Of a DNA stretch of 64,000 nucleotides, positions 1 through 64,000 are shown one piece after another. Each line of letters begins with the position of its first letter. Positions within the stretch are counted from its first letter, which is position 1. The notes below the pieces were generated by a model that saw only the letters and a program-made list of their open reading frames with translations, was not told where the DNA came from and did not search any database. The position numbers and the translations under genes were made by a program. This DNA comes from Hydractinia symbiolongicarpus (taxonomy: Eukaryota; Cnidaria; Hydrozoa; Anthoathecata; Hydractiniidae), in the NCBI RefSeq assembly GCF_029227915.1, contig NC_079887.1:13888001-13952000 (forward strand). The letters are read 5' to 3'.

Positions 1-1012
1 ATATAATACATCTGTTACGACAAACAATAATAATACTTTACAGAATACGACAACTCAAGTTAGCAATCATACAAAAAATAGTCAATATAAGTTAAGTAAA
101 AAGAAGAAACACACCGGTAAATCACGTTTTTTTAACTTTATAAAAGAATTAGGTGAAGTTACATCGTCAGACGAGAATATGAACAATTTATTTCATGCCG
201 ATTTGGAGGCAGAACTTGAAAATTCAACTGCTGTTAATAACAACACAACATCGAACTCAACAGCAGAAATTTCGCAAATAAAACAAAACACTAGCCTGGT
301 AACAAATCAACAAATCAGCGCGAAAAAAAGTCCTAGTCTAGCTGAAAATATTCTCGACTCGATGAACAATACCACAGAAGTAGAAAACCTTTTAGGTATA
401 GAAAATAAAGAAATCGATAGTTTGGATAGTAAAGACAAATTAAGTAAGCAAATAACAACAAAATCGATGATCCCGACTGCTGTCAAATTTTTGCATAACG
501 AATCGACAAATCCCTTCGAAGATATGAATAACATACTACAGGGTATTGATAGATTAAGACAAATCAAAGAACAAAGTAGACATATATTCGAAACCAAGTT
601 AACAGGTAGCCAGCTTAACATTTCAATGGCGGTAAAACGTCATCATTTAAACGAAACAGGGCACAGTAAAATCAAAAAAAGTAGACGTTCGACAAGCATT
701 GCGAAAGAATACATAAACATATTGCGCTCAGACCCACCAGAATGTACAGAGAAAGAAATATTAAACGCAATGAAATACAGACCAGCTCTTTTACATTCGA
801 CTGATAGTGTCATGCGCATGCCCAAGTCGGGGCGCTTCTTAGTATCATGTATAGATCATTCTTTATCTTTATTTGATGAAACATGGACTGGACTAATCGT
901 TGGAGGGAAATCCATACAACAAGCGTTTGGTGATTGGTTTTACGAACGAGGAAGTAAGGAAAAATACAATTTGGTAGATTGTCCATACCCTTGCAATCCT
1001 TCGTGTCCTTAG
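1..1012 (+). CDS. Pectinacetylesterase/Notum-family hydrolase, C-terminal exon (partial)
   Basis: The frame is open from base 2 to the TAG at 1010-1012, so the first ATG (179) is internal and the gene starts left of the window. The last ~60 residues carry the conserved C-terminus of the family: SCIDHSLS (the His is at the position of the catalytic His of the Ser-Asp-His triad), GKSIQQAFGDWFYER and a final DCPYPCNPSCP cysteine block. The Ser and Asp of the triad must lie upstream. Family knowledge: in animals Notum is a secreted enzyme that removes the palmitoleate from Wnt; plant relatives deacetylate pectin. Whether this copy is true Notum or a generic animal relative cannot be settled from the C-terminus; the NPSCP ending recalls Notum. 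Odd: the 200-plus residues before the conserved tail are Asn/Thr/Ser/Lys-rich and low in complexity, with a basic KKKKHTGKSRF stretch, far longer than expected between family motifs. The whole stretch lies in one exon. Confidence 0.72.
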   Translation, partial: YNTSVTTNNNNTLQNTTTQVSNHTKNSQYKLSKKKKHTGKSRFFNFIKELGEVTSSDENMNNLFHADLEAELENSTAVNNNTTSNSTAEISQIKQNTSLVTNQQISAKKSPSLAENILDSMNNTTEVENLLGIENKEIDSLDSKDKLSKQITTKSMIPTAVKFLHNESTNPFEDMNNILQGIDRLRQIKEQSRHIFETKLTGSQLNISMAVKRHHLNETGHSKIKKSRRSTSIAKEYINILRSDPPECTEKEILNAMKYRPALLHSTDSVMRMPKSGRFLVSCIDHSLSLFDETWTGLIVGGKSIQQAFGDWFYERGSKEKYNLVDCPYPCNPSCP

Positions 1013-2180
1013 ATAGTAATGTGAGTTTTTTATACTGTGTATATATAGTTGTTAAGGCTTTCTATTTAAAAAGATATCCAAACCAGCTTTTACCTGGTTT
1101 GAACACTATTGCAATTTGACCTCTACGTAATGTCACTACCCGAAGTTCAAATCTCAAGGATGCATTTATGTTTGCGAGGTTTTTTTTTTGTTAATTTGAT
1201 ATGGAACAAACATTTTGTGATCGCTCTCTTGGTAACCTATTTCTAGGAGGATAGAAAAGCCGAATTGTTGCGGGAAGAAGAGGATAACACTAAATTTTGG
1301 AAACTTTCGCTACCTTTTTTAACAACGGGAATTGTCTACTCAAAACAAAAGGCAAGGCAAATGTGCAGACACACTACAGACCTTTTAGCCATATCATCTT
1401 TTCTACTTATTTCGAATTTAAAGAAAATATTGACCCTCTGCTGCTCCAATTGTTGATTTTTTTTTCAAAGCAACATTTGTTTTACCCTTCGTCAAATCTG
1501 CGTGCAGTCGTTCGAATAATCAGGCTTATAATACCGAAAATTACCTCTTAACTCGGGATAATATAACAATATTTGTTTTCGAAAGATAAAATGCTAGCGT
1601 CTACTTAACCTCTTGCTAGAACAACTGAAAAACTATACAACAAACAACAACGATTAGATCACAACAGAAAGTTTAAACAATAAAAAAATATATTAACTCT
1701 ATTAACAATGTATAAATACAACTTTCTAACTATTATACGTGAAAATTTGTCTGCCGGAAAATTTCTGGAAATATCGATTTGCAATAATAAATCTTTGTGA
1801 AATTACAAGGGAAACCTTCTTCGCTAAAATTAACCGTCGCAAATTTATCTTTTTTGAAATATAATTTTGTTTTTCTGGGTAAATTTACTTCTTATTTTGT
1901 GCCTGCCAAATATAATGGTCAGTTCAATAAAAGGCCAGTAGATTCCCGAAAATAATTTTTCACAAAGACTATTAAATTGGCCCATACGCGATAAAATCTT
2001 CGCGAATTATCTAAATATGACTGATTTTTGAAAACTATTTGTTTTAACATCGCGAAAATAAGTGTTCAGGAAAATTAATTAACTTAAGATAGCACATTTT
2101 GAGGCAAAATGTTACCCCATCAAAATCCCCGCCCGTTACAATGACTGAGCAAACAGAATGTTAGAACTTGGTATTGGCGT
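1013..2180. other. Intergenic gap between convergent genes
   Basis: No gene is supported here. It is AT-rich and lies between the 3' ends of the Notum-like gene (plus) and the CFAP119-like gene (minus), so it should hold both 3' UTRs. Around 1740-2060 it contains scattered CGCGAA/TTCGCG-type motifs that recur elsewhere in the window (see findings). Two short plus-strand ORFs near 1265-1551 show no family features and are probably chance. Confidence 0.5.
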
Positions 2181-5100
2181 TTATTTCTTCTTTCCCTTTC
2201 TGGCACTTCTGGGCGGATTAATTTTCTTCTTATCACCTGCAACCGATTTTAAAATGGCTTCTTCGTTGGCTTTTAACTTTTGATCGACACTGACTTTCAG
2301 CTGGAGTATAAAGAGTAAAAACTCAGGTAAAATATTGTTCACGCGAAAAAAAAAAATTAAAAAAAAAAAATGTTTGCGGAAGAGTACACCAATAACCAAT
2401 TCTCAGAGCAAATTTCCTGCTAATTGCGAGGTTCTAGGTCCGAGACTGGTATCTGCCAACTCAGCGTGTGTGCGGTGAAAACTGGGAGCTCAAGGTAGTT
2501 GTGACGCTTCACCTTGGCAACGCAATCGTCCTGGTTTAATGCCGACAAAAAAGGAAAAAAATCCTTCGTTGTTCGGCCGATAATTACTTCACCTACTAAC
2601 ATATGTTAAGTTGAAATAATAATGATTTGTACAAAATAATTTCGGACAAATTTTCGCGTGAGCTTTATTTTCGTCAATCTATTTTCGCGAATTAAATTGT
2701 CTACTTTCTAACGTATGAATATCTTCAGAAACCACACTATAAAATTTTTAGTTTAAAATTAAAATAAAATCCGGGGGAAAATTTACATCCGGCTGGTACT
2801 AGCACGCGAAAAATATGTATTATAGTACACGGAATAAAAAAAATCTCTTTTTTCTACCTTTGTTATTTGATCTTCTAAAGTTGCTTCGATGATACTCTTA
2901 AGCTCTTGTACAGCTGGAGGGTCTGGTAAAGAAATTAATTGATATAAATATCACGTGAATATAACAACAAATACTGCGGAAATTTGCACTGATTTTTTTT
3001 TTGAGGAAAAAATAACAAAAGATAATGAGTGAACAGACAATAGGAAGCGTAGGGCACCAATTTTACTTGGCAGGTAACATACAAATGTAAGCGAGCTAAC
3101 AGAGATACTGGACAAGGCACAAAAGAACCAATATGTTTACCATTATTTTCAATTGCATCCTCATTTGCGTCCTCAGCTTTGTCGTCACTCTCCTAAAATA
3201 ATAGTGAGGGACACGATACATCACATCACGCTGGAGCTAATTAAGTAGAGTCAAAAAGTTTTCTCGTAACAAAAATCAAACAAGGCTCATCTTTTTGATA
3301 ACTTCCAAAGTTTCAACAATTTGTCAGCTGATATGATCTTACATGCTGTTTGTAATAACATAAATGACGTAATTTGTTTTACATACATGATTTATATGCC
3401 AATCAAAAAGCGATATACCCTGACCACCCATCCACTTCCCTTTATCACACTACCTAAATGATCTTAATAATAATTATCAGTCCTAACGAAACTTAACATA
3501 CCGTTTGTGCATCTTCTACAGCTATATCTGGGTTCAGTTCTTCGTTTTCTAAAACAAGAAAAACAACCCGGATGCAACCATTGCGTTTTTCATTGATTAA
3601 AACCTTAGTAAATTCGACATCAAAAAATATTTGTTCCTTACCTTCCACGGTTTCTTCAGGTATACCTTGATATGTTATCGATACATTCATAATAATCTAT
3701 GAGAACATAGCTTTTATTAAAGCTACAAAATAACCGCATGCATTATTAGCATATATAACTGTTTTATCCTTCCAGCCTTACCTTTGGTGTAAACGCATAC
3801 TTGTACAGTTTGAAATGGCGGAAATATCTGCAATGAGAAAACAATCAGATAACAAAATATAAATACATGGTATGATCGAAGAAATCGGAAATACTTCGGA
3901 GGACAAAAGATTTTAGAAGACTTTGTCAACCATATTAAGAGAAAATACAGAGTTACTAAGAATCAGAGAGGCAGTACATCTCAATTACAGTGATTATATA
4001 TAGGTGAATATTTATCATAGCACATCCGTATTTCATTCTCAACAGAGAATGCTTCACCCCGATCAGACCTCTGATCATGACGGGCGAGTATAATGCGCGT
4101 AAGTCATATTGAAGAAGAACTACTTTGCCGCACGTAGTGTAGTGGGTTCGTCTGCGGCTCCCAGTTCTGGGGCCCGCGGAACGAATCCCGCTCACTGCTT
4201 GGCAGTATGTTAGTGATGAACAAAGTAGTTCTTCAATATACAGTGATTATGTATATATAATTCATCAGTCCCGTTGCAAGATAAACATATGCTGATATTT
4301 TTCTCACATAAACGTAATAGCAAAGTTGTATACTATTTGAAAAAACAAAACGGATGCCATCATAAATAATTAAGAGATTTTAGCAGAATTAATATTATGG
4401 ATCCAAATTTTAGGTTATTTAGGAGATTCTAGGAGGATATTAGTCCTTTAGGTTAATTAGGAGATTTAAGGAGACGTGGCTGACATTGTGCAAAAAACAG
4501 AGAACTCTTCCCCTTTCCGTTACAGACGACCCCAAGTTTGTCTTTAAGTTACTCTTACTAAAAATAGGAAAAAAACAAAACGCGTAAAGAGGGAAGCATG
4601 AAATAAACTTACGTTTTTAAAACATAGTCGGTAATAGCTTTGATTTCGTGTACTTGAAATATGTGAACACAAAATGGTGGTCTCTAAAAATAAAAAGTTG
4701 TACTCATTTATATTTTCTATCTAATAATAAAAATACTAAAATGAAAACTCGTAAATTTAGACATTTTTATATTACTTCTACATATTATTTATAAAAGTAA
4801 AAATTTCCATATACTAAATATGGCAATTAGTGAAAGCTTATCCTGACAAATCTTATAAATTTTGTAATTCGCGAAATTTTATATATTTTTATTGCTTTGT
4901 CCAACCACGAAACTATATCCTAATAAAAATACCTCTCAGACATAAATTCTCTTCATCAAATTTTACAAGAGTGTATCGAGAAAAAAGTTTGAAAGGTGAT
5001 TATACTGTATATAATTTAAAAAGGCTCATTGCAATGTTTATTTTACCTTGGCACTGTGACATGCTATCAGGTCTTTGAAATAAGAAAATGTTTCATCAAG

Positions 5101-7428
5101 ATTACCAAAGGATGTTTCTGAAATAAAAAGAAATACATAAAAAAAACTGCACATAATAATGTTAAAGCATCTGTGAAAGGTTTAGTATGTAACTCCCTAG
5201 AAGGATGATCTGGTTGGTTTGGTTGGCGTTCACCTGGGCATATGTAAGCAAAAAATCGTCTTATAAAGATAAAACCTTTTGCATTGGTGTTTTAAAATGC
5301 ATATTTTGCAGCCCTGAGTAACTTACAAAAGTTTATAAAGTGCAGATAAAGTCAACTAATAAGCATTCTTTTGACTGTTATTAAATATTATTGAAAGCTG
5401 TTTTTATGTGCAGTAAACTTGGAATATATGTATTTTTAAGCTGTGTTTGAATCTAGGTTTTCATAGTTTGTAGTATATGTATGGATTATGGAATTCTTTG
5501 CTAAGAGATAAGAGAAAATATAGCCATAAAAAAAGAAGAAAAAACATATTGTTGGTTAAAACTCACCAATAGCTTTCTCGTGAGTGTTCTTTACAATTGA
5601 AAAAAATGATGAGGTTTGTTCTTCATTAAATGATTTTTCTTTTGAGAATCTGTTATTATCAACAGTGAAAGAAAAATTAAATGTGATGGTTTAAATATCT
5701 TGTCTGACTCTTAAATTTTTTAAAATTAGTTGTAAAAGGAAATCAAGCTAATTTTAATTCCACAAGAGGTTACATTTATTAAGTTCTTTTTGCATTTACT
5801 ATTTTTCGTTGTGTAGCTGTATAAATTTTACTCTCTGTGTTGAAATGCATGATAAAGCTATATATACAAATGCATAAAATATAAACAGAAAAATCGAAAC
5901 AATATATGTCTATGACCGGTTTAAAAATATTTGAAACTTTGACAAGAAAAAAATAAACAACATTTGTATAAGTTGTGTGTAATTCAGATTTTTAAAATTC
6001 ATTATCTAACAAGGATACAAACGTGCGTTTTACTTACACCTACATTTTAAAACTTTTTTTCAACAAAATAAATATATATTAATATAATAATATAAATACA
6101 TATTCTCTTTTATAAATTTAAAATTTTCACTTTTCCTAGCAATATGGTGAGTTTAAAAATTGTAATACTGGACACAAAATAAAAGAAGAATGCTGATGTA
6201 TATATATATGAAAAGATACAGTATTGTGTAAAAATAAAGATCCAACAATATTTTATCTTTGATTTGAGGCTCTTCATGCTCAATATTGAATTTAGTACAT
6301 AACCAACTAAAAATATTATGCAAGAAGGAAAATTTAAATTGTCCTCATTGATGTATATATATATGAAAAGATACAGTATTGTGTAAAAATAAAGATCCAA
6401 CACTATTTTATCTTTGATTTGAGGCTCTTCATGCTCAATATTGAATTTAGTACATAAACAACTAAAAATATTATGCAAGAAGGTAAATTTAAAATGTCCT
6501 CATTGACTATTCATTGTGCAAAACTTTATGCAATTATATGTGAGCTAATTAATGGCTTTTGGTTTACACTTTTTTATAAAAAAAAGATTTTTTGCACTTC
6601 GTTTCAATCAATGTTTAGCTACTTTAGAAAGAAACGCACCATAAACAGTGTAATTGTTGTTTACCTGAGAAGTTTATCAGGCAAATTGTTTATTTTTAAA
6701 GTCTATATTTATTTATACTTTTGGCTTCTTATCAGTTATTCACCCCAACAAATTGTAGAGTAAATGTTCATAAATTTTAAAAAATTTTAAGCCGATTAAA
6801 TTTTGCATCTGCTTATAAAAAAAGTGTACATGAAATAATGGTGTTCATGCAAAGAGTTGCTTTACTAAAGGGTGATACTTGAAAGTATAACTGTTTCTTT
6901 TGACAAGAAGTCAGAAAGTCAGAAATTGAATTACAGCGGGAGTTGCTGTAATAAAATCTTCCAGGAAAGGTGGCTAAAAAAAACAAATTTGGGCAAAAAT
7001 GTCTCATACATTTAGAGAGTATAATTTCCTTGACAAGGCAGATTATTTTAACTTTTTACAGACAAGTCTCTAATCTTTTAACTTTGTGAAAGCCAGCTTT
7101 CATGATGTATACTCTTTTATTGCAAATATTGGCTTCCACATATATATATAAAGTTGATTTTGTTCTTTTGTTTTTTCTTTTCCCTCTTGTCATTTTTATG
7201 TTTTCCAAAAAAAATCTTTCCATGTCATGTAATAAATTAAAGTGTTTTAATTGGCTAAAAGGCAGCAACTAATTGAAAGGTTCCCAATATGTTGAAAACA
7301 ACTTTTATTTAGCAAATTCATTTCTTAAAACTAATCATTCAACTCATATCATACAAAAATACCTTTTTAGCTGCTGAGCTGATTCACATGATGATAATTC
7401 TCTAGCATCTTGCAGCGTCAAATCATTC
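2181..7428 (-). CDS. CFAP119: CFAP119/CCDC189-like cilia- and flagella-associated protein (5' end not found)
   Basis: Read on the minus strand, exons are 7363-7428, 6375-6461 and/or 6220-6306 (duplicates), 5567-5649, 5047-5117, 4613-4683, 3782-3827, 3642-3696, 3502-3548, 3141-3192, 2858-2922 and 2181-2300 (stop TAA at 2183-2181). All have AG/GT borders and the phases join without a break, giving 254 residues plus a partial first codon when one duplicate is used. Landmarks in order: LDLYFYTILFSKEKSFNEEQ, TSSFFSIVKNTHEKAI, TSFGNLDETFSYFKDLIACH, RPPFCVHIFQ, ITDYVLKTYFRHFKLYKYAF, NVSITYQGIPEE, then an acidic linker, a short coiled coil and a Lys-rich end. These match my memory of the CFAP119 (CCDC189) family, which in the animals and algae studied is tied to motile cilia and sperm flagella. 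The start exon lies right of 7428 and I could not identify it. The donor of the duplicated exon (GTATCT) is weak. Confidence 0.78.
3987..4250. mobile_element. tRNA-like retroposon flanked by 11-bp direct repeats
   Basis: The 11-mer ACAGTGATTAT occurs at 3987-3997 and again at 4240-4250, bracketing a ~242-bp insert in a CFAP119 intron, as a target-site duplication would. Inside is a tRNA-like stretch (~4131-4200) with a box A-like TAGTGTAGTGGG and a box B-like GGAACGAATCCC. A ~20-bp inverted repeat (about 4107-4128 against 4219-4240, core GAACTACTTTG) flanks that stretch, which is unusual for a SINE. It could be a SINE or a hybrid with a foldback element. Confidence 0.5.
6194..6503. repeat. 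155-bp tandem duplication containing one CFAP119 exon
   Basis: The block 6194-6348 is repeated at 6349-6503 with only a few substitutions. Each copy holds an intact 87-nt exon (6220-6306 and 6375-6461, minus strand) with its AG acceptor and GT donor. The encoded 29 residues differ at two positions (Trp/Cys and Leu/Val). Because 87 is a multiple of three and both borders have the same phase, either copy or both could be spliced in. Confidence 0.88.
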
Positions 7429-7823
7429 CTAACACACAAATCGCATCAATAGATCAGCAAGTCAATATCAAACAAAGTAAAAAAATGTACAAAAAAAACA
7501 CAAACAAATAAGGTGTGGATGGACATACCATAAACAGATTGAAGGCTTCATTGATTATACTAAAAAATTTCAACTTTTAATAATCATAAATTGTTGTTTA
7601 AATAAACTCTAAAAATAAATTAATGACAGAAATAGATTATTAAATATAATATTTTAATAAATATTTTCTTAAACATTATCTAGTTCTCTTCAACTAACTG
7701 TCTTTCACTAGGGAGCTTGCCTTTTTGTGGGTTTTATCTAATGGATTGTTTTAATCATCATTTCATTAAGTGATTCGAAATCATCTGGTAATTTTTAAAA
7801 ATTGTTTACAGATTCTTTTTTAA
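7429..7823. other. Gene-free stretch upstream of the first recognised CFAP119 exon
   Basis: AT-rich sequence that should hold part of a CFAP119 intron or its 5' end. I see no convincing coding exon on either strand. Confidence 0.4.
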
Positions 7824-8568
7824 CCCTATCCGGGCCGGGGTTTTTCTAACATACTATGACCGGGGGGGGGATTCCGCCCCCCCCTCCTCAATAACTTTTC
7901 ATAGGATTGTTCAAATTGAATCAAACTTGGCACACTTATAGTACGTCATAAAAGGAACAAAATGGCGGCAATAAATTTTTGCTTGCGTCAGCACATTTTC
8001 TGTGACGTCATCAGAAGCTTGAAAATTGTTAAAAATGCCACTATCTGCTTAAAATATAATTACTTTTGTTCTAGATCGAATTTTTACATTCTGTTTGAAG
8101 TTTCTGAAAGCTAAATAAAATTTTTTAACATATCTTACGGTTTTTACATGGATCGGATAAAAAATTGCCAAAAATTGCCCAAAAATCCGTTTTTTCCAAT
8201 TTTCAGGTAAAATCCGACAAAATCGGGAAATCGGATTAGTCACGTGTCAAAATTATTCAAAATGATTCTTCTTCTTGAAACAAAGTTGTGTTGCAAGTTT
8301 CAAGTTCTAAGGATAATCCTAACAGGAGTTATTATATTTTCCCCATTATAAGGATTTCATAGAGATTTTAGGGGTAGTTTCGAGTAATGGCCAATATTAA
8401 AGCCTCTGAAAGGTATGGGACCTAAAAATTTAGCATGCAGGTGTCTAATAGATAAATGTTGAAACTCAGTAAGTATCATAGCCATATAAGAAAGCAATCA
8501 GGAGTTATTAAAAAAACCCGTTAGGGGGGGGGCGGAATCCCCCCCCCCCCCGGACCGAATAGGGTTAA
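7820..8568. mobile_element. piggyBac-like nonautonomous transposon (MITE)
   Basis: A 741-bp element (7824-8564) is bounded by TTAA at 7820-7823 and 8565-8568. Its ends are inverted repeats: CCCTATCCGG at the left and CCGAATAGGG at the right. TTAA target duplications together with CCCT-type ends are the hallmark of the piggyBac superfamily. Subterminal G/C runs (near 7861-7885 and 8525-8552) are also inverted relative to each other and could form a long stem. No transposase is encoded, so it would need one supplied in trans. The 64-codon minus-strand ORF inside it is not a gene. Confidence 0.82.
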
Positions 8569-8607
8569 AACGAACAAGTTGCATTTTTAATGCTGTATAA
8601 TAATAGA

Positions 8608-8630
8608 TATATATATATATATATATATAC
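8608..8630. repeat. (TA)n microsatellite
   Basis: An alternating AT tract of about 22 bp starts ~40 bp right of the piggyBac-like element. It has no evident function. Confidence 0.85.
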
Positions 8631-8817
8631 ATTGCAGGAAATAGTGAGATGGTTATTGGTGAGGATAAATAAAAAAATCTTTGTACATGTACTTTATTTT
8701 CCTATGATTTTGTTTCCTATCCTACTTTTCTCAGAATTTTTTGACTATTTTTTAAACGACTATCAGAGAGATAGAGAGATGCATATTTTACATGGCTTGC
8801 CTCACAAATATTGAGGG

Positions 8818-9060
8818 ATAAAGCTACCCTGTCTATTATTCCCAGGAGGGGTCTTGGCTTAGACGGGGAGTCCTAGAGTATTTAATTCTTATTTTGAGGT
8901 ATGCAGACCTAATTAGGGTCTGCGTTCTAACAGACAACTCTATGCAACATCCAACAGCCCACACAGTGTACCGTCTCCTCTCCCCAATTTCGCTCACATG
9001 GCTTGGGTTAACCTTCACTCACCCATATTGAATCACTGCTAAGGGGAAACTTTGTGAGAA
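8818..9060 (-). mobile_element. SINE copy with shared tail (minus strand)
   Basis: Read on the minus strand, the end of this block carries CTAGGACTCCCCGTCTAA followed by CCTGGGAATAATAGACAGG. The same order of motifs is the tail of the SINE at 58340-58510, and the second motif recurs in the SINE at 15515-15810. The head of this copy has no clear pol III box, so its 5' boundary near 9060 is approximate. Confidence 0.5.
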
Positions 9061-9660
9061 CAAAGAAGGCAAGATTTAACAAAATTTTGACATGCAAGAC
9101 AAATCTGGATCACATTATCATAACTTAAGTGTAAAATCTAAATGACAATGATAAATTGTACATGCACCTACATACATAATCCTTTCTCGGAATGATTAGT
9201 AAGGGAAAAACCTAATGATAAATATAACAATCTATAAAAGTTACTCCCCTTCTCCACCCACAAACATAGAAATTCCTGGACGGTGGTGTGCTTTTTATAT
9301 TTTTTGTTGTTCAAGAAAGCTGCCATATTTATTTACCTCAAGTCTCGATAGTTCAAAAATATATCCAAGCGGGCTTGATTAGTAATGTTCAAAACAGAAA
9401 GCAGAATCACACAAGAAGGATAGCAGACTTCTTTATAGTTATTTTAATATTAGAAGCTGGTTTGGTTTAAGGAATCAAACGCTGTACCCATTAGCTGTAT
9501 CTGTAAACGTCCCCTTCCCTTCCTTTTTGTTGACCTACACCTACAAATTCAGTAGCTAAACATAAAGCACATTTGTTGGGGCAGAAAAAGCCAGGACTAA
9601 AAAAAATTGGCTAATTAGCTGCATTAAATTATGAATTTTGTCAGAAATATAAAATTTAAA
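9061..9660. other. Intergenic stretch without recognised features
   Basis: AT-rich; the only ORF (about 9288-9470) has no family features. No gene is supported. Confidence 0.4.
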
Positions 9661-9674
9661 CTTATAGACTATAG

Positions 9675-11280
9675 ACCAATTGCTAAACTATAGGCCAATT
9701 GCTTTGACCTCGTATGTAATCAAGATTTTTGAAAAGGTTTTAAAAAAAAGTATTACTTGTGATCTTGAAGACAAAAATTTATTCAATCCATCTCAACATG
9801 GTTTCAGACAGGGTAAATCTTGCCTAAGTGAACTTCTGGCGCATTATAAAAAAATCCTTGGATTAATTGAAGATGGATCCAATGTTGACGTGATATATAT
9901 AGACTTTGGCAAAAACCTTCGACAAAGTCGACTTTCAGATTGTTTTAGCAAAACTAGCCAACCTGGGAGTCAGTCGTAACATTGTCAAATGGATCCATTC
10001 ATTTCTCACCAATAGACACCACACTGTTAGTTAATGGCACTAAATCCAAGCCAATGCCTGTACTGTCTGGTGTCCCTCAGGGATCAGTGTTGGGACCCTT
10101 TCAATAGACTTATTTACAACAATACTTATATAATCATTTTTCTATAAAATCATGTACTTTTTGTCTATTGATGAATAAATTATTACTACTTACTACTACT
10201 ACTGCTCCTAATACTAATTGGAGATATAGACTCAGACATCTCATCATATTTCCTACAAAGCTTTGCAGATGATACACAAATTGGTGGTCGAATCAGAAGC
10301 TGCTTAGATTCTCAAAATCTACAGATAGGTTTAAATATAGTTTATCAATGGGCTGAGCAGAATAACATGTCTTTCAATAACTTCAATTTTGAGCTTATCT
10401 AATAGGGTAAAATAGAACTTCACACAAATTATCAATACCTAAATCAATTAGGTTTGCCAATTCCATCAAAGTTGCATGTTAAAGATCTAGGTGTTATAAT
10501 GAGCAGCACTTGCACCTTTTCAGAACACATCCTGTCACTCACTGAAACCGTCAGAAAGCTAATTGAATGAATATTACGGACCTTTCTCAACGGAGAAGCC
10601 CAGCAATGCTTATTTTTTGGAAATCCTTGTCATCCCTAGAGTGGACTATTGCTCACAGTTATGGTCACCAACTAAAAAAGGTTAAATTCTTTGATTAGAA
10701 GACTTACAGCGTAACTACATTAAAAAAATCCAAGAAGCGTATCAACTATCATATACCAATGCTCTATGTCACTTCTACTTGTACTCTCTCCAACGTAGAA
10801 GAAAACTATACTGTATTATATATGAATTGAAAATCCTTGAAAATCTAGTTTCCAACCTTTCTGTGCCCATAATTGTAAAATCATCTAACAGAAAAGGACG
10901 TTCCTGTTATATAGAATCTAAAACCTCAAAAGCCCCCAAAGCTATTCAATCCCTGAAATTCACCAGCTTTCAAACCAATGGATCTCGTTTATTTAACCAA
11001 ATGCCAAAAGAGATCAGACAAACACTCAATGTTCTACAAGTTGCTTCAAAAACTAGCTAGATAATTTTCTGTCATTGATCCCTGATGATCCCTACACAAA
11101 TCCTACATCAAACTGCATTGTTGACAAAAGAGTGTTAGCTGTGCCCTTCATGTACATTTCAGGCTGGAATCCTGGAGTGAGAAGATTTGCTAAAGGCGGC
11201 ACTCCCTCCCTCCAGTCTCCCGCAAAGTGTAAGAATTATGATCACGAAGCTAGGCACCTTAAATGTTTTTAAAATTGTGT
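9675..11280 (+). mobile_element. Decayed LINE (non-LTR retrotransposon) with reverse transcriptase remnants
   Basis: Fragments of a reverse transcriptase lie in order but in shifting frames. NYRPIALTS and FNPSQHGFRQGKS fall in 9680-9900. A frameshift near 9905 follows VDVIYIDF. Then come VLSGVPQGSVLGP near 10060-10100 and the catalytic FADDT at 10262-10276. The C-terminal remnant at 10779-11060 has the GRSCYIE..FQTNGSRLFNQMP type region of CR1/jockey-like elements. Stops and frameshifts mean no working protein can be made. The 5' part, including any endonuclease, is missing, as is usual for truncated LINE copies. The 3' end near 11280 is approximate. Clade assignment beyond 'CR1/jockey-like' is not justified by eye. 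Confidence 0.85.
10103..10210. mobile_element. Short insertion nested inside the LINE
   Basis: The LINE reading frame (GSVLGP... then LLILIGDI) is interrupted by about 100 bp that begins with CAATAGAC, has its inverse GTCTATTG ~60 bp later, and ends in an AATAAATTATTACTACT-type tail. The tail suggests a truncated retroposon; the inverted arms suggest a tiny foldback element. Either way it entered after the LINE. Confidence 0.5.
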
Positions 11281-11736
11281 ATATTATATATATCTACTCC
11301 ATTTCAATTAAATTGAGTTGAATTCTTATAGAAAGGAATAGAACTTTAAACCTTTAAAGATCTAGGACTTATATCTTGGAAATCAGGAAATGAGAGATTC
11401 ATAGATATTTTTTCAAGCTCCTTCATATAAATCAACTAGTTTTTTTTTTGCAGGAAGTAAGCTTTAACAAAAAAATTGATAAAGCATTAACTTGAAAATA
11501 AACACTTACGATCTATAATTTTGTAACACATATAAAATCTAATGACATGCAGTAAGTTATTCATATGTGTTTTCTGTTTTTTAGTAAATTAAATCTAAAT
11601 TCTGTATTGACAGCATTTCGATTTGCAAATTGCCAATTGTAGCCTGATAATTTAAATCCTGTTTTAGTAAATTAAATCAATTCCGCATTTTGTTCTCGTA
11701 ACAGCTATATACATAATACTATATATACATTATTAA
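11281..11736. promoter_or_regulatory. Presumed UBE3B upstream region
   Basis: About 450 bp between the LINE remnant and the first UBE3B ATG. It is AT-rich and contains a short direct repeat (TTTAGTAAATTAAATC near 11581 and 11665). A candidate splice acceptor (CTCGTAACAG, ending 11703) would allow an upstream non-coding exon. No recognisable core promoter element is seen. Confidence 0.3.
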
Positions 11737-14700
11737 ATGTACGAGATGTTTGGTACATCATCCAGTAAAAAATCACAATTGCTTCAAGCAGCTCAAAATG
11801 AACGGCAATTACGCTTACAACAAAAACAGCAAGAAAAAGCAGTGATAAAAATTCAGGTGTGTATTTTTTTTAAATTCTATTTAGCAGATTACATTAGGTG
11901 CATCTGCGAACACAACAAGTTCAATTATTCCAGATTCACCAGCTGAACAAAATAACCTTACTTTCTCTTGACTTGAATTTGATGTATAGAATATTGGACA
12001 GGGCCACTTAAAACACAACTATGTTTTCCCTTTATACTTGCCCTGACTTTAATTAATTAACTTGCAGTGCAAATAACCAGTTTCAGTCAGATGTGTTAAT
12101 TGATTTATCCTTATGGAATAAGAAACTTTAGAGTCATTTAATTATAATACAAGAACAGAATGTCCGTGATATTTTATATGGCCCTCTGTACAACTTTCTT
12201 TTATAGAGTCAACTTCAACATTTAAATCTTTGCATTTTTATTTTAGGCATATGTACGTATGTTTATAAACAAAAGAAGATTTCATCACAACATTAGGTAT
12301 ATTATATCTTTCAAATTTTGGTGTTTGCATGTTAGACCTTATCATAAGAAAATTGCTTCTGAATTGCTAAATTACACAAATGGCAATGATTGTGATGCAA
12401 GCAGAAACAATCATTCATTGATCTTTTTTATATCTTTTCCGTCAAACTTTATTGACTGATTTAAAAACATTGAAACTTGAATACTTTCAATATATTTGAA
12501 TTTTTTGCAATGCCATTTTAAGGTTTTTTTTCTCACCTTCATTGTAGCTTAGATTTTTTTCTTGTGTCTTTGTGTTTAAAAAGGAGGTATTTTTTACAAG
12601 TTGGACCTATTAAATATGCAACAAAAAGTTAGTTTAAATAACATAAATGTTTTTAAAGGAATGAGTTCGATGCTTGTTTTGAACAAAAGCAGACAAACAT
12701 CACTCAGCCAGGTTTGTAACAGTATTTTTTACTATTTTTCAAGGCATTTAATTACCTTTTGGGCATTGTTTTGCTGAGCGTCCCTTTTCTTGTGAAAAAT
12801 CAACATCTATGCAATGAAAAACAATATTAAAATTTTACAACAAATTGACACTCTAAGTGGAATAAATTTTACATATTTTTTTTTTTTCATTTTTATTTGC
12901 ATTTTCTTTTAATTAAATCCACCATTTGCTCTAACAATAGTATTGTGTACAGTGCAAGGTATTCATTTTATTGTTATTCATTCTAACATGGTGTCTTTAT
13001 CAGTTAATAAAAACAACCAATGGAAAATTTTAATTTATTTAAATCGATGAGAAAAAATTAAACTTATTACGTAAACCTTTTTCTATAACCATTAGGCATA
13101 TATATAATAATGCTTCTTTCACTTAGAAATTTCATCTATATATGTCTGTTTTTCTGCCTTACTGCTTTACGCTCTTTTATATGTCATTGAACAACTTGTG
13201 AGCAACTGTTTTTTATACAGTACTTTTACTGTGGGAATCCCTGACTGCTGCTTTATCATTCTGACATGGGAAATTTGAAATGAAACACCTCCCCAAAATA
13301 GAGTTATATGTTGAAAAACTGATATATAAAAATTAGATGTGCTATGTCTTTTGTAGTGGCTCAAAAAGATCTATTATTTTTAGAAGGCTCTATCTCCACA
13401 CAATTGATAATGTACTAATACAATAATAGGCCTATCAATAAAAAATAACATCAGATAAATAAATTGCTTCCCCAAGGTTACAATAATTTAAACTGGGCGA
13501 GCAATCTAAATAAGTAAAATAAGTTTATAAATGCATATTTTATAACAATGTCTTTTTTATTTATTTTATTTATCTTTTTTATATATTTTGGTTCTTTTTT
13601 ACTGGAAATAATAAGAAAGGAAACATTGATTTCCATGTGAGATAAATTGATATTGCTCAGCTAGAAAAAACTTTTTCTGAATTGGAGGAGCAATTAATGG
13701 CTCAGCTAGTTTCTTAATTCTCAGAATTGGGCGAGCATTTGCGTGAGCAAGAGCAATTGCTCTCCCCTTATTGATAGGCCTGTAATACACTTTACAATAC
13801 TAATACAAAGTGTTTATTTAATTCATAAAGGTCTCTCTATTTAGCTTTAAATGTATTTCTCCAAGCAAGAAAATTGTTACTTGTGTACAACTCAACTCAG
13901 GATGAACAGGTACAGTACCACAGCATTTGTGTGTATGTTTAATGTTGCTTTAAAATTTAAAACATTAGGTAAACCAAATTTATGGCTAGAATCACCTTAT
14001 TCCAGATACTTTACAAGATAAAATTTTCAGTAGTATGAATTTTCTACTGTTTTAAACAATTTTCCCTCTGCATTTTTAAAATATATGTGGCATCTTTGTC
14101 TAGTGTTTCATTAGTATTTGTGAAAAGTTTTTGACTATTTTAAGTGTTAAGTTAAAAAAAAAAATTGTAGGACAATAAAACAAGATAATCTAACAACATA
14201 TGGGTAGACTCCCTGTACTGCAGTGTCTACTATTTTTCGGAGCAATTATACCAACTGACCCTTATTTTATGTTGATTGAAATTCTTTTCCTGATTTCTTT
14301 ATTTAAGATTTGTTATTTGTTATTATTTTCTTTCGTTTAAAGGTATGCACCCTTATTATCCTGTTTTATATTCATAATTTTTTAGCGTTTTCTGTTGCTA
14401 TGCAAGACCATCGTTACAAGTCTTGACACCGGCAAAGAGCCTAAAGTAAGTTTCATTTGCAGACTCTTCAAAGCAGCCAATGATGCAAGATTTACACTGT
14501 AGCTTTTATACTAAGATTCTTTATAAGACCTATCCAAGACAACCACTTTTCTTCTCCTTAGAGAGGTTTGACTATGCTCTCTTAGAAAAAATTAGAGTTT
14601 TTTAACTTGTTATGCTAATGTTATCAAAGTTTGGGAATTAAAAAGAGGATATTGGCTTTCCTTGTGCTTTCCCCCTTTTCTCTTTTAAGACAACAAAATA

Positions 14701-17700
14701 ACACATGAAAATGTTGCATAATATTTAATAAGGGTTGATTCTCCATAAAAATTGGTGACTTTTGTGTTATCTAAAAATGTGCAATAAGATTTTTTCTTCA
14801 AAATAAATCTACAAAATGAAGCAAAACCTTTTTTCAAATCGAAGCAAAATATTTTCCTCATTCTGTCTGCCGGAAACACTGAATTTTTTTAATTTGGCAT
14901 TATATTGTTTGTCTGTTTTTATTAAGACTAACATAGTTGATAACAAGGCTAGCTTTCCCTTAGTTTCCCTAAAATCTCCTAACTGGCTAATAAAAAACTC
15001 AGTACTCCTAAAATTTTGACCTAAACATATTTTTTCTTGTAAAATCCTTTTTTATACTTTATGATTTTCATCTCCCATGCACCTATATATTCACTTTATT
15101 TGGAAAGTTTTATTCAGAATCTTTTTTTGAAAGTATAATCTCTGGTTTTTAATTTATATCAAAATTTTATGTGATTCTTTTTGTTGTGCTCCATTAAAAT
15201 GCAGCATTTATAAATCACATTGGCATTGAACAATTTCCAATGGTTATGCTGGTGTTTTAACAAAAAAATTTTGAATAACCAAAAGTTTTCCTCTCATTTT
15301 CTTACTACATTAAACTGTTGCTCGTGTATTGGAGAATCTAATCACAAAAATATTCAAATTACTGACGTAAATAACAACTTTGTTATTATGAAACAGATTT
15401 AAATGGCGTTTAACACCGACAATTCGTTAAGAACATAAAATAAATTATCTTAGAAAGGATGCATGACAAGGATAAAAATTGTTAAAAAAATGTTAAAGAA
15501 CTTTTAAATACACACACTGGTAGCCGTATTGTAGAGCGTTCGCTTCCAGTGCGGGAGGTCTTGGGTTTAAACCCCAGTTTAGTCATACCAGAGACTATGA
15601 AAGTGTGAATCTGTCTTTTCTGCTTAGCGTTCAGCATGAGATTAGGATTGATATCTTAGGCGGTTGTCTAGTTAAGTGATTGCTCCGCTTGCACTACTTT
15701 TGTAGCTTAAATGGGAGCTTTAAATGCACTAGGCCCCCCTTCGCAGGACCCTCCTTGATAGCAGTACCAATAGGAACTGAAGAGGCTATCCTGGAAAATA
15801 ATACATTTTTGAGAACACAGTTCAATGTAGATTTGACAATTGAAGATTGAATAGATAGTACTGCAAATTATGTGAAAAAACTGTAATAGGAAACTCCTTT
15901 TTTAATAGACATTTTGCATTATGAAGAGCTTATGTAACGATATGTTAATATTACATTTTTTGGCTTATGGTAACATGTTTTTTATCAGTACTGGTATATG
16001 TCAGTGATGTTAATAAAAGAATGGACCAGTGCTTGGTTGAAACATATTAAGCAGTTGTTGGTTATTTGTTCCAATCAACTGAAAACGGCAAGGGTAAGTT
16101 GTTAACACTTTTTTATATTAAATACCTTCCAACGTTATTTCTTGTATATGGTTTCAAAGTTTATGCTAAACACTTGGCGATGAAAAAATATTGTTTTTAG
16201 TCAGGTTCTTATTTAATCATAATAGTGATGACAAAATAATCCCCAAGACAATAGCAGGCATGTGAAATTAAAAATAAATAACAAGTCTAAAATTTTACAA
16301 ATGTAGTCCTTTCTTTGTTCATTGTTTTTAATAATGTTCGTAGTTGTTTAAGTTTCAAACTGTTGTGTAAGATGGAGTTTCAAACACAAACAAAAGAGAA
16401 TTTTTTTTCAAAATGGCTACTTAAGATATTTCGTAATTTTCCTATTTAGTAAACTAAACAAATTATTTCATAAAAGTACAACTCTCATTTATCGTTTTTT
16501 TGCTTTTTATTTTGCATATACCACCAGACATCTTTTGAAATATGTTTTCAACCTTGCTGTATGTAGTATTTTAAGTCCCTAAGAGTATTTTAAGTATATC
16601 AGAATTTTTTGAGTTCAGAGGGCCCTTTAGTACTTTTGTGTCCCTAAATTACTTTACATCCAACATCTTACATACATCCAAGACGGTAAGTTTACATCTT
16701 CGTTGCACTTTTTGTTTGTTTGTTTGTTTGTTTTATTTAAATCATAGATGAGATTGTTACAATGCAGGTTGTTACATTTCAAAAATATTTCTTTGAAAAA
16801 TATTTCAATAAATATTTATAAAAAAATATCATAACCAATATTAATTTTTTGCACATTGTTTTTTAGACTCATATATCATCTGGTAGCAAATCTGCGAGTA
16901 TTTATTTAAGCATGGTATTGACATTTTTTATTCCCCCCTCCCCCCATTAATGTATTAATCTGCATACTAAAAAGGACAGCAAAATATTCCATTGAGATGG
17001 CCAAACAGTTTTAAACCTAATAGCTGTTGTAGTCATTCACGTGAATACTCTGGATAAGCAGGTATTATAGTGCAATCATTTATGAGTATATATCCAAAGT
17101 TGCTAATGTTTTTATTCTGCATTCTTAAATTTTTAGTAAGTCCGTTATCATGGAAACTTGTTTAAAACAAAATATTTTAGCCGCCCAATTCATGTAAATA
17201 GCAGATAGAATAACAATAGTGTCTGCAAGAAATTTTGGTGATAACTAATATTGATATTGCAACTTAGGAAATTCTGACATGTTTGGAACATTAAAAAAAA
17301 TAGTATCATAACATTTCATTTCTAGTATTATCATTTACTAAGGAAAGCAGGTTACTTAGGGCTGCACATCTAAAGCTTACAGGAATTTTTAAATACTTTA
17401 ATTTTTAGATTTTAAGCATTTCAAATTTTTTTTTATTTATATGCATTCTAGTTGGTGACATTCACAGATTGTACACATTGGAAAATATTAAAAATAAAAG
17501 GAGGTAAAAATTACTATATTTTTTTTTTTTTTTTTTTACAATAATAAATATATTTATTCATTAAAAATAATTACAATTTAATTGAAATATAAATAAACTA
17601 GGGTTAAATAAAATGAAAATTGATAAAGAAAGGACGGTATAGAGTAAAACTGTCTTGTCAAAGGCTATGAGCCACGCGAGTGTTTGACTGAATAGAAGAG

Positions 17701-20700
17701 AAGTGCGCATTCGTAACTAATAAAGTAAAAACTTTATATTCTGGCATCTACGCAGGCAAGATCAAAATCATTAACCACCTCTGTGTGCAACTTGGTATAA
17801 ATTACTATATTTGAAACTACTACTTATATAACTTAAAATTCAATACTTCCTTTAGTAAAAGTATTTTTGACTAGTCGATATTCACCTCTCTGTTGACCAC
17901 AATATTTTTCCAGACTTGTTTGGGTGCATTCAAAAGCTCTTTTAAACTCTGTTACCAACCTTAAGATTTTTTTTAACTTTTACTCATTTTATTTTTCTTT
18001 AAAAGACAACCACACTAGGACTTAAAATAACGTTTTTAAACCTGTAAGATAGTTCCTTGAAAATACCGGTGATCTTACCTTTCTAACACCTTTCTAAATA
18101 TTTAAAGCCAATAATCTAGATAATCTACGTAAACTAAAATGTCAAAAACATGACCCCTTCGTAGTTGGTAACTAGATTGCAGCTGTTACCTAGCCTGCGA
18201 CCTTTTACTGGTGCAGAGATGAACACAGATGAGAAACGTTTAAAATAAGTCTGCCAGCAGAACAGGATGTATGTCATTTGCATTATTCCACCTAAAATAT
18301 TCTTTAATTTCGAAACTGAAATATGTATGTTAATAACTGAAAAAACAAATGACAAATGACTAGGAAAACAATTTCAAAACACCAAGGTCAAAAATTTATA
18401 TCACTAAGCTAGCAAAGCATTTTGTTGACATAAGGTAGAAATTTGTCAGGACTGAGCACATCTTTGCATGCCCAAGAGAATTGCTAGCTCTTTACTGATA
18501 GGCCTAGATATTTGACCTAATAATTCTTAATGAATTATTTGAAAGGTTAATGTATTTTTGTGAATAAGGTAAGGCTATATCAGGTGTGTGTAACTGTATG
18601 TTTGCTATTCACTTTAGCCAAGCCTTGCTAATTTTATTCATTCAGCAGATTTAACCTTTATTCCAATTAGGGCAAATATATTTTAATTCTATCACTTTAA
18701 AATATTCCTTACTTTAACAAAAAACAAATTTTGTTTATTTTGTTATTTTTTTTGCAAGTCTCAGCATAATATCTTTTAGGAGAAAATATTCGACCTGTCA
18801 TGCAGCAAGTCTGCTCATCTGTTACAATGGAATTAACTGCAAAAGGGTTAATTATCTCATTACAGGTAATCCTTTATTTTTTCTAAATATAATTAAATAC
18901 ATAATCATTGTTTGGGGTTATATGTCATAATATGTGGTGATCATATCCTTGAATTTTAATGAAAATTTGCTAATGTCCTAAAAAGAAATTGTTTCGAATT
19001 AAAATTTTGTAATTCGACATATTAAAATTCTTTTATAAACATTACGAAAAGGAATTTTCCAAGAAGTAATTAAAAAAAACATTTACTATTTTTTTCATCA
19101 AATCCTGGTGAAATTCCAGCCTTTTGTGTTCTGGAATGGTCATAAAATGTCAAACAAATTGGTCCTGGAATAATAAGAAAAATGTCCTTGAATATAGATT
19201 TGAATTTTTAGTTATCACCAAAAAAACTTTGCACTACACTTTTACATTCACTTGCTAGACTATTTATTTTGCCCATCATCAGTTGTTTAAATCATAACTA
19301 GTCAGTGACTCGTGGAAAAATTCCATGGTTAGCCCGTCTTTTAATACCTCATTGCGTGCGTGTCGCTACTTCGGTACCATTTTGCATGGCAAACAGACAG
19401 ACGTATACGGGTATTATAATATAGATAATTTTTTTTGTAATGGCAAAAGAAGGTGTACCTATCATTTTCACAATTAAAGTCCAGATAATGTATTTTACGT
19501 TGAACACAGTAAAAGTAAACATAGTTTGAAAGTTTAAAACTGTCATTGTCTTTATGGTTAGAATGAAAGTATTAAAAAATCTGCCAGGCACTCTACGAGA
19601 GTGTTTTTCTATTTTTTCACAGGTAAGTCATTACTACACTTTACTGGAAGCAGATGTCTGATTTATTTTTTGTTTATTTTTTAGGAATTTCTCATGAATG
19701 GTTTAAACAGATCTTCAATATGTCTTAATACGTTGTCCCTATCTGCTGTTACTGCTTTAATCATCAGGTAAACTTTTTAATAATAAAAATAAACTGGAAA
19801 ACTGGAAAATTTCATTAGAAAGTATATTTACGATTTGGAATAGCTACTAAAAAACTTTCTAAGAGTGGTTTGCAAAGATATCATTTTGTTTGCATTACTA
19901 ATTTGAAACTTGATCACTTTTCGAAGTTATTTTGATGATGTTGTTGGTATTTCTTTATACTGCTTTCAGGAAAACGTTTATATATAGCTTCTTTTGAAAT
20001 ATAAAAATTATACAAGCATGCCAGCTAGACAACTACCTGAGAAACTTATCTCTTTCTTGTAGTGAACACTGACCTGGAAACTGGAAAGAAAAGGATTATA
20101 TTGTTTTAATTTCTGCCTTGACCTAGTAGTTAAGGATTAAAACCGTGGAATTACAACCATGACCTATTGAAGTTTAAAACCTTAAAACTACGACCTTATG
20201 CATTAAATGTGAGCACTATACTAATAGGTGTTTAAAAAAAAACTAGGAGCGTTGTCTTTATTTTTAACGCTCAAAAGGGGGACAGTTTTAGAGATTTTAA
20301 CAAATGAATATTTGGGTTGACCCGTATTATTCATAAATAATTTATTTTTGAATAATGCATTTAATTGTAATAGGTGGCATGCTTAAAAATCAGATGTAGT
20401 GCTGCACTTGTTATAAATAGTCCATTAATTAACGAACGTAATTAGCGTAACAGCCTGTTTGGAACTTTTCAGAAAGCAGTTTCAATGGATACTGAAAAAA
20501 CTGACACTTGTTCACTTTATTTTATTGTAGAATTATGAACACGTCCACGATGAACAGTACGTCTGGTATAATGATCCTGATACTGAAAGTACTTACTGTT
20601 CCTGCATATATACGTCATGTTAATAGTCTCTCTCCTGATGTAAGTATTTTTTCACTGAAGTTAATGCTTAATCACATTTAAAGGGATAGAGCCACTAGAG

Positions 20701-23700
20701 AAAAAAGAGAATATTGTTTTTCTACTGTTACTGATAATAACAATTTTTATAGGCAACCAAACTTTTAGTTGATTTTGATGCTTATACTAAAGTATTGGAC
20801 GCGCTTCACAATTACGAAAACCTTTCCAAAGTGTATTCTTCACTTGATGCTCATGTTTGTTTATGTCTCATAGGTAAGGTCTTTTGGATGTCTGTCTTTT
20901 TTCATATCAACTTGTCAAAATATCGTTAAACTGAACGAATCCACAGAAATTTTCCAATGGTACAATGTTTTCGACATCTATATTTTGTGCATCCTTGTGG
21001 CGTATGACCTTGTGGTTATGGAATTAGCTTCATAATTACATGTTCCGTGGTTCATAGTGCGGGCATGCTTAGTAAGTGCATTACCACAGCTACAAGTCAA
21101 CCCTTGCCAAGGGAGGGAGATTGGGTAGACAATGCCGGTGTAATGTATACTTCGCAACACTGGACCCACATTAATAACAATGTGTCCAACACTGAGATGA
21201 CTAAATCCTGTATAAAGATTCGTAATAATAGTTAAAATAATATAATGTTTGCCTGTTAGCGTGTTGTGATGAATTACCCTTCAATTGTAGTTGCTTACTT
21301 AAAACTTCTATAAAATACAAGGAATGTGTATGCATCTCACATTTCCCATTATCGCTAGGACTTGATGCATTCTGTATTTCACATCTAAGAATAGACAGAT
21401 TATCACTAAAATTATCAGTTGGTTATGATTCTACAGATTGCTTCGTTCATGCAGGAACTACAAATATTGATAAGTTGGAAACAAAAAAATATACCAGGTT
21501 TTTAAAGTTTTTATTTGGGCATTTTTTTAGGACAAAGTGCCTTAAAAAATTAAAATTAAAGTAAAATTTAAAAAAAAAAACATTGTATTTCTTTCTACAT
21601 GAAGTGTAATTTTTTTCACAAGAAAGGTTTCTTCATACTTTAAGTTAAAAGAGATGTTTAAACAATGATGTACATTGTAAAGAAACCATGAAACGATATA
21701 TTTAAAGGGTCTTTTTAGTGTGGTCTTTAAAGTATGGTGTTTTTCTGTGTGGTCTAAAAATGATATACAGGAATATCAGAAATTTTATAATTCCTTTGGG
21801 TTTATTTTTTCCTTTAACCCTTGTTTAAAACTTTATGTGCAAGTTTTCCTAATTATTAATCTTACACCCACCATTGACTTAGAAAAACACATTTTTTAAT
21901 TTTAATGTGATTTATCTCTTTAATAATAGCCGTATTTTGTCTGTCTGTCTGTGAGAGCCGCGTCCCGTACCGGAATCACGAAATTTTTAAAATGCGCACC
22001 AATGCCAAATGCGATATATTTTTGTCCACTTTGTTGGGACGGGTAAATTTAAAGGACGGGCGAACCCGTGGATTTTCCCATGGGCTAACAAGTAGTCTAT
22101 ATAATAATAGCCATATTATGTGTGTTTAAAATGGCTGCACACAGTTTCATTTCAGATCCCCAAAGAGTAAATTATTTGCTGACGGACAAGCTGGTGGATT
22201 TTTTCAAAAGTTAATGAGTAATTTATTTATATCATTTAGGAAATCTTCTTAGTTTGTGCTCTATCAATATACAGGTATATCTTCTTTATTCCTACATTGT
22301 CACATTATAAGATAGTTTGATCAAAACAGTAGTCATTAAAATTATGTAATGCAACTATATAAACATCTTTGATCCTTTAAACGAAATATTTGTTCTGCAA
22401 AACAGCTTGAACTGTAGTGTTGTTATTTTAAAGATTGACTATTATAAATGTCTCCTGTTGTCAGTATCAACAGATAATGTCACTTGTTTTTTATTTTAAT
22501 TATATCTTTGTCACTTTTTTTTAGAAATTTCATTCAACTAAGGATAAACTTAAGGTAAATCCATCTCATTTTTTTTATACATCAATTTCGAGATATAAAA
22601 CACTTTGTATGATAGCTGTGGTGAAACTAAAACAAAAACAAGTATTACAACAACACTTCTTATTTCCAGATAATTCTTAGTGGCCTTCTAAATCATTGTA
22701 AGACATTTGTTGGTGGAAAGCATTCTGGAAATTCAAAATGGCATCCAGTTTTTGGTTGGTGCAAAGATTTAAATAAGTCAAGGTAGAGTGTTTTACAGTA
22801 CTTTGGTCAAACTATTTTTTTCCTTGTGCATGCATAACACCTCTAAGAAAAACATTTTTATATGAATTCGTAAGTAAGCTAATAGGATTTGTGACGATGA
22901 AAGCAAATTTTTTCGTTGTTTATCAAATCTATTTGTTTGTTTTTTTATGTTTTTGTTTTTTTAATGTAGGTCCAATGAAAGTTATATTCATGTTGTGTCA
23001 CAATTAAAATGTTTGTGGAAGCAACCTTTGGTTGGTACATTTTTCGAAAATTTACCAAATGTAAATGAATTGACAACAACTCAGGACAATGAAACTAAAG
23101 GTATTTTAAAATGAATACAGTTGAACAAGTTGACTTCAACACATGGCTTTCTAATTCGTCTATGTGAAGGCATATTTTCTTAATAACTATTTTAAGTACC
23201 CTTAATGGATTTTTTTATATATATTTTAATATTTAAAGTATCTAATTAATTCTTTCAACGGCATATTTTCTTTGACATGTAGGAAGCATTCTTCGTAGAG
23301 CGTTTATGAAAACATTTAAGAAAATATCCTCTGGTGTTGTTGATCTTAACGAACCAATAGTTATTGACATCTGCATGACATGTGATTTGTATCAAACATT
23401 AACAGCAACTTTGTCACAATTAAAATTGGAAATTGTTGCAAGTAAGATTTTTATTATTCAATTTGTTTGATTAATTATTTCTTTATACGTCAAGTACGTT
23501 TATTGTATTAGATGGTGAGATTTTTACTATCATATTCAAATTCATTAAAGATAACACCCTTGAATCTTCCTGTAAAAACAATGAGGATTGCTTCTAAATA
23601 CATGGATTCTACGTTATGTTGATGATTTCAGCATAAACCTTATTTACTGCAGTTTCTAGTATAACTTTCAATAAGTCCTGCTGATTATAGCATTTTTATC

Positions 23701-26700
23701 TTTGTGATTGGAACTGACAGGGTTTACTTTCTACTGATCCTATTCCAGTGAATACTTTAGTAGGGTTTCTTCAAGTCTATACTTTTTTAAAATCAAATAA
23801 ATAATGTCACGATCGAGCATGGAATCCTCACAAATCGCTGATCTCCTTTCGGTTGGATTTTTTCGTACAATCATTTTGTTGTGGATAATATAGTACAACA
23901 TACTAACCAAGGACGGTTGTTCAATGTCATTCTCCAAGCAGTGTTGCTGGACTAGTTCAGTAAGTGTGTCATGCTCATCGCATCTCTGCATAGGCATGCT
24001 ATTTGAGCACTGTATTTTATTTGTTTGCTGTCTGCTACTTTCTAGCTCATCATGAATTACATTAGAGTTAGCATCTTCAACATGCGGTATTCTTTCGTGG
24101 GTTTTTAAAACTGCAAAAAGTATTGCATTCTGCCATTTATTGCTTTTGAAGCACTCCTTAAAACTCAACTTTAACCCATCTTGATTTTGTTTATTGATAG
24201 ACATTTTCCTTAATCTAAAAATAAGACATTGCTGTTAGCTATATCAAAGGCTATTACACAAATTGTTTAAAACAATACAGTTTGCAGAATAAATTTTTTT
24301 TTTTTTGGAATGTTACGCACTGCAGGTCTTGGATTATTAACTCTAGTATTTAATTTCTCCTTGGAAATTAGACAGCGAATGATAATTAGGAATATATTCA
24401 AATTGTACATAAGGGAGGAATGATAAAATGGAGTTATCCATTTACTGCTAGGTCAATGACTTTAGCCACACATTCTTGTAGAAAAAAAATTGTATAGTAT
24501 ATGATAACTATAAACAGGTGAGAATTTAAAGTCTTTTGACAGGTGCATTGAAGAGTTGTATATTAAAAAGCCTTTGAATCCTTAAAACATAAAACAGGTT
24601 TGATATTTAGATCGTTTTAAAAAAATAATGAATTAAAAATGGCTATGAAAAACAGTAAGAAATAACCACGAAGACTATAAAGAAAGAGAGTCAAGTATCT
24701 GCGTGTAATACTTGTGATATTTTGCAACTAAAAATCTATTTGTTGAAGAGGTATGGCAGATGATATATATGTATAGATTATTAGACCTTGCATCACATGA
24801 TTTGCCATCCCTTTAAAAATGTATTCATATAAATAATAAGCATAAATCTCACTTTTGTCAAATTTTATTTTTCTCAAAACAAACAACATTAAAACCCTTT
24901 CTCTCTTTGCCATGTTCTGTGTGTAATCTTAGTTTTTATATTTTTCTTTAATCTTATCGTCATTTTATTATCAAGTCATTATCAGCATGCTCCTTTTAGA
25001 ATTATAAATTTTTAATTTTTTTTGATCATGTAAGCAAGGCTATAATTGGTTTTAGGATAAGCTTGTTTAAAGAGATTTACTTCAATTCTTCTTGCACTTA
25101 AATGATGTCTATCACAAGTCTAACTTTAAGCAGCATTTAAAAGCTTTATAATTAGTCATCACAGTTCGTGCAACTACAATTGTTTGAGACAATATCCTTT
25201 AGAGGTGTGAATAAACACAAAAATGGTAATAAGAATCAACATTCACAAGATCAAAATTTTGGTGTCTTTTTATACTAAATTTAAATTTGATGTTCTTTTA
25301 AAAAAATATTTCATAATTCACAAGCACCAGTTTAAAAGGTCTCCTGTTGTTTCGTTATGTATTTGGTAAATGCTATATACAGATATAAAAAGATTATAGA
25401 AGTAACTGATTTTTATCTTAACCCAACCAGCCTACAAGTTCATGTAGCTCCAGTAACAGCTCATGCTATGACACCACAATCTTAAATTAACAGTGCAATA
25501 GTTATCAATGTTAGCAAAATACACCAGGTATAGTACACCAGGTTTTGAGTTATTTTATTCACAAACTTTTACATATCACTTACTTAATAATAATCTTTTA
25601 CAGATTAATATTAAATAAGTGATTCCCAGAAATTTGACATAAAGTCAAGAAAAATTACTGCTAATACAGTAATTTTTGTGAAACACTGTTTGTAATGTGA
25701 AAATAGAGAAGCCAAGAACTTGTGTCAGTGAAAATATCATAATTTACTAATGTACAAACTCAATTAATACACTATTTATGTATGAATTCAACAATGTAGC
25801 AAAAAACATATTCTGCTTAACAAAGATTGCAGTCATGGGATTAAGGGGGAGGTCATCACTATAGGTTGGGGGGGGGGGGAGTATAACTCCTGTTAAGTGT
25901 AGAGTTGCGATAGGTTGTTTTTTTATTTAAAATTTTATTGTACCAACACAAGACAAACTCATATTTATCAACATCTTAGTTCCATTGCAGTATAATTTTT
26001 TAAGGACTAATAATAATCTTGACATTTCTGATGTTATCATTCTTATAGAAAGTGCGATGATTTTCAGCACTTAACAGAACTTGCCTCCCTGACCCAAGAA
26101 GTAGACCTTCTGTAATATGAAGAGTTACAGTTTAATTGGTGTCAATTGTCTTTAATTTTTAGCATTTTTGTCTTCGTGTATAGGATTTATGAATTTAGCA
26201 TCTAAAGTCGCAAAAGTAAATAATAAAGTATATAAATCATTAAATTTAAAAGGAATACTAGAATAAAAAAAGTCAATCGCCTTGGATAGCTAAACTAAGT
26301 CTTGGTCAATTTAAATATTTGTTGACTGTGTCGCCCTTTGCTAACATTTGTTTTGCATTATATATTTTTTTTATCATCAGAACATTATGTTTTTCGTTTT
26401 TGCAATCAAATAATGACTGAAGCAAGTTTAGTAGACATATTTTTTATAAAAAACATAGTAGCATTAAATGGTGCAGAATTTGAATATTTCTTGTCGATCA
26501 ACTTGGTAACAGAATACATAAAAGCATTTGTTCTGGAATAATATTAAATAAGCGGTTCCAGGAAATTTGACATAATTGTGAAGAAGAATTACTGCTAATA
26601 CAGTTACTAAGGTCCACTAAGTAGGTATGAGTTTGTTTAGTCTCAAAAACGTTTCGACAATATATATCCTTCCTGTTTACATCTTGAATAAATAAACCCG

Positions 26701-27936
26701 TACATAAATAGATTTAATATCACATTTTAGAAAAACACATATTTCGTAAAAATCTTTACAGAATTAGCAATACAAACATTAACCTAGGAGGACAAAATCT
26801 ACTAAGAACTACTCCATCTTTATTATATTTGACAACAACTGTTAAAAGTGGTTAAAAGCTATTGTCCTATAATGTCCTGCTTGTGATTGAAAATTTATCC
26901 TTTATTCCTTTCTTGTTAGAGTGAAGCGTGAGACCTAATGTGAGCACATTTCTTATTTAGGTTTAAGCCTACAAGAAGAAGTGTTGGTGCGATTGTGGCG
27001 CTTCATATATTCAATTGGACCTGGTGCTGGAATGAAAAGCATTTTAAACTTCATCAATGAAAACAGCCAGACGTTACCTAAACCTTTGTCATCTTTGTTG
27101 ATCCTGTTTTGTGAATGCTCAGCCCAGTTAATACCGTAAGTTGGAGTGTTGACAAGCTTCCCAATGTATATGGTAACCAAATTTGACAGGCTGACTGTTT
27201 TTACTTGATTAACATTAACACAACAACTTGGATTTTTTATTCTTGTTTTCTTTAACTTGTATCAAAAAGGTAAATCAAGCAAGGTAATTTACTTTATTTT
27301 ACAAGCATATCTAAAAATATTTGAGCGACACCTTCTAGTTAAAGATGTTTTGAATTCACTATCAAGAAAGTTTTTTCTAGTGAAAGGAATCCGTTTATGA
27401 AAACTTCCTTTTTAATTCTATTTGTATTGTCTGATACGAATTCATTTTCTTCTCTATGTATTAATCACAAAAATTATAAAGACATTAAAAGACAGTCTAT
27501 AAGCATAAAATTTAATGCGTACTAAAATTGTGTTTTGAAGATACTTAGTAATACTTTTTTTTTCAAACAGTATCCTGGACGATATTGAGTTGTATGAAAC
27601 ACAAAAACCATACACATGTGATGACTTGGTACAGATGTCGGCTTTCTTAAATTCGCTCGTCTTCAGATTAATATGGAACGAACCAGGTAGGGACTTATAC
27701 TGCAAATCAGTATCAGCTGACATCAGATGTAATGGTACTGTTACTCATTCAACTTAACTATTTTTTGTTGATCAATAGATCCATCAATGCCAAAGGAAGT
27801 TGAAAAGGATTATACAGTTCGTAACTCCGCATTAGAATTGCTACTGTTGTTGTATGATCGCGATTGTCGGAGACAGTTTACACCGCCTAATCATTGGCTA
27901 ATCAAGTAAATGTTTTTGTTGTTGTTGCTGTTGTTA

Positions 27937-27979
<43 letters not shown>

Positions 27980-28054
27980 GCTGTTGTTACGTTGTTGTTG
28001 TTGTTGTGATTGTTGTGATTGTTGTGATTGTTGTGATTGTTGTTTAAGTTGTGG

Positions 28055-28086
<32 letters not shown>

Positions 28087-31000
28087 ATCTACAACTATTA
28101 TTTTTCACTCTTCTGTTGACAAAACTACATGTGTAGACTCGTGCTAATTTGACCCTTTAAAAGACAGATTTGGATGAAATAACAGTTTTTCTCGTACGTG
28201 ATGTATGCTGGTGTAAGCGTTTTTCATTTGTAACACATGCTTTGTGTTTTCTAGAGAAATAAAAGTGTCCCAATTTCAAACTGAATTAAAAGAGAAGAAG
28301 CCAAGAGCTCTTACAATATTTGGTTTCATTCCTCACGTCATTCCACACATGGAAGTGAGTATTACGTTGTCTTCTTTTGTCATATCCGTGTTTCTGTAGG
28401 ACTTTGTAGACCAGATATGAAGAATTAGGAATATAAGGCTTTGTATAACCTTGACACTTGAAATTTCTTTATACGGTTCCCTCTTTCAAATTTACGCGGG
28501 ATTATAAAATGATTCTTGTTTATGTGTAATATTGCAGAACACATAAAGTTCTAAGAAGGATCTAAAATTTGACCTATTTGGTTGACCTTACAATTTTTGC
28601 TTAAACTCAATGAACTGGTTTGCTATTTTATTTCAAATTAAGAATCTGTGTTGTTGTTGTCAAGGAATATATCTTCTGGCTTCACGTTTCTCTAAAGATC
28701 TATCTACAATCTTGGATAAAAAATGTATATAAAATTCAAATTTTTGTACTATTCTTTAAAATGTACATATAATATAAAGTTGTTAAATGTTATCCTTGCA
28801 GAAACGTAGACCAGGTAAAGAAAACACAGTGAAAACGCACTCAATGCATTCTAGCGTGTGCAATGCAACACAATCGATATTACGACCTGTGAAAGCATGG
28901 GAAAGGACTATTCTGAGTTGACATCGTTTTCCATGCGAGTCTAATCTAGTTCACTGTAAACTTCGGCAGGTTTAAAATATGCGTGTTATATCTTTTTTAT
29001 CCGAGTATGTATTCTATACGATTACATACTTAAAACAAACGTTAAAATTTACCCCTTCAAGATATTTACATGTGCAGGGTCACACACAAAATCCACCAGT
29101 CGAAAATGACCAGGAATATTATTCCGCATCATCATTTATAATCCCTTCTAATGTGTGTGTGTTTTTTAGGTTTTCTGTTTATTACGGTCTCCGCTTTTTT
29201 TCCTTATATTTAGAAAGTCAAATTTTTAATTTTTTTTCAGAGAGTAAAGATATTTCATCGTCTTGTGAGTGCTGACAAAAGGTCACTTGGTATCGATAAA
29301 GATTCACGAGCCTCGGCGCTAGTTTCCATCAAAAGATCTCGCTTACTCGAGGTAAGTAACAATTCATCTTGCCTTGATTAACTTATCAAAAAAGAATTTT
29401 ATTTTGACTGTGTGCCATACTCTTGGTATCAATGCCGCAGATATAAAAACCTTGTGCGCAATGTCTTTTTAACGTCCTATTTTTATTTTAAAAAACTGAA
29501 AAATATGAATGTAAAACCTCACCCTAGTTTTCTTTGCTTAACAACCTGCTATTCGATCTGGCAGCCTCATTTGTAAGATGTATTACATGCTATTTTGTAA
29601 ATTTGATTTTGAAGAAATTTTAAAGAAAAAGAAAATGAACAGGTTTCCCTGATTATGCCTTAAATTAGCATCGTCTTCATAAATTTACGAATGTCTGCTC
29701 TCCAGCGCAGTGCTTTTATGATGCAAGACCCTTGTGAAGCTACTCTACTGGAGATGTACTTTTTTTCTCCATCTTTTTATTTCTTTGCTATTCATTTTGC
29801 CCCTCTTTTTATTTTTTTTAAAAGTTATGTAATGGATCCAAAAATAACGACACTAATTTTTTTGGTAAATTTGTAGAGACCGCAGCTTGTTTAATTTTGA
29901 AAAAACAAATCAGTCAATAAAAAAGGTGTGTGGTAATTGCACCTGTGATCATAAAAAAATAGTGTTGTATAATATATATTGTATAATATATATAAGGAAA
30001 CTATTTTAATAGTTGTTAATTAATTATAAGTTAGTTGTGCTAACTAATTATTGGACATGATCATTGTCTGTCATGCTAGTATTGTTCACCTCCAAAGTTT
30101 CTTCAACCCATAGATTCAGAAATAAATAATTGATAAAGTGATCCCCCTTCTTGTAAATTGTCAAGTTTTTAAAAATAATCCCAGAGTCTAGAAGTGCTGC
30201 TAACTGCAGTGTCGTTTCGTAAGGCTATTTGATGCTTTTGAATTCAAAAAATTTTCAACTGATCGAATATTGATTTGGTTTGGATGTTAATGTTAGTTTC
30301 TTGTTGTTATCTATGCTATATTTATTTATTTATATATTATATATATATTTTTTTTATATGTATATATTATAGGATGGGTATGAGCAGTTGAGTCGATGCT
30401 CAGGCAGCCAATTGAAAGGTATCGTTAGAGTGAAGTTTATAAATGACCAGGTTCGTAGTTTGTTTTTGTTTTGTTTGTTTGTTTGTTTTTGTTTTGTTTT
30501 TGTTTGTTGAATACCTGCTGATGTTCACAATTACATTTTCTCAAACTTGTGGAGTTCTATCCTTTAAGATAAGACAATAAATTGAGTCTTATTTAATCAC
30601 TGTGTATTTCAGGGTCTTGATGAAGCTGGCATTGATCAAGATGGAGTTTTTAAAGAATTTCTTGAAGATGTCATCTCACATGCTTTTGACCCACAGTTGA
30701 ATTTATTCAAGGTATAATACTCGTCTATGCGCCTCTCCGTCTCTACGTCTGTCTGTCTGTCTTTTATTTGTTTGTTTGTTTATTTTTTTTATTTTTTGTA
30801 GTTGACAACAGGTGGTGATGAGCAGAGATTGTATCCTTCCCCTACCTCTTTCATCCACGAGAATCATTTGTTATTGTTTGAATTTGTTGGAAAGATGTTG
30901 GCAAAAGCTCTTTATGAGGTGTGTGTCGTTTCTTCAGTGTGTTTCCACAAGCAAAGTGAACCAAGAAGTTGAGGCGACGTCTTTGATTACGACTTTCATT

Positions 31001-34000
31001 AAAACGAAATTGTGAGGATATCAATGTGATGTTGTAATTGTAGAAAAACTTAACAAAATTCGAATTTATTATATCTATCATGTTTAGCGTGCTTTATTTG
31101 TTTACTGTGGCAAATTTTGTAGAAAAAAAATCATTTTTAATTTTTGGACCAGTTTTGGCCTAAAACAGTACCAAGGTTATGTATTTTGTATTTTGTATTT
31201 TGTTGACAAAAACCCACGATTTTTACGTCACCGTGGTTTTAAGCATCCCTTTTTTGTTTACTATGTCAAAGTCAAATCCAGCGTTTGTACGGAGTACAAA
31301 CGAGGTATTTGAAAGTGTGGCAAAAAAGGATCTTACCATGACCGCAGACTGATTTTTTCTTTTAACAGTTATATCTTTTTTATTCATTCATGTATCTAAA
31401 TTCATGTGTCTCTCAAAACCTATCAGTAAAAATCATTTGAAGTTGACAATTATGAAAAGATTCAATAAACTCAGTAAACGAAGTTTGTTGCAATATTCAA
31501 AATTGGCAACATTACGAAATTACAGAGACTTATCTATGCATTAGAGGTGTATAGAGAGAGAAAGTTCTAAAAATATCAGGTATTTTTAGGCACATTTGGT
31601 CGCTATGAAAGGCAGACAAAGTAGATAAATAGAATTAGCATAGGCAAAATCTAATTTGCTAGAACTTTTTCTCTATCAATTTGTTGTAAATATTTAACAT
31701 TGCTTTTTTGATAGGTTCCATATATTTTTTAACAACAACAAAAATATGAATTCATTTTAATAGGGTGTTTGCGTTACATATCCGTTACATACAGATAATA
31801 GCTTAACCTCGAAATAATAGAAGGTTACCCCCAAAATAAAAAGGTTGGGGTTTCTAATAATAGGGGGCTGTTTTGAAAAATAGAGAGGTTCTGACCCCTT
31901 TGCCAACTATGACCTCGCATTTTTACAGATCGAAAATGGGTTTTAGGATAAGGTCAGAAAAATTCATTTCATTTAGGAACACAACGTGACTGTGCTACCA
32001 TGTTGATTTTTTTACCTTTTTTTGTGTTTTTACTACTTTCTAGGGTATTTTAGTCGATGTACCGTTCGCTTCGTTTTTTCTTAACAATTTATTGCAACGC
32101 CAGCATTCTATTCTGTACAGTTCCATCGACGAGCTGCCATCTTTAGATCCTGAAATGTATAAAAATTTAAATTTTATCAAGGTATTATGTTTTAGACTCT
32201 TATTTAATATTTCTAATTTTATATTACATACTTGTTTCCATTTGTTTATTTCTGTCTCCATTCTATTGATTCGTCTCGCCTCCCATTAAAAAACATCCCA
32301 TCGCATCCTTCCATTTCTTTAATATTTTTTGTACAAAGGCTGCTTTGGTTTAGATGTATGTTTCATTTTTAGAGCTATGAAGGCGATGTTTCAGATTTAG
32401 CGTTGGTGTTTGCTTTCGATGAAGACGTACTTGGTCAAGTAAGTCCATTCTCCTACTTTTATTGAGTTTGAAAGAGAGTTTCCTTTTTGTTTGCCAGGGC
32501 GTTTCTTTTTTTCGTGGAAGAACGTTTCTTTACTTCATTTCCTTCGATGTATTTTTGTGACTGTTTGCTCGATGGAACCAGACTATGCCTATTCATAAAC
32601 AAGGAATAATGAATATTTATTTTTGAAATTTTTATTGTTTTTTAATTTAAAAAAGCTGACTTGAAAAGTTGTGAAGCATTAACTACAACATAAATTTTTA
32701 AACATCAGGTTAAGAATATGATTTCCTTCACTAGCTACCTACCAGAAAGTGTATAACGAAGGTTGATGTATTTTCTTCGTATTTCTTTAGCTGGTTACAC
32801 ATGACCTGAAACCTGGTGGCCGAGCCATTCAAGTCAACAACTCAAACAGGTGATTTTCTCTTTTGTTGTTTTTGGCACATTCTTTAAAGAAATCCCGCTT
32901 TTTTCCCATATTCCGGTTTGAAAGTGTAAGCGATTTATGTTTTTTACTTGAATCAAGATGCTGTAGTTGCTGCGTTTGATTTCTTTTATTTCTGTGCAGA
33001 ATTGTAAAATGTATGACCAGGGCACGAGCTTGGCTCTTTGATGTTACATCTCTTATAACTTACTCACGAATTATTAGATAATTATAATTACTAGTCGTTA
33101 ACCCAAAAATATAATTACGGGTTCGCCTTTTAGCAAAATTGTTGCTCTGCTGGTGACCTGAAACGCAGCCATTTTGAACACGAAGGCCCGTCGAAATAAG
33201 TGGAAAAAAATAAATCGCATTTGTTTATCGTGTGTCCGTAGCACGACTTTTTTCTTGCACACTGACAAATGCGGGTATTTTTAGTACAGAAAACACTATT
33301 CCTTTTTGTTTGTTGTTTACCTACTTCTTTATTTCAGACTTTTTAGGGTTTTATATAAAGGGTGCTAAAATCCATTTAGCAAAAGCACACAATTGTTGGA
33401 ATAAACAATGACATATTCTTTTATTATTGTTTTAGATTGACCTATATTCATCTGATGGCGCGATATCGTATTCACATTCAAATTAAAGAACAAAGTTCGG
33501 CATTTAAATGTGGTTTTCATTCAATTATCTCACCAGAATGGCTGTCGGTATTTTCAGGACCAGAACTTCAGCGTCTTATATCAGGGTCTGCGGAAACGTT
33601 GGATCTATCTGATTTAAGGTGTGGCTTTGCTTGCTTTTGCGTATTTTTTCATGCCACGACTTGTGGACAACCTTGCGTTTTTACAATTTTGGAGTACTCA
33701 GGGACCTGGAAAAGTTGGAAAAATTTTCTGTACATCCAAGAATTTTTAAGTAGTGCTTTTTAATTATTATTGAATCGAAAAAAAAATATGAATGTGTTAT
33801 AGCATAATTTTTTGGACTTAACTTCAGTCCAGTTAGACTTTTTTGGACTTAACTTCAGTTCAGTCTTCAGTTACAAGGGCCCCTGTAAAATCCAGGGGCC
33901 CTTTCTGATGAAAATTTGGCGGTCAGCTTGGACCATGTTCATTTATTCCGTATTTCTTCATTTTTATTCTCTTTATTTTTTTCTCTTTGCCTAGAAATTT

Positions 34001-35071
34001 CACTTTTCGCTCGCGCATTTATCAAATCGTTTATATATCTTTATTTTACTTCATATAGAAACAATACTCAATATTATGGAGGTTACCATGCTGGCCATCA
34101 AACTATATCGTGGCTTTGGGACATATTGAACAATGACTTTAGTTTGGCTGAGAAAAAGCTTTTCTTAAAGGTACGTCTAACCATTTACCCCCTCTTTATC
34201 TACAAGACACCAGCCTCTCAAATCTAGCAAATGGCTCACTGGACTAGAAAAACAACCTAAAAAAAACTACTACTACTACTACTAATACTAGTAATACTAC
34301 TGCTAATTCTAATACTACTAATAATAAATGCATTTGTTTGGCTATTTCTATAAAGACAAACAACCTGAATGACGGGTTTTAATTCAAACTTCAGGTTCAT
34401 GAAACCACTTGTTAAATCGTTTATATATTTATGTTGTTCTTTAGTTCGTAACGAGTTGCTCGAATCCACCGCTGTTGGGATTCAAACATTTAGAGCCACA
34501 ATTTTCGATACGCTTCGTGGACTGCTCCGAGGATGAGGTAGAAATGACGTTCGTTATTTTTTGACGGAGATAAACCCTTATCTCCATTAATCGTATTCTA
34601 TAAGAACCAAATTTGACTTTCACTTTATGTTTTTGTTTATTTCTTAATTTAGAAATGTTATTGAATAATATTGAAATGTTTTTCTTGTCTCTTATACTTT
34701 ATTAGAAGAATTACCTTGGTTTCTTAACAAGTTCTTAAATTTTAGGTAATATCAAGGCCATATCGTGTTTTTATAAAACAATTCCCATAAAAAGAACTTA
34801 GCATAAATACCCAAACCAGCCTATTTAATTTTGCAATCCGGTTGGGTTTTCATTGCAATTTTATTTCTTTCAGGATGTTGGCGATTCAGTGGGCAGTGTT
34901 GTTCGTGGTCTGTTTAACGTTCGTAAACGCAATTCATCGTCAGTAGCTCGTTTGCCAACCGCCTCAACGTGTTTTAACTTGTTAAAACTTCCTAGTTACA
35001 AAAAGAAAACTATTTTGAGGGACAAATTAAAGTATGCTATCAAATCCGAGTCTGGGTTTGAGCTTTCGTAA
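11737..35071 (+). CDS. UBE3B: UBE3B, HECT-type E3 ubiquitin-protein ligase
   Basis: Coding exons: 11737-11856, 12247-12296, 12659-12711, 13845-13909, 14386-14445, 15989-16093, 16867-16914, 17452-17503, 18780-18865, 19685-19767, 20531-20639, 20753-20873, 22240-22274, 22525-22554, 22670-22782, 22970-23100, 23283-23441, 26961-27135, 27571-27686, 27779-27905, 28255-28354, 29241-29351, 30373-30450, 30613-30711, 30802-30918, 32044-32181, 32373-32438, 32791-32849, 33436-33618, 34059-34170, 34445-34537, 34874-35071. They sum to 3192 nt (1063 aa, close to the ~1068 of vertebrate UBE3B) with all phases consistent. An IQ motif ([17 protein letters not shown], ~residues 36-52) opens the protein; calmodulin binding there is family knowledge. 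The HECT domain runs from about residue 700, with the catalytic Cys in [13 protein letters not shown] at ~1031 and the C-terminus GFELS. HECT ligases take ubiquitin from an E2 onto that Cys and pass it to substrates. A second ATG at codon 4 (MYEMFG) could be the true start. Nothing is missing or broken. Confidence 0.96.
13427..13782. mobile_element. MITE family A, copy 1 (in UBE3B intron 3)
   Basis: A 356-bp element with inverted ends: TAGGCCTATCAATA at the left and TATTGATAGGCCTG at the right. It is closely similar along its whole length to 39095-39445. The CAGG-type ends hint at a hAT-like element, but no clean 8-bp target duplication is visible, so the superfamily is uncertain. The 63-codon minus ORF inside is part of the repeat and not a gene. 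Confidence 0.8.
15515..15810 (+). mobile_element. tRNA-derived SINE (in UBE3B intron 5)
   Basis: The head carries pol III-type promoter boxes: a box A-like GGTAGCCGTATTGTAGAG at 15521-15538 and a box B-like GGGTTTAAACCCC about 30 bp further on. A ~200-bp body follows. The end motif CCTGGAAAATAATACA is shared with the SINEs at 8818-9060 and 58340-58510. The tRNA-like part does not fold into a full cloverleaf, so this is a SINE and not a tRNA gene. Confidence 0.65.
17508..17812 (-). mobile_element. Retroposed element with 14-bp target duplication, beside UBE3B exon 8
   Basis: AAATTACTATATTT occurs at 17508-17521 and 17799-17812. Between them lies ~280 bp starting with a run of about 19 T. A poly-T at the left means a poly-A tailed element inserted in minus orientation. 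No protein is encoded; it may be a SINE or the 3' end of a LINE. The insertion begins only ~4 bp past the donor GT of UBE3B exon 8 (exon end 17503). Confidence 0.8.
18465..18507. mobile_element. MITE family A, end fragment
   Basis: About 43 bp resembling the right end of MITE family A, with TTGCATGCCCAAGAG and the terminal ACTGATAGGCCTAG. The rest of the element is not recognisable beside it. Confidence 0.5.
19285..19430 (-). repeat. Dispersed repeat family C, copy 1
   Basis: Contains ACTAGTCAGTGACTCGTGG at one end and a CAGACAGAC tract followed by TACGGGTATTAT at the other. In reverse, these match the two ends of 21920-22110. It lies in UBE3B intron 9 (between exons 9 and 10). Confidence 0.55.
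21920..22115 (+). repeat. Dispersed repeat family C, copy 2
   Basis: Begins with AATAATAGCCGTATTTTGTC and a (CTGT)n tract. It ends in GGGCGAACCCGTGGATTTTC and GGGCTAACAAGTAGTCTAT. A GCC(A/G)TATT start recurs at 22105 with a following AAAATGGCTGCAC, and again at 45920. No coding potential. It lies in UBE3B intron 12. Confidence 0.55.
23740..24204 (-). CDS. Unrecognised 154-residue ORF nested in UBE3B intron 17
   Basis: A single open frame from an ATG with A at -3 to a stop at 23740, antisense inside the 3.5-kb intron 17 of UBE3B. Composition is ordinary for a soluble protein, with no low-complexity runs. It is rich in charged residues and has Cys/Met-containing stretches such as [17 protein letters not shown] and [19 protein letters not shown] recognise no domain. 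A splice acceptor-like TCTTATTTTTAG lies 10 bp before the ATG on that strand, so an upstream exon is possible. It is much longer than other chance ORFs in this AT-rich window, which argues for real coding, but there is no homology support. It could also be an old retrocopy. Confidence 0.42.
   Translation of the reverse strand: MSINKQNQDGLKLSFKECFKSNKWQNAILFAVLKTHERIPHVEDANSNVIHDELESSRQQTNKIQCSNSMPMQRCDEHDTLTELVQQHCLENDIEQPSLVSMLYYIIHNKMIVRKNPTERRSAICEDSMLDRDIIYLILKKYRLEETLLKYSLE
25607..26608. repeat. Pair of ~70-bp direct repeats in UBE3B intron 17
   Basis: A segment at about 25607-25676 (AATATTAAATAAGTGATTCC ... GAAATTTGACATAA ... ATTACTGCTAATACAG) recurs at about 26541-26608 in the same orientation with scattered differences. 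The ~860 bp between them shows no other match. Both may be ends of one larger old insertion or two copies of a small repeat. Confidence 0.5.
27911..28085. repeat. (TTG)n microsatellite
   Basis: About 175 bp of TTG/GTT triplets with interruptions (TGTGAT units in the middle), starting a few bases after the donor of UBE3B exon 20 (exon end 27905). The poly-Leu/Cys reading frame across it is an artefact of the repeat. Confidence 0.92.
33085..33290 (-). repeat. Dispersed repeat family C, copy 3
   Basis: ACTAGTCGTTAACCCA and ACGGGTTCGCC near 33090-33132 match, in reverse, the right end of 21920-22115. The other end is degenerate. It lies in UBE3B intron 28. Confidence 0.45.
34261..34325. repeat. 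(ACT)n microsatellite
   Basis: Interrupted ACT/AAT triplets within UBE3B intron 30. No other feature. Confidence 0.8.
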
Positions 35072-36215
35072 TATTTTTATTTCCGGCTGCTGCGTTTCTT
35101 CCTGAACATGGAAATGTTGTCGACAATAACATGGAAAAGTATTAGCGAAAATATAGTGACAAATTGACGGTTTTTCAATACAGCTGAATATCGACGACTT
35201 AACATCGTAAAATGGACGGCTATATATTGAAGCACAACAAAGTATAAATATAAAATAATATGTTGCCGCGTTATAGCAGCGAATAACAAACCTGGTTACA
35301 AGATTTTGTATACATGTCTTCTTGAAGATTCTTATTGTTTTTTGTTATGTTGGAGTGTGACTGGCTTTGTTTGTGTTAATATTTTTGGAATTTAACCCTG
35401 TTTTCATCTTAATTTTCTTCCCTAGTTTTTATTGTCACCAGCTGGAAATTGTGACTCCCTTTGAACAGTTTTTACCCGAAAGACTGGGAACTATATTGCT
35501 AACTGTACATTGTTTACTGTATCCATATAAGAGCATCCAGATGATTTCAAGACAAAATTCGCTTATTTGCTTTTATTTGCGAAAAAACTAAAACAAAGCA
35601 AACTTTATATTTCCGCGAATCATCGTGCTTTGTTTCGCATTTCATATGACGCAGAGAATAACGAAAATTCATTTTCAACTGGAAATATGCGCCATATTTA
35701 ATTACTACATTACGTCATTGTTGAATAACACATTCGTCAGCAAAATATATGTTTTTTTCACACGTACCAATCTTTCTTCCATACTCCTTTTAACAAAAAG
35801 GTCGTACTTCTTTCTTGTGTTTGTTTTTATTCTTTCGATGTTTTTTTAATGAATTTTATTTTATTAAAGATTGTAAAAAGATTAAGAATGTAATTTTCTA
35901 TTTATTCATTAAAAACATCTTTAAACATTATATAACATTGTTTATTTTTTCATTTCTATTGACACAACATTTGTCAGTTTCGTGTCAATCATGTCAACCC
36001 TAATATTGTCATCAATTTACATGTATATACCCTGTCTGAAAACAACCTTAATCTTCACCCCCTTTTTAGTAGGGGATAATTAGGTTAGCGACAACCTCCT
36101 CCACAGGGCTGGTTATGTTTTTGTATTCGGGACGGGAAAGTTATTGACGAACAGTGTCAACTTTGAGGACCTTCAAGTCAGCATCAGGTGTACAATAACC
36201 CTAAGAACGAGCTTT
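35072..36215. other. UBE3B 3' flank without a recognised gene
   Basis: Should contain the UBE3B 3' UTR, but no consensus AATAAA stands out close to the stop. The ORFs here (35367-36003) are T-rich and look like chance. Confidence 0.4.
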
Positions 36216-36315
36216 AACCTCGTTCCCAGGGCATTTTGCATTGTTGATGAAGTTGTTTGTTGTTGGCCATTTCGTAATAACAGCTCAGGGGCCACAAGAC
36301 CCTGTGGACGAGGTT
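36216..36315. mobile_element. MITE family B, 100-bp copy
   Basis: Inverted ends AACCTCGTTCCCAGGGC at the left and CCCTGTGGACGAGGTT at the right, with no coding content. Related inverted ends occur at about 36450-36520, 52896-52984, 55250-55323 and 61162-61233. Confidence 0.65.
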
Positions 36316-37199
36316 GGATTCTGCTCAAGGATGGAGCGGATCCGATTGTAAAATTATGATTTGTAATCCAAACTGTTGAAATTATTTATCAGAACAAAAG
36401 TTATTTCTGTTTTGTTTTGTCTTTTAGTGGAGATTTAAGTTATGTCGTTTTTGCACCCTCGACGAGGGTTGTTTGTCATCTTTCATATCAAGAAGTCAAA
36501 AACCCTGAGGACGAGTGTAGTCGTTTTCCCTGTTAAACAGCATGGGATCGAGAGCCTAAAATACACAAACGAGGTTGATTTGAAAGCTTGAGCAATTAAC
36601 TGGCATTCTACATTGGTTCCGATTAATTCTAGCAAATTACGTTTTAAATTACATTATTGGGGAAGCTTGTAAACAACTTGTTTATAAGATAGAAAAAAAA
36701 CATTAAAATAAGTATGTGACAGAATAATGAATACCATTTTGATGCAAAATATGTTTGTGCATTTTTGCTTTCCCAGGGCACCCTATGTACTTTTTCCATC
36801 GGAATAGCCGAGTCCAACACTACAACGCGTTTCGGGAAGTTGTAAATCCAGATTGACGGGTTTTTTAACAGTCATGGGAGCTTGCCTAGGACCTGACGTC
36901 ATCCTTAGAGAGTGCATGTAGGGAAATTAAGAATGTCTCGAAATTTCTGTTTGTTACACGTTTCTTGCTCCCCATACATCATACAGGACGTAAATAATAA
37001 TTCAATTAGACGTCATTTTTTGCTGACACAGAACAACAAAGTGTTTTATCATTTAAATGCGCCGTACTTTTTATTCTAGACATTTAAAACTGTCCTCAAG
37101 TGAGTAATGAAAGTTGTCAGTATCAACTCTTCCGCCGTAAATCTGACTCAATTTTGAACGAGATTGAGCTTTTTCTTCAAGAAAAATGTAAATTTTCCC

Positions 37200-37340
37200 G
37201 GGGTTTGAAATCTGAAGTACACCCGAGGTGGTTTTGTTTTGCGCATGCGTTGTTATTTATTTTGGTCTGAACTTCATGTCATGACGAACCGAGAGAGAAG
37301 TTCGAAGAAACTGTTTGGAAATTCAGCTCGTAACACTGGT
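37200..37340 (+). promoter_or_regulatory. Candidate promoter region with an NRF1-like palindrome
   Basis: TGCGCATGCG at 37240-37249 fits the NRF1 recognition core found at many animal promoters, in a locally GC-richer stretch. A GT donor-like CACTGGTATTTTC near 37335 could end a non-coding first exon that splices to the acceptor at 41602 before the TAO kinase ATG. This is inference only; no transcript evidence is available. Confidence 0.22.
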
Positions 37341-38298
37341 ATTTTCTGTATATTCATAGGAAACTTTCATGTTATGTTCTTTTTTAACCTTCAAAGAATT
37401 TCTCCCTAACTAGCTCCTTTATTACATGCGTTTCTTTATCTATATAACTATTTGAAAATCAATGTAAGATTGGTAGGGTGGGATGTAGGCAAATATTCGG
37501 CTTGTTTTGGTTAGCCATAGATAGCTAGCTATATATATTTTTTATTTCCCGTATTTTGTTTGAAATTCTAATTTACAACTGTATTTAGCCAGTACTTTAT
37601 ACCATGTCACAAGCTTCCAAATTTACCTTCCTTGTCTGTTCTTCTTATACCCCCAATTGTATGACACCCTCCTCTGATAATGGAACATCATTAAAAAGCC
37701 TCCTTTAAGATTGCCTTCCCGACAGTTATCTTCATCGCAAACAGAAGAATTGTGGAACTGTTATATTTTTAGATTAGTTGTAGTATAGCATAGCGTTATG
37801 ATTTTGCGTCTGGAGCATTAAGTTTTTATTCGCACACATACACACAGCACAGTCAAAATATGTAAGAAACATACCAAACAAGCAAATTCTATCACTAGCC
37901 TTTTCTGAGAACTCTACGCAATGTCTGTCTTTTCGGCAGAGTTATTTGCAAGCTTTTTAATGTTGAAGAGTGGACAAATCTCCTTCAAAAGGCATGTTTG
38001 ACTCACCCAATACTTGTTGATAGACAAAGTAATGTTGACATAAAGTCTCTGACTTAATAGATCACATAGAGGTCCAAGATACAGCATTGGTGCTTTACTA
38101 CAACCAAAATGTATGTTTTTTTTATTTTTAAAATAGATGCCAATATGCACAAGAATTTGTTTTTTCCACTGACTCAAATGTTTTAAAGGAAAATGCAGGT
38201 ATCAGCCTTCTAGATAAAGTTTCATCATACATTGACTTTGTAATTGTTGATAGATATCACAGAAAAATATTTTGTATAAACAAAGTAAAGTTTTAAAT

Positions 38299-38328
38299 AC
38301 CCCCCCCCCCCCCCCCCCTCTCTCTCTT
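38299..38328. repeat. Poly-C / (CT)n simple repeat
   Basis: A C homopolymer of about 19 bp runs directly into CTCTCTCT. Confidence 0.9.
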
Positions 38329-39094
38329 GTTAATGCCCCTCTCCAATCAAAGCCACCTAAAAATTTTGAAAATTAAATACACAGTAAATTAAAGTATTTA
38401 CTGTGTATAACTTTTCATGTCCTTCTAATACTATATATTATGGTAGGGTGTTAGCTACATCATGCAGGTGTTAGAATACAAATGTTAAAAACCTGTCACT
38501 ATCCTAAATTCCCTGCAGAAAGTAAATTTTGAGTTATTTTCATTTTCACCTTGCTCTTTTAAAAAAAACTCAATTCTTTTTGCCTGGCCACCAAGTTCCT
38601 GTTGACCTTCTGTCCTAGTACTATTATCCACCAGTATGTATGTTTGTTAAAGTTCAGCAAGTGGCTTTTTAGTGTGTGTTCTTTTTGGCTACACACACAT
38701 GCTATATGAAATTAAGGTGCATACAATTGTATGCACATTAAAGCTTTTCTCTGGATCCAATAGTTGCACAAAGGTACTTATCAATAGGTAGAAAATGGTG
38801 ATTTTAGGTTTTCCGTTGTCTTCAAATTTATTTGTTTCTTTTTTATAGATGAACTATCAGTTGATTTCGTGTTTGTCTTAAATTTTTATTGTTTCATTGT
38901 TTATGCATAGGTGTATATTGATGCTAAAAAGTGTTTTTTTATAAACAGTCTAATATTTCAGTACAGATCTATATCTAGAAAGTTTATTTGGTCTTGTATG
39001 GGGGAATAATGAAGGTGTTAGGCAACAGAACTAGAACAACCCCTGATTAGCTAATAGTTTCCATTCGCATCCTTATCTGCGTTTGTCACAGATC

Positions 39095-39445
39095 CAGGCC
39101 CATCAATAAGAAAATAACACCCGAGCATAAATTGCTCCCCCAAAGTTACAATAATTTAAACTGGGCGAGCAATCTGACTAAAATAAGTTATAAATGCATA
39201 TTTTATCACGAAGTCTTTTTATCTATTTATTTTATCTTTTTTATATATTTTGGTTCTTTTTTACCATAAATAATAAGAAATAGAACATTGATTTCCATGT
39301 GAGATGAAGTGATATTGCTCAGCCAGAAAACCTTTTTTTCGAATTGGGGGAGCAATTAATGGCTCAGCTAGTTGCTCATTTTTCAGAATTGAGCGAGCAT
39401 TTGCGTTAGCAAGAGCAATTGCTCTCCCCTCTATTGATAGGCCTG
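39095..39445. mobile_element. MITE family A, copy 2
   Basis: A 351-bp element with ends CAGGCCCATCAATA and TATTGATAGGCCTG. It matches 13427-13782 nearly end to end, including GCGAGCAATCTGACT, GATTTCCATGTGAGAT and GAGCAATTGCTCTCCCC. AGATC flanks both sides (CAGATC left, TAGATC right), a possible partial target duplication. The minus ORF inside is repeat sequence. Confidence 0.82.
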
Positions 39446-41600
39446 TAGATCTGTTCATTAGAATTTTTGATTTTTTGCACAAAGTTAGTTATCAATAGAT
39501 AGAAAGTGACATTTTTACATCAAATTTACATCATAATGGTCACATGTGAATATCAAATGTGAGCATAAACATTGAAACCATGAATTTTTAAGATAAACAT
39601 GAAACATTAAAGGTAATTTGTTGAAGCCTGTTGCTTTCTATATAAAAGCTAGGGTAACGACGGAGCAACAGATCGATCATTACCCTCAAATATCATTGCC
39701 TGAGAGTGTGTAAATTTATATTAACTAAGTTTTATAACTAGCATTTTCAAAATATATGCCTTGGGAACAAGCAAATTTCTAATTGTATGAATTCATTTCA
39801 TGTCTTTGCTGTCACTTAATTTAGGGTGGGCCACATCAAAGTTTTTAATACACATGAATATTTAGATTTCAATTTTGTCAGTATTACGGAAAATTTGTCA
39901 ATCTGGTACTTTACCTCGAGGAAGATCATTTCTGTTATTGTTAAAATAATGTTTTAAACAACCTTCAAATTGATATTAATAACAAAGAAGTTTTGTGACA
40001 ATTTCCACTTTTACATGCACAGAAATGTAAATTCCATATTAGCAACAATCCTTGGCCCATTTTTTTTGCTTTTGATTTTCTCATTTGTGTTATTCCAAAA
40101 AGTTGCAATCAGCAACAATAAGAGTAAAAAATTAAAACAAAAGTAAATATTCTCATGTGAACTTTAACAAGTTCAAATTATGTAAATTAAATATAGAAAT
40201 CGCCTAGAAAATTTTATGCATACTTGTTCTGCATACTCTGCAGTATGCGAAAAACAGGCATAGGACATATATATGCTATTTTATGCTATGTGGTTGGTAT
40301 AGTTTGCAATGTTTCTACAAGTATTTAGTGTGATTTGCTCAATTAGGAATTTTTCAGCCTATTGCCTTAGCACAAATAATTGAAATGCTGCTCAAATATT
40401 ACCCTATTTGGTATGGGGGCATAAGGTGCCTGCAGCAAATTCAAATTTTAATATCTTCTAAATACTTGCTTAATTTTTATAAAACTCTGTGATCTTTTAT
40501 ATTTTTATTGCTTAATTTTGACTCCACCTGTTCATAACATCACAACCTATTGGGCATTGCTCTAAACCATCATAGTAAACTCACTAAAATGGAAAATGCT
40601 TTAAATCTTGAACTTTGACTAAGTTTTTCCACCTGTCTAATCCGTCTTCCCCACTTGAATCTAAAAGTTGGCATGCCATGAAAACTTCCTTATAACTTCA
40701 GCTAAACCGATCTTGTTTTAACAGACTTTTAGGCTTTAAAAACGGCCTGCATATTGCACCATAGGTAGTACACAAAGTTTCCTGTAATTGTGCCTTTAAA
40801 AAATTAAAACAATACTGTTGCTGTACGTTGAATTCACAGGGCTGGAAGGTAGCAGTAAACCTTTTTTGGCTGTCCAAACAGCTGCTTTATTTACATAGTG
40901 TTTAATGTACAAACATGTACTTTCTCTTGACAAAATTGAAACTTAAATGTATAAAAATGAATTTGACTTTCAATCTAAATTGTTGAGTCAGCAAATATTC
41001 CCACTTAAAAATTGGTAGCAAATAACTTCTACCTCATCTGTTTTAAATGAACTTTGTGTAAATCACATTAAAAGGGTCTACATAGTTTGTTTTTTTCTGA
41101 AGGCCTTTTTTTGAAATACGCTTGGGTAGCTTCCATTGCTGAATGCAGCAATGCGGGAAAAAAATATCCAGAATTAATAAAAACATTTTAGCAAAAACCA
41201 AACCGCTTTATATACCGCTTAAATATACATAATCATTTGAAAAAAAATTTGCAAATGCATAGCATTAAAGCTATATTTGGCAAAATAGTTATTTATGACG
41301 TTTTGAGTTTAAGAAGTAATTATTAAAGCTGAATATTTTTGGTACAAAATAATACTATTAAAGCTATAAATTGTGACAAGAGTTTTTTAATAGAAAAAAA
41401 TGAATATAATAGTCTGAAAAAAAGTTTTCTTTAAGGTTTAAAAGGGTGTGGTAACCCTTTCAAACCTTAACTGAGCTTATGTACAACAAGTCTCCCAGCT
41501 AGTGCCTGTATTTAAGTTTCAGATTTTTTAGTCTGCTTGTTTTTAATGTCAATGTTGCATGCTTTTGTAATTTATATTGTATCCTATGTCCTTTATTTTT
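39446..41600. other. Gene-free stretch upstream of the TAO kinase
   Basis: AT-rich, with no coding exon on either strand that I can support. If the promoter is far upstream this is the first intron. Confidence 0.4.
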
Positions 41601-41683
41601 AGGAACAGAATTCAATGAATAATTTTGGAACATTATCTTAAAATAACTAAGTAAATTGTCACAAATCAATGTAGAACAACAGT

Positions 41684-44600
41684 ATGCCCCACCCGAAAGG
41701 GGGTCACAAAAACCCTGAATATGCCGGACTATTTTCCGATGCAGATCCAGAAAAAGTATTTCATGATTTACGAGAAATTGGCCATGGCAGCTTTGGTGCT
41801 GTGTTTTACGCAAGAAATGTTCAGAATGAGGCCGTTGCTATTAAAAAAATGTCATTTACAGGCAAAAACTCCACTGAGAAATGGCAGGATATAGTAAAAG
41901 AAGTACAATTTTTTATTGGACTTAAGCATGAAAACTGTGTTAGATATCATGCTTGCTATTTGAAAGATCATACAGCATGGGTAAGTTTGACTTAAGTTTA
42001 TTGTCCTTTGTGCAAATTGCATTTTTTTTCTATGAAGGTTGGATAAAAGTTTTGCTATTTGGTGTAGTGTTGACACTTTTTTATTTAGAAATTTCTCAGC
42101 ACTTATACTTTGCGAGGGCCAGTTTAGTTTATCAGACTGTGGAATATGCTGCTAGACATGTACCAGTCAAGCCAGCTTTGCACTGTACCAGTGTTACTGT
42201 CTCTGTTTTAAAAAAATGCAGTGAGAAACTCAAGTACATTAAGTGTGAATAAATTGCAGTTTTAATTTTGTTATGTTCCAGTACTTTTTTGATTAGCAAT
42301 TTGTGTTCATCGCAACTTGACGTGATATTAAATTTTTCAAATCAGTTGTATTTTTTATTTTGCAGAAGCTTATAAACTTTGTAATTTCGTTTTTAACATG
42401 ATATATTTTTAAGAAGTGAATAGAAATAGTCTGTTTTGTTGCAGCCATGCCACCACATAGATTTTTCTTTCTTTTTTCCAGCAGGTAGACAAATATTGCA
42501 TGGTTCAGTAAAGTTTAAATGTTGTATTCTATGTTAATATTTCAGCTTGTTATGGAGTACTGTCTTGGATCTGCTTCAGATATTTTAGAAGGTAAACATA
42601 ATTTTTTTGGATTTTTTAAGTAAATCATTTCAATGTGAGTAAAGTAAAACGGTCATTGTGGGATGCTTGAAATGGCATCACTCAAATAAGCTAAACCAAC
42701 AAACAGAAATGGTTATATCCTAGAAATGTTGTCAAGTGATAGGCTTGACAAAAATTATCCTTGTTTCTCGATAAAGCCAACTACAGCATAACTATCGTGT
42801 TTAACTACGTGCAATTAACAATTTGAGCAAAAGTGCAATATTGATTTGCTCTTTTTGTTACAATTTTTTAATAAGGTTTTTGTAAGCATATCTTTATTTG
42901 AAAATTTTATTATTATTATTTTATATTTTATAGTTCATAAGAAGTCACTTACTGAAAATGAATGTGCTGCTATTTGTCATGGAGCCTTATTTGGGCTGGC
43001 ACATTTACATAAAAATAACAGAATACATAGGGATATAAAAGGTATGATCTTGAACTTAACACATTACTGACTGTTAACTCTTTTTGCCTGTCCATGATGT
43101 TTTGTATCCTTTTTAACTTTCCTTAAAAAGCTTTTGTTTTCTGTAGGTGGCCAAAAGGTTAGGTTTTTTTAAAACACCTCAAAAATAGTTTGCACAATAT
43201 GTAAACCTTGTTATCCTTAAAGATATTTTTGAAGAAGACCTTAGTTTGTTGAAATTCTATCACATTCTTAATTTTTTTTTAGCTGGCAACATCTTGTTAT
43301 CTGAAAAAGGTGTCGTAAAACTAGGTGTGTATCTCATCCCTTGACTTGTTGTTGCATAATACTTTTTTCATAAAGGGTTATTTATGATTTTTACCATATT
43401 TTATTAGCTGATTTTGGTTCTGCTTCAATGAAAGCTCCAGCCAACTCGTTTGTTGGTACGCCATACTGGTAAGTGATATATTGTGCTCTGCTAAGATTAA
43501 GTCGTTGAGCCTAATTTGGGAATTTGTTTAAAGAAAATGTATCGTATTTTTTTTGTGTTTTTATTGATTTTGAATTATACTATTGATTTTGAATTAAATA
43601 CAGTGCCTCTGTGATTGTAAAACTTTCTTCCTTCCTCAAAATTCATATTTTAAAGTATACTGAAGCGTATAGTAACAACAAGTTGATCTTTTTTTATCTA
43701 CGTGATATTTTGGATGGATTTTATCTTTAGACTTTTTTATTTTCACAGGATGTCACCTGAAGTTATCCTTGCAATGGATGAAGGCCAATACGATGGAAAA
43801 GTAACACATTTTTTTGAGCGTAGTTATTTTTTAGTGTGCCAATTTGTATTTTTGTTTTTATTCCTGTCAGTTGGAGGAGACAGTCAAAATCCCCTTAAAT
43901 TAATTTTTTCTTTAATCACACACTTGTCATCATTTATCATCATTCTCGACTTAACGTCTGTTTTCCATGCTAGCATAGGTTGGACTCTGTATATTAATAA
44001 GCCTCTTACAATCAGATCTAAACTCAATTTCCTTTGCATCAAGTATGTTCTTATTAACTTCTCAGTCTACCTCTGGGCTTTGCCCTAGAAACTATTTCTA
44101 CGAAAAAAAAAATTGTTAGGGCCAACTACAAGTCTGCCTCCATATTTTTAAATATTTGATTTATAAAAATTGCATAAAAATGTTTACAAAAGTTCTCTTT
44201 TTGACAAAAAAAACATCTTTTACATTTTTGGGAAAATTTTAGCATTTATAGCATCAATGTTTTTACCTTTCAGGTTGATATTTGGTCAATGGGCATCACT
44301 TGTATTGAACTAGGTAACTCCCTTCGTTGTTATTGTCCAAAGCACACACATGGATTACAAGTAAAACTCAAATTTACGTTTATTATAGAAATTTAATAAA
44401 ATGTCATTTTTTTATCTATGTTTTTCATCACCAGTTTCATTTTTTAAAAAAAACACTTTTATTCAATAAAAGTTCTACGAACTTCAGGAAAGCTTAGTAT
44501 TTTAAAATAATAATTTAGTGTTGACTTTTTAACATAACGATTTGACTATAGTGTTTTTCAGATAGAATTGTTTTATGTAAACTTTCTCCTTCAACTTTGT

Positions 44601-47600
44601 TTGTGAATTAAAAACCTGCCAATCATAATCCTGCACGGTTATCTTTTTATTTTTCAGCGGAACGAAAACCACCATTATTTAATATGAATGCAATGAGTGC
44701 GTTATACCACATAGCTCAAAATGATCCTCCTAAGCTAACTGTGGGCAAGTGGTAAGTAATCAATCTTGAGATTATTTCATGCCATGTTACACGATTTAAT
44801 CTTATATAATAAATATATTTGGAGATTACATAAACCCTAGCTTTGATGAGAAGAGTGCAAATGTAAAAGACTTACTTTTTTATCTTTTTTTCTGGTTATA
44901 GGTCTTCAGAATTTAATGATTTTGTAGCAAAATGTCTAGCTAAATTACCAGGTGATCGACCGAGTGCTGATGAACTACTAAAGGTATATTCTTTATTTAC
45001 TTTACTTGCTTTATTTTCATTTTTTGCAACAGTTTTTTGCAAGTGGAAAATGGGTTTACTAAGGAGACTAAAAGAAACTATAAAGGTGTGCATTTTTTAA
45101 GCATGAGGTATGGAGATAAGTTTCCTTGCATGACTTTAAAATCACTGCTTGCATGGCTTCCATAGGAACTTTTTAGCACCTTTTCACAGGACGTTCATTT
45201 ATTGCACTGTATTGGCTCTCCGGACACACATAAAACACACATAAAAAAGATGGATGGATATTTTATTTTTTTCCTTGCAAGCTTGTTGTGTTTCTTGCCT
45301 ATTGAACCGTAATCTAAAAAATAAATTCGAACATTCTTTCTCCTTCAGGAACCATTCGTAACACGGCAAAGGCCAGCTAATACACTTTTTGAACTTATTG
45401 AAAGAACTAAAAAAGCAGTTAAAGCACTAGATAAAGCAAATTATAATCGTATGAAAATCATTATGGAAGATTCTGATGGACAAGAGGATGAGATGCCTAG
45501 TGCAAAGGCAGTTGGACATAATGGCTCTGTGACTGATGGAAAAACTCCTTTAGAAGAGGTAAGGTTTCTTGATTAACTGACGCTATCCTTTTTTCTTCAT
45601 CTCTGTATAAAGATTTAAAAAAGGTAATCAAAGGATTTTTTAAAGAAATTGTTACAACTTAAAAGTTCCTTGAAAGCAAATAATAAAGTTGCCAATTGAT
45701 AAATAATTTGCATCTGAGACGAGAGAAATGTTGGAATTAGTGTTTCAGCTTATTTAGATCTGTTAACTCATTAATTGTTTTTAGGATGTTAGGAAACTCA
45801 GTGTAACCAGCCATGGAAGCAGTGAAAGTGAATATGAGAAACCTGACTCGACGTCTGATCCAATCATTATAAGTAGAAGAGTAAAAGTAGTATGTGTCTA
45901 CCCTTATATATTTTTTTCTTATATTAATGCCTATATTTTGTCTGTTAAAAATGGCTGCACGAAGCTTTTTCCCTTCTCCTCCACAAGGTTAATAATTCGC
46001 TGCCAAGCCAAACCTGTCAACTAGTTTTTCTTTATTTGCTTCTGTGCTTTGTTCATTAATTCCCAACACTAACGTCTTGAAAGAACTGGCATTGCATTAA
46101 TTTTAAAATGGAACATTTAGCAACTAACTATTCACCCCTATGAGGTAATAAAGTTAGCAAAGGAAGGTTTTACAAGAGTTAAGTAGTAGTATTGACATGT
46201 CAATGATTTCTAGATTTCCCCAGATTTAATTTAGATATGGTAAATAAACATTTCGCTCAGTGAATTCATTGTATTTGGTAACCGTTCCATTTAGCCTGAT
46301 GTTGATGATAGGTTCGCTACTTTGCGTCCTGCTCAGATGGTTGCTAGGCAAATGCATGAGCATCAAGGCTCAGACGCATATCGAGAACAACTACAAGTTT
46401 ATAAAAGGTGTGTATTCTACTAGTACTGTTGGTGTTGTTGTTGTTGTTGTTGTTGTTTATAATTGTTGTTATTATTGCTGTTGTGGTTGGATAAATATGC
46501 AACTTATTACTATGCTATAAGTAAATAAAAAAAAATTCTTACCAAGGGAACGTAAGAGTCTCGCGTCTAAAATATTGTGAATTTTTAGTAGCGGTATGCT
46601 TAAGCTGTTCCCAGGCTTGCTCTGCATTTTGTTCTCAGGGACTGCATTAATTGTCGATACATTATTTATTATCAGGCTTCGTCAGCAGCATCAGAAATTG
46701 ATCATCCAGCTTGAACAGAAACAACAGCAAGAGATGTACGAACATAGAAAAGCCTTAGAAAGAGAATTCGAAAATCAAATGCACACGTTCGATAAAGAAA
46801 TGGAGAAGTTAAAAATGAAACACAAGCAAGAACTGGAACAGAAGGTTCGCTTTGTTTATGTTTTGTTTCTATGACTACTGTTACAATGACGTTCGACGCG
46901 CCTGCACTCCCGCTGTGTGTGTGGCCAGCAGGAAAAGCTTTCAAAGCAACAAAAATCTATAATATCAAAGGTTTTGCAAAAATCCTTCTACCATTTGTTT
47001 TTTTTTTACTTTTACTTCTACATACATGCACATGCAAACACTTCATGACATGAAACACAAAACAAACAGTCTTTTTTCAACTCGACTTGTATTTTCATTT
47101 TCCTTCTTGATGCTTTCATTTTAATGGTTAACATCCACCAAGCACAAACACACCATTCTGTTTTTTAACAACTTTCAACTAACCGCTTTTACTTTTTGTG
47201 GGGAATTGCTCGAGCGTGTTTTAATAACTTACCGAACAAATTATTTCCGCGAGTTTAGACAGCGATGCGCGATGCAAAAACGCTCACAGACAGCCCTTCG
47301 CCGAAAATTGCTGAGATCAGCATAAAAATATATAATGAAGTGTTTTAAAGAAAACTAAAAATTTAACCAATTGCTTAATAGTAATTTTAGACACCTATAG
47401 TGAATTGTGCATAGTACCATTAAAATTTAAAGCATCGACTTTGTGAGAATGACCACACTTTTCCCAAACTTTATGTAAGGAAAATACTTTTCCGACTTTC
47501 TTTGTGTCTGTCTGTCTGTTTGGACTAAACGAGGCAAGCTAACAAGGAAAGCCTTGAAATTTGAAAGAACCTTACTTGTGTAATCAAAACATTAAAATTA

Positions 47601-50217
47601 TGAGTCTTTAAATTCTGTATTATTATTTCGGCTAATGTTTATATCGATATGAAGTTTGGGAATTGTTTAGACCAACTCACAATTTTACATGCGTACACTA
47701 AAAAGACTTTACTTTATAACACGACTCCAACAGATAAAGTATAAATTGTCTAAACTATTTAAACAGTTAAAAAAGAAAACACTAAATTTTCATCAGGCAA
47801 AGCAAGGTATGGGCGACGAGAAAAAGTTGATACGTCAAATAAAAGAATGCCACGACGGCGAATTACGTCAAGTTACCAATCAAATGAAAAATGACTACAA
47901 GAGAGCCAAACAACAGTTAAAACAGGTAATTGTCATATTTTAAAAGAAGACTTCACTTTGTTTTTCAACATCATACTATAATGCACAGAAATACAAATAA
48001 ATTTTGACTAAATCCTATTTGGATTATTTTTTTAGCAGGAGGAGGTTAACAAAAGGAACTCAGTCACACCGTCCCAACTTAAAGAGCAGTACGCTCAACA
48101 CCAAAGAGCGGAGGAGGCTAGGAAGAATAATGAACATGTTGCTGCGATGGAGGAAGAGCTGCGAAGATACAGAAGGGATCAGTTAGGGCAACGTCAAACT
48201 CTAGAGAGACAATTACTCATTGAAGTAAGTTTGGTTGTTTTATTTTAGTAAGAGACGTAGTGTTTCGTAATTAAGTATGCTTTAAAAAAAGCCCCATGAA
48301 ATATGCTACAGCTATGAACAATCTCTGCCTTAAAACTGCTTTGACATTTACTTCAACGCCTCTTGTATAAAAAGGTCATTTTAGAAAATAAGTATTCAGT
48401 GGTGACGGAAGACCTTGACCACAAAATTGAATCCTCACGAAATTTTAGAACAGAGTTCCTTAACTTTATGTTGCGTCCTAACCTAGCAAAGCTATTTCTG
48501 TCTTCTCGTTAAAATATCTATAATTAACGTAGTAATTTTTAAGGCTTCAATGGGTGTTAAAAACAAACTGGCTTAGACTCGTATATTTCGTACCTAAGAA
48601 ATAGTATTAAGGCCAACTTTGACTGTATATTTTCGTGCTAAGAAGTATTTCTGAGGCTACATTTGTCTGTATGTTTACCTAAAAATAGTATAAAGGATTA
48701 CTTTGACTTAATGCTTGGCTACATAGGGAATAGTATAAAGGCTAACTTTTATTATATGCATACCTAGAAAATAATATAAAGGCTAACTTTGTCTCTATGC
48801 TTCTCTAGGAAATGAACACATTGCAATCTCAGAAGGATCAAGCTCATCAAATGTTATCACGTCATCATCAGTGTACGCAGGAGCTTGAGTACAAGCAATT
48901 GAATAGTATGCATCGACTACGTAAAGAACAACAATCTAATCTCCATGAAACTGAGAGAGACAATCAATCAGAGTATAACAAGAAAGCAGAAATGGAATTG
49001 CAAAAGAAACACCTGTTGGAGATTAGACAAAGACCAAAAACACTCAAGGTTCGTGGTAACCGTATCAGGAAATTCTAGTTATGTCACTTTAATCCTGTTT
49101 ATACCCCTTTTTGGCATAAACGCATACGTTAGATTGGTATAGACCTTCGTGTAGACTTTTAACTTCTAGGTGCATGATCTATACGGTTACGTAATTCACA
49201 AGTAAATTTTATTTAGGCTCAGGAACTTAAAGTGAAGAAGCAGTTTAACGAGACGTGCAAAGTACAAGAACGACAATATAAAATGCTGCGTAAGCAGATG
49301 CTTGCAAATGCACCACGCGAGCAACACCGCGAAATAATGCAGAAGTTTAAGGAAGACCGTACCAGAAAGTTTGCTGAGCTGAGTTTACAATACGATCAGA
49401 GTATAAACGACCTGCTACAGAAGCAAAAGGTATTATTTACAGTTATGAAAATGGAAAGGTGTTTTTCATTTGTTTTTCGTTTTATTAACGTTTTGTACCT
49501 TCAACTAGGTTCGTCTTGATGAGCTTCAGTTGCAAGAACTTGAAGCATTACGCATTCAGTTGCAAGAAGAACAAACGGTGTTGGATACTTATCAAGCCAA
49601 ACAATCTGCTCATTTGAGAGCTCACATTGACAAAGAGTTGAAAGATCTTCAAGATAGGGTGGCGTTACGAAAAGCACTGTTAGAAGAGAGGGTATGGTTT
49701 CGTCAGTTTATTTCTCTGCATTATGCTGATTGGTTTAAATTGTGTCACTGATATGTACTTCTATTTTTTGCAGATGTTTGAAGAAAGCACCCGTCTACAA
49801 GACATTCGTTTGGAACGCTTAAAGGAGATGCAAAATCGTCACCAAATAGAACTAGCAGAATTCGACACAATATCTCGTCGCCACTTGGAGAGCCCGCGAT
49901 CGAGTCGGTCGAGCTTTACCAGTGTGGGGAGTAGTCCTCGAATTAGTCGAGCTTTTAATCAGGGTAGCTCTCGGGACAGTAACAGGTCTTTGGGAACGCC
50001 GGGCACACGTTTTGCTCAGCCAAGTCGAGCTAGTTCCGTGAGCATGACCAGTCTCCAGTCTAGCGGCAGCTCGAATCGCAGTGGTGATATGACGCAGTAT
50101 AATAGTCAACTACAGCCAGCACACAGCGTTAGCAATGTCACCAGCACGCGCTCAAGAAACGACAATCGCAATGGAAATATCGAAAGATTATCGTATTATG
50201 AGTCAAATCGAAGATGA
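41684..50217 (+). CDS. TAO kinase (STE20-family Ser/Thr kinase), isoform with C-terminal cassette A
   Basis: Exons: 41684-41980, 42546-42591, 42934-43041, 43283-43324, 43408-43468, 43749-43800, 44274-44313, 44658-44751, 44902-44983, 45349-45558, 45785-45889, 46295-46407, 46676-46844, 47797-47925, 48039-48224, 48809-49048, 49217-49429, 49509-49691, 49774-50217 (TGA). Total 2814 nt, 937 aa, all junctions in phase; vertebrate TAOKs are ~900-1230. Kinase domain ~25-280: Gly loop [16 protein letters not shown] Lys54, HRD at 146-148, DFG at 166-168, GTPYW and [14 protein letters not shown]. The usual APE is SPE here. A linker, then [14 protein letters not shown] and long coiled coils follow, and the tail is Ser/Arg-rich. 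Family role: TAO kinases activate MKK3/6-p38 and Hippo (MST/Hpo) signalling and act on the cytoskeleton. One ancestral-type gene is likely, so TAOK1/2/3 cannot be assigned. An acceptor at 41600-41601 suggests a 5' non-coding exon. A second copy of the last six exons follows downstream. Confidence 0.95.
47797..50217 (+). CDS. TAO kinase C-terminal cassette A (six exons)
   Basis: Exons of 129, 186, 240, 213, 183 and 444 nt, every boundary in phase 0. They encode the distal coiled coil ([76 protein letters not shown]) and a Ser-rich tail ending in YYESNRR. The acceptor of the 186-nt exon is of NAGNAG type (TTTAGCAG), so one Gln could be added. Cassette B at 52416-56561 matches it exon for exon. 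Confidence 0.93.
48560..48808. repeat. Intronic ~45-bp tandem repeats leading into the 240-nt exon, cassette A
   Basis: Units of the form AATAGTATAAAGGCTAACTT followed by a pyrimidine-rich TATGCTTACCTAG recur about five times with drift. The last unit is the true acceptor TATGCTTCTCTAG of the exon at 48809. The same array, shorter, precedes the matching exon of cassette B. Confidence 0.75.
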
Positions 50218-52415
50218 GACCGTGCGACAACGTGTGTGGGTAATCACCCACCTGATTAACAGGTGAAGAACACGTGTCAATCACGTCTATATATCAATGC
50301 ATGTATTATCGCCTTTGGATCAATACGTGATCATGAAGTCTATACCGGTGATGATTTTGGTGATAGTTTCAAGGCGTTTCTAGTTAATATTTAAAATGCA
50401 ATATTTAGATATCGTAGAATTTTAAATCCACATTTGACATATCTCAATCCTCAATGGAACAAACTTTATCGTCATTTACCTTGCTGTCCTTTATCTTTGT
50501 TTACAAAATTTTCTCGCCTCGATTGCTAACACTTCATGTTCCGTCATTTTAATGTTCTCACATAACTCGTACATGAAAGTCGTGGAAAGTTTTCATAGGG
50601 AATATCCTTTTCAGATTATATGGAAAGAGTATTTTTTTATCATCGTTTTATTTCTTAAAAAGAAAAAAGAAACTCCTAATAAATCGAAAACAGTTAATAC
50701 ATTTTTCCGCTCAGGCGGAATTTTAACGCCCAGTCATGTACTTTTAACGCCCAGTCATGTACTTTTATAATAGTTCAAAGACCAGTGCTCATAAAAATGG
50801 CCATGGCACTTTTTTGGTATGTACATATATTTCTTAAATTGTTTTCTGTACCCATGTGCTGAAATAAAGAATTTCGCAAATAATATACGCAGTGTGTCTT
50901 TCGTGTTGTATTTACGTGAAGTATTGTTGCATAGCGACGCCCTCGCGCATTTCATGAGTTGTACATCCAACGATTCAAGAATGGAAATACGAATGAAAGG
51001 GAAGTTGCTTTCAAAATAGCGAATGAGCGAATTCATAAATAGCGAGTGAGCGAGCTTATTAATGTTTATTAAAATTATTAATAATTACGTTAATTAATCA
51101 ATAATCAAATTTCCTATCAATAATAACCCTAAAAATAACAATAAATGATTAGGCTTCATCGACTTCCATAATCTTAATTAAATTTATTAGTCTGTAACCT
51201 GTTGATTATATATCGCATTTTGTGTATCCGTAACATAATTACAAAATCGAGACAGTGACAGACAACTGGTATTAGAGATTGCAATATCGCTTATAATTTC
51301 GTCCATGGTAATTTTCGAATTTCCGCTTGCGGGCAAGTCAATTTAATGTTTCCATTGACGGCTTTTCAACAAATTTAAAAATAGCTATGCCACATGCTAC
51401 GTTAGTGGCCAATGTTGGAACACAACAGTCCTGATAATTTTTTTTAATTTTAGCGCATTAAATTTCGCTAACTTAGCGCAAATTTGCGAAATTTTTGTGC
51501 TCGAGAAATGTTTTTTTTTTTTTAAAACATTTTTAAAAATTAAAGCGAAATATTAGAGTTCTAGAAGTAATTTTTTTTATTATTATATTATTATATATTA
51601 TTATTTTTATTATTTATTTTCTCCTTAAATAACACAGTATTTTTGAGGTTTGTGGTGTAATAGCATTTGTCAAATTATTCAACTTTCTTGAAATATCTAG
51701 CATTAATTTACTCAGGCAGCCAATGTCCGCGAAAATCCAACTATCGATTCGCAAAAATCATTACTCGCGACGCTTTTTGAGACACGCGAAATAAAATATT
51801 AAATATTTTGTCTGCTTTTATAAAATATATGCAAAGAAATGTGACGATATTTTTGTTTTTAACTCGTTCGAGGTCTGACTATATTAAAAATAGGTAAAGT
51901 AACACAGCAAAAAACTTCATTCGTCAAAAAAAACTCGGTAAAAATGCTTCTTCATTTAAAAAAAAGATAGTTAAATGTTTGTTCGTCTTTTTACTATATT
52001 GTTATTTAAAACTTCAATAAGAACATTCTTCAGGGTGTCCCCACTCCGTCAAAAATGTCAAGAATTTTGAAAGTAAGCAAAATATCAGGGATATGTTTTT
52101 ATGAAATGTCAGGAAAAGGTTAGGAATTTTAGGTTTAGTTGGTAAATCAACTATCTTTAGTTTGCAAAATATTGACAAGGGATTAAACTTAGGAATTGTT
52201 TTAAAAAAAATAGCATTATTTTTCAACAAATCTGTTACATCAATATGTTTGTTATTTAAATTTATATTTTTAAGGTAATTCAAGGTTCTTGTAGTATGAA
52301 ATTCCCTAAATGTCAAAAGTGTCAGAAATCTCAGGAAAATGAAGATTTGATATTGAGTGGACACTCTGTTCTTGTGCGTAACTATTGGTAACCGTGTTTT
52401 ATCTCTTTTACCCAG
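50218..52415. other. 3' UTR of cassette A and spacer to cassette B
   Basis: AATAAA at 50863-50868 is a good polyadenylation signal for cassette A. The surrounding ~90 bp (GGTATGTACATATATTTCTT ... GTGCTGAAATAAAGAATTTCG) resembles 57590-57665 after cassette B. A short direct repeat (TTTTAACGCCCAGTCATGTAC, twice) is at about 50722-50763. From ~51300 the spacer has several CGCGAA-type motifs. The 162-codon minus ORF at 52014-52502 overlaps cassette B's first exon antisense and is probably chance. Confidence 0.6.
50863..50868 (+). terminator. Polyadenylation signal for TAO kinase cassette A
   Basis: Consensus AATAAA 646 bp after the cassette A stop codon, in a stretch homologous to the 3' UTR end of cassette B. 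Confidence 0.6.
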
Positions 52416-55400
52416 GTTAAGCAAGGCATGGCGGATGAGAAAAGGTTGATCAAAAAAATCAAAGATGATCAAGACGGCGAGCTTCGTCAACTTTCTGTTC
52501 AAGTTAAAACTGACTTCAAAAAAGCAAAACTACAACTCAAACAGGTAACTTGCTATGATTTGTTTTTATTTTGTTGCCACGTCCTAAAAGCACTGAACAT
52601 TTCAAAGAATGTTAGGTAGATAGTCTCAGAGCTTTTGCCGCCATCATGCATTTATCTGTTAAATTAATGCGCCTTTACTGTCCATGCTTTTAGACGAAAA
52701 AATTTTCTCACATGCTATGATATATAGGGTTCAGTGTATCATCGCGTAATTACTCTCGCGGAAAATATACAAAAAAAACATAATGGCACAAAAATCGTCT
52801 ATTGTAAAGACTCATAAAAATTTATTTTGATATTTTTGTGAAAAGTGTGGACTTGTTAATAACGTAATGGAGCAATGTTATATGTGCGAAGGGTATAATC
52901 TCATTCTCAGGGTTTTTTGTCTTTTTTTGACACTGGGCGACGTCCAAACGTCGACAAGTTTCAATATGCCCTGGGAACGAGGTTGGCGTAGGCTAGTGGA
53001 TTCTTTTGTTGAAAGCATGTTGCCTTTATCACTACTTTACATACTATCATAAAAAATTAATTTTGATTACTTCTTCTGATACAACCTTTTCGGCCCTAAG
53101 TTTGAGAAAGTGACAAAAATTTAGCCCAATAAAAAATCAGATCAGATTTCTAAAATGTCGATTCAGTTAAAATGCCACAAAAAAATCACCATCTTTAGAG
53201 GGGATGATTTAAGTTGGGTTTTTTTATTATACGGAATAGATTTCTAACAAACTTGTGTTTAGAACATATCTCTCTGACATTATGCAGCAATGCAAACGTT
53301 ATTGCCATCCCGATTTCAGAAGAGATTAAGATGCCCTGGGAACTAGTTTGGGTTCCTAGCAAGATTCAAAATGTTGGCATACTTTGAACTAACTTCCAAT
53401 TTTTTATTTTAATAGATACCTGACTTCAGCGCTTTTAGGTTTTGAACAATTAAAATTTGTGACCCCAAAGTAAAAAAAAATTCAGGTTACGAAAATTAGA
53501 ATCGACGAAAGTTTAAGCCCATTAGGTATGTTCCATCGTTTTTAATAGGACGAAGTGAACAAACGCGCGTCTGTGACATCATCACAGTTAAAAGAACAAT
53601 TTTTGCAACATCAACGCGATCAAGAGACGAGAAAGTACAATGAACATGTAGCTGAGATGGAAGAAAACCTCAGAACTTACCGAAGAAAACATCTTTGTCA
53701 AAGTCGTGCGTTGGAAAAGCAATTGCTAATGGAGGTATCAGTAGCCATCTTTGTTGTATTTACATATTTGTTTATTCTCTTCGAAGAAATATATTAATAA
53801 GAAAATCAGACCAGTAAAGAAGGCTGTGTAGAGAAAATGAAATGATCTGCTTAGTATACTTGACTGTTCCTCTCTTTCTCGTAAAGAGATCTTGTCTTCG
53901 TACATTCAGTCCAGTCATTCTATCTTTCTTAATTTTTTAACCTTCCATACATAAACAGGTGTAGAAACAAATGTACGTAAGATAACAAGGAAATTCATCG
54001 TGTAAATTCGTTCAGAAAAAAGAACCAGCCCACGAAATTATAGGCAGCTTATTTTCATTTTGCTTAATTTTTGGGATTGCTTGCAAGGATTTCGGTGTTA
54101 AGAAACTGTTCTGAAATATGGCTTATTTAATCACTTTTTTAAGTTGGATATAGTATAAAGGCTAACTTAACTTTATGCTTACCTAGGAAATAGTATAAAG
54201 TCTAACTTTGACTCCATGCTTAGCTTACCTATGAAATATTATAAAGGCTAACTTTGTCTCTATGCTTCTCTAGGAAATGAATACATTGCAATCTCAGAAG
54301 GATCAGGCTCATCAAATGTTATCACGTCATCATCAGTGTACGCAGGAGCTTGAGTACAAGCAATTGAATAGTATGCATCGACTACGTAAAGAACAACAAT
54401 CTAATCTCCATGAAACTGAGAGAGACAATCAATCAGAGTATAACAAGAAAGCAGAAATGGAGCTGCAGAAGAAGCATTTGCTGGAACTGCGACAAAGACC
54501 AAAAACACTCAAGGTTCGGTGCTATACGTTGTTACCTTAGGTTTTCAGTTTTAAAAAGAAGACCCGTTGCTGTTGTATGCATATAAGGATAGTTTTTCTC
54601 GCTATAACAATATCCTGTTAGCATGATCTCTAATCTCTCCTCAGGTAGATGTCTAACTAAACAAGTAGTAGTAACGTGTCATTTAGCTACCCCTTGACAT
54701 CCTTACCAACTCTCTTCTTTTAATGCGACCTGCAGGCTTGGACAGAGACCGATTCGGTTAGACTTAAAAACAATAAAACTACAAGAAATAATTTTTTCTA
54801 GGCACAAGAACTTAAGGTGAAGAAACAATTTAACGAGACGTGCAAGATACAAGAACGACAATATAAAATGCTGCGCAAGCAGATGTTGGCGAAAGCTCCG
54901 CGTGAACAACATCGCGAAATTATACAAAAATTCAAAGAAGATCGCATGAGAAAGTTTGCCGATCTTGGTTCACAATACGACCAAAGTATAAACGACTTGC
55001 TACAGAAACAAAAGGTAATATTGAAGATAGAAATTCTTGCGCGGATTTATTTTTGCGAATTTATGCTTTCTTTCTCCCCACACTTTTTCTTTTTTAAGAA
55101 TATTAGGCTAAAATCTTAGGTTAGCCATTTGATATTCTTATAAAAATTACCGTGTATTGTTTTTTTTTGACAATTTCTCGCTTGTTTTTTTTTTCGCGAT
55201 TATTTTTTTTACGTGAACTTTTTATAGATAGGACGTAAAAGTTCATTAAAACTTCGCTCCCTTACGTCCATGGTATGCTAACGCCCGTCCCGTTTAGTTA
55301 CCATAGTCCTAGGGACGAGGTTGATTGTTTGCTAACCACATAGTAATGAAAAAACTTTGATTTATTTTTTTATAAATCTTGCGACTTTTCCAAATTTTGA

Positions 55401-56561
55401 TTTTCAAGTTTTTATTGTTGATAACATAACATTGGACTGATACTTATTTCTCGTACCTTCAAACAGGTTCGTCTTGATGAGCTTCAGTTGCAAGAACTTG
55501 AAGCATTACGCATTCAGTTGCAAGAAGAACAAACAGTGTTGGATACTTATCAAGCCAAACAATCTGCTCACTTAAATTCTCACATTGACAAAGAGTTGAA
55601 AGATCTACAAGATCGAGTTGAATTGAGGAAAAAACTTTTAGAAGAGAGGGTATGCTTTCTTTCGTCAACTTCGTGTGCTCAAGTCTAAATGAGGCTGTAC
55701 AAGATTTTATAAGAAACTGGAGACTTTAGTTTTAGAGCTTGTAGTTCGTGATTTTTTTAAGGAATTGGACAAGACAAGTGAAGTAAATTCATTGATCGGC
55801 ATGCTTTCTAATGGAAATTGTGATCGCTTGATGTTCTTTAGTTAACAAGTTTTTGTTGATTAAACCTAAGCTATAAATTCTCCCCCTGTTTTCGTCAGTT
55901 AAATAAAAATTCCACTCTACGATTGTTGTGCATCATTTACCAGTTAATCCGATTGGCACAATCAACACATGTGGTTTGTACAGCATATCCAATTTACTGA
56001 TTCGCATCCAAATTTTCATAAAACCCTCTTCAGAGCAAGCACTTGAATTATTGAAATTTTTTTGATTCATTGGATTTTCATCTTCTCATTATTTAGTTTT
56101 TTTTTTTTTATTAGATGTTTGAAGAGAGCACGCGGCTTCAAGACATTCGATTGGAAAGACTCAAAGAAATGCAAAATCGACATCAATTCGAACTCGAGGA
56201 TTTTGATTCCTCATCACGGAGACATATCGATAATCTTCGCGCGGGTCGTTCTGCAAGTAGCTTCAGCGGCAGCACGAGTCCACGTTTTAGCCGAGCATTC
56301 AATCAAGGTAGTCCACGACTCAGTAATAGATCGCTAGGTAGTCCGGCTAGTCGAAACCCGCAGTCTAATCGTAACAGTTTTATCAGCATGTCTAATCTTC
56401 AATCCGCAACCAATAATTCTACGCGCGAAAGTTTAGCATCGCAATTTAGTAACGGCCCGTTACAACCGGCGCATAGCGCGAGCAATGTAACAAGAACTAG
56501 AAGTAACGAGAGTCGAAACGGTAACGCTCGCTTATCGTATCACGAAGGTAGTCGAAAATAG
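52416..56561 (+). CDS. TAO kinase C-terminal cassette B: duplicated, intact alternative six-exon 3' end
   Basis: Exons: 52416-52544 (129), 53549-53734 (186), 54274-54513 (240), 54802-55014 (213), 55467-55649 (183), 56115-56561 (447, TAG). Lengths and phase-0 borders equal those of cassette A except three extra bases in the last exon. All are open with good splice sites. The protein parallels cassette A ([59 protein letters not shown]; tail ending LSYHEGSRK) but the tail and first two exons differ clearly. No kinase exon, start codon context or promoter is seen upstream, so it most likely joins exon 13 (ending 46844, phase 0) as an alternative 3' end; the splice would skip 5.6 kb. Alternatives: a separate short gene from a cryptic promoter, or a silent duplicate. 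Purifying selection is suggested by open frames and mostly conservative changes. Confidence 0.88.
52896..52984. mobile_element. MITE family B-like inverted repeat
   Basis: Left AATCTCATTCTCAGGG (degenerate), right GCCCTGGGAACGAGGTT. It lies in the first intron of cassette B. The short 61-codon ORF across it is repeat sequence. Confidence 0.5.
54150..54273. repeat. Intronic ~45-bp tandem repeats leading into the 240-nt exon, cassette B
   Basis: Units ATAGTATAAAGGCTAACTT / TATGCTTACCTAGGAAAT recur about three times, the last being the true acceptor TATGCTTCTCTAG before 54274. Homologous to the array at 48560-48808. Confidence 0.72.
55250..55323. mobile_element. MITE family B-like fragment
   Basis: Right end CCTAGGGACGAGGTT as in the family B copies. 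The left end is weak. It lies in a cassette B intron. Confidence 0.35.
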
Positions 56562-57654
56562 CTATTTTCACCGAATCAGTATTGTTACTACACTAAAGAA
56601 TGTCGTAACTAGCGATAATAATTATCGAAAAAAATTCACTATGTGCAGTAGCTTTTATTTTTTTTTAAATATGGCGGAAGTATATCAAGGGAATAAAAAA
56701 AGTGCGGGAAGAAAAAAGCGAGAAAAAATTAGTAACGATTGCTCCTTAAAATTAATGCGAAAGTATTTAAAAATTGTGGGATTCATTCATTTGTATGATC
56801 TTCTGTTTTCATGGGATATTTATTTTAAAAAGGGATTTAAATCATACCTTATACAAGTCACATTGTTTTTAAAAATGAAACTTTATTTTTTAGTTAGTGC
56901 TACCTGGTCCATTTTTGGCGGAGTACTAGAAAATCCTTAAAGCTTGTTTGAAATTGACTGGTAAAATTTTTTTTGCAATAGAATAAGTTCTAATTTTATT
57001 ATTCCGCGCTCTTTACGCGCATTTTTATTATTCCTTTCGGTAGCGTTTTCCGGTAACATGTACCTGTAACGTTTTCAGCTTGTTTGTGGCGCAATAAATA
57101 ATTTTTCTATTCTAAGTTACAAAAACATGATTCATGAACTCTAGAAGCTCCAAAGAGGTGACGTTTCAAACAAAAAATTAATTTCACTGCGAAGTCTTCA
57201 TTTTATCTCATTTATTCATTGATTCTCGGAACCTCAAAATCCTATCACAAATGTTAATCGCTCTCTCTCCATCAAAAGCTTGAACTTTTTAGTGTGATAA
57301 AGAGTGTCTTATTATATTTCTGTCTGTTTAAGTTTCCCCCGTATTGATAGATGTTTTTTTTTCGTTTTTGCCAATCTAAGAAAACTTTTAAATTTTATTT
57401 CAGTTTTATCACTAAATATGACAACCACGTCCCCAGGGCTTTTTAACGTGAAAATGGTTTATCTTTTCTCTTCATTGCGTTTTAACTTTTTGTAATAAAA
57501 CAGTTATGATTACTCTTACAACTTAGTGCACAGGCCCATTTTGTATGTAACTATATATTAGGGTCAAGTACAATGTAGTATTATTTTGGTATGTATATAT
57601 GTTTCTTAATTTTTTTTGTTTGTTATATACCATGCGCTGAAATCAAAATTTCGC

Positions 57655-57660
57655 AATAAA
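57655..57660 (+). terminator. Polyadenylation signal for TAO kinase cassette B
   Basis: AATAAA about 1.1 kb after the cassette B stop. The flanking GGTATGTATATATGTTTCTT and GCGCTGAAATCAAAATTTCG match the cassette A 3' UTR end, so the duplication included the 3' UTR. Confidence 0.6.
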
Positions 57661-58339
57661 ATTTTATTTTTTAGTATAATTGTTGTATTAATGATAATAT
57701 TTTTCCACATACATAGAAAATAAGATGCGTCTAATTCTCTTACTACAGCCATTTTATGCGAATCCGTCAATTAAAATCCCTCGATGATTTCAAAAATCTA
57801 TCTGCGAAACGTTTATTCTCGAGTACAGCGATGTTAAAGGATATGTAACATTCTCACCTCGGGTGTTTTAATCTCATTATGCCGGCGACGAGAGTTGAAA
57901 CAGACTTTGCCGGTCGGATTGAGTTAACCCTTGGGCTAAGTTCTTTTTCGGAAAACTCAATACACCAAGATATTACAACAAATTCTTGGCGACACGACGT
58001 CGCAATCTAAGACAGGAATTCGGTGCGACTGGGAAGGAAGTTTTTATTCTTCTTTATTGTAACAGTTAAAAAACAGTTGATGGAAATCACACGTAAAATC
58101 GCACCTAATAAGTTGTTTAATCTCGCATGAACATTGGCAAGTTCAAAAAGTGAATCTAAGATACAAACCTATGCGATGTGATGCACAGGTATATTTCGTG
58201 AGATTTTTAAAAATCAAGTCATTTCTAAGAAATCTTAGAAAAATATTTGTGATACTTTGGGTTGATCTTAAAGATTTTCGAACAAATTAGGTAGAAGAAG
58301 AACTGATAATTAGCCAGTAACAGAATAGTTAGCTGTTTT
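57661..58339. other. Intergenic stretch without recognised features
   Basis: No coding exon or repeat family I can name on either strand. Confidence 0.4.
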
Positions 58340-58510
58340 AAATGGCGCCATGGCTTGGTGGTTATAACTGGCATTTTGTGCGGGAGAACGGGGTTCGATT
58401 CCCCTTGGCGGCAATTCAATATTATGCTACCATAGCCCCGGACTAGGACTCCCTATCTAAACTATGACCTTTCCTGGAAATAATAGACAGGATTTGTAAG
58501 GGTAGACATA
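58340..58510 (+). mobile_element. tRNA-derived SINE with clear pol III boxes
   Basis: Box A-like TGGCTTGGTGG near 58350 and a perfect box B GGTTCGATTCC at about 58390-58400, in a tRNA-like head with a partly pairing acceptor end (TTGGCGGCA). The tail is GGACTAGGACTCCCTATCTA and CCTGGAAATAATAGACAGG, shared with 8818-9060. The acceptor stem does not pair fully and the tail is attached, so this is a SINE and not a tRNA gene. Confidence 0.72.
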
Positions 58511-59400
58511 TAAAATATACAGACATTCTGCTTAGACAAATATACAGACATTTATCTATGCAGAATAATTAAATATATATAGCCGCTTATACAGCTACTT
58601 ATACGATATATATCTTTTTACTTAAATTTTCACTTTTCTTCGTTATCGATCTCCCCATAGCTATCTATATATATATAGATCAACATAAAGTTGTGCTTCA
58701 ATTAAAAGAACAAGAAAAAATTTTGCAAAAATGAAATAATTTTACTGTAGCTAGCAGTACATATGTCGTCTATATTATTAAACAACAAAACTATTCTGAT
58801 TTCAAGAAAAAACATGGAAATGACGCAGTTAGCTGTAAAGAACACAAAGAAGCTTTTAACAGCTAATCTAATTATCCTGCATCGGCTAACTATATATTGT
58901 TACAGGTTAATTATCAGTTCCCCGACTGCTCAGTGCAAGCAACAATAAACTTTTGTCACGTTTCGACAACTTTTCTGCAAAAAATATAAAAAACCTGTGC
59001 GAATTATATATCTTTTTATCTGATAGAAGTAGTCCCACAAAGTCTCATTTGGAAGTTATTTTTAGCCCCCCTTTTTCCCATAAGAACAGGAGTTAAGTGT
59101 CCAGTCATGGAAGAACTACGTAAGACAGGATAAAGGTTTTTTGTTGCTTGCTGTTTAAGAAAAAAAGGCACTCTAATCAAAGCACTATTTTGTGTAGCTA
59201 GCTCCATAGCTAGCTAGCAAGTAAGTAATTTCGTGAAGGGGTATGTCAGCACCAATCAAAAGGAGATCCAAGTCAGCACCAAAAATTGAGATAGCTAGCT
59301 AGCCAGCACACCTTTCTCACTTAGCTATATACAAAATAATTTTTACCTGATAAAATACACGAATTTAAAAATTAGTGCTTAGCTCCCCGTCAATAAAGCT
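58511..59400. other. Intergenic stretch with short simple repeats
   Basis: AT-rich, with several TA-rich microsatellite-like tracts (about 58570-58680) and repeated GCTAGCTAGC runs near 59200-59310. No gene is supported. Confidence 0.4.
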
Positions 59401-59401
59401 A

Positions 59402-59425
59402 CTAACCCTAACCCTAACCCTAACC
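59402..59425. repeat. Short interstitial telomere-like tract
   Basis: Four CTAACC / CCCTAA units in a row, the complement of the animal TTAGGG telomere repeat. At ~24 bp it may be chance slippage or a repaired break. Confidence 0.8.
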
Positions 59426-59819
59426 AAACCAAAGAGACCAGCAAGGGGCGACCAACGAAATGTAAGCACTTTTAGTCATGGCCGCACACGGAATGTTCTG
59501 GCCACACGAAGAGTACACTCTCTGTTCAGATTGGTCATTTAATTGCTAGAGATTAAAATAAAGCATCTTCATTGGCTTTCGCAAAAATGGAATTTTCCGA
59601 GCGTTTAGCCTGGACAAAAACTTAACAGCATCCGGGCTTTGTGCTGTCTCTATCTATCTATCTCCCATCAGGCGATTTTAAAGATTCCACCCCGCATAGC
59701 GGCGACGGAAATCAAAAAGTACTTACCCACTGAATAGGGTTCAAGGAGAGATGAATACGAGACAGTGCCATTCGGCCCCGAACCCTTTTGACAACTTATT
59801 TTTTCAAAAATTGCTATTG

Positions 59820-59960
59820 TGACCTCATCCGCGAAATTGAATTCCCGCGAAAAATTAAAACATCCCTCATATCCGCGAAAATAAGTCCCCGCGAAATGCT
59901 AAAATTTCGCGGAAGAGCACAACCGCGAAATTTAATCCCCGCGAAAATTTACCCCATTAA
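59820..59960. repeat. CGCGAA-rich repeat
   Basis: CGCGAAA or its complement occurs about six times in 140 bp (for example CCGCGAAATTGAATTCCCGC and TTCGCGGAAGAGC). The same motif is scattered elsewhere in the window. It looks like a small palindromic repeat family. The 65-codon ORF here is not a gene. Confidence 0.5.
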
Positions 59961-59968
59961 AGTAGTTA

Positions 59969-60497
59969 CGGTAGACGTCCGTTAATTCGAATGCCGCTTA
60001 ATTCGAACTTTCCGTTATTTCGAACAAATTACCAAGTCCCTTGAGTTTGGTTTAATAAAGTCTTATATTTTGAGCTGCTTAATTTGAACTCCGCTAATTC
60101 GAACATTTCGCTAATTCGAACAATTTTTAGTCCCAAAGATGCATTATGCTCGTTAATTCGAAATTTTGTGTATCGATAAATAAAATCTTAAGGGAAAATA
60201 AAAAAAACGTTTTCATTTTTATTCATTTTTATTGCATCAATGGTGGCAAAATTTCTTTTAATTTATCAATTAAATGAAGTTTACAAGGAATTTGGAGGCC
60301 TTGCCCATCACCAAGCAAAAACGTTAAAAGATTTTTATAAAAAGTTGTAGTAAAGTTATAATAAAGTTATATTAGCATGACACCTTTAAACGTTTATTAA
60401 AATTCTTGTTTTTTCTGAACTTCCGATAATCCGAACATTCGTTAATTCGAACAAATAATTTAGTCCCTTGCGTGTTCGAATTAACGGACGTCTACTG
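59969..60497. mobile_element. pogo/Tigger-like MITE with TA target site
   Basis: A 529-bp element flanked by TA (59967-59968 and 60498-60499). Long inverted ends: CGGTAGACGTCCGTTAATTC at the left, and the complement of CAGTAGACGTCCGTTAATTC at the right. Internal AATTCGAA motifs repeat many times near both ends. CAGTAG-type ends with TA duplication fit the pogo/Tigger branch of Tc1/mariner. No transposase is present. Confidence 0.8.
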
Positions 60498-60559
60498 TAG
60501 TTACGAGTTGGAAACGCATCCTCGCAGGCGAGATAGTAAAAAGAAAATAAAGTAAAAAT

Positions 60560-60650
60560 AGTTACGAAAATGAGATTCGAACACACGACTACTCCCGTGT
60601 CAGTGTTCAGAGAGGCAAAAATTTCCATTCTTGTAGGACACATTTGCGTT
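60560..60650 (-). mobile_element. tRNA-like SINE fragment
   Basis: On the minus strand, GTGTGTTCGAATCTCATTTT provides a box B-like core (GTTCGAATC) preceded by a possible anticodon arm (ACTGACACGGGAG). No box A or full cloverleaf is visible. Confidence 0.38.
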
Positions 60651-61161
60651 TTAATACAAGCTCACGAGCTTGTAATTAGTTTAAAAAAACTATTTTTCCA
60701 CAAATCTCACTCAATATTAATTTCGTATAATTCTATAAATTTGTTTTGATACCATAACGTTTTAATGACTTAATGTATAAGATGTTATATTCATCCGAGA
60801 TTTAATTAAGGAGATATTTGAACTTAAATGCCTTGATTACATGCTATGAAATGTTGGAGTACATTTCAGAAACAACTCAATGACTAAAATGCCGGAGGAC
60901 GAAACAAATTGGTTAAAAAATAGTAATGCTGGATTTTTTTTTCTTTTTCACTAAATACATATTTTACAACACAAATGAGTAGCGAAAAAGCATGACGTCA
61001 GCAAAACGATTGCTTTCACCTCTTAAAATGTTTTGCTAAAAATCTCTCAAAAAGGGCCCCAAAAATATGAAAAGGACACCTCTTCATATTTTCTTGGAGA
61101 TATTTTGTGTTAAGTTTTAATTTATAAATTATCATAAAAATATACCGCCACACCTTATAAC

Positions 61162-61233
61162 AACCTCGTTCCCAAGGCTCCCCCCATCTGATATTGGACG
61201 GAAGAAAAGGCCAAAAGCCTCGGGGACGAGGTT
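61162..61233. mobile_element. MITE family B, 72-bp copy
   Basis: Inverted ends AACCTCGTTCCCAAGGC and GCCTCGGGGACGAGGTTT, with short unrelated sequence between. It is the cleanest small copy of the family in the window. Confidence 0.65.
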
Positions 61234-61877
61234 TATCTACAAATTACAAGAAACTTTTCAAATATTTTTTTCTAACTTGGTTTAACAAAACATAAAAGTG
61301 TTACGAGTACACTCTTTGTGTAGCTTGTAGTTTCTCCTTCAAAGCTTAGCAACGATACACACAGAAAATGAAAAATCTTCACTGTGATGTAGATATATAG
61401 CTACCGTAAGATATAATAAACCACGATAGCATAAACATACAAATAAACAAATATTTTGGTTCGTTCTTTCCAGGTTGAATATTATTAAGACAAACACACA
61501 TTTCAGAGAATTTACAAGTCGCTTTGAAAAAAATTGGGTTGAAGTTGGGCTCAATGAATTGTAACGTGGTGGAATAATGTAAACAAAAATAATTTTTTAA
61601 AAAAAAGAAAGAAATTTACGGTTTTATTTCTTATACATGAACAATAACTTTTTCAAAGCACTTTCACTTAAAAGATCACTCAGTAAGGTACGAGACTATT
61701 CATCTCGTCACCAGGCCACGAAGACAACAAATATGAAGAGAATTCTGTGAAAACGCCATTTTAAGATTCTTATCCGTTGACTTTTCATAGCATATCAAAA
61801 AATGCATTAAAAAAACTGCGAACTTGGATGTGCTTTAAAAAAAAGGTGTTTAAAAAAAGGGGAAAAAAGGTTTTCGG
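61234..61877. other. 3' flank of the minus-strand terminal-exon gene
   Basis: Probably 3' UTR of the gene at 61878-62743 in part. No coding exon is supported. Confidence 0.35.
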
Positions 61878-62743
61878 TTAAAAATCATTTTGCGTGTGTA
61901 ACGGCACACCATTAAATAACACTTGAAATGAAAGAGTTTTCGCTGAACGACACATTTCTGAATCCTTGCCCCCTGCTTGATTGCCAATCAAATCTAACAT
62001 TTCGCATATCGGTAGAGACGACTTTCGTGTGCCGTAAAGTTTTCGTTGCGGAGTCTCGTCATCCAACACGACAGATTTCCTACGTTCTAGTTTTGGTCTT
62101 TGTTCAGAGTTTGATCTATGACGGAAATCAGTTGTCTCCGACGTTCTTCGTTCTATATCAGCAGAGTCCCCGCGGTGTAACTGCGTCCTACGCCGCTCCA
62201 AATCTGACGGACGGCGCTCTCCGTCACAAGATCTTCTTTTCGGTCCAGGCGAAGATTCAGATATCGTGCCGAGGGCATTGCTTTCACATTCAACGTCTTC
62301 TAAAACTACCCTTTCAAATTGTTCACCTTTCCGCGTACATTTCAAGTCGGCTGCCGGTTGCACAGCAGGCTGTTGGTTTTCTACTTCGAGCAAAGAATTA
62401 GCTTCGTCTAAAGATTGTTGAAGTTCAGTGTTTTTCAGCTTATAGGAAGAAATTTGGTCTTTCAATAAACAAACCTCTTCTGCTAGCTTATTTACGTCTA
62501 GTTCTTCGTTCATTTCCGAAATATCCTCAATCGAGGTTGCTCGGCGCATTGGAAAATCACGAGGTGAACGCATCGAGCTCGAGTGGGATCGTTTATAGCT
62601 CTCGCTGTTCGCGTTGTAACTCGATTGTGTCGGCGTCGATGATGAACGTCCCAGAGGTAAGCGTGGTGTACCATCTTGTCGCTCTTCATCACCTCCCTCC
62701 TCCTTCGATAAATTCGAAGTATGGAAAGTAGACAATTGAGCTT
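61878..62743 (-). CDS. Unrecognised protein with coiled coil and RRxS-rich tail, last exon (partial)
   Basis: A terminal exon of ~288 codons on the minus strand ending in TAA at 61880-61878. A splice acceptor (TCTTTCTCGATTTAAAG) borders it at 62743-62744 and an in-frame stop lies just upstream, so the protein starts in exons further right. The N-terminal third of the exon is Ser/Arg-rich (PLGRSSSTPTQSSYN, MRRATSIEDISEMN). A coiled coil follows (KLAEEVCLLKDQISSYKLKN). The second half has many basophilic kinase-type sites: KRRS, ERRPS, ERRRT, ERRTS, ERRKS. The C-terminus is FQVLFNGVPLHTQNDF. I do not recognise the family. It is likely an intracellular scaffold or adaptor. Phosphorylation by PKA/AGC kinases and 14-3-3 binding are inference from the motifs. 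Confidence 0.68.
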
Positions 62744-64000
62744 CTTTAAATCGAGAAAGAAACAAAAGTTTAGCTTACCCTACAGTATCAAAACATTCGA
62801 TTAGTTTCGATTAGTTCCGAACGATAACCGACAACCATCGATATACGACGACGACAGGACGACGACATGAGGTTAAAATTAATCTGTGACAAGCTAGGTT
62901 GTTATGGCAGCTAATTGCCCCTCAACATAGCTTGTCCGAAAAAATACGTAAAGTTGTGTTTACACTGTGGGAGTAGATTCACTGTACGTATATTATAGAA
63001 TTCTAATTTTTATTCCGTGCAAAAAACGCTTCACTGTCGCGTCCAAGCATAAACTCAACTTTAACGTAGGGACAAGTGAGTGATTGTTTTTTGAAATTAT
63101 TGAGTAAAGGTAAAAATAGTAATCACTCACATTCCCTTTGTGACGTCAAGTGTGAAATACAAATGAACACGTATAAAAAGTAAACGTCAAAAAAAACGAA
63201 AAGTCCACTTTAATCGCACACGATGACACAACCGGCACTAAAACGCGTATTTGATTTTAGGTAAAACCTGAGTTGATATCTCGTAACAACAAGGTCAGTT
63301 TTACTAAGAATTGAGAAGTACTTAGCATCGTCCCTTGCCAATCGTTGTGTTGAGAGATAAAGTGGACTTAAAAATCTTAACTTCGGCTTCATCTTAAAGC
63401 TTGTTTTCCACTTCACGGATGTGTTTGTGTAACAAGTATCCTTTCGTCCGGCGCGTTCCAAATATTTGTGTTCTAAATGCCCCGGACGGAGAAATACTTT
63501 TTACGAGAAACTCTTGTTGTATTATTTCAATACAACAAGAAATGTTTTATTCTTTAATAGCCAATCAGATATCTTTTTTTTTTAAAGCACGTGTCACAAC
63601 TTTTTTGATACAGAACATTTTTGCCTATAAGGAAAAAGCTTTTACCCAGCTCACGAAGAAATTTATCTCAAAATAATCAGTATAATTTTGGAAACACACA
63701 CATTCTGCGGAAACAATTTCCATGAAGTTGAGAAACTCAGGCGTGATGAAGATATCTCCACTATACAAGTCTTTCAAAAAAAATAGTAGCCTGTTTTAGC
63801 ACTAACCGTAGAGATAAAGATAATTTTTTTCTTCCATCAGTGTCGTCCTGCAAACAAGTCTCACGGAGGTCAAATCTTACTCAATGTACAATATCCCGTC
63901 AGCGGTAATGATTACATTAACAGTAAAAATGAAGGTGAAATGTTTAACAGCATGCTCAGTATAAATAAAAAAATTCACAAGTGCAAGTGCGTTGGTGCTA
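62744..64000. other. Right end of window, no gene supported
   Basis: Should contain an intron, or the 5' part, of the gene at 61878-62743. The only suggestive piece is 63837-63900 on the plus strand: a CTTCCATCAG acceptor, 64 open bases and a GTAATG donor. It has no recognised family. The ORFs at 63210-63461 (minus) and 63401-63676 (plus) overlap each other and look like chance. Confidence 0.35.

Follow-up and report, generated by a model that had tools for sequence, protein, structure and literature searches.

One TAO kinase gene of Hydractinia symbiolongicarpus with two selected 3′ blocks of six exons, probably used as alternative tails

What does a gene do with its last six exons when these are present twice and all the exons before them are present once? 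The question is raised by a TAO kinase locus of the hydrozoan Hydractinia symbiolongicarpus, contained in a stretch of 64,000 nucleotides (assembly GCF_029227915.1, contig NC_079887.1, positions 13,888,001 to 13,952,000; GC content 32.6%), which is called the window here and supplies the coordinates. A sequence-only reading of the window had proposed that one locus makes two or more kinases with a common catalytic domain, exon 13 being joined to either of two C-terminal cassettes. The features of the gene are as follows.

41684 to 46844, forward strand: shared exons 1 to 13 of the TAO kinase, 13 exons with GT-AG introns and a single open frame
46676 to 46844, forward strand: exon 13, the last shared exon, ending in phase 0 with the donor GTTCGC
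46845 to 47796, forward strand: intron 13 up to block A, 952 nt, carrying a (TG)4+ tract at 46914
47797 to 50217, forward strand: block A, exons 14A to 19A of 129, 186, 240, 213, 183 and 444 nt (47797-47925, 48039-48224, 48809-49048, 49217-49429, 49509-49691 and 49774-50217), stop codon TGA
50812 to 50886, forward strand: presumed 3′ UTR end of block A, with AATAAA at 50863, homologous to the B counterpart
50887 to 52415, forward strand: spacer from the presumed A poly(A) site to exon 14B, in which no copy of exon 13 or of the kinase was found
52416 to 56561, forward strand: block B, exons 14B to 19B of 129, 186, 240, 213, 183 and 447 nt (52416-52544, 53549-53734, 54274-54513, 54802-55014, 55467-55649 and 56115-56561), stop codon TAG
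57584 to 57662, forward strand: presumed 3′ UTR end of block B, with AATAAA at 57655, homologous to the A counterpart

When exons 1 to 13 are joined, they give an open frame of 470 aa with a complete kinase domain (Pfam Pkinase, PF00069, E 5.7e-60, residues 26-278). The top PDB match of exon 1 is TAO2 (1u5q, E 1.3e-36), while the best non-TAO chain has an E of 4.3e-07, so that the N-terminal kinase domain is nearest to the TAO kinases, as expected of a TAO member of the STE20 type. Judging by homology and by eye, the shared core after the kinase domain should consist of a serine-rich linker followed by the start of a coiled coil. Protein searches with the B and A halves, in which the 7985 and 7986 candidates with the most words in common were scored, each returned 14 proteins. 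Four other proteins led the lists, which also included two Hydra vulgaris TAO3 entries; of the 17 proteins found in all, P0001 to P0010 were aligned and P0011 to P0017 were left out of the alignment. The products of the core with block A (934 aa) and with block B (935 aa) are predicted to have no internal stop, in line with the claim that exon 13 ends in a phase that suits both cassettes, and both are co-linear over their full length, including the coiled-coil C-terminal half, with P0001 to P0010 (two of them the Hydra proteins named TAO3), except that the N-terminus of P0008 differs and that P0006 to P0009 stop earlier. No PDB relative of the cassette-B protein was found at E 0.001.

Exon by exon, the two blocks have the lengths, splice sites and phase-0 borders that the sequence-only reading had assigned to them: an AG acceptor precedes all 12 block exons, a GT donor follows all ten non-terminal ones, and all frames are open. 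In-frame alternative splice sites lie near several block exons, and the acceptor of exon 15A is a NAGNAG giving an alternative exon length of 189 nt. When the product with tail A is compared with block B by tblastn, a match is obtained for each of the six exons (E 1.1e-10 to 4.6e-43), and the likeness is thus not due to chance. When both products were searched against the 64-kb window by tblastn, exons 1 to 13 were found once, as had been claimed for the kinase exons, and exons 14 to 19 twice. A third block, a second TAO kinase domain and an exon-13 relic near block B were all sought in the 64 kb and not found, the best match elsewhere having an E of 1.6; an independent kinase domain for B had been named beforehand as evidence against the two-kinase claim. 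The locus therefore has the layout of an alternative tandem 3′ block, with shared exons present once and homologous blocks in compatible phase on the same strand.

How far does the duplication reach? By blastn, homology between A and B runs from 10 nt before exon 14 to near the presumed 3′ UTR end, with the intervening introns largely unalignable. The segments at 50812-50886 and 57584-57662, the final 80 nt or so of both presumed 3′ UTRs, match at 76.5% over 81 columns (E 7.7e-10). Each of them contains an AATAAA, but at different aligned positions, and 11 AATAAA or ATTAAA motifs occur in the A-B spacer, the motif being common in this A+T-rich sequence. The duplication is confined to exons 14 to 19 plus the 3′ UTR end, so that what was copied was the 3′ part of the gene, probably together with the poly(A) region. 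Within the presumed A 3′ UTR, a 21-nt unit is repeated 2.2 times without mismatch at 50721-50767.

Other sequences were observed around the gene. Upstream on the same strand, 33889-34227 is an exon-like ORF matching HECT ubiquitin ligases (PF00632, E 5.7e-7). An ORF at 2-1012 matches pectinacetylesterase in its 3′ part (residues 241-317, PF03283, E 1e-7); the animal pectinacetylesterase family includes Notum. A reverse-transcriptase fragment at 9668-9979 (RVT_1, E 2.9e-6, with a score below the curated cut-off) is likely a retroelement relic. On the reverse strand, 61878-62774 holds a stop-to-stop frame of 298 aa in which, by eye, Ser, Arg and Glu look abundant and which has no Pfam match at E 0.01.

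Are both blocks maintained as protein? The nucleotide identity between A and B is 71% in exon 14, 64% in exon 15, 95% in exon 16, 83% in exon 17, 90% in exon 18 and 62% in exon 19, and dS is 1.46 for exon 14, 0.33 for exon 16, 2.28 for exon 17 and 0.41 for exon 18; for exons 15 and 19 it was not computable (returned as -1) and was taken as saturated. An allelic assembly duplicate is ruled out by this divergence of exons and introns, with silent sites saturated in places. The comparison of dN with dS between the cassettes, which had been suggested as a check, gave a dN of 0.095 against a dS of 1.07 over exons 14 to 18. Differences at codon positions 1, 2 and 3 number 40, 23 and 108 over the same exons, and 4, 2 and 30 in exon 17 alone. 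The five coiled-coil exons have equal lengths in A and B. No stop or frame-breaking indel was found in block B, which has a complete set of splice sites and an open frame of 1398 nt. When neutral drift of B was simulated, the mean number of premature stops was 5.3, 9.7 and 16.0 at 84, 168 and 336 substitutions, and copies free of stops made up 0.4% of 2000 at 84 substitutions and none of 2000 at either 168 or 336. Finally, in Tajima-type relative-rate tests with exons 14, 15, 17 and 19 pooled, A and B did not differ significantly with any of five outgroups (p 0.16-1.0); the A-unique and B-unique changes were 25/37 with P0001 (p 0.16) and 21/29, 19/29, 26/23 and 20/21 with the others (p 0.19-1.0). 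The low dN/dS, the stop-free B and the similar rates of A and B indicate that both blocks are held as protein by selection.

Taken singly, the exons lean towards a faster B in four of 20 comparisons (p 0.06-0.09, none below 0.05): exon 19 with P0001 (10/21) and with P0003 (7/17), exon 14 with P0005 (1/7) and exon 15 with P0004 (3/10). Exon 17 leans to a faster A with all five outgroups, also non-significantly. The leanings towards B are what a decaying 3′ duplicate without product, either unexpressed or a pseudogene, might leave behind, but such decay is very improbable in view of the long open frame, the complete splice sites, the low dN/dS, the excess of third-position changes, the similar rates and the lack of frame-breaking indels. 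Thus, the exon, tblastn, dN/dS and rate evidence bears out the claim of a single locus in which one kinase domain is followed by two 3′ blocks, both of them intact, in frame and under selection.

Identity along the blocks is uneven, exons 16 and 18 being more alike than the rest, and the likeness of these two is concentrated in two tracts, the first of which overlaps an intronic repeat array.

48775 to 48996, forward strand: conversion tract 1 in block A, made up of 34 nt at the end of intron 15 and the initial 188 nt of exon 16
54240 to 54461, forward strand: partner of tract 1 in block B, near-identical to the A copy
49509 to 49612, forward strand: conversion tract 2, the first 104 nt of exon 18A; its partner is at 55467-55570
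48599 to 48802, forward strand: array of intronic repeats of about 41-46 nt before exon 16A; its counterpart before exon 16B is at 54146-54278

In tract 1 there are no mismatches in the 34 intron nt and two in the 188 nt of exon 16, against 11 in the other 52 nt of this exon, and tract 2 has a single mismatch over its 104 nt, compared with 17 over the other 79 nt of exon 18. Among the 261 codons for the same amino acid in A and B, identical silent codons form runs of up to 48, a length reached in none of 100000 permutations, and a second run of 24 codons lies at the border of exons 17 and 18. As read from these patterns, gene conversion has acted on parts of the coiled coil, making the two copies alike again over most of exon 16 and at the 5′ side of exon 18; exons 14, 15 and 19 stay distinct. 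Whole-block dS therefore underestimates the age of the duplication. Upstream of tract 1 the intron alignment fades inside the repeat array. One 23-mer of the array, with up to three mismatches allowed, has seven matches, all in 48599-48802 and 54146-54278, with none expected by chance; the ends of some repeat units resemble by eye the exon-16 acceptor, CTAG|GAAAT.

Conversion bears on two of the alternatives. Although it could by itself preserve exons 16 and 18 of a decaying copy, exons 14, 15, 17 and 19 are still constrained, and the clearest tracts cover next to nothing of them. It also implies two copies exchanging sequence within one genome, which argues against an assembly artefact in which two haplotypes, or a misplaced paralogue, were set in tandem. 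Such an artefact, which had been listed as a possible refutation, is extremely improbable: the low identity of exons 14, 15 and 19 and the largely unalignable introns are far beyond ordinary allelic divergence, a partial test that speaks to the allelic form, while a misplaced piece of an unlinked paralogue is compatible with the sequence taken alone.

When did the tail become duplicated? P0002, whose tail is identical to that of P0001, was omitted from the trees; an insertion in the linker that follows the kinase domain makes it 147 residues longer, and it probably represents a splice variant in another animal. Trees built from the non-converted exons place A and B as sisters, with a support of 87 in one tree and 89/94 in another; exons 16 and 18 give a support of 97 and all six exons one of 99, both of these values being favoured by conversion. 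Topologies in which P0001 joins A (p-AU 0.041) or B (p-AU 0.053) are disfavoured by a narrow margin only. Since this rejection is weak, the duplication is probably younger than the split from P0001, yet close to it, and the tail duplication is probably lineage-specific. The two TAO proteins of Hydra vulgaris (P0005 and P0010) resemble the present case as two hydrozoan TAO kinases with divergent C-termini. However, they are two complete proteins with a kinase domain each, the two domains differ, and they are mutual sisters (support 100), which makes theirs an independent duplication; a common origin was rejected, as A with P0005 or B with P0010 gave p-AU values of 1.2e-5 and 1.1e-9. Among the ten aligned relatives, which come from searches that scored the 7985 and 7986 candidates with the most words in common, there was no pair with a common kinase but an A/B-like difference of tails.

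How is block B used? The likely answer is that exon 13 is spliced to block A or to block B, giving two C-terminal isoforms of one kinase. The last six exons and the end of the 3′ UTR would have been duplicated in tandem. By one route, exon 13 would be joined to exon 14A and the transcript would end at the A poly(A) site; by the other, transcription would read through this site, block A would be skipped, and exon 13 would be joined to exon 14B in a transcript ending at the B poly(A) site. Both kinases would have the same catalytic domain and the same start of the coiled coil, and their tails would differ mainly in exons 14, 15 and 19, that is, in a coiled-coil segment and a Ser/Arg-rich tail, while conversion would hold back divergence in most of exon 16 and at the start of exon 18. 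Since only exons 14 to 19 are duplicated, the closest coding exons detected on the same strand ahead of block B are the A exons and exons 1 to 13, all of the same gene, and a splice from exon 13 over block A is the simplest use of B. From the sequence I infer the 13-to-14B splice, a regulated choice of poly(A) site and a distinct partner or location for each tail.

Besides the lack of a pair of aligned relatives with one kinase and two tails, and the single-exon leanings towards a faster B, further points stand against alternative splicing from exon 13. Each block has an AATAAA of its own, Hydra makes downstream cistrons by spliced-leader trans-splicing, and the exon-13 donor is weak by one score, the fourth lowest among the 23 donors of the gene and level with that of exon 16B; by a plain count of consensus matches it is unexceptional (6 of 9, the 23 donors ranging from 5 to 8). 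In an alternative reading, block B is an independent downstream unit that acquires a spliced leader at exon 14B, or has a local promoter, and codes for a kinase-less coiled-coil protein starting at the Met of codon 5 of exon 14B. According to the passages cited, at least a third of the genes of Hydra receive spliced leaders (PMC7986045), and in a Hydra operon a leader is added to a gene lying downstream of another gene (PMC3273482). The acceptor of exon 14B is high-scoring (10.7 against 7.7 for 14A, with a small matrix built from the same gene), and the first Met comes after only four codons. But these four codons read VKQG, as in four relatives (P0006 to P0009), and the Met of codon 5 is also present in A and in P0001 to P0004 and is thus probably inherited, not a novelty of B. 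A search with the kinase-less product (461 aa) gave no relative with an E up to 0.001 among 5113 candidates, and the Hydra operon genes are described as less than 417 nt apart (PMC3273482), against about 1.5 kb from the presumed A poly(A) site to exon 14B; both points argue only weakly. On balance an independent unit is unlikely. The strong 14B acceptor and the VKQG before the first Met are consistent with a 13-to-14B splice, to which they lend slight support. With little probability, the 14B acceptor may even be contested, being joined in cis to exon 13 for a second full kinase and in trans to a spliced leader for the kinase-less coiled-coil protein from codon 5. If so, one 3′ block would yield an alternative kinase as well as its possible dominant-negative partner, and the choice would be made by competition of cis- and trans-splicing after read-through of the A poly(A) site.

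With alternative splicing from exon 13 as the preferred reading, what transcripts could arise? The sequence-only reading had held that any mixture of A and B exons stays in frame. The frame does hold, as all borders are in phase 0, but free mixing was overstated: a switch from A to B is possible at any exon, while one from B to A is impossible by ordinary cis-splicing. From the order of the exons, the possible full-length forms are pure A and six forms ending in exon 19B.

The earlier reading also took such a six-exon 3′ block to be out of the ordinary, and here it overstated the rarity: the splicing architecture itself is not new, multi-exon alternative 3′ blocks being known in unc-60, GNAO1 and pip and C-terminal splice isoforms in TAOK2 (alpha and beta). 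In C. elegans unc-60, which codes for the ADF/cofilins UNC-60A and UNC-60B, all exons of the first series are left out and the shared exon is spliced to the second series instead; until the latter has been transcribed, the intron ahead of the first is retained through proteins bound to CUAAC and UGUGUG motifs (PMC3469465). By analogy, a switch of a similar nature is proposed for the TAO gene. The two genes differ in that unc-60, as described there, has one shared exon and skips exons 2A to 5A, while the exons shared in the TAO gene number 13 and carry a full kinase domain, and six alternate. The regulators ASD-2 and SUP-12 and their CUAAC and UGUGUG sites are features of unc-60. Between 46000 and 58000 no (TG)4+ tract other than the UG tract at 46914 is present, but as a regulatory sign of the unc-60 kind it was rejected as a mere resemblance, six (TG)4+ or (CA)4+ tracts being present in the whole window. 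Long-range RNA pairing of intron 13 with 51300-52415 was, in a crude test, weaker than chance (duplex energy -221.4 against -247.8, sd 8.8, for 30 shuffles).

There are other precedents, given here as far as the cited passages describe them. In vertebrate GNAO1, the final exon pair is locally duplicated and spliced in a mutually exclusive manner (exons 7.1-8.1 and 7.2-8.2; PMC5896119), but it concerns two exons of a G protein instead of six. Drosophila pip has tandem homologous terminal exon clusters; they are eight in number, in a sulfotransferase, and are treated under UTR duplications (PMC9013439), against two blocks here. Among human tandem duplicated exon events, 77 of 236 swap C-terminal regions (PMC9741552). 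The alpha and beta forms of TAOK2 are C-terminal splice isoforms of a TAO kinase, although the passages on them do not mention duplicated homologous exon blocks as their origin, and among the top matches in the open-licence literature no paper was found that describes such duplicated 3′ blocks for a TAO kinase. The C-terminal half of mammalian TAOK2 is described as binding microtubules and actin (PMC7589832).

In summary, the sequence argues that the two blocks are real, selected and probably used. Use of block B would mean that, within one gene, the same kinase domain is linked to two tails differing in the C-terminal half. The A/B pair would then be a natural experiment, in which the divergent exons 14, 15 and 19 point to the likely site of isoform-specific function. 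It also suggests that there are two routes to TAO diversity, the duplication of the tail only in this gene and two complete proteins in Hydra.
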